Notes: generated from the sequence alone by a model not told the origin. A DNA stretch of 64,000 bases from Burkholderiales bacterium (GCA_016195825.1 JACPYV010000196.1:29019-93018); one strand, 5' to 3'. Positions 1-64,000 are shown, numbered from the stretch's first letter. Made by a program: numbers and translations.

Positions 1-617
1 AAGGCCAGCGCCGCCACGCCCAGCAGCAGGTTCAGCAGATGCTGGCCCGCGAACTGCACCGGCGCACCCTGAAACAAACGGAACTTGCTGCCGCCGGACA
101 GCTTGCCCCAGGCGATGACGGAACCCGTGAACGTGACGGCACCGATGAACGCACCCAGGGCCAATTCGAGGCGATTGCCCGCCGGGATGGGCGCCAGCAT
201 GCGCGGGGCGATGCCGTCCTCCGGCGGAATACTCGCCAGCGCCGCATCCAGCGGCGGCGAGAGGCCGAACGCGGCCGGCTCCGCGACTGCGGCGACGGCA
301 ATGGCCACGGCCGCCAGACCGATCATGCTGTGGAAGAACGCCACCAGTTCGGGCATCTTGGTCATCTCGACCGTCTTGGCCTTCCAAGCGCCGAAGCCCC
401 CGCCAGCGATCAGGCCCAGCAGCACCCAGGCCAGGCCCATGCCATGACCGGCCAGCTTGACGATGAGGGCCGCGGTAGTGAGCATGGCGATGGCCATACC
501 CACCATACCGAACAGGTTGCCGCGAATGGACGTCGTCGGGTGTGACAAGCCCTTGAGCGCCTGGATGAAGCAGACACTGGCGATCAGGTAGAGCAGCGTG
601 ACGAGATTGAGGCTCAT
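1..617 (-). CDS. pntB: NAD(P) transhydrogenase subunit beta, N-terminal part (runs off the left edge)
   Basis: Minus-strand reading from ATG at 617 gives MSLNLVTLLYLIASVCFIQALKGLSHPTTSIRGNLFGMVGMAIA..., typical PntB N-terminus; adjacent to pntA subunits. Absent from the ORF track because it has no stop in the window. Confidence 0.9.
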   Translation of the reverse strand, partial: MSLNLVTLLYLIASVCFIQALKGLSHPTTSIRGNLFGMVGMAIAMLTTAALIVKLAGHGMGLAWVLLGLIAGGGFGAWKAKTVEMTKMPELVAFFHSMIGLAAVAIAVAAVAEPAAFGLSPPLDAALASIPPEDGIAPRMLAPIPAGNRLELALGAFIGAVTFTGSVIAWGKLSGGSKFRLFQGAPVQFAGQHLLNLLLGVAALA

Positions 618-934
618 TGCTTGCCCTCCGCGGCAGTGGCCTTCTTTTCCTTCTTCTTGAACATCTCCAGCATTCGCCGCGTGACGAGGAAGCCACCGAA
701 GATGTTGACCGCCGCCAGCGCGACGGCCAGCACGCCCATGCCCTTGGCGAACGGCGTCTCGGTCAGCGCCGCGGCCAGCATGGCGCCGACGATGACGATG
801 GCCGAGATCGCGTTGGTCACCGCCATCAGCGGCGTATGCAGCGCGGGCGTCACCGTCCAGACCACGTGGTAGCCCACGTAGATGGCCAGCACGAAGATGA
901 TGAGATTGATGATGGTGTGGTCCACAACTTCCAT
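614..934 (-). CDS. pntAB: NAD(P) transhydrogenase subunit alpha part 2 (membrane segment)
   Basis: 106 aa, TM-rich, HTPLMAVTNAISAIVIVGAM motif; overlaps pntB start. Confidence 0.93.
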   Translation of the reverse strand: MEVVDHTIINLIIFVLAIYVGYHVVWTVTPALHTPLMAVTNAISAIVIVGAMLAAALTETPFAKGMGVLAVALAAVNIFGGFLVTRRMLEMFKKKEKKATAAEGKQ

Positions 935-936
935 GG

Positions 937-2052
937 TCAGCTCCTCGTGACTTGGCCGTCTTGCGTGACGCGGCAGGCCGCGACGATGTCGTCATCCAGC
1001 GGCACGTTGAACGTGCCCTCCTTGGTGATGACGAGCTTCAGGAAGTCCAGCACATTGCGTGCGTACAGCGCCGACGCATCGGCCGCGACCAGCGCCGGCA
1101 AGTTGGTCTCGCCCACCAGCGTCACGCCGTGCTTGACGACGGTCCTGCCCGCCTCGGTGAGCGGGCAGTTGCCGCCCGCCGGTGCGGCAATGTCGACGAT
1201 GACCGAGCCAGGCTTCATGGCCTTGACCATGTCCTCGGTGACCAGCACCGGCGCGGCGCGGCCAGGAATCAGCGCTGTCGTGACGACGATGTCGGCCGCC
1301 GCCACGCGCTTGGCCACCTCGGCCTTCTGACGGTCCAGCCAGCTCTGCGGCATGGGCCGCGCGTAGCCGCCCACGCCTTCGGCCGCTTCCTTCTCCTCAG
1401 CCGTCTCGTAGGGCACGTCGATGAACTTGGCGCCCAGCGACTCGACCTGCTCCTTCACCGACGGCCGCACGTCGCTGGCCTCGATGACGGCGCCCAGGCG
1501 CTTGGCTGTCGCGATGGCCTGCAGGCCCGCCACGCCCACGCCCAGGATGACCACGCGCGCCGCCTTCACGGTGCCGGCAGCCGTCATCAGCATCGGGAAG
1601 AAGCGCTGGTATTTGTCGGCCGCGATCATCACGGCCTTGTAGCCGGCGATGTTGGCCTGGCTGGACAACACGTCCATGCTCTGCGCGCGCGTCGTGCGCG
1701 GCGCGGCCTCCAGCGCGAAGCTGGTCAGCCCCGCGCCCGCCATGGCGGCGAGGCCGTCGCGGTCGAAGGGGTTGAGCATGCCGACCAGCGCCGTGCCGGC
1801 TTTCATCAGCGGCAGCTCGTCGGCGCCGGGTGCGCGCACCTTGAGCACCAATTCGCTGGCCAGCGCCGCGGCCTGGTCGACGATCTCGCAGCCGACGGCC
1901 TCGTAGGCCGCATCGGTGACGCTGGCTGCAATGCCTGCGCCCGATTCAATGCGCAGCGTGTGGCCCTGGGCCTTGAGCTTCTTGGCCGTCTCTGGCGTGA
2001 CGGCCACGCGTGTTTCTCCGGCCGCGCGTTCGCGCGGGACGCCAATCTGCAT
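937..2052 (-). CDS. pntAA: NAD(P) transhydrogenase subunit alpha part 1
   Basis: 371 aa, MQIGVPRERAAGETRVAVTPETAKKL..., GVGVAGLQAIATAKRLGA Rossmann motif. Confidence 0.95.
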   Translation of the reverse strand: MQIGVPRERAAGETRVAVTPETAKKLKAQGHTLRIESGAGIAASVTDAAYEAVGCEIVDQAAALASELVLKVRAPGADELPLMKAGTALVGMLNPFDRDGLAAMAGAGLTSFALEAAPRTTRAQSMDVLSSQANIAGYKAVMIAADKYQRFFPMLMTAAGTVKAARVVILGVGVAGLQAIATAKRLGAVIEASDVRPSVKEQVESLGAKFIDVPYETAEEKEAAEGVGGYARPMPQSWLDRQKAEVAKRVAAADIVVTTALIPGRAAPVLVTEDMVKAMKPGSVIVDIAAPAGGNCPLTEAGRTVVKHGVTLVGETNLPALVAADASALYARNVLDFLKLVITKEGTFNVPLDDDIVAACRVTQDGQVTRS

Positions 2053-2137
2053 GGGGTCTCCTCCGTGGGCAAAGGGGTCCGCGGCAGCTTACACAATGCC
2101 TGCGCTTGTCCCGTGCGGGAATTCGCCAGGAGGTTTC

Positions 2138-2635
2138 ATGACTGCCACAGACCGGTTTCGTCCCAGCGTGACTGTCGCTGCCGTGATTGCACGCGCCGGC
2201 CGCTACCTGCTGGTCGAGGAGGAAACGCCCGAAGGATTGATGCTGAACAACCCGGCGGGCCATCTGGAGCTGGGCGAAAGCCCCATCGAGGCCGTCGTGC
2301 GCGAGGCGCTGGAGGAGACCGCGCGAGCCTTCCAGCCCGAGGCTTTCCTGGGCGTCTACCTCGCCCGTTTCGTGCGGCCGGCACGTTTAGAGGATGTCAC
2401 CTATGTCCGGCTGGCCTTCAGCGGCCCGGTCGGCGAGGAGATTGCCGGGCGCACGCTGGACGAGGGCATCCGGCGCACGCTGTGGATGAGCGAGGCCGAG
2501 CTGGCGGCCTGCGCCGAGCGCCACCGCAGCCCGCTGGTGCTGCAATGCGTGCAAGACCATGCGGCCGGGCGGCGGCTGCCGCTGGAGACGGTGTTCGGCC
2601 ACCCGTCGCTGCAGGCACCGCTGCTGAAGGGCTGA
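2138..2635 (+). CDS. NUDIX hydrolase (NudJ-like)
   Basis: NUDIX box GHLELGESPIEAVVREALEET; start ATG 2138 preceded by AGGAGG-like SD. Confidence 0.9.
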   Translation: MTATDRFRPSVTVAAVIARAGRYLLVEEETPEGLMLNNPAGHLELGESPIEAVVREALEETARAFQPEAFLGVYLARFVRPARLEDVTYVRLAFSGPVGEEIAGRTLDEGIRRTLWMSEAELAACAERHRSPLVLQCVQDHAAGRRLPLETVFGHPSLQAPLLKG

Positions 2636-2647
2636 GAATCCCGCGCC

Positions 2648-3352
2648 ATGACGACGCCCGACTTCATCGAGGTCTACGACCAGGCACTGAGCGCAGACGC
2701 CTGCCGCACGCTGATCGAGCGCTTCCAGGCCAGCGCCCGGGTGCAGCGCGGCGAGACCGGCAGCGGCGTGGACGTCAGTATGAAGGACAGCTGGGACATC
2801 GGCATCAGCCAGCACCCCGAATGGGCCGATGCCTGCGCGCAGCTCAACAACGCCGTCATTGGCGGCTTCCGGCAGTACCTGCGCCGCTACGCCCACCTGG
2901 CGCTGGCGCCGCTGAAGCTGCAGATGAACCGGCCTGACGGCACGGCGGCGCTGCTCGACGCCGAAGGGGTTGCGGCGCTGAGCGACGAACTGCTGATGGG
3001 CTTGATCGCCAAGGTCTTCCGCCCTGGCACGATCAACTTGCAGCGCTACGTGGCCGACCAGGGTGGCTACCCCTACTGGCATTGCGAGCAGTACCCGCGG
3101 CTCGACCAGGGCGAGGCGCTGCACCGGGCGGTGCTGTGGACGATCTACCTGAACGACGACTTCGCCGCGGGCGAGACCGAGTTCCTGTACCAGGACCGCA
3201 AGGTCGCGCCGCGCACCGGCAGCCTGCTGATCGCGCCGGGGGGCTTCACGCACACGCACCGTGGCAACCGGCCGCAGGGCGGCGACAAGTACATCGCGAC
3301 GAGCTGGGTGCTGTACCAACGCGCGGAAACCCTGTTCACCACCGCGCGCTGA
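2648..3352 (+). CDS. 2OG-Fe(II) oxygenase family protein
   Basis: 234 aa; HCEQYP...WTIYLNDDFAAGETEFLYQ...GSLLIAPGGFTHTHRG pattern of 2OG-Fe(II) oxygenases. Confidence 0.75.
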   Translation: MTTPDFIEVYDQALSADACRTLIERFQASARVQRGETGSGVDVSMKDSWDIGISQHPEWADACAQLNNAVIGGFRQYLRRYAHLALAPLKLQMNRPDGTAALLDAEGVAALSDELLMGLIAKVFRPGTINLQRYVADQGGYPYWHCEQYPRLDQGEALHRAVLWTIYLNDDFAAGETEFLYQDRKVAPRTGSLLIAPGGFTHTHRGNRPQGGDKYIATSWVLYQRAETLFTTAR

Positions 3353-3359
3353 ACCTCGC

Positions 3360-3941
3360 ATGCAACACCTGCTCCGCCTGGCCCTGCTCTCCCTGCCGCT
3401 GAACGCGCTCGCCGGCGAGCCGCCGGCCATCGATGCCGCAACCTGGCCGCTGCACAGCTTCCGCTTCTCCCAAAACGCGCTGGCCTGCAAGCTGCCTTCG
3501 CCCGACATCGACTTCGGCTGCCTGCGCATCGGTGAACTCCAGATCGGCACCGACTGGGCCGGCGTGACGGCGCGGTTCGGCGAGCCGTGGAAGCGCGAGG
3601 CCCTGCCCGGCGGCGGCGTGCGCGAAGTGCACCTGATCGACCGCGATGCCGGGCAACGCACCTTCAGCTACTGGGTGCTGGAGAGCCGCGGAGGCAAGCT
3701 CGTCAACGCCCAACTGACCGGCAACCACCCGCCCCAGGACCCGGCCACGGCGCCCGGATTCTCCGGCTTGCGGCTGGGCGACACGGAGGCCAAGGTGCGC
3801 GAACTGCTGGGGCCGCGCTTCAAGGCCGCCCCTGTGCTGGAAATCAGTGGCGTGCTGTGGAACTACGCGCCTTTCTGCTTCTCAATCGAAATCGTCGACG
3901 GCCGTGTCTACTCGCTGCGCGTGCACGACGGCAGCGGCTAA
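3360..3941 (+). CDS. hypothetical exported protein
   Basis: Signal peptide [22 protein letters not shown]; no family recognised. Confidence 0.7.
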
Positions 3942-3988
3942 GCCCGCCAGTGCGCGGGGTCAGCAGCCGCTTTGGGACAATCGAGCCC

Positions 3989-5137
3989 ATGAGTTCCAAC
4001 AAGAAGCATCGCGTCGTCGTGGGCCTGTCCGGCGGCGTGGACTCGGCCGTGACCGCCCACCTGCTGAAGGAACAGGGCCACGAGGTCATCGGCATCTTCA
4101 TGAAGAACTGGGAAGACGATGACGACGACGAGTACTGCTCGACGCGGCAGGACTTCCTGGACGCCGCTTCGGTCGCCGACGTGCTGGGCATCGAAATCGA
4201 GCACGTCAACTTCGCGGCCGAGTACAAGGACCGCGTCTTCGAGAGTTTTCTGCGCGAATACCAGGCCGGCCGCACGCCCAACCCCGACGTGCTGTGCAAT
4301 GCCGAGATCAAGTTCAAGGCCTTTTTGGACCACGCGATGCGCCTGGGCGCCGAGAAGATCGCGACCGGGCACTACGCGCGGGTGCGCGAGGTCGATGGCG
4401 AGTTCCAGTTGCTGAAGGGCCTGGACCCGCTGAAGGACCAGAGCTACTTCCTGCACCGGCTGACGCAGGCGCAGGTCAGCAAGGCCATGTTCCCGGTGGG
4501 CCACCTGCCCAAGACCGAGGTGCGCCGCATCGCCGCCGAGATCGGCCTACCGAACGCCAAGAAGAAGGACTCGACCGGCATCTGCTTCATCGGCGAGCGG
4601 CCGTTCCGCGAATTCCTGAACAAGTACCTGTCGCACCAGCCCGGCCCCATCAAGGACGAGCGCGGGCGCAAGCTGGGCGAGCACGTGGGCCTGTCCTTCT
4701 ACACACTGGGCCAGCGCCAGGGCCTGGGCATCGGCGGCGTGAAGGAGAAGGTCTCGCGAGGATCGGCGGCGACGCCTGGCCAGGCGTCGAAGGGCGGCGG
4801 CCATCACGAGCCCTGGTTCGTCGCGGCCAAGGACATCCCCAACAACACGCTGATCGTCGTACAGGGCCACGACCACCCGCTGCTACTCAGCCCGGCCCTG
4901 GTCGCTGACGACCTGAGCTGGGTCGCCGGCCGCGCGCCGGCCGCGCACGAGGCCGCGGCCAAGACGCGCTACCGCCAGGCGGACGCGCCCTGCAGCGTCG
5001 TCTTCGACCCCACCGGCCACCTGACGCTGCGCTTCCCCGACCCGCAGTGGGCCGTGACGCCGGGGCAGAGCGCAGTGGTCTATGACGGCGAGGTCTGCCT
5101 AGGCGGTGGTGTCATCGCCTCGGCGCTCGACGAATGA
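3989..5137 (+). CDS. mnmA: tRNA-specific 2-thiouridylase MnmA
   Basis: [27 protein letters not shown]-loop; C-rich [33 protein letters not shown]. Confidence 0.97.
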
Positions 5138-6354
5138 CCCGGCTGGACCGCCTGCTCGCACGCCTGGCCGAGCCTGGCGTCGTGCTGCGGCTGGCGGCCC
5201 TGGTCGTCTGCGCAATGGAGCTGGTCAGCGCCGGGGCGGCGCTGCTGGGCGCCCGCACCGAGCCCTACGACGGCCTGGTCGCCGTGGTCTGGCGGCAACT
5301 GGGCGGCAGTGCCAACGACCGCGCACTGCTGCTGATCTGCGTGGCCTTGCTGCTGGCCTTCGTCGCGCTGATGTGGCGGCTGGCCAGCCAGGGCAGTGGC
5401 GTCGTCACCGTGAACCGGCGCTTGGCCTGGCTGCTGCTGGTGGACCTGCTGGCCTTCGGCGTGACGCCGGGCCTGCCCTTCCTGGTCACGGCGCTGGCCG
5501 CGGTGCTGCTACCGGCGCGCGTCGCGCTGGGCTTCGGCTTTGCCCAGGTGCTGCTGAACACCGGAATCTACGCCGCGCCGCAGGCCGCCGCCTGGCTGGA
5601 CCAGTTCGGGCTGCTGTCGTCCATGCTGGCCCTGCACGGCCTGGCCTTCGGCCTGGGGCGCATGGCCGCCGCCGAGGGCGAGAAGCGCCGCTGGCTGCAG
5701 GCCGTGCTGGCCGAGCAGCTGTCCGGCGAACACTTGCTGGCCGAGCAGATGCGCTACAGCGAACGCATGCAGATCGCCCGCGAGCTGCACGACCTGATGG
5801 GCCACCACCTGACGGCGCTGAACCTGCAGCTGCAGCTTGGCGGCGCGCTGCTGGCGCGCGAGGACAAGCCCGGCGCCGGCCAGGCGCTGGGCCGCGCACA
5901 AGGTGTGGCGGCACAGCTGCTGGCCGACGTGCGCGAGGCCGTGTCGCAGCAGCGCAGCTCGCAGCGCATCGACCTGTCCGCGGCACTGCAGGCGCTGGCT
6001 GAGGGCATCGCCAGCACGCGCATCGAACTGGCAATGGACGATGCCGCCCGCGACCTGGGCCCCCGCGCCGCCCACGCGCTGCTGCGCTGCGTGCAGGAGG
6101 GCGTGACCAACAGCGTGCGTCATGCCGGCGCGCGTCGCGTGCAGGTTGAACTGCGCGGCCAGGGGGATGAGGTGGCCGTCAGCATCGACGATGATGGGCA
6201 CGGCGCGCCGAACTGGCACGCTGGCCGCGCCGAGAGCTTTGGCAACGGCCTCTCGGGCATGGCCGAGCGCATGACCGAACTGGGTGGGCAGATGCGTGTG
6301 ACGCGCACGAGCCCTGGGTTCCGAATCGAACTGAGATGTCCGCGATGGGTGTGA
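5134..6354 (+). CDS. sensor histidine kinase (HisKA_3 / DesK-NarX type)
   Basis: [21 protein letters not shown] phospho-acceptor motif, ATPase GHGAPNW...[15 protein letters not shown] overlap with mnmA. Confidence 0.9.
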
Positions 6355-6998
6355 TCAAGATCCTGCTGGTGGAGGACCAGCAACTGGTGCGTGAAGGCCT
6401 CAAGGGCCTGCTCGCGCTGCACGACGAGCTCAAAGTCGTCGGCGAAGCCAGCGACGGCGCCGAGGCGCTGGAGTGGCTGTCCGCCGCTGCGGCCGAAGAC
6501 ATGCCCGACGTGATCCTCTCCGACATGCGCATGCCGCGCCTGGACGGCGTGGGCCTGATCCGCGCGCTGGCCGCGCGGGCGCTGCGCCTACCGGTCATTC
6601 TGCTGACGACCTTCGACGACACGGCCGCCTTCGACGAGGCCGCACGCGCCGGCGCCAAGGGCTTCCTGCTCAAGGCCATCAGCCCCGAGACGCTGGCCCA
6701 GGCGCTGCGCGACGTGCATGCCGGCGGCACCGCGCTGCGCCCGTCGCTGACCACGCGCATGGAAGCCCGCGGCGGTGAGCGTGCCTTCACGGCGGCCGAC
6801 CATCCGGACCCTCTAAGCCCGAAAGAGCTGCAGGTGCTGCGCCTGGTGGCCAGCGGCCGCAGCAACACCGAGATCGCCGGCTTGCTGGGCAACAGCGAAG
6901 GCGTCATCAAAAACCACTGTTCGGCCATCTTCTCCAAGATGGGCGTGCGCGACCGCACGCAGGCGGTTCTCAGGGCGATCGATCTGGGCTGGATCTGA
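6345..6998 (+). CDS. LuxR/NarL-family response regulator
   Basis: REC domain (VEDQQLVREGL, DVILSDMRMPRLDG) and LuxR HTH (LSPKELQVLRLVASGRSNTEIAGLLGNSEGVIKNHCSAIFSKMGV). Start could be 6336. Confidence 0.93.
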   Translation: MGVIKILLVEDQQLVREGLKGLLALHDELKVVGEASDGAEALEWLSAAAAEDMPDVILSDMRMPRLDGVGLIRALAARALRLPVILLTTFDDTAAFDEAARAGAKGFLLKAISPETLAQALRDVHAGGTALRPSLTTRMEARGGERAFTAADHPDPLSPKELQVLRLVASGRSNTEIAGLLGNSEGVIKNHCSAIFSKMGVRDRTQAVLRAIDLGWI

Positions 6999-7467
6999 CC
7001 GGCACCGCGAGGTGCAGCACCCAGTACTGCTCGTAGCGGCCCGCGGTCGCGACGCAGGCCGCACCGACGTGGATGTAGTCGGGGCGCATCAGCGACTCGC
7101 AATGGGCCTCGCTCGCGAGCCACAGCGCCAGCGCTTGATCCAGGGTCGCGGGGCCGCCGCCGAGCACCTCGCCCCCGCTGGCCATCGGATAGCCCGCCGA
7201 TTGCAGGCGCTGGCGCAAGGTGCCGGCGCGCTGCCCCTGGTGGCTGATTTCACCCCGCTGCCCCAGTTCCAGCGCATAGGCCGAGGCTGACGCGGCCAGG
7301 CGCTCGTCCCAGGCCACGGGCGCCGCGACCGCCTGATGCCGCTGACCGCAGGTGCGCGGCTGCGCACGCACCTGGTTGACCGCCTGCACCACCTCGTCTG
7401 CCGAAGGCTGGCAGGTCTGGGCATGCACGCCGGTGGCGCAGAGCAGGGCGGACAACAGGAGACGCAT
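6970..7467 (-). CDS. CAP/SCP-like domain secreted protein
   Basis: Signal peptide MRLLLSALLCATGVHAQ; NQVRAQPRTCG...PVAWDERLAASASAYALELGQRGEISHQG... CAP fold pattern. ORF extends to 7491. Confidence 0.8.
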   Translation of the reverse strand: MRLLLSALLCATGVHAQTCQPSADEVVQAVNQVRAQPRTCGQRHQAVAAPVAWDERLAASASAYALELGQRGEISHQGQRAGTLRQRLQSAGYPMASGGEVLGGGPATLDQALALWLASEAHCESLMRPDYIHVGAACVATAGRYEQYWVLHLAVPVRSSPDRSP

Positions 7468-7538
7468 CGTGCGGGGGCAAAGAGCAGTCAATTCGGCTGG
7501 GGATTGTCAACTCCCGGCCGTTGGACGACCATGGACCG

Positions 7539-7961
7539 ATGACATCCCACGCCCGCACCCCGCTGCGCATCCCCTTGGCGCTGCCCTTTCTGGCACTGTG
7601 CCTGCTGGGCTGTGCCACGGCCCAGCAAACGCCCGAGAGCGCCGAGCAACTGGCCACGCAGATCCAGGCCCTCGTCGGTGACGCGGCCTGCGACGCTCCG
7701 GCGCAGTGCCGCACCATCGCAGTGGGCGCCAGGGCGTGCGGCGGCCCGGACAGCTATCTGGCCTGGTCGACGCTGCGTACGGACGAAGCGCGCCTGCGCG
7801 AGCTGGTGAAGCGCCACGCCGAGCGCCGGCAGGCCGACAACCGCACCGGCCGGCTGTCCTCCATCTGCGTGATGGCGACCGACCCGGGCGCCAGTTGCCA
7901 GGCACGGCGCTGCACGCTGAACGCATCGGGCTACGGCACGCCACCCGGGCGCGCCGACTGA
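7539..7961 (+). CDS. putative lipoprotein, hypothetical
   Basis: Lipobox LALCLLGCATAQQ; no family recognised. Confidence 0.6.
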   Translation: MTSHARTPLRIPLALPFLALCLLGCATAQQTPESAEQLATQIQALVGDAACDAPAQCRTIAVGARACGGPDSYLAWSTLRTDEARLRELVKRHAERRQADNRTGRLSSICVMATDPGASCQARRCTLNASGYGTPPGRAD

Positions 7962-7977
7962 AGCCGGCGCGCCCCAA

Positions 7978-8011
7978 ACAAAAAGGCCGCAGCACCTGCG
8001 TGCTGCGGCCG
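7978..8011 (-). terminator. Rho-independent terminator downstream of the S8 peptidase gene
   Basis: Inverted repeat ggccgcagca(7985-7994)/tgctgcggcc(8001-8010); poly-A (aaacaaaaa) on + reads as a T-tract on the minus strand. Confidence 0.85.
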
Positions 8012-8052
8012 GGGTTGCGACAGCGAGCCAAAGCCCGCTGTGCGCGATAGCG

Positions 8053-11000
8053 TCAGTCGCCCGCCGGGCTGCCGATCTTGGAGTTGACCGACACCGGCAC
8101 CGGGTCATTGGTGCGCACTTCCATCAGCGTTGTGCCCTGCGGCGTGCCGTTCACCAGGAAGCTGGCCGCGCCGAGATAGCGTTGGCCTGCTGCCAGACCC
8201 GACCAGCTCATGCCCGCTGAGGCCGTGCCGCCGGTGTAGGTCGTCGCGGGTGCCAACGCCTTGAAGTTGCCGCCGGTATCCGAGGTCGTGACGACCCAGC
8301 TGGACATCGTGTAGGTCGTGCTCGGGCGCTTCTGGGTGTCGTACGAGATCGTGCAGACCTTGTAGTTGCCCGCCGGCGGACGAATCATCGTGGCAGTCTC
8401 GTTGGAGCCGCCGTTCAGGCTGCCGGCCACCGCGACGTTGCTCGAGTTCAGCACCAAGATGTCGATGTCGTCCTCGCCGCCCTGGATCTGGCCGCCGGTC
8501 GTCTCCGCGTTGAACAGCTGGAAGCGTGCCACCAGCGTGTTGGCCGGGATGCTCACGGTGCGGACCTTGACGCCCGTGGGCGTGGGCGACGCCGTGCAGA
8601 CCGTCGCGGCCGTGCCGGTGTTGTTGCCCGTCACGGTCTCGGTTGTGCGCGTCGCCGCCTGCAGGCCGCCCTTCTCGACCACGATGGAGCCGGCAAAGCC
8701 GGTGCCGATCGTGAAGATCTTGCTGCCAGCCGTCGCCTCGCTGGTCAGCGCGCCCGGCACGGCCAGCGCGATGCCGCGTGCGGTGAGCGGGCTGCGCACG
8801 TTGTGGGTGCCGTCCGACCAGGTCAGGCTGCCGTAGGCCCAGGTGTCCAGCGGCGCGGTCGTACGGGCCAGGCGCACCGAGTAGCTGGCCTGCGCGCCTG
8901 GCGCCAGCGTCAGCGACGACGGCGTCACCTGCACGTCGAAGCCATCGAGCATGGCGTTGGGCGTGTAAGTGCTGGTGGTCGCGCCGACGTTGGTGACGGT
9001 GCGGGTCAGCGTCTGCACACCCAGCACGCTGCCGGCGGTCAGCGAGGCGAGGTTCAGGTTTTGCGGTGCGATCGAGCCGATCGAGGCGCAGGTGGCGGCC
9101 GAATAGAAGCCCAGGTTCAGGCCGCAGCTGAAGCGTGCGTAGTCCAGCACGCCAGCGTCGTACACCAGGCCCGGATCTGCAGCGGCATTGGGCACCACGT
9201 GACCGGCGCCCTGCGCCCAGGGCAGACGGCCCGAGGCCTTGGCGGTCGGGCTCCAGGGCAGGTCGGCGGTGACACCGTCGTCATAGGTGTCGGTGGCCGT
9301 CGTCATCAGGGCCGACTTGATCATGGCCGGCGTCCAGGTCGGATGCTGCTGCTTCAGCAGCGCGGCCAGGCCGGCGATGTGCGGGCTGGACATCGACGTG
9401 CCGGAGATCATGTTGACGTTGGTCTTGGTCGTTTTGCCACCGCTCTTCAGCGCCGTGACTTCGGCAGCCGTCAGGCTGGCCGCGAACGCCGCCACGATGT
9501 CCACACCGGGCGCCGTGAAGTCGGGCTTCAGGATGCTGTTGTCGGCGACGTTGGGGCCGCGCGACGAGAACCCTGCCATCTGCGGCGCCAGCACGTCGCC
9601 GAAGCGCGTCTGGGCGATGCCCAGCGAAGCCACGGCGTCGACGCCGCTGGCAGCCGCGTAGGCCTTGACGGCATCGCCGTCGGTCTGGCTGATGTGGATG
9701 GTGGGCACCGAATGCACCTCGGACACCAAGCCCCCGCCGTTGTCGGCCAGGATCACGCCGACACCGCCGGCCTGCTTGACGGCCAGGCTCTTGTTGACGC
9801 GGGCGCTAATGCCGCGCGTGCAGATGACGATCTTGCCGGACACCTTGACCGGGTCCAGCGCCACGGTGCCGTCGGCACTGCCGTAGCAGAGGTCGGCCAG
9901 CGCCGGGTTGACGCCCGTGGCGACGGCGTCGGAGGCGCGGATCAGCGACGTCGACGGCACCGGGGTCTGGTTGACCGAGGCCCCGACGTAGTCCACGTTG
10001 CCACCCGTGTGGACCGCGGCGCCGATGGTGCGGCCGTGGGTCGACGCAGCGACCGTCGCATGCCAGGGGCCCAGGTTGGCGGACGGCGCCACGTTGGGCC
10101 CCGAGTTGCCGGCCGAGGCGGCCACGAACACGCCCGCGTTTGAGGCGTTCAGGAAGGCGACTTCGGTGGTCTCGCTGAACGTGCCACCACCGGCCGTCGG
10201 ACCGATGGAGTAGTTGATGACGTCGACACCGTCCTTCACGGCCTGGTTGATGGCCGAGACGCTGTTGCTGTTGGGGCAGCTGCCCTGGCTGGGCGAGATC
10301 GACCAGCAGACTTTGTACATCGCCAGACGGGCACGCGGCGCGATGCCGGACATGTTGCCCATCGGGATGCCATTGATGCTCGCGGCCACGCCGGCGTTGC
10401 CGCCTGCCGTGGATAGGGTGTGCGAGCCATGGCCGCCACCGGCGTCGATCGTGCCGTCACGGCCGGAGTTGAACTCCGCCGCGTTGGCGCCGGCGATCTG
10501 CGTGTACGAGCGGATGCCGATCAGCTTGTTGTTGCAGTTCGAGGCCAGGATGCCCGGCTTGATCTGGCAGCCGATGCCCTTCCACTTGGCAGGCGGCGGG
10601 CCGTAGACCAGCGTGCCGCTGGGGTCGTGCGTGGGCGCGCCATTGGCGTCGACCTTGTCCGCAAAGCTCGTGTCCTCGGGCCAGACGCCGCTGTCGATCA
10701 TCGCGATGATCATGTTCTCGCCCGCGGCACCCACACCGCCCAGTTGGCTGTACAGGCCGCCCGGCTGGTTCAGACCCAGGAAGGTGGGCGTGTAGCTGGT
10801 GTGCAACGTGCTGATCGCGTCGGCTTCGATGTTGAGCACGCCGCTGTTCTTCTTCAGCGCGCGCACTTCGGCGTCGGTCAGGTTGGCGGCAAAGCCGTTC
10901 AGCACCACGTCATAGCGCGCCGTCACGTTGGCCGGGTCGATGGTGGCCAGCACGTCTGACTGCTTCTTGTTCAGATAGGTCAGGTAGGTCTGCACGTTCT

Positions 11001-11205
11001 CGGCGCTGACGTCCAGACGCTGGCCCGGGGCCGGCCGGGTGGCGGGCAGGCCGGCAATCTCGCCGCCGTAGCTGGCTGCAGGTGTGCCGACCAGCTGGAC
11101 GATGTAGGAGCGGCGGACGTCTTGTGCGCTGGCGGTGGCCGCGGCGCCGGACAGAAGCAGCAGGACGGCCAGCGAGGCCGGTGTGAGAGTCTTCTTGGAC
11201 TTCAT
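8053..11205 (-). CDS. S8 family serine peptidase (subtilase with inhibitor I9 and PA domains)
   Basis: 1050 aa; triad motifs MIDSGVWPED, GHGSHTLSTAGGN, ISGTSMSSPHIAGLAALL; signal peptide LLLLSGAAATASAQ. Confidence 0.93.
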   Translation of the reverse strand: MKSKKTLTPASLAVLLLLSGAAATASAQDVRRSYIVQLVGTPAASYGGEIAGLPATRPAPGQRLDVSAENVQTYLTYLNKKQSDVLATIDPANVTARYDVVLNGFAANLTDAEVRALKKNSGVLNIEADAISTLHTSYTPTFLGLNQPGGLYSQLGGVGAAGENMIIAMIDSGVWPEDTSFADKVDANGAPTHDPSGTLVYGPPPAKWKGIGCQIKPGILASNCNNKLIGIRSYTQIAGANAAEFNSGRDGTIDAGGGHGSHTLSTAGGNAGVAASINGIPMGNMSGIAPRARLAMYKVCWSISPSQGSCPNSNSVSAINQAVKDGVDVINYSIGPTAGGGTFSETTEVAFLNASNAGVFVAASAGNSGPNVAPSANLGPWHATVAASTHGRTIGAAVHTGGNVDYVGASVNQTPVPSTSLIRASDAVATGVNPALADLCYGSADGTVALDPVKVSGKIVICTRGISARVNKSLAVKQAGGVGVILADNGGGLVSEVHSVPTIHISQTDGDAVKAYAAASGVDAVASLGIAQTRFGDVLAPQMAGFSSRGPNVADNSILKPDFTAPGVDIVAAFAASLTAAEVTALKSGGKTTKTNVNMISGTSMSSPHIAGLAALLKQQHPTWTPAMIKSALMTTATDTYDDGVTADLPWSPTAKASGRLPWAQGAGHVVPNAAADPGLVYDAGVLDYARFSCGLNLGFYSAATCASIGSIAPQNLNLASLTAGSVLGVQTLTRTVTNVGATTSTYTPNAMLDGFDVQVTPSSLTLAPGAQASYSVRLARTTAPLDTWAYGSLTWSDGTHNVRSPLTARGIALAVPGALTSEATAGSKIFTIGTGFAGSIVVEKGGLQAATRTTETVTGNNTGTAATVCTASPTPTGVKVRTVSIPANTLVARFQLFNAETTGGQIQGGEDDIDILVLNSSNVAVAGSLNGGSNETATMIRPPAGNYKVCTISYDTQKRPSTTYTMSSWVVTTSDTGGNFKALAPATTYTGGTASAGMSWSGLAAGQRYLGAASFLVNGTPQGTTLMEVRTNDPVPVSVNSKIGSPAGD

Positions 11206-11258
11206 GAGGAGTTCCTCTGACTTGCTTGTGGCAATGGGGGGAGGGAAGCGCGGGGCGA

Positions 11259-11939
11259 TCAGACCGACTTGCGGCGACGGCCGGCGGCCAGCAGGCCGGC
11301 CAGGCTCACGCCGACCAGCGCGAGGCTGGCGGGTTCGGGCAGGTAGCCGATGTTGTCCACGGCAAACTGGGCCTGGTTGCCCGCCGGGTTCACACAGTCG
11401 TTGTTGCCGTCGTACAGGCAGCTGGAGATGGTGACCGACTGGAACCAGCCGCTGGCGAAGCTGCTGTCAAAGTCCCAATGGCTGAAGTTGAAGTTGCCCA
11501 GGGCGTCCTGCAGCTCGAAGTCGCGCGAAATCGTCGTGGAGCCGCCGCCAGCATCGAAGCCGGTCACGACCAGCTTGCCGACGCTGAAGTCCAGCACCGC
11601 GCTCAGGGGCAGCAGGAAGCCGAAGTCCAGCCCGGTCATGCTCATGCCGCCTTCGGAGAGCTTGACGTTCAGGCCGCCGTCGTTGAGCGCAGCGTAGAAC
11701 TGCGTGCCATTGCCGCCGGGGCAGATCGCGATGTCGCAGCTGGCGAAGGTCGCGATGGCGCCGTCGAAGATGTTGGTGCCGATGGTCGTGACGACGGCAT
11801 TGCCTTCTGCCGTCACGTCACCACCGGAGAGCACGGCCGGCAGGGCCGAGTCGAAGGTGATGAAGCCGCCACCCGCGAAGGCCGCGGAACAAGCGAGGGT
11901 CGCTGCGAGGGCAAGCGACGAACGGAAATACTTTTTCAT
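11259..11939 (-). CDS. PEP-CTERM sorting domain-containing protein
   Basis: C-terminus LPEPASLALVGVSLAGLLAAGRRRKSV: PEP motif, hydrophobic helix, Arg-rich tail; N-terminal signal MKKYFRSSLALAATLACSAAFA. Confidence 0.88.
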   Translation of the reverse strand: MKKYFRSSLALAATLACSAAFAGGGFITFDSALPAVLSGGDVTAEGNAVVTTIGTNIFDGAIATFASCDIAICPGGNGTQFYAALNDGGLNVKLSEGGMSMTGLDFGFLLPLSAVLDFSVGKLVVTGFDAGGGSTTISRDFELQDALGNFNFSHWDFDSSFASGWFQSVTISSCLYDGNNDCVNPAGNQAQFAVDNIGYLPEPASLALVGVSLAGLLAAGRRRKSV

Positions 11940-12191
11940 GGGGTCCTGTTCACATTCCAAGGGTTGGGGACTGGGCCGAATCCGGCGCGGCGCTACGCGC
12001 TTGCCGAACCCGAGGCTGCGCAATGGGGAAGGCCCCGTGCCCGCGCAAACTTGAATTCCGGCATTCCATAGCAGGAACGCGCGATTTTGGTGAGCTGCGG
12101 CTTGACGACCATCCCCACTTCTCCTCCCCTTCAGGCGAGGGGTTCCAGGGTTATTTCGCGTGACAGGCGCTGCGCAAACGCTGCGAGTGCG

Positions 12192-12719
12192 TTAAGGAGG
12201 TGACGAAGCCGGGCCGCTCGCCGGGCCAGCCACGGCAGCGGCGTTCATCAGGCTGGCCTGGCTGGAGAACACGAGCTCCGAGGCCTTGTGCGCCACGCTG
12301 CCGTCCTGTTGCTTTTCGCGCAACAGCGGCTGGTCGGAGCGACTGCGCACGGCGCTGAAGCGCCCCGGTTGGGCGGGCTCGAGAATCAGCACCCAGTCCG
12401 CCTCCTGCGTGAAGGGGTCCGCATACAAGCGGCGCAGGTGATGGCGGGGTTTGACCCCGCGCCGGTCGACGAGCAGATCCTGCAACTCGCGGGGGTATTC
12501 GGCCGGCGGCACCGGGGTGGCGCGGCTGTAGCTGGCGATGGCGCGCGCTATTTCGGCGCCACGCCACAACAGCTCGGCCTCGCGCTCGCGCTGCGCCGCC
12601 GTGGTCCAGGCCTGGCCCAGCGCGGCCAGCCCGGCCGCCGTCAGGGCGACGAGGAAGAGCACACCCAGATAGGTGAAGCCACTTGGCGGCCGCCACCTGG
12701 CTCGACGCACGTTCACCAC
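12192..12719 (-). CDS. pseudopilin-like protein lacking Glu5 (type II secretion-like)
   Basis: SGFTYLGVLFLVALTAAGLAALGQ prepilin-like N-terminus; overlaps upstream pseudopilin gene. Confidence 0.75.
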   Translation of the reverse strand: MVNVRRARWRPPSGFTYLGVLFLVALTAAGLAALGQAWTTAAQREREAELLWRGAEIARAIASYSRATPVPPAEYPRELQDLLVDRRGVKPRHHLRRLYADPFTQEADWVLILEPAQPGRFSAVRSRSDQPLLREKQQDGSVAHKASELVFSSQASLMNAAAVAGPASGPASSPP

Positions 12720-13108
12720 TCCGCGTACAGACGCCCGTCCGCCGCGCGTCCGGCGGCGCCACTGCGCACGTCCCAGACCTGGCCGGCGGCCTGCATGTCG
12801 GACGGCGGCGCAACCACCACCCAGCCCTCCCGACCACCGTTGATTGGGTCCTCAGGAACTTCGCGGATGTAGCGCAGGGCAGCCAGCTCCTCCAGCGAAT
12901 CCGGGTAGCGCCCCTTGTCGGCGGCAAACTGGTCGATCGCGTCGCGCATCACCTGCAACGAGGCATGCAGGGCGGTCTCGCGCGAGCGCTGCAAGCTGTT
13001 GAAATAACGCGGCGCTGCGATGGAGGCCAGCAAGGCCACGATGGCCATGACGACGATCAGCTCGATCAGCGTGAAGCCGCGGCGGCGGGCAGATGGGGTG
13101 GTCCTCAC
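12713..13108 (-). CDS. prepilin-type protein, GspG/GspH-like pseudopilin
   Basis: RRGFTLIELIVVMAIVALLASIAAPRYF; DQFAADKGRYPDSLEEL...PEDPINGG. Confidence 0.9.
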   Translation of the reverse strand: MRTTPSARRRGFTLIELIVVMAIVALLASIAAPRYFNSLQRSRETALHASLQVMRDAIDQFAADKGRYPDSLEELAALRYIREVPEDPINGGREGWVVVAPPSDMQAAGQVWDVRSGAAGRAADGRLYAEW

Positions 13109-13123
13109 GGGTGTCCCTTGGCT

Positions 13124-13600
13124 TCACCAGTCGTGCAGAAGGCTGCCGTCCAGCGCACGCCGATCCGAGCGCGAGAAGACGTCGAACACGTCGCGTCCTG
13201 CGCGCGGCGCGTCCGGCGGGCTGTCATAGGCGCGCAGCCCCCAGCTCTCGTCGGCGGGGAGCCCGACGTCCGCGAAGGGATCGCGCGGCAACCGGCGCAG
13301 GAAGTAGATCCGACGCCCGTCCACCGACTTCGCATCCTTGACGCCGTCCACCAGCACGCGCAGATTGGGCGGATATCCGCTGTCATCCACGCCCAGCACG
13401 ATGTTGCCCGACTCGACCGCGCGCTTGTAGGCATCGATGGCACCCCGCAGGCCGCGCAGCGCGGCGCGCAGCTCGGTCTCCCGGACCCGCTGGACGGACA
13501 GCTCCAGCAGCGGGCGCGCCGCGCTGGCCAGCACCGCCAGCATGGCCAGCACCACCAGCATCTCGATCAGCGTGAAGCCCCGGCTGCGCATCGCTGGCAC
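13124..13600 (-). CDS. prepilin-type pseudopilin
   Basis: SRGFTLIEMLVVLAMLAVLASAARPLL; YPPNLRVLVDGV...LRRLPRDPFAD. Confidence 0.88.
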   Translation of the reverse strand: MPAMRSRGFTLIEMLVVLAMLAVLASAARPLLELSVQRVRETELRAALRGLRGAIDAYKRAVESGNIVLGVDDSGYPPNLRVLVDGVKDAKSVDGRRIYFLRRLPRDPFADVGLPADESWGLRAYDSPPDAPRAGRDVFDVFSRSDRRALDGSLLHDW

Positions 13601-13606
13601 GGCGCG

Positions 13607-15757
13607 TCAGCGCGCCGCCTCGACGCTGATCAGGCCGCTGCCCTCCATGCGCACGGACGCGGTCTCGCCGTTCAGGCCATTGGCCGACAGCGACGACACG
13701 TTGATCTGCGTGACGCCTGCCCCAGGCAGCGCCCGGAACACGATGACCCGCTCGCCGCGCGGCAGCAGTTCGAGCGGTACCCGGCCTGGCGTGGCACCGG
13801 GCTGGTTCTGCGCCAGTTGCAGGCGGGCGGGGTCGTATTCCAGCTCGCCCTTGATCGACAGCGGGCTGTCGCTCTTCAGGCTGACCGAGACCGCGCCACC
13901 CGCACTCGCTTGCGCCGTCACGTCGAGCTTGACCGTGGCCTCGCTCGGCATGGGTGTCGCGGCGCGCGGCGTGGCCGACGCGTCGCTGGATGGCGCCACA
14001 CCCACCCTGGCATCGCGCCGCAGCAGGCTGCTGAATGCGCCGGGGCTGGCGTCCGTGCCGCTGGCCAGGCGCGTCAGCGAGGCGTCCGGCACGGCGAGGT
14101 TGCGCACCACGCGCGGCGTGATCAGCAGCACCACCTCGGTCTTGTTGCGCGTGTCGGTCTGGGTGCCGAACAGCCGGCCCAGCACGGGGATGCGCGACAG
14201 GCCCGGGATACCGACCGCGCTCTTGCGGTCCTCGTCGTTGATAAGGCCGGCCAGCACCTGGGTCTCGCCGTCGGCCAGGCGCAGCACAGTGGAGGTGTTG
14301 CGCGTGCCGATCTCGTAGGCCGTGGTGCCGCCGGGGCCGGTGACCTGGCGGATCAGGTTGCTGACCTCCAGGCCCACCTTGATGACGACATCGTTGTCGA
14401 GCTGAATGGTGGGCTCGACGTCCAGCTTCAGGCCGATGTCCAGGTAGCTGACCGACGCGGCCACCGACGTGGAGCCGGTGAAGTTGGTAGTGGTCGTGAA
14501 GACTGGCAGCTTCTGGCCGATGTGGACCTTGGCCTTGTCGCGGCTGCGCACGCGGATCTTGGGGTTGGCCAGGATGTTGGAGTTGCCGGCCGTGCCGCGG
14601 ATGTTGGCGATGACGGCGGGGTTGGCGATGCTGGCGCGGAACTGGTCGCGCTGACTCAGCAGCACCTGCCCCACCGCGCCCGGTAGGCCGTATTGCACCG
14701 CCTCGGGCCACTGCAGGCCCAACGCGTCGACCTGGTCGGTGGCCAGCTCCATCACCTCCACTTCGAGCATGACCTCGGGCTCGGGCAGGTCGACGGACGC
14801 GATCAGCTTCTCCACCAGCCGCAGCACCTCGGGCGTGTCGCGCACCACCAGCAGGTTGAGCCGCTCGTCGATGTGGATGTCGCGCACCTTGGCGATGGTG
14901 CGCACCATCGCCTGCACCTGCTTCACGTCGGCGTTGGTCAGGTACAGCGTACGGGTGACCAGCTCCTGGTGCTCGCGCTGCTTGGCGGCCGTGTTCGGGA
15001 ACACCAGCACCGAAGTCTCGTTGAGCAGCTTGCGGTCCAGCTGCTGGGTGCCGAGGATGACGCGCATGGCCTCGTCCATCGTCACGCCGCGCAGAAAGAC
15101 GGTCACGCGCGCGTCGGCACGCACGTCCTTGTCGAACACGAAGTTGACGCCGCTGGAACGCGCCAGCGCCTCGAACACCTGGCGCAGCGGCGCGTCGCGG
15201 AACTCCAGCGTCACCGGCTTCTGAAAGGCCGGGCCCAGCTCGCCGACTGCGGCCTCCAGCGGCCGGGCCTGCGCCACCTGGCTGGCGAGCAGCCGGGCGC
15301 CCGGGTGCTGGGGCGACTCGGCCAGGATCTCGCGCGCGACCGCATCGGCGCGCTCGATGCGGCCCTCCTTCAGCGCCGCACGGCCGGTGGCCAGCTGCGC
15401 CTCGTGGCGGCGGCCGCGCTCGATGTCGACGCTCAGCGCGGCCAGGCGCGGGTGCTTGGCGTCGGCCAGCGCCAACTGGCTCAGCAGGGCCGAGGCCTCG
15501 TCCCAGCGGCCCGCACCGCGCAGCGCTTCGATCTGCAGGATCAGCCGTGCGGTGGCCTGCTCGCGGGCGCGCACCTGGGCGGCACGCAGCTGCGCGTCGG
15601 TCGGGTCCTTGGCGAGCGCGTCGTCCAGCACGCGCAGCGCGGCCGGCCATTGGTTGGTGCGGCCCAGGTCTTCGGCCTGGCGCAGCGCGGGGTTGGCGCA
15701 GGCCGTCAGCAGCGCGGTCAGCAGCGCAACGAGGGCCAGGGCGGGGAGCTGCTTCAT
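13607..15757 (-). CDS. gspD: secretin (GspD/PilQ-like) with apparent cohesin-like C-terminal domain
   Basis: Lipobox LLTALLTACANPALRQ; STN-like VTLEFRDAPLRQVFEALARSSGVNFVFD; secretin core EVSNLIRQVTGPGGTTAYEIGTRNTSTVLRLADGETQVLAGLINDEDRKS...VVLLITPRVV; extra Ser/Val/Gly-rich beta-type tail. Confidence 0.88.
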   Translation of the reverse strand: MKQLPALALVALLTALLTACANPALRQAEDLGRTNQWPAALRVLDDALAKDPTDAQLRAAQVRAREQATARLILQIEALRGAGRWDEASALLSQLALADAKHPRLAALSVDIERGRRHEAQLATGRAALKEGRIERADAVAREILAESPQHPGARLLASQVAQARPLEAAVGELGPAFQKPVTLEFRDAPLRQVFEALARSSGVNFVFDKDVRADARVTVFLRGVTMDEAMRVILGTQQLDRKLLNETSVLVFPNTAAKQREHQELVTRTLYLTNADVKQVQAMVRTIAKVRDIHIDERLNLLVVRDTPEVLRLVEKLIASVDLPEPEVMLEVEVMELATDQVDALGLQWPEAVQYGLPGAVGQVLLSQRDQFRASIANPAVIANIRGTAGNSNILANPKIRVRSRDKAKVHIGQKLPVFTTTTNFTGSTSVAASVSYLDIGLKLDVEPTIQLDNDVVIKVGLEVSNLIRQVTGPGGTTAYEIGTRNTSTVLRLADGETQVLAGLINDEDRKSAVGIPGLSRIPVLGRLFGTQTDTRNKTEVVLLITPRVVRNLAVPDASLTRLASGTDASPGAFSSLLRRDARVGVAPSSDASATPRAATPMPSEATVKLDVTAQASAGGAVSVSLKSDSPLSIKGELEYDPARLQLAQNQPGATPGRVPLELLPRGERVIVFRALPGAGVTQINVSSLSANGLNGETASVRMEGSGLISVEAAR

Positions 15758-16338
15758 GGCGTGGCTTTGAAAACGAGGTTCTGGGGGATCCTGGCCGGCA
15801 GCCAAGTCAAGCTGACGCCGCTGGTCGACACCTGCTCGACGCGCCACTGGCCATCGATGACGTCACCGCGCCTGACGCTGAGGGCGCTGCCCGGGCCGGT
15901 CAGCAGCGCGACCTCGACGGCCTTGCCGCCCTCGCCTTCGACGACGCGGCCGATCATCTGGTACGGCAACGGCGGCGCCGCCGGCGGCGGTGGGGGTGCA
16001 GCTGCCGTGGGTGGCGGTGCGGGCGGCGGGGGTGGGGGCGGCGGCGGTTGCCAGGCCGCGAGCTGGGCGGGCGAGACCTCGGCCCAGGGCTGTCGGACAT
16101 CGCCGGGTTGAATGACTTGGGCGACTTGGGCGGCCTGTGCGGCTGGATGCGACTCGGATGCCGATGCCGATGCCGCGGGCGCGGCCGGGCGCACCGCGGC
16201 AACCACTGGCGCCGCCGTGTCGTCAGGCCGCGTGGCGACCCAGGCCGTGGCGGCCAACGTCGCGACGAGAGCGCCGCCGAGGGCGAGCTGGCGCGGCTTG
16301 ATCGGGCTCAAGGCGCGGCCCTCCCATGCAGCGACCAC
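15754..16338 (-). CDS. GspC/PilP-like inner-membrane protein with polyproline linker
   Basis: Single TM (LALGGALVATLAATAWVA), Pro-rich linker, C-terminal YQMIGRVVEGEGGKAVEVALLTGPGSALSVRRGDVIDGQWRVEQV (PilP/GspC HR-like). Start uncertain. Confidence 0.6.
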   Translation of the reverse strand: MVAAWEGRALSPIKPRQLALGGALVATLAATAWVATRPDDTAAPVVAAVRPAAPAASASASESHPAAQAAQVAQVIQPGDVRQPWAEVSPAQLAAWQPPPPPPPPPAPPPTAAAPPPPPAAPPLPYQMIGRVVEGEGGKAVEVALLTGPGSALSVRRGDVIDGQWRVEQVSTSGVSLTWLPARIPQNLVFKATP

Positions 16339-16820
16339 TGCAGCTCGGCATCGACATCGCTGCTCACCGGGCTGACGCGGCGCAGCTTGATGGCGTCCAG
16401 ACTCAGCGCCGGGTCGTGCGCAAGCGCAGCACCGATGAAGCGGCGCAGCTGCGCGTAGTTGCCCGTCAGCGGCATGGTCACGCGCAGCCGCTCCAGGCCC
16501 TCGCTGGTGGACAGCCGGTGCTCGGTGCGCGCGCCGTTCAGGTCAAGGCGTATGCCCAGCTCCAGCAGGTCGGCCAGGCGCTGCTGGCGGTCACGAGGCG
16601 AAGGCAGCGCGGCCTGCCACTGCTGCACGCTGACGGGCACCGTCGGGGCCAGCGCCGCCGGACTGGCCTTGCTGCGCAGCGCGCGGGCTTCGGCCTGCAG
16701 CGCGGCGGCCTGCGCATCCCAGCGCTTGCCGGCAAAGCTGGCAACCAGCGCGAGCAGCAGCGCCGCGAGGCCGGCGAGGCCCGGCCAGCCGAGGGCCTTC
16801 AGGAGCGCCTGGGGCTTCAT
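16308..16820 (-). CDS. GspM/PilO-like protein
   Basis: N-terminal TM, coiled region, LRVTMPLTGNYAQLRRFIGAAL pattern as in PilO/GspM; position in operon. Confidence 0.65.
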   Translation of the reverse strand: MKPQALLKALGWPGLAGLAALLLALVASFAGKRWDAQAAALQAEARALRSKASPAALAPTVPVSVQQWQAALPSPRDRQQRLADLLELGIRLDLNGARTEHRLSTSEGLERLRVTMPLTGNYAQLRRFIGAALAHDPALSLDAIKLRRVSPVSSDVDAELQWSLHGRAAP

Positions 16821-17950
16821 GACCCACCTCCGGTCGGCACGCGGGCGCTGATCTCGAAGCGCTGGCCAGTCAGCCCCGTCTCGGCGGCCGAGAAGCGCGA
16901 CAGCACCACCTGGCCCCAGCCCGGCGTGGCTCCCAGCTGCTCGGCCAGTTGCAAGGCCAGCAGCTTGTCCGGCGTCAGCCCCTCCAGGCGCAGCTCGCCG
17001 CGGCCGGCGCTGGCGTCCAAGCCCAACCAGGCGATGGTCCTGGCATCGGCGCCCACTGTCTCGACACGGGTCAGCAGCGGCTCCCAGGGCATGGCCAGCA
17101 GTGCGCGCGCCTCGGCGGCTGAGCGGTTCTCCGCAGCGGCTGCAGCCGTCTGGCGCGGCGGGGCCTTGGCGGCCGGGCGCAGTTGGGCCACGCGGTCGCG
17201 CGCGGCCTGGGCGGCGTCCAACCCGCGATGGCTGTCGACGGCGCTCCAGGCGGCCGTGGCCAGCACCAGGGCACCGGTCGCGGCCAGCGGCCAGGCCAGC
17301 GGCGAGCGGGCCGAACGCGGCAGGAAGTCGGACTGCGGCGTGGCCGGGCCGGGCTGGGGCAAGAGCTGGCCGTCGGGAGTGCCGACAGCCAACGGCATGT
17401 CCAGTCCCAGGTCGGCCAGGTGTTGCAGGCGGCGCGACTGCAGGCCGGTCACCCGGCCGCGGTCCAGCTGGATGACCACGGCCACACCCGCCTCATGCCA
17501 GACCGCGCGCCCGGACGCCGACCGCGTGGCCGCGGGCAGCGACGCCAGCCACGCTGCCCAGGCCGGCCGCACGGCGGCGAGATGCACACGCGCGGCCTGG
17601 GCTTGCGCACGCAGGCCGGCCAAGTCCAGGCCATGCAGCGCAGAGGCGCCGGCGGCCTCGCCCAGCTGCCAGGGCGCGATCGCGAAGCGCTGCGCGGCAC
17701 CGCCGAAATAGTGGGCGAACTGCTGCTGGGCGTAGGCCTGCACGGCGTCCAGGCCCGCCAGCGGCAGGCCGGGCTCCACCACCATCTCATGCAGCGCACG
17801 CGCACTGACGACCAGCTCCACGGCCGTGCCGGGGCATTCGCGGCACCAGGCCTCGAACTCCGCCCCACCCGGTGTGACGAACAGCGGCCGCGGCTTGGCG
17901 AGCCGCGCGGCGATCTGCTGCCTCAAGCGCTCACTCATCGAGGGTGACAC
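16817..17950 (-). CDS. GspL/PilM-PilN-like assembly protein
   Basis: Soluble N-domain, one TM (SPLAWPLAATGALVLATAAWSAV), C-terminal periplasmic domain; overlaps gspE and the PilO-like gene. Confidence 0.55.
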   Translation of the reverse strand: MSPSMSERLRQQIAARLAKPRPLFVTPGGAEFEAWCRECPGTAVELVVSARALHEMVVEPGLPLAGLDAVQAYAQQQFAHYFGGAAQRFAIAPWQLGEAAGASALHGLDLAGLRAQAQAARVHLAAVRPAWAAWLASLPAATRSASGRAVWHEAGVAVVIQLDRGRVTGLQSRRLQHLADLGLDMPLAVGTPDGQLLPQPGPATPQSDFLPRSARSPLAWPLAATGALVLATAAWSAVDSHRGLDAAQAARDRVAQLRPAAKAPPRQTAAAAAENRSAAEARALLAMPWEPLLTRVETVGADARTIAWLGLDASAGRGELRLEGLTPDKLLALQLAEQLGATPGWGQVVLSRFSAAETGLTGQRFEISARVPTGGGS

Positions 17951-19442
17951 GTTCCAGCTCCTCGAAGGTGGTATCGCCGCGGCACACGGCCGCCAGCGCC
18001 ATCTCGCGCAACGACTTCATGCCGCGCGCCTTGGCCGCGGCCTTGATCTCAGACATGGGCGCACGCGCCGCGATCAGGTCGCGCAGGCCGTCGTCGAGCT
18101 TGAGCAGCTCCGCCACCGCGCGCCGGCCCTTGTAGCCCGTGCCGCGGCAGTGGCCGCAGCCCTCACCCTTCATGAAATTGCCGTTCATCACCGCGTGACG
18201 TGCGAGCGTCGCGTCGTCGGGCGTGAACGGCTGCGCGCAGTGCTTGCAGGTCAGCCTCACCAGGCGCTGCGCCAGCACGGCGTTCAGCGCGGACACGACG
18301 TTGTACAGGTCCAGCCCCATATGCATGAAGCGGCCGATGACGTCGAACGCGTTGTTCGCGTGCACGGTGCTGAACACCAGGTGGCCCGTCAGCGCGGCCT
18401 GCACGGCGATCTGCGCGGTCTCGGCGTCGCGGATCTCGCCGACCATCACACGGTCGGGGTCGTGGCGCAGGATGGAGCGCAGGCCGCGCGAGAAGGTCAG
18501 GCCCTTCTTCTCGTTGACGGGGATCTGCACGACGCCAGCGAGCTGGTACTCGACCGGGTCTTCGATGGTGATGATCTTGTCGGCGCCGGTGTGGATCTCG
18601 GCCAGCGTCGCGTACAGCGTGGTGGTCTTGCCGGAGCCGGTCGGGCCGGTCACCAGCAGCATGCCGTGAGGCTGGCGGGCCTGGTGGCGGATGGCGGCGC
18701 GCTCCTCGTCGCCGAAGCCGAGCGCGTCCAGCGTCAGCGACCCGGCGCGTGTGATGGCCGCCCGGTCGAGGATGCGAATGACGGCGTCTTCGCCGAACAC
18801 ACTGGGCATCACGCTGAGGCGGAAGTCGATCTCGCGGCCTTGCACGCGCAGCTTGAAGCGGCCGTCCTGCGGCAGCCGGCGCTCGCCAATGTCCAGCTCG
18901 GCCATGACCTTGAGGCGCGACACCAGCTGCTCGGCGACCTGCGGGCTGTCGACCTGCCGCACCAGGGCCATCACGCCGTCGACGCGGAAGCGGATCACGG
19001 CGCCGCGGGCCGTGCATTCGATGTGGATGTCGGACGCGGTGTCCTGCAGCGCGTCGTAGATCGTCGCGTTGAGCAGCCGCACAACCGGGCTGGCCTGTTC
19101 GCTGAGCGCCAGCGCCGACAACTCCTCGGTGTGGTCCTCCACGGCCGCCAGCGCGTCTTCGACGTCGGACAGCGCGCGGAAATCGGCCTCGCCGGCACCG
19201 AGAAAATGCGTCACCGCCTCGGGCGCGCAGCGCTGCCAGCCGACGGGGGCGTTGAGGCGCGACTCGACGCTCTGCAGCAGCATGGCGTCCTCGTCGCGCT
19301 CGGCCAGCAGCACGCGCCTGCCGTCGGCGCCGATGGCCAGCACCGCGCGCCAGCGCTGGGCCTGAGCCTGCGGCCATTGCTCGAAATCCAGATGCCAGGG
19401 GCCGTGCTCGGCCGGCAGCCAGTCGCTCAGCGTCGTGCTCAT
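17931..19442 (-). CDS. gspE: type II secretion ATPase GspE/PulE family
   Basis: Walker A VTGPTGSGKTTTLYATL, ITIEDPVEYQLAGVVQIPVNEKKGLTFSRGLRSILRHDPDRVMVGEIRD, zinc motif CKHC..CGHC. Confidence 0.96.
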   Translation of the reverse strand: MSTTLSDWLPAEHGPWHLDFEQWPQAQAQRWRAVLAIGADGRRVLLAERDEDAMLLQSVESRLNAPVGWQRCAPEAVTHFLGAGEADFRALSDVEDALAAVEDHTEELSALALSEQASPVVRLLNATIYDALQDTASDIHIECTARGAVIRFRVDGVMALVRQVDSPQVAEQLVSRLKVMAELDIGERRLPQDGRFKLRVQGREIDFRLSVMPSVFGEDAVIRILDRAAITRAGSLTLDALGFGDEERAAIRHQARQPHGMLLVTGPTGSGKTTTLYATLAEIHTGADKIITIEDPVEYQLAGVVQIPVNEKKGLTFSRGLRSILRHDPDRVMVGEIRDAETAQIAVQAALTGHLVFSTVHANNAFDVIGRFMHMGLDLYNVVSALNAVLAQRLVRLTCKHCAQPFTPDDATLARHAVMNGNFMKGEGCGHCRGTGYKGRRAVAELLKLDDGLRDLIAARAPMSEIKAAAKARGMKSLREMALAAVCRGDTTFEELERVTLDE

Positions 19443-20644
19443 TGCACCTGCTCTACCAACTGGAAGATCGGCAAGTACATCAACACGATGATCCCGCCGA
19501 TCAGTACGCCCATGATGAGCATCAGCGCCGGGTTCACCAGGCGCGACAGCAAGTCGGTCAGCCGCGCCGCTTCCTCGTCATGGAAAGCGGCGGCGCGCTC
19601 CAGCATGGCCGCAACCTCGCCGCTGCGCTCGCCCACGCGCAGCATGCGGCGCGCGACCGGCGTGGCCAGGTCCTGCGCGTCGAAGGCGGTGGACAGGCGC
19701 TCGCCGCGCTCGATCTGCGCCGCCGCGGCCCGGACGGCATCTCGCCACGGCGCCGCGACGACGTCGACGACGATGCGCAGGCCGCTGAGTGCAGGCACGC
19801 CCGATGCCAGCAGCATGGCCAGCGAGCGGTACAGCCGCGCCAGCGCCAGCACGCGCAGCCGCGGCCCCAGGCCCGGCAGCGTCCAAAGCGCCGCCTGCGC
19901 ACGCCGGCGCACGGCTGGCTGGCGAAGCAGCGTGAAGACGCCCAAGCCCACAACTGCAATGCCGCCGATGACCAGGCCCGGATGCGCCCCGGCCGTCTGG
20001 CCGAACTCGATCAGCACGCGCGACGCCCAGGGCAGGTCGGCACTGGTCTGCTCCAGGATGCCGGCGAAGCGCGGCAGCACATAGAGCAGCAGGAACAGGA
20101 TGACCAGCGAGCCCACGCCCAGCAGCATCAGTGGGTAGACCAGTGCGGCGACGAGGCGCGAGCGCAGCGCGTCCACCCAGCCCAGGTAGCGCGCATGCTG
20201 GGCCAGCGCGGTGGACAACTGGCCGGTGCGCTCGTTGGCCGCGACGATGGCGCAGATCAGCTCGTCAAACGCCTGCGGCTGCTGGCGCAGCGCGACGGAC
20301 AGTGGCTGGCCCTGCTCGATCCGGGCGATGACCGCGTCCAGCGCCGCGCGCACACCAGGCTGGCCTTCCTTCTCGCGCAGCGTGTTCAGCGCCTCCAGCA
20401 GCGCGATGCCGGCGTCCAGCAGCACGGCCAGCTCCTGACTGAAGAGCTGCAGCGGGAAGCGCGTGCTGCGGCGCCAGGGGCGGGCCGATTCCCGCGCGGC
20501 GACTTCGCGCACCTCCAGCACATGCTGAGGCGGCACACCCAGCACCGCGGCCACGGCGGCGCGGTCGGGCGCCTCCACGCGCTCGGTGCTGACGGCGCCG
20601 GCGCGCAGCACGCGGGTCTGGAACTGCGGCACTGTCAGTGTCAC
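19439..20644 (-). CDS. gspF: type II secretion inner-membrane protein GspF
   Basis: FSQELAVLLDAGIALLEAL, MLRVGERSGEVAAMLERAAAFHDEEAARLTDLLSRLVNPALMLIMGVLIGGII. Confidence 0.95.
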   Translation of the reverse strand: MTLTVPQFQTRVLRAGAVSTERVEAPDRAAVAAVLGVPPQHVLEVREVAARESARPWRRSTRFPLQLFSQELAVLLDAGIALLEALNTLREKEGQPGVRAALDAVIARIEQGQPLSVALRQQPQAFDELICAIVAANERTGQLSTALAQHARYLGWVDALRSRLVAALVYPLMLLGVGSLVILFLLLYVLPRFAGILEQTSADLPWASRVLIEFGQTAGAHPGLVIGGIAVVGLGVFTLLRQPAVRRRAQAALWTLPGLGPRLRVLALARLYRSLAMLLASGVPALSGLRIVVDVVAAPWRDAVRAAAAQIERGERLSTAFDAQDLATPVARRMLRVGERSGEVAAMLERAAAFHDEEAARLTDLLSRLVNPALMLIMGVLIGGIIVLMYLPIFQLVEQVQ

Positions 20645-21057
20645 CAGGAGGTGAGGTCGGCGTCCTCACCCTCGCCGCCAGGGCGGCCGTCCTTGCCGAA
20701 CGACAGCAGGTCGTACTCGCCATGCTCGCCCGGCGAGCGATATTGGTAGTCGTTGCCCCAGGGGTCCTTGGGCACCGCCTTGGAGAGATATGGTCCGGCC
20801 CACTTGGGCTCGTCAGCCGGCTTGGCAACCAGCACGGCCAGGCCTTGTTCGGTGCTGGGGTAGCGGCCCACGTCCAGCCGGTACTGGTCCAGCGACTTCT
20901 GCAGCGCATCGATCTGCGCCCGTGTCGCCTTGACCTCGCTCTTGCCAATCTGGCCGAAGAACTTCGGACCGACGTAGCCGGCCAGCAGGCCGATGATGAC
21001 CATGACGACAAGCAGTTCGAGCAGCGTAAAGCCGCGGGAGCGGGACAAAGGGAACAT
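20641..21057 (-). CDS. gspG: major pseudopilin GspG
   Basis: SRGFTLLELLVVMVIIGLLAGYVGPKFFGQIGKSEVKATRAQIDALQKSLDQYRLDVGRYPSTEQGLAVL...PKDPWGNDYQYRSPGEHGEYDLLSFGKDG. ORF extends to 21135. Confidence 0.96.
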   Translation of the reverse strand: MFPLSRSRGFTLLELLVVMVIIGLLAGYVGPKFFGQIGKSEVKATRAQIDALQKSLDQYRLDVGRYPSTEQGLAVLVAKPADEPKWAGPYLSKAVPKDPWGNDYQYRSPGEHGEYDLLSFGKDGRPGGEGEDADLTSW

Positions 21058-21162
21058 GGCGGGGCGGGGTACAGCGGGAGCGCGACTGTTCATCGGCGGG
21101 CGAAGCCCGGCAATCGGGATTTGACCGCCCCGCATTCTCAGGGTCCGGCCATGACGGGCCGG

Positions 21163-22578
21163 TCAAGGGGACTGGGCCAGGGTGCAGCTGTTGCTCGCGT
21201 TGTCGGCGCAGGGGCCTTGCCAGCGGATCTGCACGGCGGCGGCCGGCGGCAGCGGCGCTCGGCCATCCAGCGCCTGGCCGCGCACGCCGGTGAAGTCGGC
21301 CAGCGTGGTCCAGGTGCTGCCGCCAGACAGTCGGTATTGCAGCAAATAGCGGCTGCCGGGGCGCAAGGATCGGGTCTTGATCTGGTACTCGCCCGCCACG
21401 ATGGCGAAGCCGGGCGCGTCACGGAAGGGCTGGGCCAACGGCTCGCCGACGAACAGGCCCTGGCCCGGCCACTGCACGGCCTTCCAGTAGGCCTCGATGG
21501 CGGTCGCGCCGCGCCAGTACTGGTCGACCAGCACCGACGCGCGGGAGAACTTCTGCTGGAAGTTGCAGGGCTCTTCCACCGTGCCGTAACTGGCCGTCGC
21601 GCCGGCGTCCAGCCAGGCGGTGATGGGCATTTGGCCACCGCCGCCCGGCAAATTGCCGCCAGTGGAGGTCAGCGTGTCGGCCAACGCGCCGGGGCGGAAC
21701 TGGATCGTCGACAGGTTGGTGACGCTGACCAGGCCGGTCAGATAGAACAGCACGTCGCTCTTGGCCGACAACGAATTGGCGGCGGGCAGACCAGTGCTGT
21801 TGTCGACATAGTTCAGCGCCAGCACGCCGGCCCAGGCGGCGGGCAACGTGGCGAAGTCGGTCCAGCGCACGTTGCGGTCGGTGTCGGTCGTGCGCACCAG
21901 CCATCCGTCCCCCGCAGGCCGGGTCGCGTCAGCGGCCACGCCGCGGTTGATCAGCGCCTTGGCGGCGTCCAGCGTGCGGGCGCCCAGCAGCATGGACGGG
22001 CGCAGCTGCAGATCGGCCTGGGGCCGGCGTGACTCGCTGTCGTAAAGCGGCGACGCCGCCGTGCTCGGGCAGGCACCGGTCGACGGGTTGGGGTTGCAGT
22101 AGCGCGTGTCGAAACCCAGCGCCATCGCGCTGGTGATGCCCATGTTGCAAGCCCCCACAACGCGGCTGGGCGCGCCCCAGGTCAGCAAAGTGGCCTGGGC
22201 AGCGGGCGCCGCGGCAGCCAATTTTGCGTCGATGTCGGCTTTCAGCAACAGGAAGTCGGCCGACGTGATGGTCTCGCTGGCCGTGTTCACCTTGACCCGG
22301 ATCAGGTTCGTAGCCGGCACGCCACGCGCCGCCAGGTAGGCCGCGCCCACTGCCTCGCTGAGCGCGTCGCCCTCGGCCACGACGACCGCCAGATCGGCCG
22401 GCGAAAGGCCGCTGGCGGGCAGCGTCAAAGTCAGCGTCTGCCCTATGCCACCAGCCCCTGTGCTGCCCCCGCTGCCGCCCCCGCCGCTGGTGGTGTCAGC
22501 ACCGCCTCCGCCCCCCCCGCCGCAGGCGCTCAGCAGGGTCAGCAACAGCGGCATAAACAGGCGGGTGGAGAGGGGCAT
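21163..22578 (-). CDS. TIGR03790-like lipoprotein
   Basis: Lipobox LLTLLSACGGGGGGG; DLAVVVAEGDALSEAVGAAYLAARGVPATNLIRV...LTWGAPSRVVGACNMGITSAMALGFDTRYC...; family assigned from memory of this pattern. Confidence 0.75.
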   Translation of the reverse strand: MPLSTRLFMPLLLTLLSACGGGGGGGADTTSGGGGSGGSTGAGGIGQTLTLTLPASGLSPADLAVVVAEGDALSEAVGAAYLAARGVPATNLIRVKVNTASETITSADFLLLKADIDAKLAAAAPAAQATLLTWGAPSRVVGACNMGITSAMALGFDTRYCNPNPSTGACPSTAASPLYDSESRRPQADLQLRPSMLLGARTLDAAKALINRGVAADATRPAGDGWLVRTTDTDRNVRWTDFATLPAAWAGVLALNYVDNSTGLPAANSLSAKSDVLFYLTGLVSVTNLSTIQFRPGALADTLTSTGGNLPGGGGQMPITAWLDAGATASYGTVEEPCNFQQKFSRASVLVDQYWRGATAIEAYWKAVQWPGQGLFVGEPLAQPFRDAPGFAIVAGEYQIKTRSLRPGSRYLLQYRLSGGSTWTTLADFTGVRGQALDGRAPLPPAAAVQIRWQGPCADNASNSCTLAQSP

Positions 22579-22814
22579 GCGGATCATTTTCCTCGGGGTT
22601 TTGACACCCAATTCGCACCATTTCGGGGCGCTCATGCCCTTTCGTGCCCCACGAACCCGGGCTTACCCCAGTTTCATGCACCGTGGCGGGGCAATACATT
22701 CTCGTCACTCGACGCGGTTCCGGACTCCGGTCTCGGGCCGCCGGGCGGGTTGTGAGGAGACAAGACAAGCGACAAGCGCAAAAGGTTGCTTCGTAACCCC
22801 GAAGACAATCACAC

Positions 22815-22850
22815 CGGCCACCAAGGCACCCCTTGGTGGCCGTTTTATTT
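22815..22850 (+). terminator. Strong Rho-independent terminator with no + strand CDS upstream
   Basis: 12-bp perfect stem cggccaccaagg(22815-22826)/ccttggtggccg(22831-22842), loop cacc, then ttttatttt. Confidence 0.85.
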
Positions 22851-23028
22851 TGTGCCCCTCGCCCGCGCTCGCCGCCGGACGCAGGCGAGACCGGTCTTCC
22901 CGCGAGGGGACGGCGATGCCTGCGGCGTCGAGCCGCAAGCACATCGCCCAACGGGCCGGCTTGGGAGCGGCCCGGCGCTCGGCCCGCAAAATGCGCGCTC
23001 ACGCCCCCCCCCCGACGAAGTCCTCCAG

Positions 23029-23790
23029 ATGCTTGAACTGATCACTGTCGCTGCCGCCTCGCTGCTCGCCGGCTTCATCGACGCGGTGGCTGGTGGCGGT
23101 GGCCTGGTGCTGGTACCGGCGCTATTCAGCACCTTCCCAAGCGCCGCTCCGGCCACGCTGCTGGGCACGAACAAAGGCGCGTCCATCTGGGGCACGGGCT
23201 GGGCCACGCTGCAGTACGTGAAGCGCGTCAACCTGCCCTGGCGACGCTTGATGCCGGCCGCCGTGCTGGCCGGTGCGGGCAGCTTTGCCGGCGCCTGGTC
23301 GCTGACCCTGGTCAGCGCCGATGGCCTGCGCAAGGCGCTGCCGCTCGTGCTGCTGGCCGTGCTGGTCTACACGCTCGCCAAGAAGGACCTGGGCCGCGAG
23401 CACAAGCCCCGCTACACAGGTCGCGCCGAGGCAGCGGTGGCCAGCGGCATCGCGCTGGCCGTGGGTTTCTACGACGGTTTCTTCGGGCCCGGCACCGGCA
23501 GCTTCTTCGTCTTCCTGTTCGTGCGGCTGCTGGGTTATGACTTCCTGCACGCGTCGGCCACAGCCAAGCTGATGAACCTGCTGACCAACGCGGCGGCCAT
23601 CGCGCTGTTCGTCAGCAAGGGGCATTTCTGGTGGCAGATCGCCGCCGTCATGGCCGTGACCAACGTCGCTGGCAGCCTGCTCGGCACGAAGCTGGCCCTC
23701 AAGCACGGCGCCGGCTTCGTGCGCGGCGTCTTCGTCCTCGTCGTTGGCGCACTCATCCTCAAAACAGCCTTCGACGCCTTCATGCGCTGA
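23029..23790 (+). CDS. TSUP (TauE/SafE) family permease
   Basis: LLAGFIDAVAGGGGLVLVPALFSTFP...GTNKGASIWGTGWATLQY; multiple TMs. Confidence 0.93.
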   Translation: MLELITVAAASLLAGFIDAVAGGGGLVLVPALFSTFPSAAPATLLGTNKGASIWGTGWATLQYVKRVNLPWRRLMPAAVLAGAGSFAGAWSLTLVSADGLRKALPLVLLAVLVYTLAKKDLGREHKPRYTGRAEAAVASGIALAVGFYDGFFGPGTGSFFVFLFVRLLGYDFLHASATAKLMNLLTNAAAIALFVSKGHFWWQIAAVMAVTNVAGSLLGTKLALKHGAGFVRGVFVLVVGALILKTAFDAFMR

Positions 23791-23826
23791 TCTACGATCA
23801 GGCATTCCCCAGCGCCCTCATTCACC

Positions 23827-24645
23827 ATGCCCGTCGATCCTCAACTGCGCAATCTGGACATCGAGATCCCGACCCAGCCGGAGGTCCTCGTCAAGCTCTC
23901 GCTGCTGATGGCGGCCGAGGACATCGACCTGCAAGCCATGTCCGCCCTCGTCGAGACCGACATGGCCCTGGCCGCCGCCGTCATGAAGGCGGTCAACTCC
24001 TCCCTGTACGGCCTGCGCGGCCGCGTGCAGACCGTGCACCAGGCGCTGACCTATCTGGGCATGCGCGAGGTCGCGGCCATCACGTTCGAGATGGGCCTGC
24101 GTGCCGCGTTCCCGGCCGCGGCCGAGCTGGAATCGGTGTGGACGCGCGCCTCGCAGCGCGGCCTGCTGATGGGCCGCATGGGTCAGATGCTGGGCGTGGA
24201 CCCCTGGGCCGCACACTCGGCCGGCTTGTTCGAGGAATGCGGCAAGGCCGTGCTGTACCGCCACGCGCCGACGCACTACCCGGCCATGCTGCGCGCCGCC
24301 ACGCGCGACGCCGAACTGGTGGAGCTGGAGAAGACCGCCTTCGGCGTCAGCCATGACGCGCTGGGCGCAGCGCTTTGCGAGAGCTGGGGCCTGGCGCCCG
24401 CGGCAGTGGCCAGCGTGCGCCACCACGTCGAGGTGCAGGCCACGCTGACCATGCCTGAGAGCCTGGCACGCCGCAGCGTCGCCGCCATCTCGACCGTAGC
24501 CTGGGCGCTGCTGACGCATCCCGAACAGCTGGACGACGTGGCCAGCCAGATCGCGCCGCAGGCGCAGCTGGACGAGACCCTGGTGCTGCGCGCCGCGCGC
24601 CGTGTCAACGAGCAGCTCCTCGCCGCCCAAGAGCACGGCCGCTGA
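23827..24645 (+). CDS. HDOD domain-containing protein
   Basis: LSLLMAAEDIDLQAMSALVETDMALAAAVMKAVNSSLYGLRGRVQTVHQALTYLGMREV HDOD pattern. Confidence 0.9.
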   Translation: MPVDPQLRNLDIEIPTQPEVLVKLSLLMAAEDIDLQAMSALVETDMALAAAVMKAVNSSLYGLRGRVQTVHQALTYLGMREVAAITFEMGLRAAFPAAAELESVWTRASQRGLLMGRMGQMLGVDPWAAHSAGLFEECGKAVLYRHAPTHYPAMLRAATRDAELVELEKTAFGVSHDALGAALCESWGLAPAAVASVRHHVEVQATLTMPESLARRSVAAISTVAWALLTHPEQLDDVASQIAPQAQLDETLVLRAARRVNEQLLAAQEHGR

Positions 24646-24752
24646 AGGCGGCATCCCCCCGCTGCGCGGGCACATGGCGGGCCGAGAGTACGGCTGCGCT
24701 GCTCGCCCCACCCTGAGACCGCTCGCGGTCGCAGCTGCCTTCGGGCGGTTGC

Positions 24753-25739
24753 TCAGGCCGCGAGACTGAGCCGATCTCTTCCGGCGTGCTTGGCGATGTA
24801 CAGCGCCTCGTCGGCGGCCTGCAGCAGGGCCTGCGCGCTCAGGTAGGGGTGGGCCGGGCTGGCCGCCGCGAGGCCCACGCTGATGGTCAGGCCGCCCATG
24901 CCGTCGGGCAGGCGAAGCGCGCGCAGTTCGTCGCGCAGGGACTCCAGCACGCCCTGCGCCTCGGCCATGCCGAAGCCGGGCAGCAGCGCGACGAATTCCT
25001 CGCCGCCGAGCCGTGCGACGACGTCGGTGTCGCGCTTGAAACGCTCGCTGAGCAAGGTCGCCACGCGCCGCAAGGCCTGGTCCCCCACAGCCGGGCCATG
25101 GGTGAGGTTGAAGTGCTTGAACTGGTCCAGGTCCAGCACCGCCAGCGCCAGCAGCCCGCGCAGGCGCTGGGCGCGCTTGAACTCGCGCCGCAGCGCTTCG
25201 TCGAAGGCACGCTGGTTGGCGATGCCGGTCAGCGCATCGATGCGTGCGAGGCTGGCCAGCTCGCGCTGGTTGGCCTCCAGCGCCGCCTGGGCCTCGTGCA
25301 GCAGATGGCGCTGCTGGGCCAGTTCACGCTTGAGTTCGCGGGCGTCCTGGTCCTGCTGCCACAGCGAGCCGCGGGCGCGCAGCATGGCATGGCCGATGCG
25401 GTCCAGCTCGACGGCCAGGCCCGGCGCCGGGGTCGCGTCCTCGGGCGTCAACGGCACAGGGGCCGACTCCATCGCCTCGCAGCCAGCGGCCAGCCGGCGC
25501 AGCGGGCGCAGCAGCAGCGCCTCCAGGAACAGCAGTTGCGCGGCGCTGAGCAGCAGCACCAGCCAGGCCATGCGGGCCAGGCCTTCGCCACGCGCCTCGA
25601 AGCCGCCCAGGCTCCACTCGAACACGGCCACGATGACGCCGGTCAGCAGCGGCACGCCCAACGTCAGCCGCAACCGCAGCGAGCCCAGCCGGCGCGGCTC
25701 GGCGTGGTCCAGGGTTTCGGCGAGGGAATCGGTGCTCAT
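24753..25739 (-). CDS. GGDEF domain diguanylate cyclase
   Basis: RIDALTGIANQRAFDEALRREFKRAQR...VVARLGGEEFVALLPG; two TM segments. ORF extends to 25760. Confidence 0.93.
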   Translation of the reverse strand: MSTDSLAETLDHAEPRRLGSLRLRLTLGVPLLTGVIVAVFEWSLGGFEARGEGLARMAWLVLLLSAAQLLFLEALLLRPLRRLAAGCEAMESAPVPLTPEDATPAPGLAVELDRIGHAMLRARGSLWQQDQDARELKRELAQQRHLLHEAQAALEANQRELASLARIDALTGIANQRAFDEALRREFKRAQRLRGLLALAVLDLDQFKHFNLTHGPAVGDQALRRVATLLSERFKRDTDVVARLGGEEFVALLPGFGMAEAQGVLESLRDELRALRLPDGMGGLTISVGLAAASPAHPYLSAQALLQAADEALYIAKHAGRDRLSLAA

Positions 25740-25844
25740 CGGTGAGGCAGACAGCGACACAAATTGTCACGGCCACACAGGCCGCTGTGCAGGCTGATTG
25801 CCTCGGGGTTTGTCAGGGGTTACGCACGGCGGCGCAAACCGGGC

Positions 25845-26723
25845 TCAATAGGGAACTTGGTCCGAAGGGTATTTCCAGAAGTCCTTGAGCAGGTAGTTCA
25901 TCGGCAGGTTCAGCGCGGTGTTCTTGGGCGGGATGGGCTTCAGGAACCAGCGCTCGTAGATGGCATGCGCCTCGCGGCTGGCGATGAGGCGCTTCATCTC
26001 CTCGTCGATGAAGGCCTTGAGCTCCGGGTCGTTCTTGGGCAGCACGATGGACAGCGGCTCGATGGTCAGGAACTTGCCGACGACGCGGAACTTGTCCGCG
26101 TCGGGCCGCGCGGCCACGATGCCGTACAACAGCACGTCGTCCATGACGAAACCGTCGGCCTGGCCGGCGGCCAGCATCTCCATGGCCTTGGCGTGGTCGG
26201 GCGCCTCGATGATCTTGATGTGCAGCGCGCGCTCGTTGTTGGCCTGGGTGATGGACTTCAGCGGCGTGGTGCCCTTGGTGGAGACCATGGTTTTGCCGTC
26301 GAACTGGGCCAGGTCGGTGATGCCGCCATCGGCCCTGACGAGGTAGCGCGCACCGGTGATGTAGTGGGGAACGGTGAAGTTGACCTTCTCGCGGCGCTCG
26401 GCGTTGTTGGTCGTCGAGCCGCATTCAAGGTCGGCCTTGCCGTCCACCACCATCTGGATGCGGTTGGCCGGCGTGACCAGCAGGAACTGCGGGTCCAGCG
26501 TGTTCATCTTCAGCTTCTTGCGCAGGCCTTCCGCCAGCTTGAGGCATAGATCCACCGCATAGCCGACGGGCCGGCCGTCGGGCAGCAGATAGCTGAAGGG
26601 CACGGACGACTCTCGGTGCGCGAGCACGATGCGGCCGCTGGACTTGATGCGCTCCAGCGCAGGGCCCGCGGCGGCAGTGCCAGCGAGACCGAGGGCGAGC
26701 AGGAAAGGCAGCAGGGTTTTCAT
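25845..26723 (-). CDS. amino-acid ABC transporter substrate-binding protein (GltI-like)
   Basis: LERIKSSGRIVLAHRESSVPFSYLLPDGRPVGYAVDLCLKLAEGL...DLECGSTTNNAERREKVNFTVPHYITGARYLV. Confidence 0.93.
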   Translation of the reverse strand: MKTLLPFLLALGLAGTAAAGPALERIKSSGRIVLAHRESSVPFSYLLPDGRPVGYAVDLCLKLAEGLRKKLKMNTLDPQFLLVTPANRIQMVVDGKADLECGSTTNNAERREKVNFTVPHYITGARYLVRADGGITDLAQFDGKTMVSTKGTTPLKSITQANNERALHIKIIEAPDHAKAMEMLAAGQADGFVMDDVLLYGIVAARPDADKFRVVGKFLTIEPLSIVLPKNDPELKAFIDEEMKRLIASREAHAIYERWFLKPIPPKNTALNLPMNYLLKDFWKYPSDQVPY

Positions 26724-26760
26724 GGCGGGACCATTGTGATGCAGCCCCTAGAGTGCGGCC

Positions 26761-27471
26761 ATGCGAAGTTGGCTCTTGCTGAGTTTGGGCGTGTTGGCCG
26801 GCCCGGCCGGGGCCGACCCGGGCTACTACATCGTCACGCCCTACGACCAGGCCGGCCGTCTCGGCGCGGAGCTGCGTTACTGGACGACGAAGGCCCCCAA
26901 CGAAGAGGCCGTGCTGTGGCCCGAGCTGGGTCTGAGCTGGGGCGTCAACACGCGCTGGACGACGCGGCTGCTGGCGAGCTGGGAGGGCGAAAGCCTGCGC
27001 GGCGCCAAGCTGGAGACCTGGAACTGGGTCAACGAGGTCATGCTGACCCAGGGCGAGAAACCCTATGACCTGGCCCTCCACGCCCAGCTCATCCGCAACC
27101 GCCAGGACCGGACCAACGCGCTGGAGCTGGGCCCCGTCTGGCAGACTGACCTCGGCCGCCTCAGGCTCAACGCCAGCGCCTTCTGGGAGTACGACAGCGA
27201 CAAGCACGACACGCGGCTCAAGCTGCAGTGGCGCGGTGTCTGGCGCGTGGTGCCTGGCTGGCGCGCGGGCTTGGAGGGCTTCAGCGAGGTCGGTCGGTGG
27301 AACGACTGGGCGCCGCGGGCCCGCCAGTCGCACCGCGCCGGGCCGGCGCTGCTGGCCACGCTGTGGGACGAGGGGCCGGACACCGTGACGCTGAACACGG
27401 CCTACCTGTTCGGCAAGGTCTACGGCCGCCGCGGCGAGATGTTCACGATGCAGCTGCAGTGGCTGCGCTGA
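26761..27471 (+). CDS. hypothetical exported protein, possible outer-membrane beta-barrel
   Basis: Signal peptide; alternating aromatic strands ending in MFTMQLQWLR. Confidence 0.65.
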   Translation: MRSWLLLSLGVLAGPAGADPGYYIVTPYDQAGRLGAELRYWTTKAPNEEAVLWPELGLSWGVNTRWTTRLLASWEGESLRGAKLETWNWVNEVMLTQGEKPYDLALHAQLIRNRQDRTNALELGPVWQTDLGRLRLNASAFWEYDSDKHDTRLKLQWRGVWRVVPGWRAGLEGFSEVGRWNDWAPRARQSHRAGPALLATLWDEGPDTVTLNTAYLFGKVYGRRGEMFTMQLQWLR

Positions 27472-28543
27472 GGTCGGCCGTGGCGAGGGTCCGGTTGCGG
27501 CCGCCGCGCTTGGCTTCGTAGAGCGCCCGGTCGGCCGCGGACAGCAGGTCGGCGAAGCGGGTCGCCTCGGCCGGCAGCATGGCCAGGCCGACGGACAGCG
27601 TGGCGCTGACCGTGCCGCCCTCGGGCGTCACAAAGGTGGCGTCCTGCACCATCAGCCGGATGCGCTCCGCCACCTCGCGGGCGCCGGCCAGGTCGGTGCG
27701 CGGCAGCAGCACGACGAACTCCTCGCCGCCGTAGCGCGCAGCCAGGTCGCCGGTGCGCAGCGACCGCAGGATCAGGCCGCCCACCTGGCGCAGCACCTCG
27801 TCACCGGCCGGGTGGCCGTGGCTGTCGTTGATGGCCTTGAAGTGGTCGATGTCCAGGAACAAGCAAGCCAGCGGGTAGCGGTGGCGCACGGCCTGGCTGA
27901 ACTCGATCAGGCTGCGATGGTCGAAGTAGCGGCGGTTGTGCACGCCGGTAAGGCCGTCGGTCATGCCGGCCCGCCGCAGCCGCTCGCGGTTGAGCATGCT
28001 CTCGATCGCGATGGCTGCGATGGCCGCGAGCCGGTCCAGGAACTTGGTGCCCGAGGCGGCGTCGTAGCGCTCGGGGTCACGCGAACCCAGGTGCAGGCTG
28101 CCGATCAGCAGGCCCTGGCGGATCAGCGGCAGCAGCGCTGCGGAGCGCACGCCGGCAGCAGGCTCGAAGGCCCTGGCCAGCAGCGGTGCGTCCGGCCCGG
28201 GGCCGATGAGGCGGGTGGTGCGCGCCGCGCCGAACAAGTCCTTCAGCGGCGCGTGGCCGTCCAGCAGCCTGGGCGCCTTGACCATAGGCAGGGCCGGCAG
28301 CGCGCGGCGCAGCTCTTCCTCGGGGTCCAGCAGCCACAGCTCGGCGGCGTCCAGCCCGAAGTCGTCACGGCAGTCCACCAGCAGCAGGTTGACCAGCTCC
28401 TCCATCGAGCTGACGGCCATGAGCCGGCGCTCCAGCGCGTCGAAGCGGTCCAGCTTGCGCTCGTTCGCGTGGGCGGCGTCGAGCAGGGCCTGCAGCTGGC
28501 GGCGCAGTTCCTGGACTTGGGCTTGAGGGTCGGGCGAGGTCAT
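27443..28543 (-). CDS. diguanylate cyclase with N-terminal DUF484/GAF-like domain
   Basis: MTDGLTGVHNRRYFDHRSLIEFSQAVRHRYPLACLFLDIDHFKAINDSHGHPAGDEVLRQVGG...LAARYGGEEFVVLLPRTD; DUF484-like N-terminus. Confidence 0.92.
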   Translation of the reverse strand: MTSPDPQAQVQELRRQLQALLDAAHANERKLDRFDALERRLMAVSSMEELVNLLLVDCRDDFGLDAAELWLLDPEEELRRALPALPMVKAPRLLDGHAPLKDLFGAARTTRLIGPGPDAPLLARAFEPAAGVRSAALLPLIRQGLLIGSLHLGSRDPERYDAASGTKFLDRLAAIAAIAIESMLNRERLRRAGMTDGLTGVHNRRYFDHRSLIEFSQAVRHRYPLACLFLDIDHFKAINDSHGHPAGDEVLRQVGGLILRSLRTGDLAARYGGEEFVVLLPRTDLAGAREVAERIRLMVQDATFVTPEGGTVSATLSVGLAMLPAEATRFADLLSAADRALYEAKRGGRNRTLATADLSAATAAAS

Positions 28544-29445
28544 GGCCGCACGATTGTCGCGGTGCCGCGCGCGAAGCTGCGTGACAGGCCGGTGAGCGGG
28601 TCCACAAACGCGATCGCGCGCGCCACCAGTTGCAGCGGCGCGTCGAAGCGCGGCGGGCTTTCGTGCGGCTGCAGCACGGGGTAGATGCGGTCGCCGACCA
28701 GGGGCAGGCCCACAGCGCTCATCTGCGCGCGCAGTTGGTGCTTGATGCCGGTGCTGGGGCGCAGCTCGTAGCGGGCCAGGCCGGCGGGGAGGTGCTCGAC
28801 GAGATCGACCCAAGTCTCGGCATTGGGCTCGCCGGCCACGGCCTGCATCTGCATGAAGGACTCACCGCCGCGCTCGACCAGGCGATGGCGCAGCACGCGC
28901 GGCCAGGGCCCCTCGCCCACCGGCGCGACGGCCTCGTAGACCTTGCTGACCACGCGGTCACGGAACAGGTTCTGGTAGGCGGCCCGCTCGGCCGCGCGCA
29001 GGCTGAACACCACCAGCCCGGCCGTCTCGCGGTCCAGCCGGTGGATGGGGCTGAGTTCGGCCAGCCCGGTGGCACGGCGCAGCCGAGTCAGCAGCGTCTG
29101 CTGCACGTAGGCACCGCCCGGCGTGACGGGCAGGAAATGCGGCTTGTCGGCCACCAGCAGGTGTTCGTCCTGGAAGACGATGTGCTCAGCGAACGGGATC
29201 TCGGGCTCGGCGTCGTGCTGGCGCCAGTAGAAAACGCGGCGGTTCGGGCGGTAGCCGCCGGCCAGCGGTGCGCCGGTCTCGTCGACGACCTCGCCGCGGG
29301 CGATGCGCGCGGGCCAGTCGGCCACCAGAGGCAGGCGCTCGGCGAGGAAGGCAGCCAGCGTCGCCCAGGGGCCGGGCGGGCAGAACACGGCGCTGGCACC
29401 CACGCCGTCGTGCAGCGGCAGCAGCGGCTTGGGCGCCCGGGCCAC
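28540..29445 (-). CDS. RluA-family RNA pseudouridine synthase
   Basis: HRLDRETAGLVVFSLRAAERAAYQNLFRDRVVSKVYEAV; probable GTG start at 29445 (ORF extends to 29535). Confidence 0.88.
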   Translation of the reverse strand: MARAPKPLLPLHDGVGASAVFCPPGPWATLAAFLAERLPLVADWPARIARGEVVDETGAPLAGGYRPNRRVFYWRQHDAEPEIPFAEHIVFQDEHLLVADKPHFLPVTPGGAYVQQTLLTRLRRATGLAELSPIHRLDRETAGLVVFSLRAAERAAYQNLFRDRVVSKVYEAVAPVGEGPWPRVLRHRLVERGGESFMQMQAVAGEPNAETWVDLVEHLPAGLARYELRPSTGIKHQLRAQMSAVGLPLVGDRIYPVLQPHESPPRFDAPLQLVARAIAFVDPLTGLSRSFARGTATIVRP

Positions 29446-30347
29446 TACTCGATGCGCGGCCCGCCGCGGGCGCGCTCGTCCATGTAGGTGTTCAGGCGCT
29501 TGAGATCCTGCGGTTCGGCACGGTCGCCTCGCCACTCGCGCACCCAGGTCTCGCGGTTGGGCTCGCGGGCCAGCTCGCGCACCGCGGCGTCGATGGCCTC
29601 GATGTGGCGTCGGCCCTCAGGCGTGCGACTGCAGGACACCGTCGCCAGCAGCGTGCTCAGCCCCTCAGCCACCGGCAGCGCGACCAGCGCGCCGGGGTCG
29701 CCCGCACGCGCCAAGTAGTCCTTGACGACGGCCGGGTACTCCAGCGTGTAGTCCATGCGGCCGGCACGCAGCATGTCCAGCAGCTGCGTGCTCAGTTGGG
29801 CACCAACGGCAAGGCGCGGCACGACCTGCTGGGTCAGCAGGCTGTCGATCTGGGCGCCGAAGGCGCGGTCGCGGGCCAACAGCAGGCGCAGCTCGGGTCG
29901 CTTCAGCAGCTCGGCCAGCACCAGGCGGCCGTCCTGCGGCCGGCCCTGGGCCAGCTGGGGCAGCAGCTCGCGGCGCACGATGACGTGGATCTCGCGCGAG
30001 ACCAGCGGCGGGTAGAGATGCGAGAAATACAGCCACTGCAGCCGCTCGGGCGTGCGCACATGCAGCGTCGAGCACAGCGTCTGGCCGCTGCGGCTCTCAG
30101 CCTCGTAGCGGGCCGTGCTGGCCTCGACGAACTCATGCCGCTGCGCGGGCATGCGCGCCAGCAGCACGCGCATGAATCCGTCCACCTCGCCATGACCCAG
30201 CTCGGCGATGCTGCGCGGCGCCCGGCCCTGCACGAAGCTGAAATGCGGCGGCACGTCCTGGGCCACCCAGCGGATGGCCTCGACGGGCGGCGCGGCCTGG
30301 GCCGTCATGGCCATGCTGAGCGCAGCCGCGACCCGCCAGCGAAGCAT
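29445..30347 (-). CDS. TIGR02285-like periplasmic protein (SBP_bac_3 fold)
   Basis: IRWVAQDVPPHFSFVQG...GEVDGFMRVLLARMP..., signal peptide; family named from memory. Confidence 0.6.
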   Translation of the reverse strand: MLRWRVAAALSMAMTAQAAPPVEAIRWVAQDVPPHFSFVQGRAPRSIAELGHGEVDGFMRVLLARMPAQRHEFVEASTARYEAESRSGQTLCSTLHVRTPERLQWLYFSHLYPPLVSREIHVIVRRELLPQLAQGRPQDGRLVLAELLKRPELRLLLARDRAFGAQIDSLLTQQVVPRLAVGAQLSTQLLDMLRAGRMDYTLEYPAVVKDYLARAGDPGALVALPVAEGLSTLLATVSCSRTPEGRRHIEAIDAAVRELAREPNRETWVREWRGDRAEPQDLKRLNTYMDERARGGPRIE

Positions 30348-30350
30348 CGG

Positions 30351-31652
30351 TCAGTCTCCTTCGACCCACTCCATGCGGGCGCCGAGTTCGCCGATGTGCT
30401 CGACGAAGTTCGGGTGGGCGCGGCGGATCGGTGTCGCGTTCTTGATCACGCTCTTTCCCGGGATGCTGGCCGCCACCATCAGCAGCGCAATGGCCACGCG
30501 GATGATGTACGGGCTCTCCACCTCGGCCGGGCTCAGCGGCTTGCCGCCGAAGGTGATCATGCGGTGCGGGTCGCTCAGGAAGGCGTGCGCCCCGAACTTG
30601 GCCAGCTCGCTGGTCCAGCCCATCGCGCCGTCGTAGATCTTGTTCCAGAACATCACGCTGCCCTCGGCCTTGACGCCCAGGGCCACGAAGATGGGCAGCA
30701 GGTCCACCGGCACATAGGGCCAGGGCGCGGCTTCCACCTTCTGCAGGATGTTGCGCGTGAACGGCTCCTTGACCTTCAGCGGCCCCGAAGTCACGCAGCG
30801 GCTCCAGCCGTCCTCATGGAGGATCTGCACGCCAAACTTGGCGAAGGTGCGGTCCAGCAGAGGGAACATTTCCGGCGCGCTGTTCTTCACGCGCACGTCG
30901 CCGCCGGTGATGGCGCCCAGCGCCAGAAAGGTGACGATCTCGTGGAAGTCTTCTGTGAAGGTGTAGTCGGTGCCACCGAGTTCGTCGACGCCGCTGATCT
31001 TCAGTTTGGACGTGCCATGGCCTTCGATGCGCGCGCCCAGCAGCGACATGAAGTTGCAGAACTCCTGCACATGCGGCTCGCTGGCCGCGTTGGTCAGCGT
31101 CGAGACGCCATCGGCCAGCGCGGCGCACAGCACGAAGTTCTCGGTCGTCGTGACGGAGGCGTAGTCCGTCCAGTGCGCATTGGCCGTCAGGGGCCGGTGC
31201 ACGCGCAGGATGAGGCCGTCGGGAAGGCGCTCCACCTGGGCGCCGAAGCGCTCGAAAACCTCCACATGCGGGTCAATCTCGCGCGCACCCAGCGTGCAGC
31301 CCTTGACGTCGTCCTCAATGCGCGCGGCGCCGAAGCGGGCCATCAGGCCGGGCACCAGCATGATGGAGGAGCGCATCTCCTCGGGCAGACGGTCGACATT
31401 GGGGTCGAAATGGGTGTGCTCGTGGTGGACGTCCAGGATGCCGGTCTTGAAGTCCAGCTCGACCTTGGAGCCCAGCTTGCGGAAGACCTCGACGATCTTC
31501 TTCACGTCGGTGATCTCGGGCACGCCGCGCAGCCTCACGGGCTGCCGGGTCAGCAGCGTGGCGCACAGGATGGGCAGGACGGCGTTCTTGTTGGCCGAGG
31601 GGGTGATGCGGCCCGAGAGGGGCGTGCCGCCGTGGACGATCAGGTGGGACAT
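30351..31652 (-). CDS. divergent MurA-like UDP-N-acetylglucosamine 1-carboxyvinyltransferase
   Basis: SANKNAVLPILCATLL, MRSSIMLVPGLMARFG, KGCTLGAREIDPHVEVFERFGA (Cys loop); EPSP-synthase-like repeats. Confidence 0.8.
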   Translation of the reverse strand: MSHLIVHGGTPLSGRITPSANKNAVLPILCATLLTRQPVRLRGVPEITDVKKIVEVFRKLGSKVELDFKTGILDVHHEHTHFDPNVDRLPEEMRSSIMLVPGLMARFGAARIEDDVKGCTLGAREIDPHVEVFERFGAQVERLPDGLILRVHRPLTANAHWTDYASVTTTENFVLCAALADGVSTLTNAASEPHVQEFCNFMSLLGARIEGHGTSKLKISGVDELGGTDYTFTEDFHEIVTFLALGAITGGDVRVKNSAPEMFPLLDRTFAKFGVQILHEDGWSRCVTSGPLKVKEPFTRNILQKVEAAPWPYVPVDLLPIFVALGVKAEGSVMFWNKIYDGAMGWTSELAKFGAHAFLSDPHRMITFGGKPLSPAEVESPYIIRVAIALLMVAASIPGKSVIKNATPIRRAHPNFVEHIGELGARMEWVEGD

Positions 31653-31722
31653 GGGTGCAGGCTCGAAGCGAGGGCGCGATTGTCGGGCTTCGCCGAAAAC
31701 CGCAGGATTTCTTCAGGAAACA

Positions 31723-32526
31723 TCAGGTTTCAGGGTCCAGCCGCCTGGCACGCGCCAGCCGCCAGGCGTCAGCCGGGTCGGTGAACACCTGCTCGGCCGT
31801 GGTACCGGTCTCGCGAGCCCGGGCGTCGATGGCGATGCGCTTGTCGAAGACGTAGCACTCGCCTTGCCAGTCCTGGGCGGCGTCGGGGAAGGCCTCCAGG
31901 AAGTTCAGGATGCCGCCGTCCAACTGCGCCACCTTCAGGCCGCGCTGCTGCATCCAGGCCGCCGTTTTCTCGCAGCGGATGCCGCCGGTGCAGTACATGG
32001 CCACCGTCTTGCCCTGCCATTCATCGCGGTGCGCCTCGACGTAGGCCGGGAAGTCGCGGAAGTGGGCCACGCCAGGGTCGATGGCGCCACGAAAGCGCCC
32101 GAGCTTGAACTCGAAGCTGTTGCGGTTGTCCAGCACCACCGTGTCAGGGTCATCCAGCAGCTCGCGCCAGCGCTGCGGGCTGACATGGGTACCGATGTCG
32201 GCGCCGCTGACGGCGCCAGACACCCCGGGAATGCCGAAGGCAACGATCTCACGCTTGACCGACACCTTCAGCAGGCTGAACGGCGAGCGCTCGCAGGCGT
32301 TGTGCTTGAAGTGCAGCCCCGCCAGGCCCGGCTGGGCCTGCAGATCGGCCTCGAAGGCGCGAACGCTCTCGGCTTGGCCGGCGATGGCAGCGCTCAAGCC
32401 CTCCTCGGCCACCAGCACGACACCGCCCAGTGCATGGGCGGCGCCGCGTTCACGAAGCCAGACGGCGAATCCGGGCGGATCTGCCATCGGGGTAAAACGG
32501 TAGAAAGAGCTGTGCAGAACGGGCAT
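31723..32526 (-). CDS. trhO: tRNA uridine-34 hydroxylase (rhodanese-type)
   Basis: FKHNACERSPFSLLKVSVKREIVAFG...VVLDNRNSFEFKLGRFRGAIDP...MYCTGGIRCEKTAAWM. ORF extends to 32583. Confidence 0.92.
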   Translation of the reverse strand: MPVLHSSFYRFTPMADPPGFAVWLRERGAAHALGGVVLVAEEGLSAAIAGQAESVRAFEADLQAQPGLAGLHFKHNACERSPFSLLKVSVKREIVAFGIPGVSGAVSGADIGTHVSPQRWRELLDDPDTVVLDNRNSFEFKLGRFRGAIDPGVAHFRDFPAYVEAHRDEWQGKTVAMYCTGGIRCEKTAAWMQQRGLKVAQLDGGILNFLEAFPDAAQDWQGECYVFDKRIAIDARARETGTTAEQVFTDPADAWRLARARRLDPET

Positions 32527-32609
32527 GGAGGCGAATTGTCGGCTCGTACACTGCCGCCCCTGAATTGCCCCCTCGCTGCCCATGCACCGGCTGCGACGCC
32601 GCCGCCGCC

Positions 32610-33446
32610 ATGTCCGATCGCCTCAAAGTCCTGCCCCAATATCTGATGCCCAAGCTGGCGATGACGCGCCTGGCAGGGCATCTGGCGTCCAAGCCGCTGG
32701 GCGGTGTGACGACCTCGACGATCCGCCGTTTCGTCGCGCGCTACGGGGTGAACATGGCCGAGGCTGCGCAACCCGACATCGCGGCCTACGCGACCTTCAA
32801 CGATTTCTTCACGCGGGCGCTGAAGGACGGCGCGCGGCCGCTGGCGCAGGCACCGCTGATCTGCCCGGTGGACGGCGCGATCAGCCAGGTGGGAAGCATC
32901 CAGGGCGACCAGGTCTACCAGGCCAAGGGCCAGGCCTTCTCGACGACCGCGCTGGTGGGCGGTGACGCGGCGCTGGCCGCGCAGTTCCAGGACGGCCTGT
33001 TCGCCAACCTGTACCTGAGCCCCAAGGACTACCACCGCATCCACATGCCCGCGGCCGGCCGGCTGCTGCGCATGGTGCATGTGCCGGGCGAGCTGTTCTC
33101 GGTGAACCCGACCACGGCGCGCGGCGTGCCGGGGCTGTTCGCACGTAACGAGCGCGTGGTCTGCGTGTTCGAGGACGAAGCCATCGGCCCATGGGTGCTG
33201 GTACTGGTGGGCGCCACCATCGTGGGCAGCATGGCCACCGTGTGGCAGGGCCGGATCAAGCGCGGCGGCGACGTGCGCGAGTGGACCTATCGAGATCAGG
33301 ACATCCGCCTCGCCCAGGGCGACGAGATGGGCCGCTTCCTGCTGGGCTCCACCGTCGTCATGCTGTTCCCCAAGAGCGGCCTGCAGTTCAACCCGGCCTG
33401 GCAGCCGGGCGGCGCCATCCGCATGGGCGAACTAATGGCCCGCTGA
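32610..33446 (+). CDS. psd: phosphatidylserine decarboxylase proenzyme
   Basis: MSDRLKVLPQYLMPKLAMTRLAG; YHRIHMPAAGRLLRM; pyruvoyl-processing FLLGSTVVMLFP. Confidence 0.95.
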   Translation: MSDRLKVLPQYLMPKLAMTRLAGHLASKPLGGVTTSTIRRFVARYGVNMAEAAQPDIAAYATFNDFFTRALKDGARPLAQAPLICPVDGAISQVGSIQGDQVYQAKGQAFSTTALVGGDAALAAQFQDGLFANLYLSPKDYHRIHMPAAGRLLRMVHVPGELFSVNPTTARGVPGLFARNERVVCVFEDEAIGPWVLVLVGATIVGSMATVWQGRIKRGGDVREWTYRDQDIRLAQGDEMGRFLLGSTVVMLFPKSGLQFNPAWQPGGAIRMGELMAR

Positions 33447-35696
33447 GGGCACACCGAGCAGGGCGCCGGCGACGTCAGCGGCCAGCGGGCGTCCCAGCAG
33501 CCAGCCCTGCAGGTGCGTGCAGCCCAGCCGCTCGACCTCGGCGGCCTGCACCTCGGTCTCCACGCCTTCGGCCACCACGGCCAGCCCTAACGCCTGGGCG
33601 ACCACGCAGGCCGCGTGCACGACGGCGCCAGCCGACGGCTCGGGCAGCGGGTCGACCATGCTGCGGTCCAGCTTGAGTGTGCTGATGGGCAGCCGGCGCA
33701 GCAGCGTCAGCGAGCTCTGGCCGGTGCCGAAGTCGTCAAAGGCCACGCCCACGCCGGCCTCGCGCAGCCGGGCGAGCTGGGGCAGCACGCCGTCCAGGTG
33801 GGTCATCGCGGCGGTCTCGGTGATCTCGACCTCGATGAGCGCCGGGTCCAGGCCGTGCGCACGCACCAGGCCCAGCAGCCAGTCGGCGAAGCCGGCATCC
33901 TCGAACTGCAGCGGCGACACGTTGACGGCCACCGGCAGCACGGCCAGGCCTTGCTGCTGCCAGGTGCGCAGCTGCTGGGCCGCCTCGCGCAGCACCACGG
34001 CGCCCAGCGCGACGATCTGGCCGGTGCGCTCGGCGGCAGGGATGAAGTCGGCTGGGCTGACGCGGCCGCGCCCGGGCCGCTGCCAGCGCACCAGCGCCTC
34101 GAAGCCGGCCAGCCGGCGCGTGCCGGCCGTGAACTTGGGCTGGTAGTCGAGCTGAAACTCGCGCTGCTCGATGGCCGCGGCCAGCGCCTGCTCGATCTCC
34201 AGCAGGCCGCCCGCGCTGGCCGCCATGCCCGGCTGGTAGGCCACGACAGCGGCGCCGGCCTGGTGCTTGGCCTGATGCATGGCTACATCGGCCGCGCGCA
34301 GCAGGGATGCACCGTCCTGGCCATGCTCTGGAAATCGCACCACGCCGACGGACATGTGCACGTAGAGCTCACGGTGGCCGACCTTGAAGGGCGCGTTCAT
34401 CAGCGCCAGCAGGCCCGCGCCGGCCAGCAGCGCGCCGGCCTCGTCGCTCACGCCGGGCTGCAGCAGCAGGAACTGGTCTTCGCCCAGCCGCGCCAGCATG
34501 GCCTCGGGCGGAAGTGCGGCGCGCAGCCGGGCGCCGATGGCTTGCAGCAAGGTGTCGCCGGCCTCGTGGCCCAGGCTTTCGTTGACGAGCTGGAAGCGGT
34601 CCAAGTCGGCCGACAGCAGCGCCAAGCCCGGGCTGCCGGGGGTGGTCAGTTCGGCCAGACGGGCCAGCGCGGCGTGGCGGTTGGGCAGGTCGGTGAGCTC
34701 GTCGTGCAAGGCCTGGCGGCGCAGCGCCTCGGTGGCGCGCTGGCGCTCGGTGTCGTCCAGCAGCAGCACCAGCAGCGCCGGGCCACCCTCCCATTCGATG
34801 TAGCTGGAGCTGCCGCGCAGGTAGATGGCGCTGCCGTCGCGCCGGTAGCGCACGCCGTCCCAGGCGATCTGGCCACTGCGCTCCTGCAGCAGGCGCTGGT
34901 AGCGGGCCCGCGCGGCCTCAACGTCGGACGAGGCGATCAGCGGGCCGATGGCGCCGATGTCCTCCACGCGGCTGAAACCGAACATGGCCAGCGCGGCCGG
35001 GTTGGCGAACACGGCCTGACCCTCGCGCACGACCAGCAGGCCTTGCATGGACTGTTCGTACAGCTGGCGCAGCCGCTCGCTCATGCGCTTGGCCTCGCGG
35101 TGCGCGCGCCGCACCGACAGCAGGATCAGCGCCATCGCCAGCGTGCCCTGCACGTAGGTGCCGACGATGTGGGTGGCCGGGGAACGCGCCAGCGGGTCGA
35201 GCAGCGGGCCGCTCAGGTGGACGAAGCCCAGGCCCGCGTAGCAGGCGGCGACGAACCGCTCGTCCGGTTCACCGCCGCGCCACAGCCACCAGGCCGCCAG
35301 CCAGGCGCCACCGGTCAGGATGGCCGCCGCCGCTACCACGCCCAGCCGCTGCTGCACGATGGCCAGTGCCAGGATGACGGCCAACAGCGCGACGAACAGC
35401 GGCGCGGTCTGCTTCCAGCGCCACGGCCGGCTGCGGTAGTGGCTGGCGCCGGCCAGTTGCCAAGCCAGCGACGCGATGATGCAGGCAGTGGCCACCGTGG
35501 CCTGCAGCTTGTAGTGCAGCGACCGCGTGTCCGCCGGCACCAGCGCCACACCCAGCGCCAGGCCGAAGGCGAGAAAGATCTGGCTCCAGCCCCAGTCGCG
35601 GATGTGGATGTGCGCCGGCTCCAGTCTGGCCAGCACGAGCATCGCAACCCCAAGCATCAGCAGGAGGCTGGAGCTGATCAGCAGCAGCCAGGTCAT
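33432..35696 (-). CDS. membrane PAS-GGDEF-EAL bifunctional c-di-GMP protein
   Basis: N-terminal TMs; PAS; HDELTDLPNRHAALARLAEL...LARLGEDQFLLL; EAL: GFEALVRWQRPGRGRVSPADFIPAAERTGQIVALG...DDFGTGQSSLTLLRRLPISTLKLDRSMV. GGDEF site degenerate (GEDQF). Confidence 0.93.
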   Translation of the reverse strand: MTWLLLISSSLLLMLGVAMLVLARLEPAHIHIRDWGWSQIFLAFGLALGVALVPADTRSLHYKLQATVATACIIASLAWQLAGASHYRSRPWRWKQTAPLFVALLAVILALAIVQQRLGVVAAAAILTGGAWLAAWWLWRGGEPDERFVAACYAGLGFVHLSGPLLDPLARSPATHIVGTYVQGTLAMALILLSVRRAHREAKRMSERLRQLYEQSMQGLLVVREGQAVFANPAALAMFGFSRVEDIGAIGPLIASSDVEAARARYQRLLQERSGQIAWDGVRYRRDGSAIYLRGSSSYIEWEGGPALLVLLLDDTERQRATEALRRQALHDELTDLPNRHAALARLAELTTPGSPGLALLSADLDRFQLVNESLGHEAGDTLLQAIGARLRAALPPEAMLARLGEDQFLLLQPGVSDEAGALLAGAGLLALMNAPFKVGHRELYVHMSVGVVRFPEHGQDGASLLRAADVAMHQAKHQAGAAVVAYQPGMAASAGGLLEIEQALAAAIEQREFQLDYQPKFTAGTRRLAGFEALVRWQRPGRGRVSPADFIPAAERTGQIVALGAVVLREAAQQLRTWQQQGLAVLPVAVNVSPLQFEDAGFADWLLGLVRAHGLDPALIEVEITETAAMTHLDGVLPQLARLREAGVGVAFDDFGTGQSSLTLLRRLPISTLKLDRSMVDPLPEPSAGAVVHAACVVAQALGLAVVAEGVETEVQAAEVERLGCTHLQGWLLGRPLAADVAGALLGVPSAGH

Positions 35697-35753
35697 CGTC
35701 CCATCCTAGCGAGGAAGGGGCGATGAACGCGAACTTGTGAAGAAGCGGTGTCG

Positions 35754-37697
35754 TTAGAACTCCGGACGAATGTCACGCGTAACCAGCGGCCACCGGTCAC
35801 TGCGCCAGGGCGTAGCCGGCAGGCCAGCGCCGTCCACGAGGTTGGCGTCCAGCGGCGTGTCACCCCAGGCGTAGCGCACGGCCACGGCTTTCTTCACCAT
35901 GTCGCTCCAGATGCGCACGCGGTCCTTGCCGACGATCTCGGCGCGGGCGGGCACGAAGCGCTGGTCTTCGCCCGCAACGGCAAAGCCCAGCAGCGGGCCA
36001 CCGCCACGGGTGGCCAGGCCGCCGGCGACATCGGCAAAGGTCAGCTCGAAATGACCGTCAGGCAGCGCACGGCTGGCTCGCAGCGTCGGGCCCCTGAAGG
36101 GCATGGGCCGGCCGTAGGTCTGTGCCAGCGCGATGCGGGCCAGGCGTTCGCCGACGGTGTGCTTGTCGCGCGGGTGGATGTCGTTGGCGTCGCCCACATC
36201 GATGCTGACGGCCATACCGGTGGCGGGGAGCTCTAACGTCTGGCGCTGGGCGTCGCGCAGCTCGGCAAAGGCGCTGCCCTCGGGCAGCGGCGGACGCGGG
36301 CCAAAGGAGGACAGCTGCACGAAGTAGAACGGCAGAGCCGGCTGGTGCCACTGCGCCCGCCAGTCGCGGATGAGGCGCGCAAAGGCTTGGGCGTAGCGGG
36401 CCGCACGCGGCGCGTTGGTCTCGCCCTGGTACCAGATGACGCCGCGCACGGGGAGCGGCGTGAAGGGCTGGACCATGCCGTTGAACAGCAGACTGGGCAG
36501 GTCGTTGGGGCCGGGCTCCTCCACGGACTGCAGTGCCTCGACGCGCGTTTGCCAGCGGCCAGCCAAGGGCTTGGCGCCGGCTGTCGTTTCCAGCCTCAGA
36601 CCGGCCGCCGGCCCGTAGATGCCGCCGTCGCCGCCAGTGTCGGTCACACGCACGGCGATGAGGTTGTCGCCCTCGTGCAGCAGGCCGGCGGGCAAGGCGT
36701 AGACGCGCACGGTTTCCCAGCCGCAGGTGTTGCCCACCGGCTGGCCGTTGACGAAGCTCTCGTCGCAGTCATCGACGGGGCCCAGGTGCAGCGTCGCGGC
36801 ACCCGCCGCCTCGGCGGCCGTCAGCGTGACGTGGCGGCGCAGCCAGACCTGGCCGTCCAGGCCCGGCAGACCTTGCGTCTCCCAGACCTGCGGCGCGTTC
36901 AGCGTGGGCCAAGCCTTGTCGTCCAGCGCGGGGTCGGCGCCGGAGACCAAAGCCTGCGGCGGCACGCCCTGGAAGCGTTGCACGCGCGCCAGCATCAGGT
37001 CGCGACGGCCCTGAACGAATGCGGCCGCGTCGGCCGGCATCGCCCGCATCGTGGCAGCAAGATCGGGGTCGGTGGCCGCTGCAAGCGGGCTGGTCCAGGT
37101 TTCGACATGGGTACCACCCCAGCTCAGGTTGAGGATACCGATGGGGACCTCGACGCCTGCCTGCACGCGGCGCGCAAAAAAGTAGGCCACCGCACTGAAG
37201 TCCCCCGCCGTGGCGGGCGAGCTGACGTCCCAGCGCAGCGGCGGCGCGTCGCGCAACGGGGTCAGGCTGACGCGGTGCGGCATCTTGGCGTGGCGGATCA
37301 GCGGGTGCTCACCGGCCGCCGCGACCTCGGCGGAAGCGTTGCTGCTGTCGGCCAGCCGCCATTCCATGTTGGACTGGCCGGCGGCGATCCAGACGTCGCC
37401 GATCAGAACGTCGGCGAGCGTGCGTTGCTCGGTGCCGGCGCTGACGTGCAAGGGGTAGGGGCCGCCCGCCTTCAGCGGCTTCAGGGCGACCTGCCAGCGG
37501 CCGTCACGGCCCGCCGGCGCGACGGCCTCATGGCCGGCCAGTTGCACGCGCACCCGCTGCCCGGGCTCGGCCTGGCCCCAGATGCGCAGCGGCACGTCGC
37601 GTTGCAGCACCATGTGATCGGCGAACACGCCGGCCAAGTCCAGCGCCTGGGCCGCGCCGCTGGCGGCGATCAATGTGGCGATGATCAGAGTGCGCAT
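35754..37697 (-). CDS. sialate O-acetylesterase-family protein
   Basis: VFADHMVLQRDVPLRIWGQAEPG, GDVWIAAGQSNMEW, GVIWYQGETNA, DVGDANDIHPRDKHTVGERLA. Confidence 0.93.
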   Translation of the reverse strand: MRTLIIATLIAASGAAQALDLAGVFADHMVLQRDVPLRIWGQAEPGQRVRVQLAGHEAVAPAGRDGRWQVALKPLKAGGPYPLHVSAGTEQRTLADVLIGDVWIAAGQSNMEWRLADSSNASAEVAAAGEHPLIRHAKMPHRVSLTPLRDAPPLRWDVSSPATAGDFSAVAYFFARRVQAGVEVPIGILNLSWGGTHVETWTSPLAAATDPDLAATMRAMPADAAAFVQGRRDLMLARVQRFQGVPPQALVSGADPALDDKAWPTLNAPQVWETQGLPGLDGQVWLRRHVTLTAAEAAGAATLHLGPVDDCDESFVNGQPVGNTCGWETVRVYALPAGLLHEGDNLIAVRVTDTGGDGGIYGPAAGLRLETTAGAKPLAGRWQTRVEALQSVEEPGPNDLPSLLFNGMVQPFTPLPVRGVIWYQGETNAPRAARYAQAFARLIRDWRAQWHQPALPFYFVQLSSFGPRPPLPEGSAFAELRDAQRQTLELPATGMAVSIDVGDANDIHPRDKHTVGERLARIALAQTYGRPMPFRGPTLRASRALPDGHFELTFADVAGGLATRGGGPLLGFAVAGEDQRFVPARAEIVGKDRVRIWSDMVKKAVAVRYAWGDTPLDANLVDGAGLPATPWRSDRWPLVTRDIRPEF

Positions 37698-37702
37698 GGC
37701 GG

Positions 37703-39088
37703 TCACCAGGTCAGAGTCACCACGGCGCTGGCGGGCAGCTCGTAGCTGAAGCGCCGGCCGGGCGCCTGCACGGTGAAGCGGCGCGCCTGCTGGCCCGAGT
37801 TGGCCACGATGAGCGCCGTGCTGCCGTCGGGGTTGGTGAAGGCGACGTGGTCTAGACCTTTCAACCCGCCCTCGGAGTCGATGCGGCGAGCGCCCTGGTG
37901 CACGAAGCGGCTGGCGTGGCCGAAGGCGTAGTACTCGATGTTGCGCGTGACCTTGCCGGTCTTGGGGTCGATGGTGACGACGCCGCGGCAGTCCTTGCAG
38001 CCACCCAGGTGCGGGCCGTAGGCCGGGTCGAGTGCCAGGTTCCACATCAGTACGCCGCGCGCACCATGGCGCGTGCTGCCGATGATGAGGTTGCGCGTGA
38101 TCCACGGCAGCGTCTCGGCCCACTGTGGCTTCCATTCGCCGCCTGAGCATTCGGTGAACCAGACATCGAGCTCCGGGAAATGCTGTGCCACCTGCGACTG
38201 CGCCGACACGTCACCGGCATAGCAATGCCAGGCCACGCCGGAGACGAACTTGCGCGCCGTCGCGTCGGACAGCATGGCCAGCGGGCTCCAAGGCTCGTCC
38301 CAGTTGTGGTCCCACTCCAGCAGCTGTGTCTTCATGCCCTTGGCTGCCAGCAGCGGGCCCAGGTGCTGGCCTACGACGGCCGCGCGCGTGGCGGGCGGCA
38401 TGCGCATGCCGGGGTAGTCACCCGGCTCGAAGTGCGGCTCGTTCTGCAACGTCAGCGCAAAGATGGGCACGCCCTCCGTGCCCATGGCCTGGACGTAGCG
38501 CACCATGTAGTTCGCGAAGGCACCGTAGAACTCGGGCTTGAGCTGGCCTTGCACGAGACTGTCGGTGGTCTTCATCCAGCCCGGTGCGCTCCACGGCGAG
38601 GCCATGACTTGCAGCCTGGGATTCAGCGCCAGAGCCTGCTTGACGGCAGGGATGACGTCGGCGCGTTCCGGGTCCAGCGAGAAGTTCTTCAGCTCAGGGT
38701 CGGTCTGGCCCGGCGGCATGTCGTCCAGGCTGTAGTGGCGGCGCGAGAAGTCTGAAGCGCCGATGGTCAGTCGCGTGAACTCGAAGCCCAGGCCGTTGCC
38801 TTCGCGCGTGAACAGCTCGCGCATCAGCGCGTCGCGCTGGTCATCCTTCAGGCCGTGGCGGATCAGCCAGGCTGAGCCCTCGGTGATGGCCGCGCCAAAA
38901 CCGGCGATGCGCTGGTGCTGACGCCCGGGGTCGACGTGGATGATGCTGCCAGCCTTGGTGCCGGGCGAAGCGACCTGGCTGGGCGCCAGCAGATGTAGCT
39001 GGTCGGCTGTGGTCAGGAAGGCCCGCACAGGTGCGGCGTTAGCGGCGCCGGCGAGCGCGGCGATCAGGGTCAAAAGAAGGGTCTTCAT
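37703..39088 (-). CDS. glycoside hydrolase family 30 enzyme
   Basis: HQRIAGFGAAITEGSAWLI; acid/base LTLQNEPHFEPGDYPGMRM; nucleophile DVWFTECSGGEW; GH30 beta-domain at C-terminus. Confidence 0.9.
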   Translation of the reverse strand: MKTLLLTLIAALAGAANAAPVRAFLTTADQLHLLAPSQVASPGTKAGSIIHVDPGRQHQRIAGFGAAITEGSAWLIRHGLKDDQRDALMRELFTREGNGLGFEFTRLTIGASDFSRRHYSLDDMPPGQTDPELKNFSLDPERADVIPAVKQALALNPRLQVMASPWSAPGWMKTTDSLVQGQLKPEFYGAFANYMVRYVQAMGTEGVPIFALTLQNEPHFEPGDYPGMRMPPATRAAVVGQHLGPLLAAKGMKTQLLEWDHNWDEPWSPLAMLSDATARKFVSGVAWHCYAGDVSAQSQVAQHFPELDVWFTECSGGEWKPQWAETLPWITRNLIIGSTRHGARGVLMWNLALDPAYGPHLGGCKDCRGVVTIDPKTGKVTRNIEYYAFGHASRFVHQGARRIDSEGGLKGLDHVAFTNPDGSTALIVANSGQQARRFTVQAPGRRFSYELPASAVVTLTW

Positions 39089-40595
39089 GGTCGGGCGGAC
39101 GGGGCCGCGCAGTGAGCAGAAATGAAATCAGCGTGGGGTGGCATCACGGCAACGCAGCGGCGCACGACGTCGCACGTGTTGTCGACGAAGGCCTGGGCGC
39201 GATCGCGGGCCGTCAGCTCTGCCAGCGGGTGGGTGCGCCGCGGACGCAGGCCCTGCCCCACCAGCACCTGCAGCCAGCTCGGCTCGGAAAACAGCTCCTG
39301 ACCGTGGCGATGGATGCGTCCGCTGCTGGCGAACAAGTCCATGCGCGCCTGCAGCGCGTCGGGCACGGCCATGTCACGGCAGTGGCACCAGAAGGCGGAG
39401 TCGTCGCGGCGCGTCAGCTTGTAGTGCAGGATGACGAAGTCGCGCACCGCGTCCATCTCGATGGCGGTCTGGCGGTTGTATTCGGCGATGTCGGCGGCCT
39501 CGGGTTCGGCGTTCGGGAAGAACTCGATGAGCCGCAGAACCGCGCTCTGGATCAGGTGGATGCTGGTGGATTCCAACGGCTCCAGGAATCCGCCGGACAG
39601 CCCGATGGCGACGCAGTTTCCGACCCAGGTCTCGCGGCGGCGGCCGGTGCGAAAGCGGATCAGCCGGGGTTCTGCCAGCGGTTCGGCGTCCAGGTTGCGC
39701 AGCAGCGTCTCGCGCGCCGCGGCTTCGTCGACGAAGGCACTGGCGAAGACATGCCCGTTGCCGGTGCGGTGCTGCAGCGGGATTCGCCACTGCCAGCCAG
39801 CCTCAAGCGCCGTGGCCCGCGTGCAGGGCAGCAGCGGGCCGGTGGACGGCGTGGGCACCGCCCAGGCGCGGTCGCAGGGCAGCCAGCGGGACCAGTCCTC
39901 GAAGGGCACGCCCAGCGTCTTGTCGATCAGCAGACCATGCAGGCCGGAGCAGTCGATGAAGAACTCGCCGTCGACGACCGCGCCGCCCTGCAACCGCAGG
40001 CTGCGCAGGCCCGCCGCATCACGCTCGACGTGTTCGATGCGGCCCTCGACGCGTTGCACGCCCGCCTTCTGAGCATGCCGGCGCAGCAGCGCCGCGTAGC
40101 GCGTCGCGTAGAAGTGGAAGGCGTAGACGATCTCCGCCAACGGCGAGCCGGCCATGTCCGGCCGCGGACGCATGAAGCGGCCGGCGAGGGACGCCTGGTT
40201 GTTGATCGAATAGTCGGCCAGGCCACGCCCGGCGCCCAGGCGCAGCCAATGCTGGTGAAAGGGCAGCTCGTCCAGCGGCCGGCCGATGTCGCCGAACGCA
40301 TGCATGTAGCGCTCGCCCCGTGCACCCCAGTTCACGAACTCGATGCCCAGCTTGAACGTGCCGCCGGTCTCGCGCAGGAACTCGTCCTCGTCCAGCCCGA
40401 TCAGCGCGTTGAAACCGCGGATGGGCGGGATGGTGGCCTCGCCGACGCCCACGATGCCGATCTCGTCGGACTCGACCAGCGTGACCTGCCAATGCGCGAG
40501 GCCGTCTTTGCCCAGCAGCCGCGTCGCCAGCGCCGCCGCCGTCATCCAGCCGGCGGTGCCGCCGCCCACGATGACGATGCGGCGACGCACGTCCA

Positions 40596-40596
<1 letters not shown>
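39085..40596 (-). CDS. flavin-dependent (tryptophan 7-) halogenase family protein
   Basis: IVIVGGGTAGWMTAAALA, VGVGEATIPPIRGFNALIGLDEDEFLRETGGTFKLGIEFVNW, GWQWRIPLQ (GWxWxIP motif). Confidence 0.93.
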
Positions 40597-41647
<1,051 letters not shown>

Positions 41648-41651
<4 letters not shown>

Positions 41652-42508
41652 TTGACTGCGCCCGCTGCAATGCCGCGGACGAACCAGCGGCCGGAAATCA
41701 GGTAGACCAACAAGGGGACCGCCGACGTGAGGATCGTGGCCGCCATGTTGAGGTTGTAGAGCCGCTCGCCAGTCGTCGTGTTGATGACGTTATTCAGCTG
41801 CACGGTCATCGGCTGGTTCTCGCGGCCGGCGAAGGTCAGGCCCAGGATGTAGTCGTTCCACACGCCGGTGATCTGCATGATGGCTGCGACGATGAGCATG
41901 GGCGTGGACATCGGCAGCACCAACTGCACGAAGATGCGCCAGAAGCCACCGCCGTCCACCCGCGCCGCCTTGAACAGCTCGGCTGGCAGGCCGGCGTAGT
42001 AGTTGCGGAACAGCAGCGTCATCACCGGCATCGCGAACACGAGGTGGACGACGACGATGCCAGGCAGGCTGCTGTAGATGCCGACGGCCGCTTCCAGCTT
42101 GACGAGCGGGAAGATCATCACCTGGATGGGGATGAAGGCGCCCATCATCAGCAGGCCGAACAACCACTCGCCCCCCTTGGGCTTCCACCAGCTCAGCGCA
42201 TAGCCGTTGATGGCACCCAGCAGGATGGGCAGGATGACCGACGGCACGGTGATGGCGACCGAGTTCCAGAAGCCGCCGCGCACGCCCTCGCAGCTGACGC
42301 CCGTGCAGGCCTCGCTCCAGGCTGCACGCCAGGCATCCAGCGAGGCCGCCGAGGGCAGCGCAAAGATCTGGCCGAGGCGAATCTCCTCCATGCTCTTGAA
42401 CGACGTCGTCAGCATGACGTACAGCGGCAGCAGGAAAAAGGCCGCGGCACACAACAAGAAGGCGTAGACACCTAGGCGCGCCCAGCGCGCGCTTGCTTTC
42501 TTGGCCAT
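41648..42508 (-). CDS. carbohydrate ABC transporter permease (MalG-like)
   Basis: EELFKAARVDGG-type EAA loop (AELFKAARVDGGGFWRIFVQLVLPMSTPML); multi-TM. Confidence 0.95.
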
Positions 42509-43383
42509 CAATGGCCTCCCTTCGCGGCCTGGCGGCTGCGCACGTAGGCCAGCGGCGCGACGAGGGCCAGCACCGTGATGAGCAGCATCACCGCGCCTGC
42601 CGAGGCGAGCGCCAGGTTGGCGCGGCCGAACAGGTGGTCCATGATGAACTTGGCCGGCACGTCGCTGGCCGTGCCAGGACCGCCCTGGGTCATCGCCACG
42701 ACCGTGTCGAACACCTTGACGACACCGGTGGCCAGCAGCGTGAAGACGGTCGCCAGCGTGGGGCCCAGCATGGGCAGTACCACCGACAGGTAGACCCGCC
42801 AGGTCGGGATGCCGTCCAGCCGCGCGGCCTTCCAGATCTCCTCGTCGATGCCACGCAGGCCGGCCAGCATCAGCGCCATGACCAGCCCCGAGCCTTGCCA
42901 CGTCCCGGCGATGACCACGGTGTAGATGACCATGTCCTGGTCGACGATCCAGTCGAAGCTGAAGTCCTTCCAGCCCAGCTGCTGCATCGCGTTCTGCAGG
43001 CCGCTGTCGGGGTTGAGTACCCACTGCCAAACCAGGCCCGTCGCAACGAACGACATCGCGTAGGGGTAGAGGAAGGCCGTGCGCAACGCGCCCTCGCCGC
43101 GCACCTTCTGGTCGATGAAGACGGCCAGCAGGAAGCCGATCAGCATGGCCGCGACGATGTAGAGCACGCCGTAGACGGCGAGGTTGTGGATGGCGTGCTG
43201 CCAGCGGTCGTTGTCCAGTAGGCGCTCGAACTGCTGCAGGCCAACGAAGTCGTCTTTCGGGAAGGTGCGCGAGCTGGACACGGAGGTGCGCAGCGTCCAC
43301 AGCACTGTGCCCACATAGCCCACCAGAACGATGACGGCCAGGGGGAGCAGCGCACCCCAGGCCGCGAGAGAGCGGCGTTTCAT
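42508..43383 (-). CDS. carbohydrate ABC transporter permease (MalF-like)
   Basis: EAA loop EEIWKAARLDGIPTWRVYLSVVLPMLGPTLATVF; multi-TM. Confidence 0.95.
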   Translation of the reverse strand: MKRRSLAAWGALLPLAVIVLVGYVGTVLWTLRTSVSSSRTFPKDDFVGLQQFERLLDNDRWQHAIHNLAVYGVLYIVAAMLIGFLLAVFIDQKVRGEGALRTAFLYPYAMSFVATGLVWQWVLNPDSGLQNAMQQLGWKDFSFDWIVDQDMVIYTVVIAGTWQGSGLVMALMLAGLRGIDEEIWKAARLDGIPTWRVYLSVVLPMLGPTLATVFTLLATGVVKVFDTVVAMTQGGPGTASDVPAKFIMDHLFGRANLALASAGAVMLLITVLALVAPLAYVRSRQAAKGGH

Positions 43384-43385
43384 CG

Positions 43386-44618
43386 TCAGGACTTCAGTGC
43401 GTTGACGATGTCCTTCTGGACCTTCTCGACGGGCAGATTGCGGTTCCAGTAGGAGGTCAGCACGTCCTGCAAGGCACCGTTTTGGTCGGGCGTGATGTAG
43501 ATCTCGCCGTTGGCCAGGTGGCGCGACTTGTCCTTCATTGCCGCCACGCCCATCTGCGCGCACAGGTCCATCTTGCTGACGTCCACATCGGTGCGGATGG
43601 GGATGGAGCCCTTCTTCGTGCTGAAGGCGACTTGGGTGGCCGGCTGCGTGATGACGCTGGCCAGCAGCTGCTGGGCCTTGATCTGGTCAGGCTTGTCAGT
43701 CTTGGGGAAGACCATCACGTCGCCCTGGATGATGTACGGCGCGCTGGGGCCGAAGCCAGGGCTGCAACCGTAGTCCTTGCCGGCCTCCTGCTTGGCCTGG
43801 GCGAACTCGCCCTTGGCCCAGTCACCCATGATCTGCACACCGGCACGGCCGCTGATCAGCATGGCGGTCGCATCGTTCCAGTTGCGGCCGGGCGAGCCCT
43901 TGTCGGTGTAACCCTGCAGCTTCTTGAAGGCGAGCAGCACCTTCTTGAAGTCCTCGCCCATGATGGCCTTGGTGTCGCGGTCGCGGAACACCTTCAGGTA
44001 GAGGTCGCGCCCGCCGTAGTGGGCCAGCGTGGCTGTGAAGACGATGCCGTCCTGCCAAGGCTGGCCACCGTGGGCCAGCGGCACCAGGCCGGCGGCCTTG
44101 AGCTTGTCCAGCGCAACGAAGAGTTCGTCGAAGTTCCTGGGCTCCTCGGCGATGCCGGCCTTCTTGAAGGCAGCCTTGGAATACCAGAACCACGACATGT
44201 TGTGGATGTTGACCGGTGCCGCGTAGTAGTGGCCCTTGACCTTGATGGCCTGCAGCACGGCTTCGGGCAGGAACTTGTCCCAGCCATCGCGCTGGGCCAC
44301 GGCGTCGACGTTGTTCAGCAGCCCCTGGTCGACGATGTCGCGGAACTGCTGCGTGGTGTTGAACTGCGCAGCCGTCGGCGGGTTGCCGCCGGCGATGCGG
44401 TTGATGGCCACCGAGCGCGCCTGCTCACCCAGGGCGATGGCCGTGTCCACCCAGATGCCGCCCTGGGCCTTGTAGGCCTCGGCCAGCGTTTTGGCCGCGG
44501 CGGACTCGCCGCCGGAGGTCCACCAGTGGATGACCTCGGCCTTCAGGGGCTGGGCGATGGACGGGAAAGCTGCGGCAGCCAGTGCAGCGGCGGCCAGGGC
44601 ATGGCGGGGGAACTTCAT
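43386..44618 (-). CDS. sugar ABC transporter substrate-binding protein
   Basis: Signal peptide; KAEVIHWWTSGGESAAAKTLAEAYKAQGGIWVDTAIALGEQARSVAINRIAGGNPPTAAQF. Confidence 0.94.
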   Translation of the reverse strand: MKFPRHALAAAALAAAAFPSIAQPLKAEVIHWWTSGGESAAAKTLAEAYKAQGGIWVDTAIALGEQARSVAINRIAGGNPPTAAQFNTTQQFRDIVDQGLLNNVDAVAQRDGWDKFLPEAVLQAIKVKGHYYAAPVNIHNMSWFWYSKAAFKKAGIAEEPRNFDELFVALDKLKAAGLVPLAHGGQPWQDGIVFTATLAHYGGRDLYLKVFRDRDTKAIMGEDFKKVLLAFKKLQGYTDKGSPGRNWNDATAMLISGRAGVQIMGDWAKGEFAQAKQEAGKDYGCSPGFGPSAPYIIQGDVMVFPKTDKPDQIKAQQLLASVITQPATQVAFSTKKGSIPIRTDVDVSKMDLCAQMGVAAMKDKSRHLANGEIYITPDQNGALQDVLTSYWNRNLPVEKVQKDIVNALKS

Positions 44619-44699
44619 CTTGTCTCCGGATCTTGTGGTGCGGCGACCGCAGTGTCGCGCGGTCAGCCTCGGCGCGCCTGAGGGCTGACCCTGTAATAT

Positions 44700-44776
44700 T
44701 TCATTTAGAAACCGCCCGTACCCCAACAAAGTCGGTCGGAATGTTGTTAATCATTCATTTAGAAATTGGCCGTACC
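44700..44776. repeat. Imperfect 23-bp direct repeat; one copy is the 3' end of the GH1 gene
   Basis: ttcatttagaaaccgcccgtacc (44700-44722) versus ttcatttagaaattggccgtacc (44754-44776), 20/23 identical. Confidence 0.85.
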
Positions 44777-46112
44777 AGAGGCCACTGTCCTTCAGCGTGC
44801 GCTGCTGCGTCGCGTAGTCCACGTAGGCGATGCCGAAGCGGCGCAGATAGCCCTCGGCCCACTCGAAGTTGTCCAGCAGGCTCCAGGCGAAGTAGCCCTT
44901 CACCGGCACGCCGGCCGCGATGGCGTCCTTCAGAGCGGCCAGGTGACGCTGCAGGTAGGACAGCCGCTCGGCGTCGTGCACGCGGCCCTCGGGCGTCAGC
45001 ACATCCTCGAAGGTGGAGCCGTTCTCGGTCAGCTGGATGACGGCGGGCGCGTAGTCGCGCTGGATGCGGGTCAGCAGGTCCACCAGGCCTTGTGGCGAGA
45101 CCTCCCAGCCGAAACCGGTGCGCTCCACGCCTTCGCGCTCCACCAGCTTGGCGCGCATGGGGCCGTGGCTGCCGGACGGGTCGTTGCCCACCATCTCGGG
45201 GAAGTAGTAGTTCACGCCGAGGAAGTCGGTCGCCGTGGCGATCGCGTCCAGATCACCAGCTTCGATGCGCGGTGCGGCATTGCCAGCTTCAGCCAGCAGC
45301 GCCAACGTGTCGGCGGGGTAGCCGCGGCCGTGCAGGGGATCGAGGAACCAGCGGTTGCGCAGACCGTCGTGACGCTGAACGGCGGCCAGGTCCTCCGCGC
45401 TGTCGGATGCTGCGGTGATGGGGTGCAGGCTGAGCGTGATGCCGACCTGGGCGCCGGGGGAGTTGGCGCGGATCATGGGAATCGCCTGGCCGTGCGACAG
45501 CAGGACATGGTGGCAGGCCTGCATCGCGTCGGCCAGGCTCTTGCCGCCGGGGGCGTGCACACCCTCCCAGTAGCCCATCATGCAGGAGCACCAGGGCTCG
45601 TTGTGCGTGATCCAGTGCTTGACGCGGTCGCCGAGCCGGCGAGTGACGACGTCGGTGTATTCGAGGAAAGCGGCGACGGTGTCGCGCGAGGTCCAGCCGC
45701 CCTGCGCCTGCAGCGCCTGCGGCAGGTCCCAGTGGTACAGCGTGGCCCAGGGGTCCAGACCGCGTTCCAGCATGCCGTCCACCAGGCGGTCGTAAAAGGC
45801 CAGGCCGGCCTCGTTCACGGCGCCCCGACCTTGCGGGAGGATGCGCGGCCAGGCGATGGAGAAGCGGTAGGCGTTGACGCCCAGCCGCTTCGCCATGTCC
45901 AGGTCCTGCGGCCACAGGTGGTAGTGGTCGCAGGCGACCAGCGCGTTGGAGCCGTCGCGGATGCGGCCGGGCTCGCTGCAGAAGCGGTCCCAGATGGATT
46001 CGCCCTTGCCATCCTCGCGGCCGGCGCCTTCGATCTGGAAGGATGAGGTGGACACGCCCCAGCGGAAGTCGGCGGGGAAGTCTTGGCGTTTCGGGGCGGT
46101 GTTGGAGCTCAT
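44751..46112 (-). CDS. glycoside hydrolase family 1 beta-glucosidase
   Basis: FRWGVSTSSFQIEGA, WITHNEPWCSCMMGYWEGVHAPG, IQLTENGSTFEDV, FAWSLLDNFEWAEGY. Confidence 0.96.
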   Translation of the reverse strand: MSSNTAPKRQDFPADFRWGVSTSSFQIEGAGREDGKGESIWDRFCSEPGRIRDGSNALVACDHYHLWPQDLDMAKRLGVNAYRFSIAWPRILPQGRGAVNEAGLAFYDRLVDGMLERGLDPWATLYHWDLPQALQAQGGWTSRDTVAAFLEYTDVVTRRLGDRVKHWITHNEPWCSCMMGYWEGVHAPGGKSLADAMQACHHVLLSHGQAIPMIRANSPGAQVGITLSLHPITAASDSAEDLAAVQRHDGLRNRWFLDPLHGRGYPADTLALLAEAGNAAPRIEAGDLDAIATATDFLGVNYYFPEMVGNDPSGSHGPMRAKLVEREGVERTGFGWEVSPQGLVDLLTRIQRDYAPAVIQLTENGSTFEDVLTPEGRVHDAERLSYLQRHLAALKDAIAAGVPVKGYFAWSLLDNFEWAEGYLRRFGIAYVDYATQQRTLKDSGLWYGQFLNE

Positions 46113-46127
46113 GCTTCGGATGTGAGG

Positions 46128-46149
46128 GCGCCGGCAGCGAAGCCGGCGC
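46128..46149. terminator. Intercistronic hairpin between the TBDR and GH1 genes
   Basis: gcgccggc(46128-46135)-agcgaa-gccggcgc(46142-46149); no T-tract on the minus strand. Confidence 0.5.
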
Positions 46150-46173
46150 GGGTTCAGGAACGCGGGAACGGGG

Positions 46174-48939
46174 TCAGAACTTGTAGGTGCCACCCAGCAG
46201 GAACTGGCGGCCGTAGGAGGTGTAGCGCTCGGGCAAGGTGGCGTTGGGATCGACGGAGCCGGTGGAGACGCCGACACGGGTCCGGTACGGCCGGTCGCGC
46301 AGATTGTTGACCTGCAGCGTCAGCGACAAGCCCTTGAAGGCGCCCGCCTCGAACGAGTAGCCGACCTGCGCGTCCAGGATGGTCTCGGCCGAGATCATGC
46401 TGGGCACGTTCTCGCCGAAGGTGCCGCGCACGGTGGTCACGAAGGCCGAGCGGTGGCGGCTGCCGATGCGGGCCGAGACGCCGTCACGTTCGTAGTAGAC
46501 GGTGAAGTTGGTCGCCTTGCCGGACAGGCCATCGAGCGGCTTGCTGACGTCGTTGCCCTCGTGCAGCGAACTGCGCGTGTCGGAGTAACTCATCGTGACG
46601 CCGATGCCATCCAGGTCCTTGCTGATCAGCGAACCGTCCAGCGAGCCGCTGAGTTCGGTGCCGGCGATCATGCCGCCGCTGCCGTTGGACTGCGTGCTGA
46701 GCGTGCCGATGTTGCTGAAGGGCGTGTAGACCGTGGGGTTCGGGAAGCCGGTGAAGTCGTAGTTGATGGACTGCGAGTAGACGAAGTTCTTGATGTGCTT
46801 GTGGAAGACCGCCGCGGCCACATAGCTGCGCTTGCTGAAGTAATGCTCCACCGACAGGTCCACCGCGTCGGCGCGCCAGGGCTCCAGCTTGGGGTTGCCG
46901 CCATTGGCCGACCACAGGTGCGGCTCGGTGGTGCTGATGCCGATGCCCGAGAAGCCGGCACGCATGTCCTCCATGTTGGGGCGCGCCAGCACCTTGGCCA
47001 GGCCGAAGCGCAGGATGGTGTTGGCCGTCAGGTCAGCCGCGAGGTTGAGGCTGGGCAGCGTGTCGGTGTAGCTGGTGCCGCCGGTGGCGGGCTCGGTGGC
47101 ATTGGTCTTGGAGTTCCAGAACAGGCCGTTGCTCCACTGTTTGGCATGCACCACGCGCAGGCCCAGGCTGCCGTGGATGGGCACGCCCCAATCGAACTCG
47201 AAGCCCAGCTTGGCATGCGCCGCCGTGACCTTCTCGTGCACAGACCAAATGCGCCCCGGCGCCTGGTCGGCAGAGGTGGGCACCACGTCGTACAGGTTGA
47301 GTGCGCTGGGCAGGTCGAAATTGACCATGCGGATGTTGCTGCCAGCAAAGGTCAGGTCCGTCGGTTCGCGCAGCAGCGCGGACGGGATCAGCATGGGCGC
47401 GCGCGCATTCTTGAGGTTGTAGTTGACCTCAGTGCGATTCATGTCCTTGTCGCGTTCCGAGTAGTCCACGCCGGCCTCGACGCTGCTCAGCCAGCTGTCG
47501 AAGACGCGCCCCGCCGAGAGCTTCAAGGCCTTGATCTGGTCGCGCACCTTGGGGAACTGGCTGCGACCGTCGCGGCCCCAGCCGGCGGGGTCGGTCAGGT
47601 AGACGGTCTGAGGGTCGGCGAAGTCGAAGGTCGGGGCGAAGGTGGAGCGGCCGTCGCCGGTGACGATGTTGGCCTGGCCGAGGCTGACGCGCGCTTTAGA
47701 GCCTGCCTCCAGCTCAGCGTTCTGCTCGTCGCGCTTGGCCTTGGACCAGCTCAGGTCACCGACCAGCTTCCAGTCGGCCAGCTTGAGCTCGTTGTTCCAG
47801 CCGATGGCGCGGATGTCGTCCTTGCGCTTGTTGAAGGTTGTCAGCGCCACTGGCGTGGTGTTGTTGACGACGCCGCCGGTGACGATCTTGTCGCCGTTGA
47901 CGTTGGTCGTCGTCGCATTGCTCCAGGTCGCACCCGACCAGGTCGACATGTCCGACATCACCGTGCGGCGTGCCTCGGTCTGATCGAACCGGGAGTAGTA
48001 CAGGTCCAGCGTGCTGTGGAAGTCGCCGTTGGGCTTGTACTCCAGCACGCCCATCAGGCCGTCGCGCTTCTGGCGCGACGACGCGGCGCCCAGCTCGAAG
48101 CCCTGCAACGCGACCGCGTCGGTCGGCACGCCCGGCAACGGCGCGCCCCAGTTGTTGGTGTTGGCCCACCACCAGCTCTTGTAATGCTTCTCCTGGTTGG
48201 GCGAGTCCAGGTGCGCAAAGCCCACCGCCGCGCCCCAGGTCCGGTCGGCTGACTGCGTCACGTAGGACGCGCTGAGACGGTTGCCCACGGCCGAGATCTC
48301 GGGATTCAGCGAGCCGTTGGAATTGCGCTCCATGCGCACGCCCACAACGCCCTGGGTTTTGGAGAAGTCCAGCGGGCGCAGCGTCTTCATGTTGACCGTA
48401 CCCGACAGGCCCTGGGCCGACAGGCTGGGATCCGGCGTCTTGTAGACAGTGGCGGCGTTGATCAGCTCCGAGGGGAACTGGTCGTACTCCACCGAGCGGT
48501 TGTCGCCAGTGCTGACGATCTCGCGGCCGTTCAGCAGCGTCACACCGTAGCGCGGCGCCATGCCGCGGATGCTGATCACGGAAGAGCGGCCGGCCACGCG
48601 CTGCGTCGTCAGGCCCGGCAGGCGCGAAATCGCGTCGGCGATGGACACGTCGGGCAGCTTGCCGATGTCCTCGGCCGAGATGGCCTCGACGATGGCGTCA
48701 GCGTTGCGCTTGGTGCTGATCGAAGTCTCCAGGCTGGCGCGAAAGCCCGAGACCGTGACCGTTTCCAGCTTCTGCGAATCGGCCGCGGCCGGCGGCGTCT
48801 GAGCCAAGGCCAGCAGCGGCGCGCTCAGCAGGCCTGCACAGACGGCGGCGACGGGGTTCAGGCGCAGTCGCTGTTCGGGCGAGCGGCGCACATGGGACGG
48901 CGTGGCGCGCACGGCGGCGCGCTGGGTGTGACGTTGCAT
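46174..48939 (-). CDS. TonB-dependent receptor (carbohydrate-type)
   Basis: Plug domain ETVTVSGFRASLETSISTKRNADAIVEAISAEDIGKLPDVSIADAISRLPGLTTQRVAGRSSVISIRGMAPRYGVTLLNGREIVS; C-terminal FLLGGTYKF. RBS-like agaagag before ATG 48939. Confidence 0.95.
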   Translation of the reverse strand: MQRHTQRAAVRATPSHVRRSPEQRLRLNPVAAVCAGLLSAPLLALAQTPPAAADSQKLETVTVSGFRASLETSISTKRNADAIVEAISAEDIGKLPDVSIADAISRLPGLTTQRVAGRSSVISIRGMAPRYGVTLLNGREIVSTGDNRSVEYDQFPSELINAATVYKTPDPSLSAQGLSGTVNMKTLRPLDFSKTQGVVGVRMERNSNGSLNPEISAVGNRLSASYVTQSADRTWGAAVGFAHLDSPNQEKHYKSWWWANTNNWGAPLPGVPTDAVALQGFELGAASSRQKRDGLMGVLEYKPNGDFHSTLDLYYSRFDQTEARRTVMSDMSTWSGATWSNATTTNVNGDKIVTGGVVNNTTPVALTTFNKRKDDIRAIGWNNELKLADWKLVGDLSWSKAKRDEQNAELEAGSKARVSLGQANIVTGDGRSTFAPTFDFADPQTVYLTDPAGWGRDGRSQFPKVRDQIKALKLSAGRVFDSWLSSVEAGVDYSERDKDMNRTEVNYNLKNARAPMLIPSALLREPTDLTFAGSNIRMVNFDLPSALNLYDVVPTSADQAPGRIWSVHEKVTAAHAKLGFEFDWGVPIHGSLGLRVVHAKQWSNGLFWNSKTNATEPATGGTSYTDTLPSLNLAADLTANTILRFGLAKVLARPNMEDMRAGFSGIGISTTEPHLWSANGGNPKLEPWRADAVDLSVEHYFSKRSYVAAAVFHKHIKNFVYSQSINYDFTGFPNPTVYTPFSNIGTLSTQSNGSGGMIAGTELSGSLDGSLISKDLDGIGVTMSYSDTRSSLHEGNDVSKPLDGLSGKATNFTVYYERDGVSARIGSRHRSAFVTTVRGTFGENVPSMISAETILDAQVGYSFEAGAFKGLSLTLQVNNLRDRPYRTRVGVSTGSVDPNATLPERYTSYGRQFLLGGTYKF

Positions 48940-49030
48940 CTCTTCTGTCTCCTGGTTCTGTCTTGTTCGCTCGCTGGCGGTCCTCTGCCGACGTCGCCTG
49001 CTTGCCAAGGCAAGAGGTCGCGTCGCAAAA

Positions 49031-49044
49031 TGGAACCGGTTCCA
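49031..49044. promoter_or_regulatory. LacI-family operator upstream of the TBDR gene
   Basis: Perfect 14-bp palindrome TGGAACCGGTTCCA. Confidence 0.75.
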
Positions 49045-49056
49045 ACCGCGGCGCAA

Positions 49057-49085
49057 ATCTAATGCGTCACAGTTCGCGTTGTCAA
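49057..49085 (-). promoter_or_regulatory. Putative sigma-70 promoter for the TBDR gene
   Basis: Minus strand TTGACA (49085-49080), 17-bp spacer, TTAGAT (49062-49057); palindromic operator lies just downstream. Confidence 0.5.
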
Positions 49086-49164
49086 TCTCGCCGGCCCGGG
49101 GGTTGACGTTTTTTTGTATCACCCCTTCCCGTCGCACCGCGGCGACGGATCACGCCCGATCACG

Positions 49165-51096
49165 ATGACCCGCTCACCTCTGCTCCTCGCCGCCCTGCTC
49201 GCTGGCGCCGTCACGGCCCACGCGGCAGACCCCGACCCGGTCGTGCAGGCCTGGCCCGCACGCCAGCCCGTACGGGACGCCGTGCTGGAGACCAGGGTCG
49301 AGGCGGCGCTCAAGACCCTGAGCCTGCGCCAGAAGATCGGCCAGATGACCCAGCCTGAGATCCGCGCGGTTACGCCGGCCGAGGTGCGCGAGTACGCCAT
49401 TGGCACGGTGCTGAACGGCGGCGGCGGTTGGCCCGGCCAGGACCGCGCGGCCACGCCGGCGCAGTGGCGCGCGCTGTCCGAGCAGTTCCAGGCCGCAGCG
49501 CTGCAGGCCACGCCGGGTATCCCGCTGATCTGGGGGACCGACGCCGTGCACGGCCACAACAACGTGCGCGGCGCAACGCTGTTCCCGCACCACATCGCGC
49601 TGGGTGCGACGGGCAATGCCGACCTGGTGCGCGACATCGGCCGCGCCACCGCCCGCGCCGTGCGCGCCTCGGGGCTGCACTGGGCCTTCGCGCCAACGCT
49701 CGCCGTCGTGCAGGACGTGCGCTGGGGCCGCACCTACGAGAGCTACGGCGCAGACCCGGCGCTGGTGCGGCGCCTGGGCCAGGCCGAGGTGGAAGGCATG
49801 CAGGAGGGGCTGAAGGACGGCCGCGGCGTGCTGGCCACGGCCAAGCATTTCATCGCGGACGGCGGCACGCGCCGCGGCATCGACCAGGGCCTGGCGCAGT
49901 CCTCGCCGGCCGACCTCGTGCAGGTCCACGGCGCCGGCTACCTCGGCGCGCTGGACGCCGGCGTGCTGACCGTGATGGCCTCGTTCAGCAGCTGGACCGA
50001 CAGCACCCGATACGTCGCCCACGGCAAGATGCATGGCAACGCCGCGCTGCTGACCGGCGTGCTGAAGCAGCGCCTCGCATTCGACGGCCTCATCGTCAGC
50101 GACTGGGATGGCATCGGCCAGATCCCCGGCTGCAGGGACGACGACTGCCCCGCGGCCATCAACGCCGGCATCGACGTGGTCATGGTGCCGTTCAAGTGGA
50201 AGGCCTTCTTCGAAAACACCGTGCGCGCAGTGGAGCAGGGCCGCATCCCGATGGCACGCATCGACGACGCGGTGCGCCGCATCCTGCGTGTGAAGTTCAG
50301 CATCGCGATGACTCCCGCCGTGCCCGCCACGGTGGAAGCCATGCAGGCGCCCGAGGTCGCGCGCCAGGCGGTGCGCGAGTCGCTGGTGCTGCTGAAACAC
50401 AAGCCCGGTCTGCTGCCGCTGAAGCGCACGGCGCGCGTGCTCGTCGTCGGCCCGGCCGCCGACAGCCTGGCCCACCAGAGCGGCGGCTGGAGCGTGACCT
50501 GGCAGGGCCGCGACACCAGCAACGTCGACTACCCGCAGGGCACCTCGCTGCTCGCCGCGCTGCGCCAGCGCCTGGGCAGTGCGCAGGTCACATTCGACGT
50601 CGATGGCAGCCGGAGCGACCCCGCACGCTTCGACGCCGTCGTCGCCGTGCTGGCCGAGGCACCCTATGCCGAGGGCGAGGGCGACATCCGCATCACCGAA
50701 AACCTGCGCCACAGCCGCCGCTACCCCGCCGACCTCGCCGTGCTGCAGCGCGTGGCCGGCCGCGGTGCGCCGGTCGTCACGCTGCTGTACTCGGGCCGAC
50801 CGCTGTACGTGAACGACCTGGCCAACCGCAGCGACGCCTTCATCGCCGCCTGGCTGCCGGGCACCGAGGGCACGGGCTTGGCCGACGTGCTGGTCGCGCC
50901 CGCCGCCGGCGAGCCGGCCTGGCCAGGCTTCAAGGGCCGCCTGTCCTTCCCCTGGCCGGCCAGCCCTTGCCAGTTCAGCATCCACGAAGCCCACCCCTGG
51001 TGGCCCATCGGTGGCGGCCTGAGCGGGCGGGAAGCCACCGCTACGACTGCGCGTTTGCCCGAGCCGGCCGACCCGCAACCCATCTGCCCGCTGTGA
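49165..51096 (+). CDS. glycoside hydrolase family 3 beta-glucosidase/glucan glucohydrolase
   Basis: LSLRQKIGQMTQPEI, GIPLIWGTDAVHGHNNVRGATLFPHHIALGA, nucleophile region LIVSDWDGIGQ, ATAKHFIADGGT; signal peptide. Confidence 0.95.
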   Translation: MTRSPLLLAALLAGAVTAHAADPDPVVQAWPARQPVRDAVLETRVEAALKTLSLRQKIGQMTQPEIRAVTPAEVREYAIGTVLNGGGGWPGQDRAATPAQWRALSEQFQAAALQATPGIPLIWGTDAVHGHNNVRGATLFPHHIALGATGNADLVRDIGRATARAVRASGLHWAFAPTLAVVQDVRWGRTYESYGADPALVRRLGQAEVEGMQEGLKDGRGVLATAKHFIADGGTRRGIDQGLAQSSPADLVQVHGAGYLGALDAGVLTVMASFSSWTDSTRYVAHGKMHGNAALLTGVLKQRLAFDGLIVSDWDGIGQIPGCRDDDCPAAINAGIDVVMVPFKWKAFFENTVRAVEQGRIPMARIDDAVRRILRVKFSIAMTPAVPATVEAMQAPEVARQAVRESLVLLKHKPGLLPLKRTARVLVVGPAADSLAHQSGGWSVTWQGRDTSNVDYPQGTSLLAALRQRLGSAQVTFDVDGSRSDPARFDAVVAVLAEAPYAEGEGDIRITENLRHSRRYPADLAVLQRVAGRGAPVVTLLYSGRPLYVNDLANRSDAFIAAWLPGTEGTGLADVLVAPAAGEPAWPGFKGRLSFPWPASPCQFSIHEAHPWWPIGGGLSGREATATTARLPEPADPQPICPL

Positions 51097-51127
51097 TTCA
51101 ATCCGCCCCTGTGAAAGCAGAGGGCGA

Positions 51128-52150
51128 ATGGCAACCATCAAGGACGTAGCGCGGCTGGCCGGCGTGGGCGTGGGCACCGCGTCGCGCGTCATCAGTGGGA
51201 ACGGTTCCGTTGCGCCGGCCACCGCCGAGCGCGTGCGCAAGGTCATCGCGCAGCTGAAGTTCCGGCCCTCGCACACGGCGCGGTCGCTCGGCAACGGCAC
51301 GTCCAAGCTGATCGGCGTCTACATCCCCTTCCTGCGCGGCACCTACTACACGCCCATCCTGCGCGCCATCGACCTGGTGCTGCGCGCGCAAGGCCTGCAC
51401 ATGGTGGTGGCTTTCGGCGAGGGCATCGAGGACGAGCGCGTCGAGACCAACGACGGCATGCGCTTCCTGCTGGACCGCGACTGCGACGGCCTCATCGTGC
51501 TGTCCAACGCGCTGCAGGACGAGGACATCAAGGCCCTGGGCCCCGCCGCGCGCCAGGTCGTCGTGCTGAACCGCCACTTCGACCGCATCAAGGACCAGTG
51601 CTTCACGGCCGACCATGTGCAGGGCGGCGTGCAGGCGGCGCGCGCGCTGCTGCAGCACAAGCACAAAGACATCGCCGTCGTCTCCGGCCCCACGACCTCG
51701 CCGGACAACGTCGCGCGCCTGGCAGGTTTCATGGGCGAGTTGGCGCTGCGCGGGCTGGACACGTCCAAGATCCTGACCGTGCCCGGCGACTTCTCCAACC
51801 AGGCCGGCTGGGACGCGGCCGACGTGCTGTTGGCGCTCAAGCGCCGCCCGACCGCCGTGTTCTGCGCCAACGACGAGATGGCCATCGGCCTGCTGGCCCA
51901 CTTCCAGGAGCGCGGCGTGTCCGTGCCGCACGAGGTTTCGGTGCTCGGCTACGACGACTCGCCCAGCGCCGAATTCGCCGCCCCGCGCCTGACCTCGGTG
52001 CACATCCCCAGCCACGAAGTCACGCTGGCCGGCCTGCACTGGCTGCTGAACCGCTGCTACGCCCTGGAGCTGCCCATCTCGCGTCAGTTCGACATCACCG
52101 TCACCTGGCGTGCCTCGGTGGCCGCGCCAGCCTCCCGCAAGCGCAGCTGA
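51128..52150 (+). CDS. LacI-family transcriptional regulator
   Basis: MATIKDVARLAGVGVGTASRVISGNGSVAPATAERVRKVIAQLKFRPSHTARSL; periplasmic-binding-like effector domain. Confidence 0.96.
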   Translation: MATIKDVARLAGVGVGTASRVISGNGSVAPATAERVRKVIAQLKFRPSHTARSLGNGTSKLIGVYIPFLRGTYYTPILRAIDLVLRAQGLHMVVAFGEGIEDERVETNDGMRFLLDRDCDGLIVLSNALQDEDIKALGPAARQVVVLNRHFDRIKDQCFTADHVQGGVQAARALLQHKHKDIAVVSGPTTSPDNVARLAGFMGELALRGLDTSKILTVPGDFSNQAGWDAADVLLALKRRPTAVFCANDEMAIGLLAHFQERGVSVPHEVSVLGYDDSPSAEFAAPRLTSVHIPSHEVTLAGLHWLLNRCYALELPISRQFDITVTWRASVAAPASRKRS

Positions 52151-52197
52151 CGCCCCGCTGAGGCCACAATCCGGGCTGAATCTTTTTCAGCCAGACC

Positions 52198-53490
52198 ATG
52201 CCCCATCGCGTCCTGACCGGCATCACCACCACCGGCACCCTGCACCTCGGCAACTACGTCGGCGCCATCCGCCCCGCCATCGAGGCCAGCCGCGCACCGG
52301 GCGTGGAGAGCTTCTTCTTCATGGCCGACTTTCACGCGCTGATCAAGTGCGACGAGCCGGACCGCATCGCCCGCTCCAGCCGCGCCATCGCCGCGACCTG
52401 GCTGGCCGCTGGGCTGGACGCCGAGCGCGTCACCTTCTACCGCCAGAGCGACATCCCCGAGATCCCCGAGCTGACCTGGCTGCTGACCTGCGTCACCGCC
52501 AAGGGCCAGATGAACCGCGCCCACGCCTACAAGGCGGCGGTGGATGCCGCCACGGCAGCCGGCGAGGAGCCGGACGCCAACGTGACCATGGGCTTGTTCA
52601 GCTACCCGGTGCTGATGGCGGCTGACATCCTGATGTTCAACGCGCACCAGGTGCCGGTGGGCAAGGACCAGGTCCAGCACATCGAAATGACGCGCGACAT
52701 CGCGCAGCGCTTCAACCACTTGTTCGGCCAGGGCCAGGAGCTGTTCACACTGCCCGAGGCGGTGACCGACGCCGAGATGGAGCTGCTGCCCGGCCTGGAC
52801 GGCCGCAAGATGAGCAAGAGCTATGACAACGTCATCCCGCTCTTCGAAGGCGGCACCCAGGCACTGAAGGACGCGGTCGCGCGCATCGTCACCGACTCCC
52901 GGCTGCCCGGCGAGCCCAAGGACCCCGAAGGCCAGGCACTGGTCACCATCTACGACGCCTTCGCCAGCGTCCAGCAGCGCGCCGCCTTCCGCGAGGCGCT
53001 GCGCGCCGGCCTGGGCTGGGGCGAAGCCAAGCAGCAACTCGTGGCCCTGATCGACGGCCAGATCGGCCCGATGCGCCAGCGCTATGCCGACCTGATGGCC
53101 CACCCCGAGCAGCTGGAGGCCATCCTGCAGGCGGGCGCCGCCAAGGCCCGCGCCATCGCCGTGCCGTTCCTGCAGCAGCTGCGCGCCGCGGTCGGCCTGC
53201 GGCCCTACACGGCCACCGCCACGACGGCCACGGCCAAGGCCGAGAAGGCGGCACTGCCGGTGTTCAAGCAGTACCGCGAGGCCGACGGCAAGTTCTACTT
53301 CAAGCTGCTGTCGGCCGGCGGCGAGCTGCTGCTGCAGAGCCGCGGCTTCGAGCAAGGCCGCGACGCCGGCCAGTGGGTCGCGCGGCTCAAGCGCGAAGGC
53401 TATGGCGCGCTGACAGCCGACGCCCCGGTGCAGCGCGAGGCGCCGGACGCCACCATCAGCGCCGCGCTGGCCGCCTTCCAGGAAGACTGA
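52198..53490 (+). CDS. trpS: tryptophanyl-tRNA synthetase
   Basis: [19 protein letters not shown] (HIGH region), [15 protein letters not shown] (KMSKS). Confidence 0.96.
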
Positions 53491-53491
53491 C

Positions 53492-54085
53492 GTGGTGACC
53501 ACGCCGCCGATCACCGAGCTGCTCGCCGGCACGTCACGCGGCGATGCAGCGGCGCTGCAGCAGCTCTACGCGGTGCTCTACCCGGAGATCAAGCGCGTCG
53601 CCCGTATGCGCCTGGCGCAGAGCGGCCCCAACGGGCGGATGGCCGGCCTGAACACCACCGCCCTGGTCCACGAGGGCTTCCTGCGCATGGCCGACCAGCA
53701 AGGCCTGCAGGGCGACACGCGCGGCCAGTTCTTCGCCTACGTGGGCCGCGTGCTGCGCTCGGTGGTCATCGACCACCTGCGCACCGAGGGGCGCGACAAG
53801 CGCGGCGGTGATGCGGTCATGGTCACGCTGTCGGCGGCCAATGACGTGGCCGCCGTGCAGAGCCAGGCCGTCGACCTGATCGGCCTGGACCAGGCGCTGG
53901 CGCGAATGCGCGAGCTGGACGCCAACCTGTACGAGCTGATCGAGATGGTCGGCTTCGCCGGCCTGTCTATCGCCGAGGTGGCGACGTTGCGCGACGTGTC
54001 CTCGCGCAGCATCAACCGCGAGCTGCTGAAGGCCCGGGCTCTGCTGCAGGAACTGCTGGGCGACCCACCGAACACGGTCTATTGA
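53492..54085 (+). CDS. ECF-type RNA polymerase sigma factor (TIGR02999-like)
   Basis: LYPEIKRVARMRLAQ...TTALVHEGFLRMADQ...FFAYVGRVLRSVVIDHLRTEGRDKRGGD...GLSIAEVATLRDVSSRSINRELLKARALL; GTG start. Confidence 0.9.
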   Translation: MVTTPPITELLAGTSRGDAAALQQLYAVLYPEIKRVARMRLAQSGPNGRMAGLNTTALVHEGFLRMADQQGLQGDTRGQFFAYVGRVLRSVVIDHLRTEGRDKRGGDAVMVTLSAANDVAAVQSQAVDLIGLDQALARMRELDANLYELIEMVGFAGLSIAEVATLRDVSSRSINRELLKARALLQELLGDPPNTVY

Positions 54086-56931
54086 TGAGCGCCGGGCCGC
54101 TCCAAGCAAGCTCGCTCCCGCTTGGCGGGACAGCGCGCAGCGCGAAGGGTGCACCATTGAAGGCCGGCTTGCAGGCCGAGGACTGGCAGCTGCTGTCGAC
54201 GCTGTTCGACGAACTGGCCGAGTTACCCGAGGGTGAGCGTGCCGAGCGCCTCGCCGTGCTGCAACCACCCGAACTGGCAGCGCGGCTGGCCCGCATGCTG
54301 GCCTCGCTGTCCGACGCTGACACCACGGCGACCGCCGGCATCGGTGGCTTCGACCACCACCTAGCCCAGGCACTGGCCGAGCCTGCCGACGCGCCCCACG
54401 CCCCCGAGGCCGGCGACCGCCTGGGGGCCTGGTGCCTGGCCGAGCTGCTGGGCGAAGGCGGCATGGGCCAGGTCTGGCGCGCCGAACGGGCGGACGGGCT
54501 CTACCAGGGCGAGGCTGCCATCAAGCTGCTGCGCGAGGACCTCGCCAGCGCCGGCCTGGCGGCCCGTTTCGCGCGCGAGCGTGCGCTGCTGGGCCGCCTG
54601 ACCCATCCCGGCATCGCGCGGCTGCTGGACGCCGGCGAGCAGCAGGGCCGCGCCTTCCTCGTGCTGGAGTACGTGGCCGGGCGCACGCTGTCAGAGCATG
54701 TGCGCGAGAACGCCTTGCCGCTGACCGAGCGCGTGAAGTTGCTGCTTGAAGTGGCCCGCGCCGTGGAGCATGCCCACGCGCAGCTCATCGTCCACCGCGA
54801 CATCAAGCCCAGCAACGTCATGGTGGACGAGCAAGGTCATGCCAAGCTGCTGGACTTCGGCATCGCCGGGCTTCTCGACGACTCTGGCCAGCAGGCCGAC
54901 AGCCAGCTCACGCAGATCGCCGGCCGTCGCCTGACACCGGCCTACGCGGCGCCCGAGCAGATCACGGGCGGGCCCATCGGCGTCGCGGCCGACATCTATT
55001 CGCTGGGCGTGATGCTCTACGAACAGGCCAGCGGCCAGCTGCCCTTCGGCAAGCGCGGCCTCAGCCGCACGGCACTGGAGCATGCGGTGCTGCACGGCGA
55101 AGCGCGCCGCATCACGCGCAGCCTGGGCGCGGCCGACGACGGCGCGGTCGAGCAAGGCCCCGGCTGCCCGCCCGACGCCGCCCGCGCAGCGGGCGACCTG
55201 GAAGCCGTGGCCGCCAAGGCGCTGCGCAAGAACCCGGCCGAGCGCTATGCCAGCGTCGGCAGCTTCATCGACGACCTGGAGCACTGGCTGGCACAGCGCC
55301 CGGTCAGCGTGCGCGCCGAGGACTGGCGGCACCGCGTGCGGCTGTGGGCGCGGCGCAATGCCGCGCTGGCGGCCGGTGCGGGCCTGGTATTCGCGGCACT
55401 GAGCCTGGGGCTGGGTGTCAGCCTGTGGCAGCGCCAGCAGGCCATCGCATCGGCCCACCAGAGCGAAGAGGTCACGCGCTACCTGACCGAACTGCTGGCC
55501 TCGGCCAACCCCGACAAGCACGGCGGCCGCATCCCAACCATCTTCGAAGTGCTGGAGAAGAGCCGTGCCGAGCTGGGCCAGCGCTTCGCGGGCGACGAGC
55601 TGACCCTGGCCCGCGTGCTCGACGTCATGGTGGCGACCTACTCGGACATGAACCGCCACGACATCGCCATCCCGCTGGCCCAGCAGCTGATCGCCGTCAG
55701 CGCCCGACACTGGGGCGAGACCGATGAGCACACGCTGATCGCCAAGCTGCGCCTGGCCCGCATCTACACGGCGCTGAATTCGCCGCTGGAGGTCATCGCC
55801 CTGGGCGAGCCCATGCTGCCGGCCTTTGCCCAGGCCAAGCCCGGCACCGTGATGGAGGACGAGTACGAGAGCCTGCTCTACCAGCTCATCGTCGCCTACG
55901 CAGGCGCCGCCCGCTTCGCCGATGCCGAGGCCATCCATGCGCGGGCCTGGCCCATGGTGCAGCGCTTCTACAAGCCCGGCGACTACGAATACCCCTTTTA
56001 CAACACCTACCTCTACCAACTGCGAGCGGCCGAAGGCCGGCTGCTGGACGCCGAGAAGGCCATCGAGGCCACACGCGCGTCCTGGGCCACCGCACCGGCC
56101 CACCGCGCCCGCTTCGTGCAGCGCTCGCGTCAGCATCTGTGGAACATCCAGGCGCGGCTCGGGCGGCCCGAAGGCAGCGTCGAGAACGCGCGCCAGCTGA
56201 TTGCGGACATGGACGCCTTGCTGGGCCCCGGCAACTCCAGCAGCCAGCGCATGCGGGCCGACCTGGCACGTCAGTTCGTCGAGCTGGGCAGCTACGCCCA
56301 GGCCGTGCAGGTGCACGAGGAACTGGAGGCACGCCTGCCGCCCGAGGCCGCCCGGCACCCGACGCTGCGCCTGCCGCGCGAATCCGCCGCGCTGCTGGCC
56401 CGCGCGCTGGCGCACCCCGATCGCGCGGCCGACTGGCTGCCCGCCGCGCGCCGCATGGCCGACGAGCTGGCCCGCAGCCCCGACATCAGCGGCCCACCCT
56501 GGGCCGAGGCCGGACTGGCTCTCGTGCGCGTGGGCCTGCGCCTGGGCGACCTCGAACTGGCACAGCGCGCGCTGGCGCCGCTGCAGGACCTGCAGGGCCA
56601 GCCCTGGCTGGCCATCCACCACCAGCTGCGCAGCCGCATCGAGCAGGCGGCCGGCGAGCTGGCCCGCGCGCACGGCCAGCGCGAGGCCAGCGCGCGCCGC
56701 CTGCGCCAGCGCGTGGCGCTGCTAGACACCCTGCCTGCACCCCAGGGCCTGCCGCACTGGCGCGCTCAGCTCGATCTGGCGGCCAGCCTGATCGGGACGC
56801 CCGAGGCGGCACAGGCGCTGCAGCGGGCCGACGCGCTGCGACCCGACTGGCTGCCGCCTCACCCGCTGGACGAGCTGCGCGCCGAACTTGGCCGCGGGCA
56901 ATGGCGGCCAGTCTGGGCCGGCCAGTTCTAG
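54085..56931 (+). CDS. serine/threonine protein kinase with C-terminal TM and TPR-like region
   Basis: P-loop LLGEGGMGQVWRAE, AAIKLL, VHRDIKPSNVMVDEQGHAKLLDFGIAG, AYAAPEQITGGPIGVAADIYSLGVMLYE; TM after kinase domain, helical repeats. Confidence 0.93.
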   Translation: MSAGPLQASSLPLGGTARSAKGAPLKAGLQAEDWQLLSTLFDELAELPEGERAERLAVLQPPELAARLARMLASLSDADTTATAGIGGFDHHLAQALAEPADAPHAPEAGDRLGAWCLAELLGEGGMGQVWRAERADGLYQGEAAIKLLREDLASAGLAARFARERALLGRLTHPGIARLLDAGEQQGRAFLVLEYVAGRTLSEHVRENALPLTERVKLLLEVARAVEHAHAQLIVHRDIKPSNVMVDEQGHAKLLDFGIAGLLDDSGQQADSQLTQIAGRRLTPAYAAPEQITGGPIGVAADIYSLGVMLYEQASGQLPFGKRGLSRTALEHAVLHGEARRITRSLGAADDGAVEQGPGCPPDAARAAGDLEAVAAKALRKNPAERYASVGSFIDDLEHWLAQRPVSVRAEDWRHRVRLWARRNAALAAGAGLVFAALSLGLGVSLWQRQQAIASAHQSEEVTRYLTELLASANPDKHGGRIPTIFEVLEKSRAELGQRFAGDELTLARVLDVMVATYSDMNRHDIAIPLAQQLIAVSARHWGETDEHTLIAKLRLARIYTALNSPLEVIALGEPMLPAFAQAKPGTVMEDEYESLLYQLIVAYAGAARFADAEAIHARAWPMVQRFYKPGDYEYPFYNTYLYQLRAAEGRLLDAEKAIEATRASWATAPAHRARFVQRSRQHLWNIQARLGRPEGSVENARQLIADMDALLGPGNSSSQRMRADLARQFVELGSYAQAVQVHEELEARLPPEAARHPTLRLPRESAALLARALAHPDRAADWLPAARRMADELARSPDISGPPWAEAGLALVRVGLRLGDLELAQRALAPLQDLQGQPWLAIHHQLRSRIEQAAGELARAHGQREASARRLRQRVALLDTLPAPQGLPHWRAQLDLAASLIGTPEAAQALQRADALRPDWLPPHPLDELRAELGRGQWRPVWAGQF

Positions 56932-57054
56932 AGCCGTGCCTCTAGGCCCTTTGGGCATGCCGTCACGCCGCAAGGTGTTTACCCGTAGGGGCCGGTCCTT
57001 TACACCCAGTTAACTTTGCGGCTCCCGAAAAGAATCCCCCGAGGAGACACGCCA

Positions 57055-58755
57055 ATGGCCACCATCGCCGCCGACCAGCTCGCCCTGCAACGCCTGTATC
57101 ACTGGGAGCGCACGGCCGGCAGCCAGGTCACGCTGACGCAGCCGATGGGTGGCACCGAGGTCAAGGACTTCACCTGGGCCCAGGTCGGCGACCAGGTGCG
57201 CCGCATGGCTGCCTTCCTGAAGGCCAGGGGCGCTGCTGAGGGCTGGCCGGCCGACGCCAAGGTAGCCGTGCTGTCCAAGAACTGCGCCTGGTGGCTGATG
57301 ACGGACCTGGCCATCTGGATGGCCGGTTATGTCTCCGTGCCGCTGTATCCCACGCTGGCGGCCGAGACCATCACGCAGATCCTCACGCACAGCGAGGCGC
57401 GCTACATCTTCGTCGGCAAGCTGGACGGCTGGGAAGGCATGAAGCCCGGCGTGCCGCCCAGCTTGGCCGGCGCGAGCTACGCGCTGTCGCCCGACGACGC
57501 CAGGAAGACCTACGAGAGCTGGGACACCATCTGCGCTCGCACCGAGCCGCTGAAGGGCGAGCCCGTGCGCGGCGCCGACGAACTCTGCACGCTGATCTAC
57601 ACCTCGGGCACCACTGGGAACCCCAAGGGTGTGATGCACAACTTCGGCGCCTTCGCTTGGGCCATCGCCGAGGGCCTGGCGCGCTTCCCGATGACCGCGC
57701 AGGACCGCATGCTGTCCTACCTGCCGCTGGCCCATGTGGCCGAGCGCGTGCTCGTCGAGCACAGCTGGCTGAAGGTCGGGCTCAAGGTGTTCTTCGCCGA
57801 GTCGCTGGACACCTTCACCGCGGACTTGCAGCGCTCGCGGCCCACCATCTTCTTCAGCGTGCCGCGGTTGTGGGTCAAGTTCCAGCAAGGCGTGCAGGCC
57901 AAGATGCCACCGCAGAAGATGAACAAGCTGCTGCGCCTGCCCATCATCGGCGGCCTGGTTCGCAAGAAGGTGCTGAAGGCACTGGGGCTGGACCAGTGCC
58001 GCATCGCCGTCGGCGGCGCCGCGCCCATGCCGGTGGCGCTGCTGGAGTGGTACGGCACGCTGGGCCTGCCCATCAACGAGGGCTACGGCATGACCGAGAA
58101 CCTGGCGCTGTCGCACATGACGATGCCGGGCAAGAACCAGCGCGGCACGGTCGGCCCGGCCTACGGCGGCGTGCAGACACGCATCGACCCGGCAAACGGC
58201 GAGCTGCAGATGCGCAGCCCCGCGCTGATGCTGGGTTACTACAAGGAGCCCGGCCTGACCGCCGATGCATTGACCGCCGACGGCTGGCTGCACACCGGCG
58301 ACAAGGTGACTCAGGGAGCCGACGGCTGCGTTCGCATCACGGGCCGCGTGAAGGACTTGTTCAAGACCAGCAAGGGCAAGTACGTGGCCCCGGCGCCCAT
58401 CGAGGACAGGCTGGGCATGAACCCCAACATCGAGGCCTGCTGCGTGGCCGGGGCCAACATGGGCCAGCCTTTGGGCATCGCCATGCTGTCGCCGCAGGGC
58501 CTGCAGCGCGCCAGCGCCGAGGCCGAACGCGACGCGCTGGTGGCCGAACTGAGCAAGCACCTGGATGACGTCAACGCCCGCCTGGACCCGCACGAGCAGC
58601 TGGACGCGCTGGTGCTGATCAAGACGCCCTGGACCGTGGACAACGGCTTCATCACGCCCACCTTCAAGGTCAAGCGCAACCGCATTGAGGAGGCATATGC
58701 GCCCAAGTTCGATGCGTGGGCGGGCAAGCGGGCCAAGGTGCTGTTCGGGGACTGA
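57055..58755 (+). CDS. AMP-dependent synthetase / long-chain acyl-CoA ligase
   Basis: LCTLIYTSGTTGNPKGVMHNFG, NEGYGMTENLALSHM, WLHTGDKV, GRVKDLFKTSKGKYVAPAPIE. Confidence 0.95.
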   Translation: MATIAADQLALQRLYHWERTAGSQVTLTQPMGGTEVKDFTWAQVGDQVRRMAAFLKARGAAEGWPADAKVAVLSKNCAWWLMTDLAIWMAGYVSVPLYPTLAAETITQILTHSEARYIFVGKLDGWEGMKPGVPPSLAGASYALSPDDARKTYESWDTICARTEPLKGEPVRGADELCTLIYTSGTTGNPKGVMHNFGAFAWAIAEGLARFPMTAQDRMLSYLPLAHVAERVLVEHSWLKVGLKVFFAESLDTFTADLQRSRPTIFFSVPRLWVKFQQGVQAKMPPQKMNKLLRLPIIGGLVRKKVLKALGLDQCRIAVGGAAPMPVALLEWYGTLGLPINEGYGMTENLALSHMTMPGKNQRGTVGPAYGGVQTRIDPANGELQMRSPALMLGYYKEPGLTADALTADGWLHTGDKVTQGADGCVRITGRVKDLFKTSKGKYVAPAPIEDRLGMNPNIEACCVAGANMGQPLGIAMLSPQGLQRASAEAERDALVAELSKHLDDVNARLDPHEQLDALVLIKTPWTVDNGFITPTFKVKRNRIEEAYAPKFDAWAGKRAKVLFGD

Positions 58756-58765
58756 GTGCGCGCCG

Positions 58766-58826
58766 CGGACAAGCCCTGCGGCTTGTCCGACGGCTCACGA
58801 AGGACAGCCGGCCTGCGGGCCGGCTG
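58766..58826. terminator. Two tandem hairpins between convergent genes (bidirectional terminator candidate)
   Basis: 10-bp stem cggacaagcc/ggcttgtccg (58766-58789) and 9-bp stem cagccggcc/ggccggctg (58805-58826). Confidence 0.6.
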
Positions 58827-58832
58827 CCTTAC

Positions 58833-60443
58833 TTAGTCAGGCACCTTGAACGCGTACAGCTTGCTGTTCGCCGTGCCGAAGCCGAAGTTGCTGTAGCCCG
58901 AGCCCCAGTACAGCGTGCCGTCGGCGATGGCCGCGCCCGACAGGCAGGAGCCGCCGCTCGGATAGCTCCACAGGATGGCGCCGCTCGCACCGTTGAGCGC
59001 GTACATGTGCCCACTGGCGTCCAGCGAGCAGCCGTAGACGACGCCGTTGGCTGTCGTGACCGGGCCTGCAGGGCCGCCGCCGACACCGGCCGGCGCGAGC
59101 GGGTCCGTGGTCTGCCACAGCATCGCGCCGGTGGCGGCGTCCAGGCCAAACCAGGCGCCGCGCGTCGTCGTCGCGGCGGCACCCATCGGCATCCATGGCA
59201 CCTGGTTGCTGTTGGCATTGGCCGTGTAGATGCGCGTGCCGTCGGTGGCCGAGCCCCACTGCAAGCCGCCTGCCGTGCCGCCCGGCCCGGCCTGAGTGAC
59301 CCAGGCGATGGCGCCGGTGTCCGGGTTGAGCGCCCAGTACTGGCCGCTCTTCTGCCCCAAGCCCAGCAGTTCGACCGGCTTGCCCTTGCCTGCCTTGGCC
59401 TTGAACAGCGCCGGGGCCTGGCCGAAGTCATAGTCCGGCCCGGCCGGCGATGGGCAGTTGTTGCCGTCGCCGAAGAAGGGGATGCAGTCCACCGTCCAGG
59501 CGTCGTAGGGGATGGCGCGCGTCGCCCAGCGCACGGCGCCGGTTTTCATGTCCAGGGCCAGCACGCTGTCGAAGTGGTCGTCCGCCGGCAGACAGGCCGC
59601 CTTGGCCACCGGGTCGGCCCCGGCCGCCCCAACGCAGGCCAGCACAGCGGGCGGCACCGAGTAGTTGTTGCCGGTCGCGATGTAGACCGCGCCACGCTGG
59701 GTGTCCACGGCCGGCGAGCTGCCCCAGACCGCATTGCCGGTGTAGCCGGCCGGCGCAAGCAGGGTCTTCCAGCGCACGGCGCCGGTGTCGAGGTCCAGGG
59801 CCATCATGCTGCCGCGGAAGGACAGCTGGTAGCCCGGCACGAAGGCCGCGAGCGCCTCCTCCTGCGAGGCGACGCCGACGAAGACCTGGTTGCCGTGGAT
59901 GGTGGCCGACTGCGTGATGACGGCGGCCATGTGCGGGTCGGCCTGGGTGCTCCAGACCAGGGCGCCGGTGGCCTTGTCGAAGGCCAACACCTTGCCACCT
60001 GGCCCACCGCCCGCCAGGATGGACCCCTGGGTGCCAATGACGACCTTGCCGCCGCCCAGGGCCGGCGTTGCGCGCGCCTTATCCCTCGGGATGCCCGTCA
60101 CCGACGGCAGATAGACCGCCCAGCGCACGCTGCCGTTGGCGCGGTTGACGGCGTACAGGTAGCCCGCCCAGTCGGGCACGTAGACGGTGTCGGCGTCGAC
60201 GGCCGGCGTGGCGGACACGTCGCCTGCCGTGGTCAGCGCCCATTTGACGGCCAGCCGGCCGACGTTGCCCACGCCGAGCCCGTGTTCGGAAGGCTGGCTG
60301 CGGGTGTTCTCGCGGTCGCCCCCCGCGCTGCTCCATTCACTGCCCTGCGCCGCGGCGGCACTCAACGGCATGGCCAGGGCCATTGCCGAGAGGATGGTGC
60401 TCGCTGGCGCGATCCTCTCTCGAAACCAGGTGGTCTTGTTCAT
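58833..60443 (-). CDS. PQQ-binding-like beta-propeller protein (PQQ-dependent alcohol dehydrogenase-like)
   Basis: Repeats such as VYVPDWAGYLYAVNRANGSVRWAV, GKVLAFDKATGALVWSTQ, MMALDLDTGAVRWKT, VLALDMKTGAVRWATRAI. Confidence 0.9.
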   Translation of the reverse strand: MNKTTWFRERIAPASTILSAMALAMPLSAAAAQGSEWSSAGGDRENTRSQPSEHGLGVGNVGRLAVKWALTTAGDVSATPAVDADTVYVPDWAGYLYAVNRANGSVRWAVYLPSVTGIPRDKARATPALGGGKVVIGTQGSILAGGGPGGKVLAFDKATGALVWSTQADPHMAAVITQSATIHGNQVFVGVASQEEALAAFVPGYQLSFRGSMMALDLDTGAVRWKTLLAPAGYTGNAVWGSSPAVDTQRGAVYIATGNNYSVPPAVLACVGAAGADPVAKAACLPADDHFDSVLALDMKTGAVRWATRAIPYDAWTVDCIPFFGDGNNCPSPAGPDYDFGQAPALFKAKAGKGKPVELLGLGQKSGQYWALNPDTGAIAWVTQAGPGGTAGGLQWGSATDGTRIYTANANSNQVPWMPMGAAATTTRGAWFGLDAATGAMLWQTTDPLAPAGVGGGPAGPVTTANGVVYGCSLDASGHMYALNGASGAILWSYPSGGSCLSGAAIADGTLYWGSGYSNFGFGTANSKLYAFKVPD

Positions 60444-60671
60444 CGAATCCTCCGGTCCTTGTCTGCGATGCCCGATGCACGGGCCGTGGACGGGTGGGCA
60501 TCGCGCACCCCGCCACGGCAGACGCCTGGAGCGACGGCCCCTGCTGGCTGAGCATCAGGTGGCACGCGCGGCGAGGCGGCAGACCATCAGGCGACGCGGC
60601 GCAGCACGCAGCATCGGGGCATACCCGCCGCCGTCCCCTCGATTGAGGAGGGGTGGGCTGGGCGGCCCCCC

Positions 60672-61580
60672 TCAGCCGCCGCGCCAGTAGTCGGCGCGCC
60701 CGTAGTGCGCGCGCAGGTGCTCCACCCACAGCCGCGTGCGCAGCGGCAGGTGGCGGCTCTGGGGGAAGACGGCATAGATGCCGTTCGGCGGCGCGGCGAA
60801 GTCGTCGAGCACGCTCACCAGGCGGCTGGCGGCCAGGTCAGCCTCGACCTCCCAGGTGCTACGCCAGGCGATGCCCAGCCCCTCGACGCACCAGTCGTGC
60901 AGCACCTGGCCGTCGCTGCAGTTCAGCCGCCCGGTCGGGCGCAGGTGCTGAACGGCGCCGTCGATCCGGAAGGCCCAGCCACGCGTCTGGCTGGCCTCCG
61001 AGCTCAAGGTCAGGCAGGCATGGCGGCCCAGCTCGTCCGGGTGCCGAGGCGTACCGGCGCGCTTCAGATAGCCGGGCGCCGCAACGCACAGGCGCCGGTT
61101 GTCGGCCAGCCGCGTGCTGACCAGGCTGGAGTCCGGCAGGTCACCCACACGCACCGCGCAGTCGAAGCCCTCATGGACGATGTCGACGACGCGGTCGCTG
61201 AGGTTCAGCGACAGGCTCAGCTCGGCATGACCGGCCAGGAAGCCAGGCACGAGCGGCGCGACGTGGCGGCGGCCGAAGCCGGCCGGCGCCGTCACGCGCA
61301 GATGACCGCTGGCCTGCAGGCCGCCGGCGCTCACCGCCGCTTCGGCGTCGGCCAGCGACGCGACGAGGCGCTGGCAGTCCTCCAAAAACGCCTGGCCCTC
61401 GGGCGTCAGCGTCAGCCGGCGCGTTGTGCGCAGCATCAGCTTGGCGCCCAGCCGCGCCTCCAGCGCGTCCAGCCGCCGGCCCATGACGGCGGGCGCGACG
61501 CCTTCGGCCTGCGCCGCCGCCGTCAGGCTGCCCTTGGCGGCGACCAGGATGAAGGACTCGATCTGCTTGAGCTTGTCCAT
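60672..61580 (-). CDS. LysR-family transcriptional regulator
   Basis: MDKLKQIESFILVAAKGSLTAAAQAEGVAPAVMGRRLDALEARLGAKLMLRTTRRLTLTPEGQAFLEDC; LysR substrate-binding domain. Confidence 0.95.
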   Translation of the reverse strand: MDKLKQIESFILVAAKGSLTAAAQAEGVAPAVMGRRLDALEARLGAKLMLRTTRRLTLTPEGQAFLEDCQRLVASLADAEAAVSAGGLQASGHLRVTAPAGFGRRHVAPLVPGFLAGHAELSLSLNLSDRVVDIVHEGFDCAVRVGDLPDSSLVSTRLADNRRLCVAAPGYLKRAGTPRHPDELGRHACLTLSSEASQTRGWAFRIDGAVQHLRPTGRLNCSDGQVLHDWCVEGLGIAWRSTWEVEADLAASRLVSVLDDFAAPPNGIYAVFPQSRHLPLRTRLWVEHLRAHYGRADYWRGG

Positions 61581-61632
61581 GCCGGGATTGTGCTGGTCGA
61601 ACGGTGCAAACCCGCCAGCAATTCGCTCCATT

Positions 61633-61649
61633 TGTGCGTTTGAGTCACA
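61633..61649. promoter_or_regulatory. Candidate LysR-type dyad between the LysR gene and glcB
   Basis: TGTG-N9-CACA (tgtgcgtttgagtcaca) in the divergent intergenic region. Confidence 0.35.
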
Positions 61650-61739
61650 GATGAATGGCGTGCACGGCAGCGAATCAGGGCTCGCGCGGCGGCAAGATAT
61701 GCGGCAATCTTTTGACTGTTCTCCATGGAGGCCGCCCCG

Positions 61740-63923
61740 ATGTCCACCCCCAGCCGCACCCCACTTCACCGCCTGCAGGTCGACACCGACCTGGCCCGCT
61801 TCATCGACACCGAGGTGCTGCCCGGCACGGGCGTCGCGGCCGATGCGTTCTGGGCCGGCTTCAGCCAGCTGGCCCACGAGCTGGCGCCGCTGAACCGCGC
61901 GCTGCTGGCCGAACGTGACCGCCTGCAGTCCGAGCTGGACGCCTGGCACGAGGCCCATCCTGGCCCCATCGCCGACATGCCGGCCTACCGCAGCTTCCTG
62001 CAGCGCATCGGCTACCTCGTCGAGCCGCCCGCCCAGGTGCAGGCGACCACGGCCAACGTCGATGCCGAGCTGGCCCTGCAGGCCGGCCCGCAACTGGTCG
62101 TGCCCATCCTGAACGCCCGCTACGCGCTGAATGCCGCCAATGCGCGCTGGGGCTCGCTGTACGACGCGCTGTACGGCACGGACGCGATCTCCGAAGCCGA
62201 CGGCGCGACCCGTGAAGGCGCCTACAACCCCGTTCGCGGCGCCAAGGTCATCGCCTTCGCCCGCCAGGTGCTGGACCAGGCGGCGCCGCTGGCTGCCGGC
62301 TCGCATGCGGATTCGACCGGCTACCGCGTGGACGGCGGTCAACTGGTTGTGACGCTGGCCTCCGGCGCGACGACCGGCCTGCAAGATCCCGCCGCCTTCG
62401 CCGGCTACCAGGGCGATGCCGCCGCGCCCAGCAGCGTGCTGCTGGTCCACCACGGCCTGCACCTGGACATCCGCATCGACCGCACGACGCCCATCGGCAA
62501 GACTGACGCGGCCGGCGTGGCCGACGTGGTCGTCGAATCGGCGCTGTCCACCATCCTGGACCTGGAAGACTCGGTCGCCGCCGTCGATGCCGAGGACAAG
62601 CTGCTGGCCTACCGCAACTGGCTGGGCATCCAGCAGGGCACGCTGACCGAGGAGGTCGCCAAGGGCGGCAAGACCTTCACGCGCCGCCTCAACGCCGACC
62701 GCGTCTACACGGCGCCCAGTGGCAGTGGCACGGTCACGCTGCATGGCCGCTCGCTGATGTTCGTCCGCAATGTCGGCCACCTGATGACCAACCCGGCCAT
62801 CCTGCTGGACGATGGCCACGAAATCCCCGAGGGCATCATGGACGCCGTCATCACGGTGACCATCGCGCTGCACGACCTGAAGCGGCGTGGCAACAGCCGC
62901 ACCGGCTCCGTCTACATCGTCAAACCCAAGATGCACGGCCCGGCCGAAGTGGCTTTTGCCGCCGAGCTGTTCACCCGCGTGGAGCAACTGCTGGGCCTGC
63001 CGGACAGCACGGTCAAGCTGGGCATCATGGACGAGGAGCGCCGCACCTCCGTCAACCTGAAGGCCTGCATCGCCGCCGCGGCCAGCCGCGTGGCCTTCAT
63101 CAATACCGGCTTCCTGGACCGTACCGGCGACGAGATGCACACCGCCATGCGCGCCGGCCCCATGCTGCGCAAGGGCGACATGAAGACGTCCAGCTGGATC
63201 ACCGCCTACGAACGCAGCAACGTGCTGACCGGCCTGGCCTGCGGCCTGCGCGGCCGCGCGCAGATCGGCAAGGGCATGTGGGCCATGCCCGACCTGATGG
63301 CGGCCATGCTCGAGCAGAAGATAGGCCACCCCAAGGCCGGCGCCAACACCGCCTGGGTGCCCTCGCCCACCGCGGCGACCCTGCATGCGCTGCACTACCA
63401 CCAGGTCAGCGTCAGCGCCGTGCAGCAGACGCTGGAGAAGGTGGACTTCGCCGCCGAACGCGAGGGCATCCTGAATGCGCTGCTGACCATCCCCGTCGCG
63501 CCCGAGGCCAACTGGACGCCGGAGCAACGCCAGCAGGAGCTGGACAACAACGTGCAGGGCATCCTGGGCTACGTCGTGCGCTGGGTGGACCAGGGCGTGG
63601 GCTGCTCCAAGGTGCCCGACATCAACGGCGTGGGCCTGATGGAAGACCGCGCGACGCTGCGCATCAGCAGCCAGCACATCGCCAACTGGCTGCGCCACGG
63701 CATCGTCAGCCCCGAGCAGGTGCGCGGGACCTTTGCACGCATGGCCCAGGTCGTGGACGGCCAGAACGCCGGTGACACCGCCTACAAATCCCTGGCTGAC
63801 AACCCCCAAGGTGCCGCCATGCAGGCCGCGCTGGACCTGGTCTTCAAGGGCGAGGCACAGCCCAGCGGCTACACCGAGCCGCTGCTGCACGCCTGGCGGT
63901 TGAAGGTAAAAGCGGCCGGCTGA
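61740..63923 (+). CDS. glcB: malate synthase G
   Basis: [104 protein letters not shown]. Confidence 0.97.
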
Positions 63924-64000
63924 CCGCCAAACCGCCTGGATATCGGCAAGACGGGGCCCTGGCACCACGACGGGGCAGCGAGGCGCCGCACAGCGAATGA

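What the first reader, a model, noticed from the sequence alone, without database searches (positions are those of the whole stretch)
8053..22578. TIGR03790 / type II secretion-like / PEP-CTERM / S8 subtilase gene cluster
Minus strand, in order: TIGR03790-like lipoprotein, gspG, gspF, gspE, GspL-like, PilO/GspM-like, GspC/PilP-like, secretin, two E5-containing pseudopilins and one atypical pseudopilin, then a PEP-CTERM protein and a subtilase ending at a clear terminator. Most secretion genes from gspG down overlap by ATGA or a few bases, so they look co-translated. Established knowledge (from memory): TIGR03790 was described as occurring only in genomes that encode exosortase, so its proximity to a PEP-CTERM protein is meaningful. 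Recognisable GspH/I/J set and a prepilin peptidase are missing, so this is not a standard T2SS. Inference: a dedicated secretion/surface-assembly machine whose cargo may include the PEP-CTERM protein or the subtilase.
Basis: partly seen in the sequence, partly recalled or inferred. Interest (0 to 1): 0.75.

Follow-up and report, generated by a model that had tools for sequence, protein, structure and literature searches.

The report
Cargo-swapping secretion machine beside a subtilase
This bacterium carries three copies of a compact type II secretion-like machine, widespread in its order but scarcely studied, and the copy in the window sits next to its probable exported cargo (a protein-cutting enzyme and a surface-tagged protein); in relatives the same machine sits next to quite different exported proteins.

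Summary
The genes are as described: TIGR03790 lipoprotein, G-F-E-L-M-C-D and three small pseudopilins, then a PEP-CTERM protein and an S8 subtilase ending at a strong terminator. The core is neither canonical T2SS nor MSHA pilus: its ATPases form a separate, fully supported clade, and its secretin is a TPR-bearing lipoprotein with one N1 domain and a C-terminal domain predicted with high confidence to be cohesin-like. The genome holds two more copies, a canonical T2SS, type IV pilus genes, two exosortases and one prepilin peptidase. The machine is in 138 of 399 Burkholderiales genomes, and the exported-protein genes beside it vary: PEP-CTERM plus subtilase (21 of 33 window-type loci), PEP-CTERM plus two-partner-secretion haemagglutinin, RHS/TIG/FG-GAP proteins, an M4 metallopeptidase. 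Best reading: a modular machine serving neighbouring exoproteins, here most probably the subtilase. TIGR03790 is a lineage-specific addition (9 of 54 complete loci) that tracks exosortase rather than the machine. The 'unorthodox T2SS' of Ralstonia solanacearum is probably the same kind (published gene order; sequence not tested). New variant of a known kind; the cohesin-like secretin end is the most interesting part. No export was shown.

The parts
21163..22587 (-). TIGR03790-family lipoprotein (lineage-specific passenger or accessory)
   Evidence: TIGR03790 172.4 bits, cut-off 67; present in only 9 of 54 complete loci
20641..21057 (-). gspG, major pseudopilin (E5 present; ORF can start at 21135)
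   Evidence: TIGR01710 185.3 bits, PF08334
19439..20644 (-). gspF-like inner-membrane platform protein
   Evidence: PF00482 172.6 bits; TIGR02120 258 (below cut-off 424)
17931..19442 (-). gspE-like assembly ATPase
   Evidence: PF00437 434.8 bits; TIGR02533 501 (below cut-off 630); own clade in tree
16817..17950 (-). GspL/PilN-like protein (predicted start 17938)
   Evidence: weak PilN hit at the C-terminus (E 0.027), position in operon
16308..16820 (-). GspM/PilO-like protein
   Evidence: T2SSM_b 17.4 bits (E 0.004), position; a plasmid homologue is annotated GspMb/PilO
15754..16338 (-). GspC/PilP-like protein
   Evidence: TIGR03021 25.5 bits, GspC_delta 19 bits, both below cut-off
13607..15757 (-). 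secretin lipoprotein: TPR, STN, one Secretin_N, secretin barrel, C-terminal cohesin-like domain
   Evidence: PF00263 133.9 bits, TPR_19, STN, Secretin_N; lipobox LLTAC in the sequence
13610..13945 (-). cohesin-like C-terminal domain of the secretin
   Evidence: AF2 pLDDT 95.2; Foldseek top 8 PDB hits all cohesins, E 1.4e-6 to 6e-5, TM 0.73-0.80
13124..13591 (-). minor pseudopilin 1 (E5 present)
   Evidence: N_methyl 33.5 bits
12713..13108 (-). minor pseudopilin 2 (E5 present)
   Evidence: N_methyl 37.2 bits, T2SSG 19.6 bits just below its cut-off
12192..12719 (-). minor pseudopilin 3 without E5 (GFTYLG); GspK-like tip candidate
   Evidence: no family hit; E5 absent in all 56 relatives in which the motif could be read
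11259..11939 (-). NF038120-family PEP-CTERM protein
   Evidence: NF038120 168.8 bits (cut-off 80), PF07589
8053..11205 (-). S8 subtilase (I9 propeptide, PA, fn3_6), proposed main cargo
   Evidence: PF00082 140.5 bits etc.
7985..8010 (-). intrinsic terminator after the subtilase gene
   Evidence: 11-pair stem, TTTTTG tail

Best explanation
A compact type II secretion-like machine of the type IV filament superfamily. Inferred steps: the inner-membrane platform (F with L, M, C) and ATPase E assemble a short pseudopilus of GspG, tipped by pp1-pp2-pp3 (pp3, without E5, taking the GspK place); the prepilins are matured by the genome's only detected prepilin peptidase, encoded elsewhere beside pilBC. 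The secretin is itself a lipoprotein, so it may reach the outer membrane without a pilotin, and its cohesin-like end may serve as a docking surface. The machine exports folded periplasmic exoproteins encoded next to it. Here the main cargo is most probably the S8 subtilase. The PEP-CTERM protein is the subtilase's surface partner, anchor or substrate and is processed by an exosortase; it may or may not use the same exit. TIGR03790 is a lineage-specific accessory. Shown: gene content, order, conservation, phylogenetic separateness, predicted fold. Not shown: secretion, cargo identity, any interaction.
For: Same core order in some 60 loci and, as two more paralogues, in the same genome. E, F, D and three small pseudopilins with a full-length GspG. 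ATPase clade of 21 rows at 100/100 with a long stem, apart from canonical GspE, PilB, TfpB and MSHA ATPases. PEP-CTERM + S8A downstream in most window-type loci (S8A in 21 of 33 with enough sequence; spacing between the two median 32 bases; duplicated in tandem in L082). Some S8 gene near 27 of 58 loci against about 2 expected from the genome's 10 S8 genes. Other loci carry other exported proteins: S8 with Gly-rich tail, PEP-CTERM, TpsB and a 4143-aa haemagglutinin, FG-GAP/RHS, RHS, M4 metallopeptidase immediately upstream, an 1865-aa protein immediately upstream of gspG, TIG + RHS.
Against: No secretion data were found for any member. Twelve of 33 window-type loci lack the S8A gene at the site, so either cargo is encoded elsewhere or the link is loose. 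PEP-CTERM + S8 starts 252 bases after pp3 and may be a separate transcript. Neighbour statistics treat related loci as independent, and most loci come from one family-level group. No dockerin-like partner was found for the cohesin-like domain.
Confidence: 0.62

Rival explanations
1. It is an adhesive or biofilm pilus related to MSHA, not a protein exporter; neighbouring surface proteins are co-regulated matrix components.
For: The ATPase clade is sister to the MSHA ATPases (support 90/92; sister locus shown to be MSHA by MshL 272.5 bits over cut-off 250.2). The secretin has one N1 domain and is a lipoprotein, as in MSHA. One relative (G107) lies about 7 kb from an exosortase and polysaccharide genes, and one alphaproteobacterial relative beside polysaccharide genes.
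Against: No MshM, MshN or MshO-Q genes in the operon; a GspG with complete T2SSG domain; only short pseudopilins; the secretin scores 105 bits for MshL (cut-off 250); the recurring neighbours include secreted peptidases.
Confidence: 0.2
2. The machine secretes something encoded elsewhere, and the PEP-CTERM + S8 pair is an independent neighbour unit that merely stayed linked.
For: The pair has its own 252-base leader and is missing at 12 of 33 window-type loci; some relatives carry further S8 genes nearby (L070, L076, L083).
Against: The linkage is much denser than the S8 background (27 of 58 against about 2) and S8 genes recur, of a different subfamily and orientation, next to a different paralogue of the machine.
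Confidence: 0.13
3. One reading: a PEP-CTERM/exosortase-dedicated export machine, with TIGR03790 as a functional part.
For: PEP-CTERM genes adjoin both main subtypes; subtype B also has an EpsA-like regulator (TIGR03020 151.7 bits, just under cut-off 170) known from exosortase loci; machine and exosortase co-occur more than chance in the class (6 of 8 against 85 of 274, p = 0.012).
Against: Core machines without a detected exosortase in the genome (G006, G172) and beside cargo without PEP-CTERM; TIGR03790 in only 9 of 54 complete loci.
Confidence: 0.05

Closest known systems
Unorthodox T2SSs of Ralstonia solanacearum (seven core genes; PMC5080846, citing Genin and Boucher 2004)
   Same: Reduced gene set; for one of them the paper mentions four hypothetical genes between gspE and gspD, the place of L, M and C here
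   Different: Sequence relationship not tested (record not in the collections); cargo not described in the passage read
Canonical T2SS (GspC-O)
   Same: GspG, GspF-like, GspE-like, secretin, L/M/C-like platform, exported peptidases as likely cargo
   Different: F, E and D below equivalog cut-offs; a single N1 domain in the secretin; TPR and cohesin-like additions; three minor pseudopilins instead of H-I-J-K; no prepilin peptidase in the operon; the genome has a separate canonical system
Geobacter Pul/Oxp atypical T2SS (secretes OmpB; PMC3543383, citing Mehta et al. 2006)
   Same: Atypical T2SS with extra pseudopilins (PulG, OxpG, TklG) and a dedicated exoprotein
   Different: Not compared by sequence here
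MSHA pilus
   Same: Sister ATPase; lipoprotein secretin with one N1 domain; no own prepilin peptidase (noted for MSH in PMC6668835)
   Different: No MshM/N/O/P/Q; has a full GspG

Membership tests
TIGR03790 family | score above curated cut-off 67 | tested here: met
   172.4 bits over 309 residues
Canonical T2SS | GspG with T2SSG domain and E5 | tested here: met
   185.3 bits (cut-off 88.85), PF08334
Canonical T2SS | GspE, GspF and GspD above equivalog cut-offs | tested here: not met
   501/630, 258/424, 161/351; the genome's canonical GspE scores 684.7
Canonical T2SS | GspE in the canonical GspE clade | tested here: not met
   separate clade of 21 rows, 100/100
Canonical T2SS | full minor set GspH, I, J, K | tested here: not met
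   three small pseudopilins, none reaching the H/I/J/K cut-offs
Canonical T2SS | GspD with N0-N1-N2-N3 | tested here: not met
   Pfam finds STN and one Secretin_N only; the full protein was not modelled
Canonical T2SS | secretes folded periplasmic proteins | not testable with these tools
   needs mutants and exoproteomes
MSHA pilus | MshL above cut-off | tested here: not met
   104.8 bits, cut-off 250.2
MSHA pilus | ATPase groups with MSHA ATPases | tested here: inconclusive
   sister, not member, 90/92
Type IVa pilus | PilB/PilQ above cut-off | tested here: not met
   PilB 456/676, PilQ 175/284
Unorthodox T2SS of Ralstonia solanacearum | sequence homology of E, F and D | not tested
   record not in the collections; only published gene order compared
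Cohesin domain (secretin C-terminus) | cohesin fold | tested here: met
   prediction pLDDT 95; top 8 PDB matches are cohesins, TM 0.73-0.80
Cohesin domain (secretin C-terminus) | Pfam PF00963 match | tested here: inconclusive
   1 of 32 members at E 0.067; distant homologues are annotated 'cohesin domain-containing protein' in RefSeq
Cohesin domain (secretin C-terminus) | dockerin partner | tested here: not met
   no dockerin hit in the neighbouring proteins scanned
PEP-CTERM / exosortase system | PEP-CTERM tail and exosortase in the genome | tested here: met
   NF038120 168.8 bits; two exosortases at 245 and 148 bits

The most novel reading that the evidence does not exclude
The machine is a distinct branch of secretion system in which a ring of cohesin-like domains on the outer-membrane secretin selects or holds its dedicated cargo, so that one machine type has been re-used for many unrelated exoproteins by swapping the neighbouring genes.
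Probability: 0.2. Interest if true: 0.75.

Novelty: new variant of a known kind. Interest (0 to 1): 0.52.

Why it matters
A third of the sampled Burkholderiales genomes carry this machine (up to three copies here), its parts carry only generic database names, and no experiment was found for it in the papers searched. If it is a cargo-dedicated exporter, the gene next to it predicts its substrate, which makes the old problem of how T2SS-type machines recognise substrates testable by comparing paralogues in one cell. The predicted cohesin-like domain on a secretin would be a concrete candidate for such recognition. It also corrects the lead from TIGR03790: that gene tracks exosortase, not this machine.

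Tried and rejected
Sigma-54 site upstream of the PEP-CTERM gene (RpoN dependence is known for a floc-forming relative): none conserved in 21 loci. GlyGly-CTERM on subtype B subtilases: visible by eye (Gly-rich, hydrophobic, Arg tail) but TIGR03501 did not appear even at E 0.5, so not claimed; a rhombosortase is present. TIGR03790 fold, to look for a peptidase-like domain: model unusable, pLDDT 43.6. Sequence search of the secretin end against PDB: nothing useful. A regular-expression search for S8 motifs was too strict and was replaced by phmmer. Ralstonia GMI1000 megaplasmid not in the collections. My gene caller is trained on this window and misses genes in genomes of other composition, so absence of neighbours there is not used. 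No paper in the library held names TIGR03790.

Full report
What is there. The window lies on contig C50 of a 6.0 Mb, 207-contig draft genome. On its minus strand, from 22587 down to 12192, are a TIGR03790 lipoprotein and ten genes of a type IV filament type machine, in the order G, F, E, L-like, M-like, C-like, secretin (D), pp1, pp2, pp3. Gaps between neighbours from pp3 to G are -31 to +15 bases. After a 252-base gap come a PEP-CTERM protein of family NF038120 (168.8 bits, cut-off 80) and, 53 bases on, an S8 subtilase with propeptide, PA and fn3_6 domains. A strong terminator follows at 8010-7985.

Genome context. The genome has two exosortases, one detected prepilin peptidase, next to pilB and pilC, and a rhombosortase. 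It has six secretins. Reading around them shows a canonical T2SS fragment D-E-F at a contig edge (its GspE is over the curated cut-off), type IV pilus genes, another pilus-like system, and, besides the window, two more clusters with the same gene order as the window: contig C94 (L015) and contig C88 (L014). A second TIGR03790 gene stands apart on contig C173. The window's PEP-CTERM gene is the only NF038120 member over cut-off; some 34 further weak hits cover mainly the PEP-CTERM tail of other proteins.

Spread. A search with the secretin alignment in named genomes gave 80 loci, nearly all Burkholderiales, mostly Roseateles, Pelomonas, Paucibacter and Aquabacterium. The core order is the same throughout. 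Across evenly drawn genomes the machine is found in 138 of 399 of the order (62 of 159 genera) and 8 of 274 of the class. Two main subtypes appear. In the window subtype, NF038120 + S8A follow pp3: S8A is found in 21 of 33 loci that hold enough downstream sequence. In subtype B (own contig C94, most Aquabacterium loci and second copies in Roseateles-type genomes) the core is followed by an EpsA-like LuxR regulator, PEP-CTERM proteins, a conserved 480-aa protein, a ShlB-type transporter and a very large haemagglutinin-like protein (4143 aa here, TPS domain and DUF3739), then ExbB/ExbD/TonB-like genes; Roseateles-type members also have a divergent S8 subtilase upstream of gspG. Annotated plasmid records show the same core genes (in some with G or F-E moved) beside FG-GAP and RHS proteins, RHS and a 1340-aa protein, SdrD-like and OmpA-like proteins, an M4 metallopeptidase, an 1865-aa protein and TIG + RHS proteins. 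The neighbours change; the core does not.

TIGR03790. It precedes gspG in only 10 of the 80 loci, 9 of 54 complete ones, all of one Pelomonas-like lineage. Across 274 class genomes it goes with exosortase (27 of 31 genomes; p about 1e-11) but barely with this machine (3 of 8, p = 0.05). The recalled statement that it occurs only with exosortase is thus nearly right (four exceptions, some in incomplete genomes), but its proximity to the PEP-CTERM gene here is a local event. Its fold could not be predicted.

Is the subtilase more than a chance neighbour? The genome has 10 S8 genes in 6.0 Mb, so about 0.036 of 22-kb stretches should hold one; 27 of 58 long loci do. The loci are related and the background comes from one genome, so the tiny binomial p-value is not to be taken at face value. 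Better evidence is that the pair is kept as a unit (median spacing 32 bases), is duplicated as a unit in L082, and that a different S8 subfamily, in the other orientation, adjoins the other subtype.

What kind of machine. The ATPases of 10 genomes and selected relatives give a tree in which this system's 21 rows form one clade (100/100) on a long stem, apart from canonical GspE, PilB and TfpB; its sister (90/92) is the MSHA ATPase group. The window copy is nested beside subtype B, so the paralogues arose within this system. F, E and the secretin lie below every equivalog cut-off. pp3 lacks E5 in all 56 relatives where the motif was readable, while G, pp1 and pp2 have it; that is the pattern of GspK and suggests, by inference, the tip subunit. 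The secretin has a lipobox, TPRs, one STN and one Secretin_N. Its last 112 residues are conserved in nearly all of the 80 loci and are predicted at pLDDT 95 as a domain whose eight best PDB matches are all cohesins. RefSeq annotates two distant homologues as cohesin domain-containing. The third paralogue (L014) lacks it, and so do some distant relatives, so it is not needed for the machine as such. No dockerin was seen nearby.

Interpretation. The best single reading is a secretion machine of T2SS type with dedicated, exchangeable neighbouring cargo; the subtilase is the likeliest cargo at this locus, and the PEP-CTERM protein its partner at the surface. Everything after gene content, order, phylogeny and predicted fold is inference. 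The main rival is a pilus of MSHA kinship. The published 'unorthodox' T2SSs of Ralstonia solanacearum, with seven core genes and, for one, hypothetical genes between gspE and gspD (PMC5080846), probably belong here, which lowers the novelty; the comparison rests on published gene order, not sequence. The Geobacter Pul/Oxp system, which secretes OmpB (PMC3543383), is a plausible functional parallel.

Scores. New variant of a known kind. Interest 0.52: widespread, with only generic names, a testable cargo prediction and an unusual secretin, but no biochemical support and a probable published relative.

Noticed in passing
L015 (C94) 5017-19901 and L143 693-17978: Second paralogue of the machine followed by EpsA-like regulator, PEP-CTERM proteins, 480-aa protein, ShlB-type transporter, a 4143-aa TPS protein, ExbB with DUF2341/LamG, two ExbD and a TonB-like gene: a large conserved assembly, possibly one surface-adhesin system.
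   Followed up: partly
L014 (C88) 1456-9846: Third paralogue, with a short secretin tail lacking the cohesin-like domain; next to it a 1714-aa FtsK/HerA-type protein on the other strand.
   Followed up: partly
L178 (genome G107) 1-19901: Subtype B cluster lies about 7 kb from a second exosortase gene and polysaccharide genes, tying this subtype to an exosortase locus.
   Followed up: partly
L017 (C173) 10148-11419: Orphan second TIGR03790 gene directly beside genes that look like squalene/phytoene synthases and an amine oxidase (hopanoid or carotenoid type).
   Followed up: no
L015 2897-4879: The divergent S8 gene of the own genome ends without the Gly-rich C-terminal tail that its relatives carry; possibly a frameshift near the end or assembly error.
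   Followed up: no
L101, L107, L110, L118 upstream of gspG: S8 subtilases end in a Gly-rich, hydrophobic, Arg-rich tail like GlyGly-CTERM, not scored by TIGR03501.
   Followed up: partly
window 6970-7467: Small CAP-domain secreted protein gene near the subtilase, same strand, after the terminator.
   Followed up: no
L210 (Aliiroseovarius crassostreae plasmid) 1265-10479: Alphaproteobacterial relative of the machine with its own A24 prepilin peptidase, next to polysaccharide genes.
   Followed up: no
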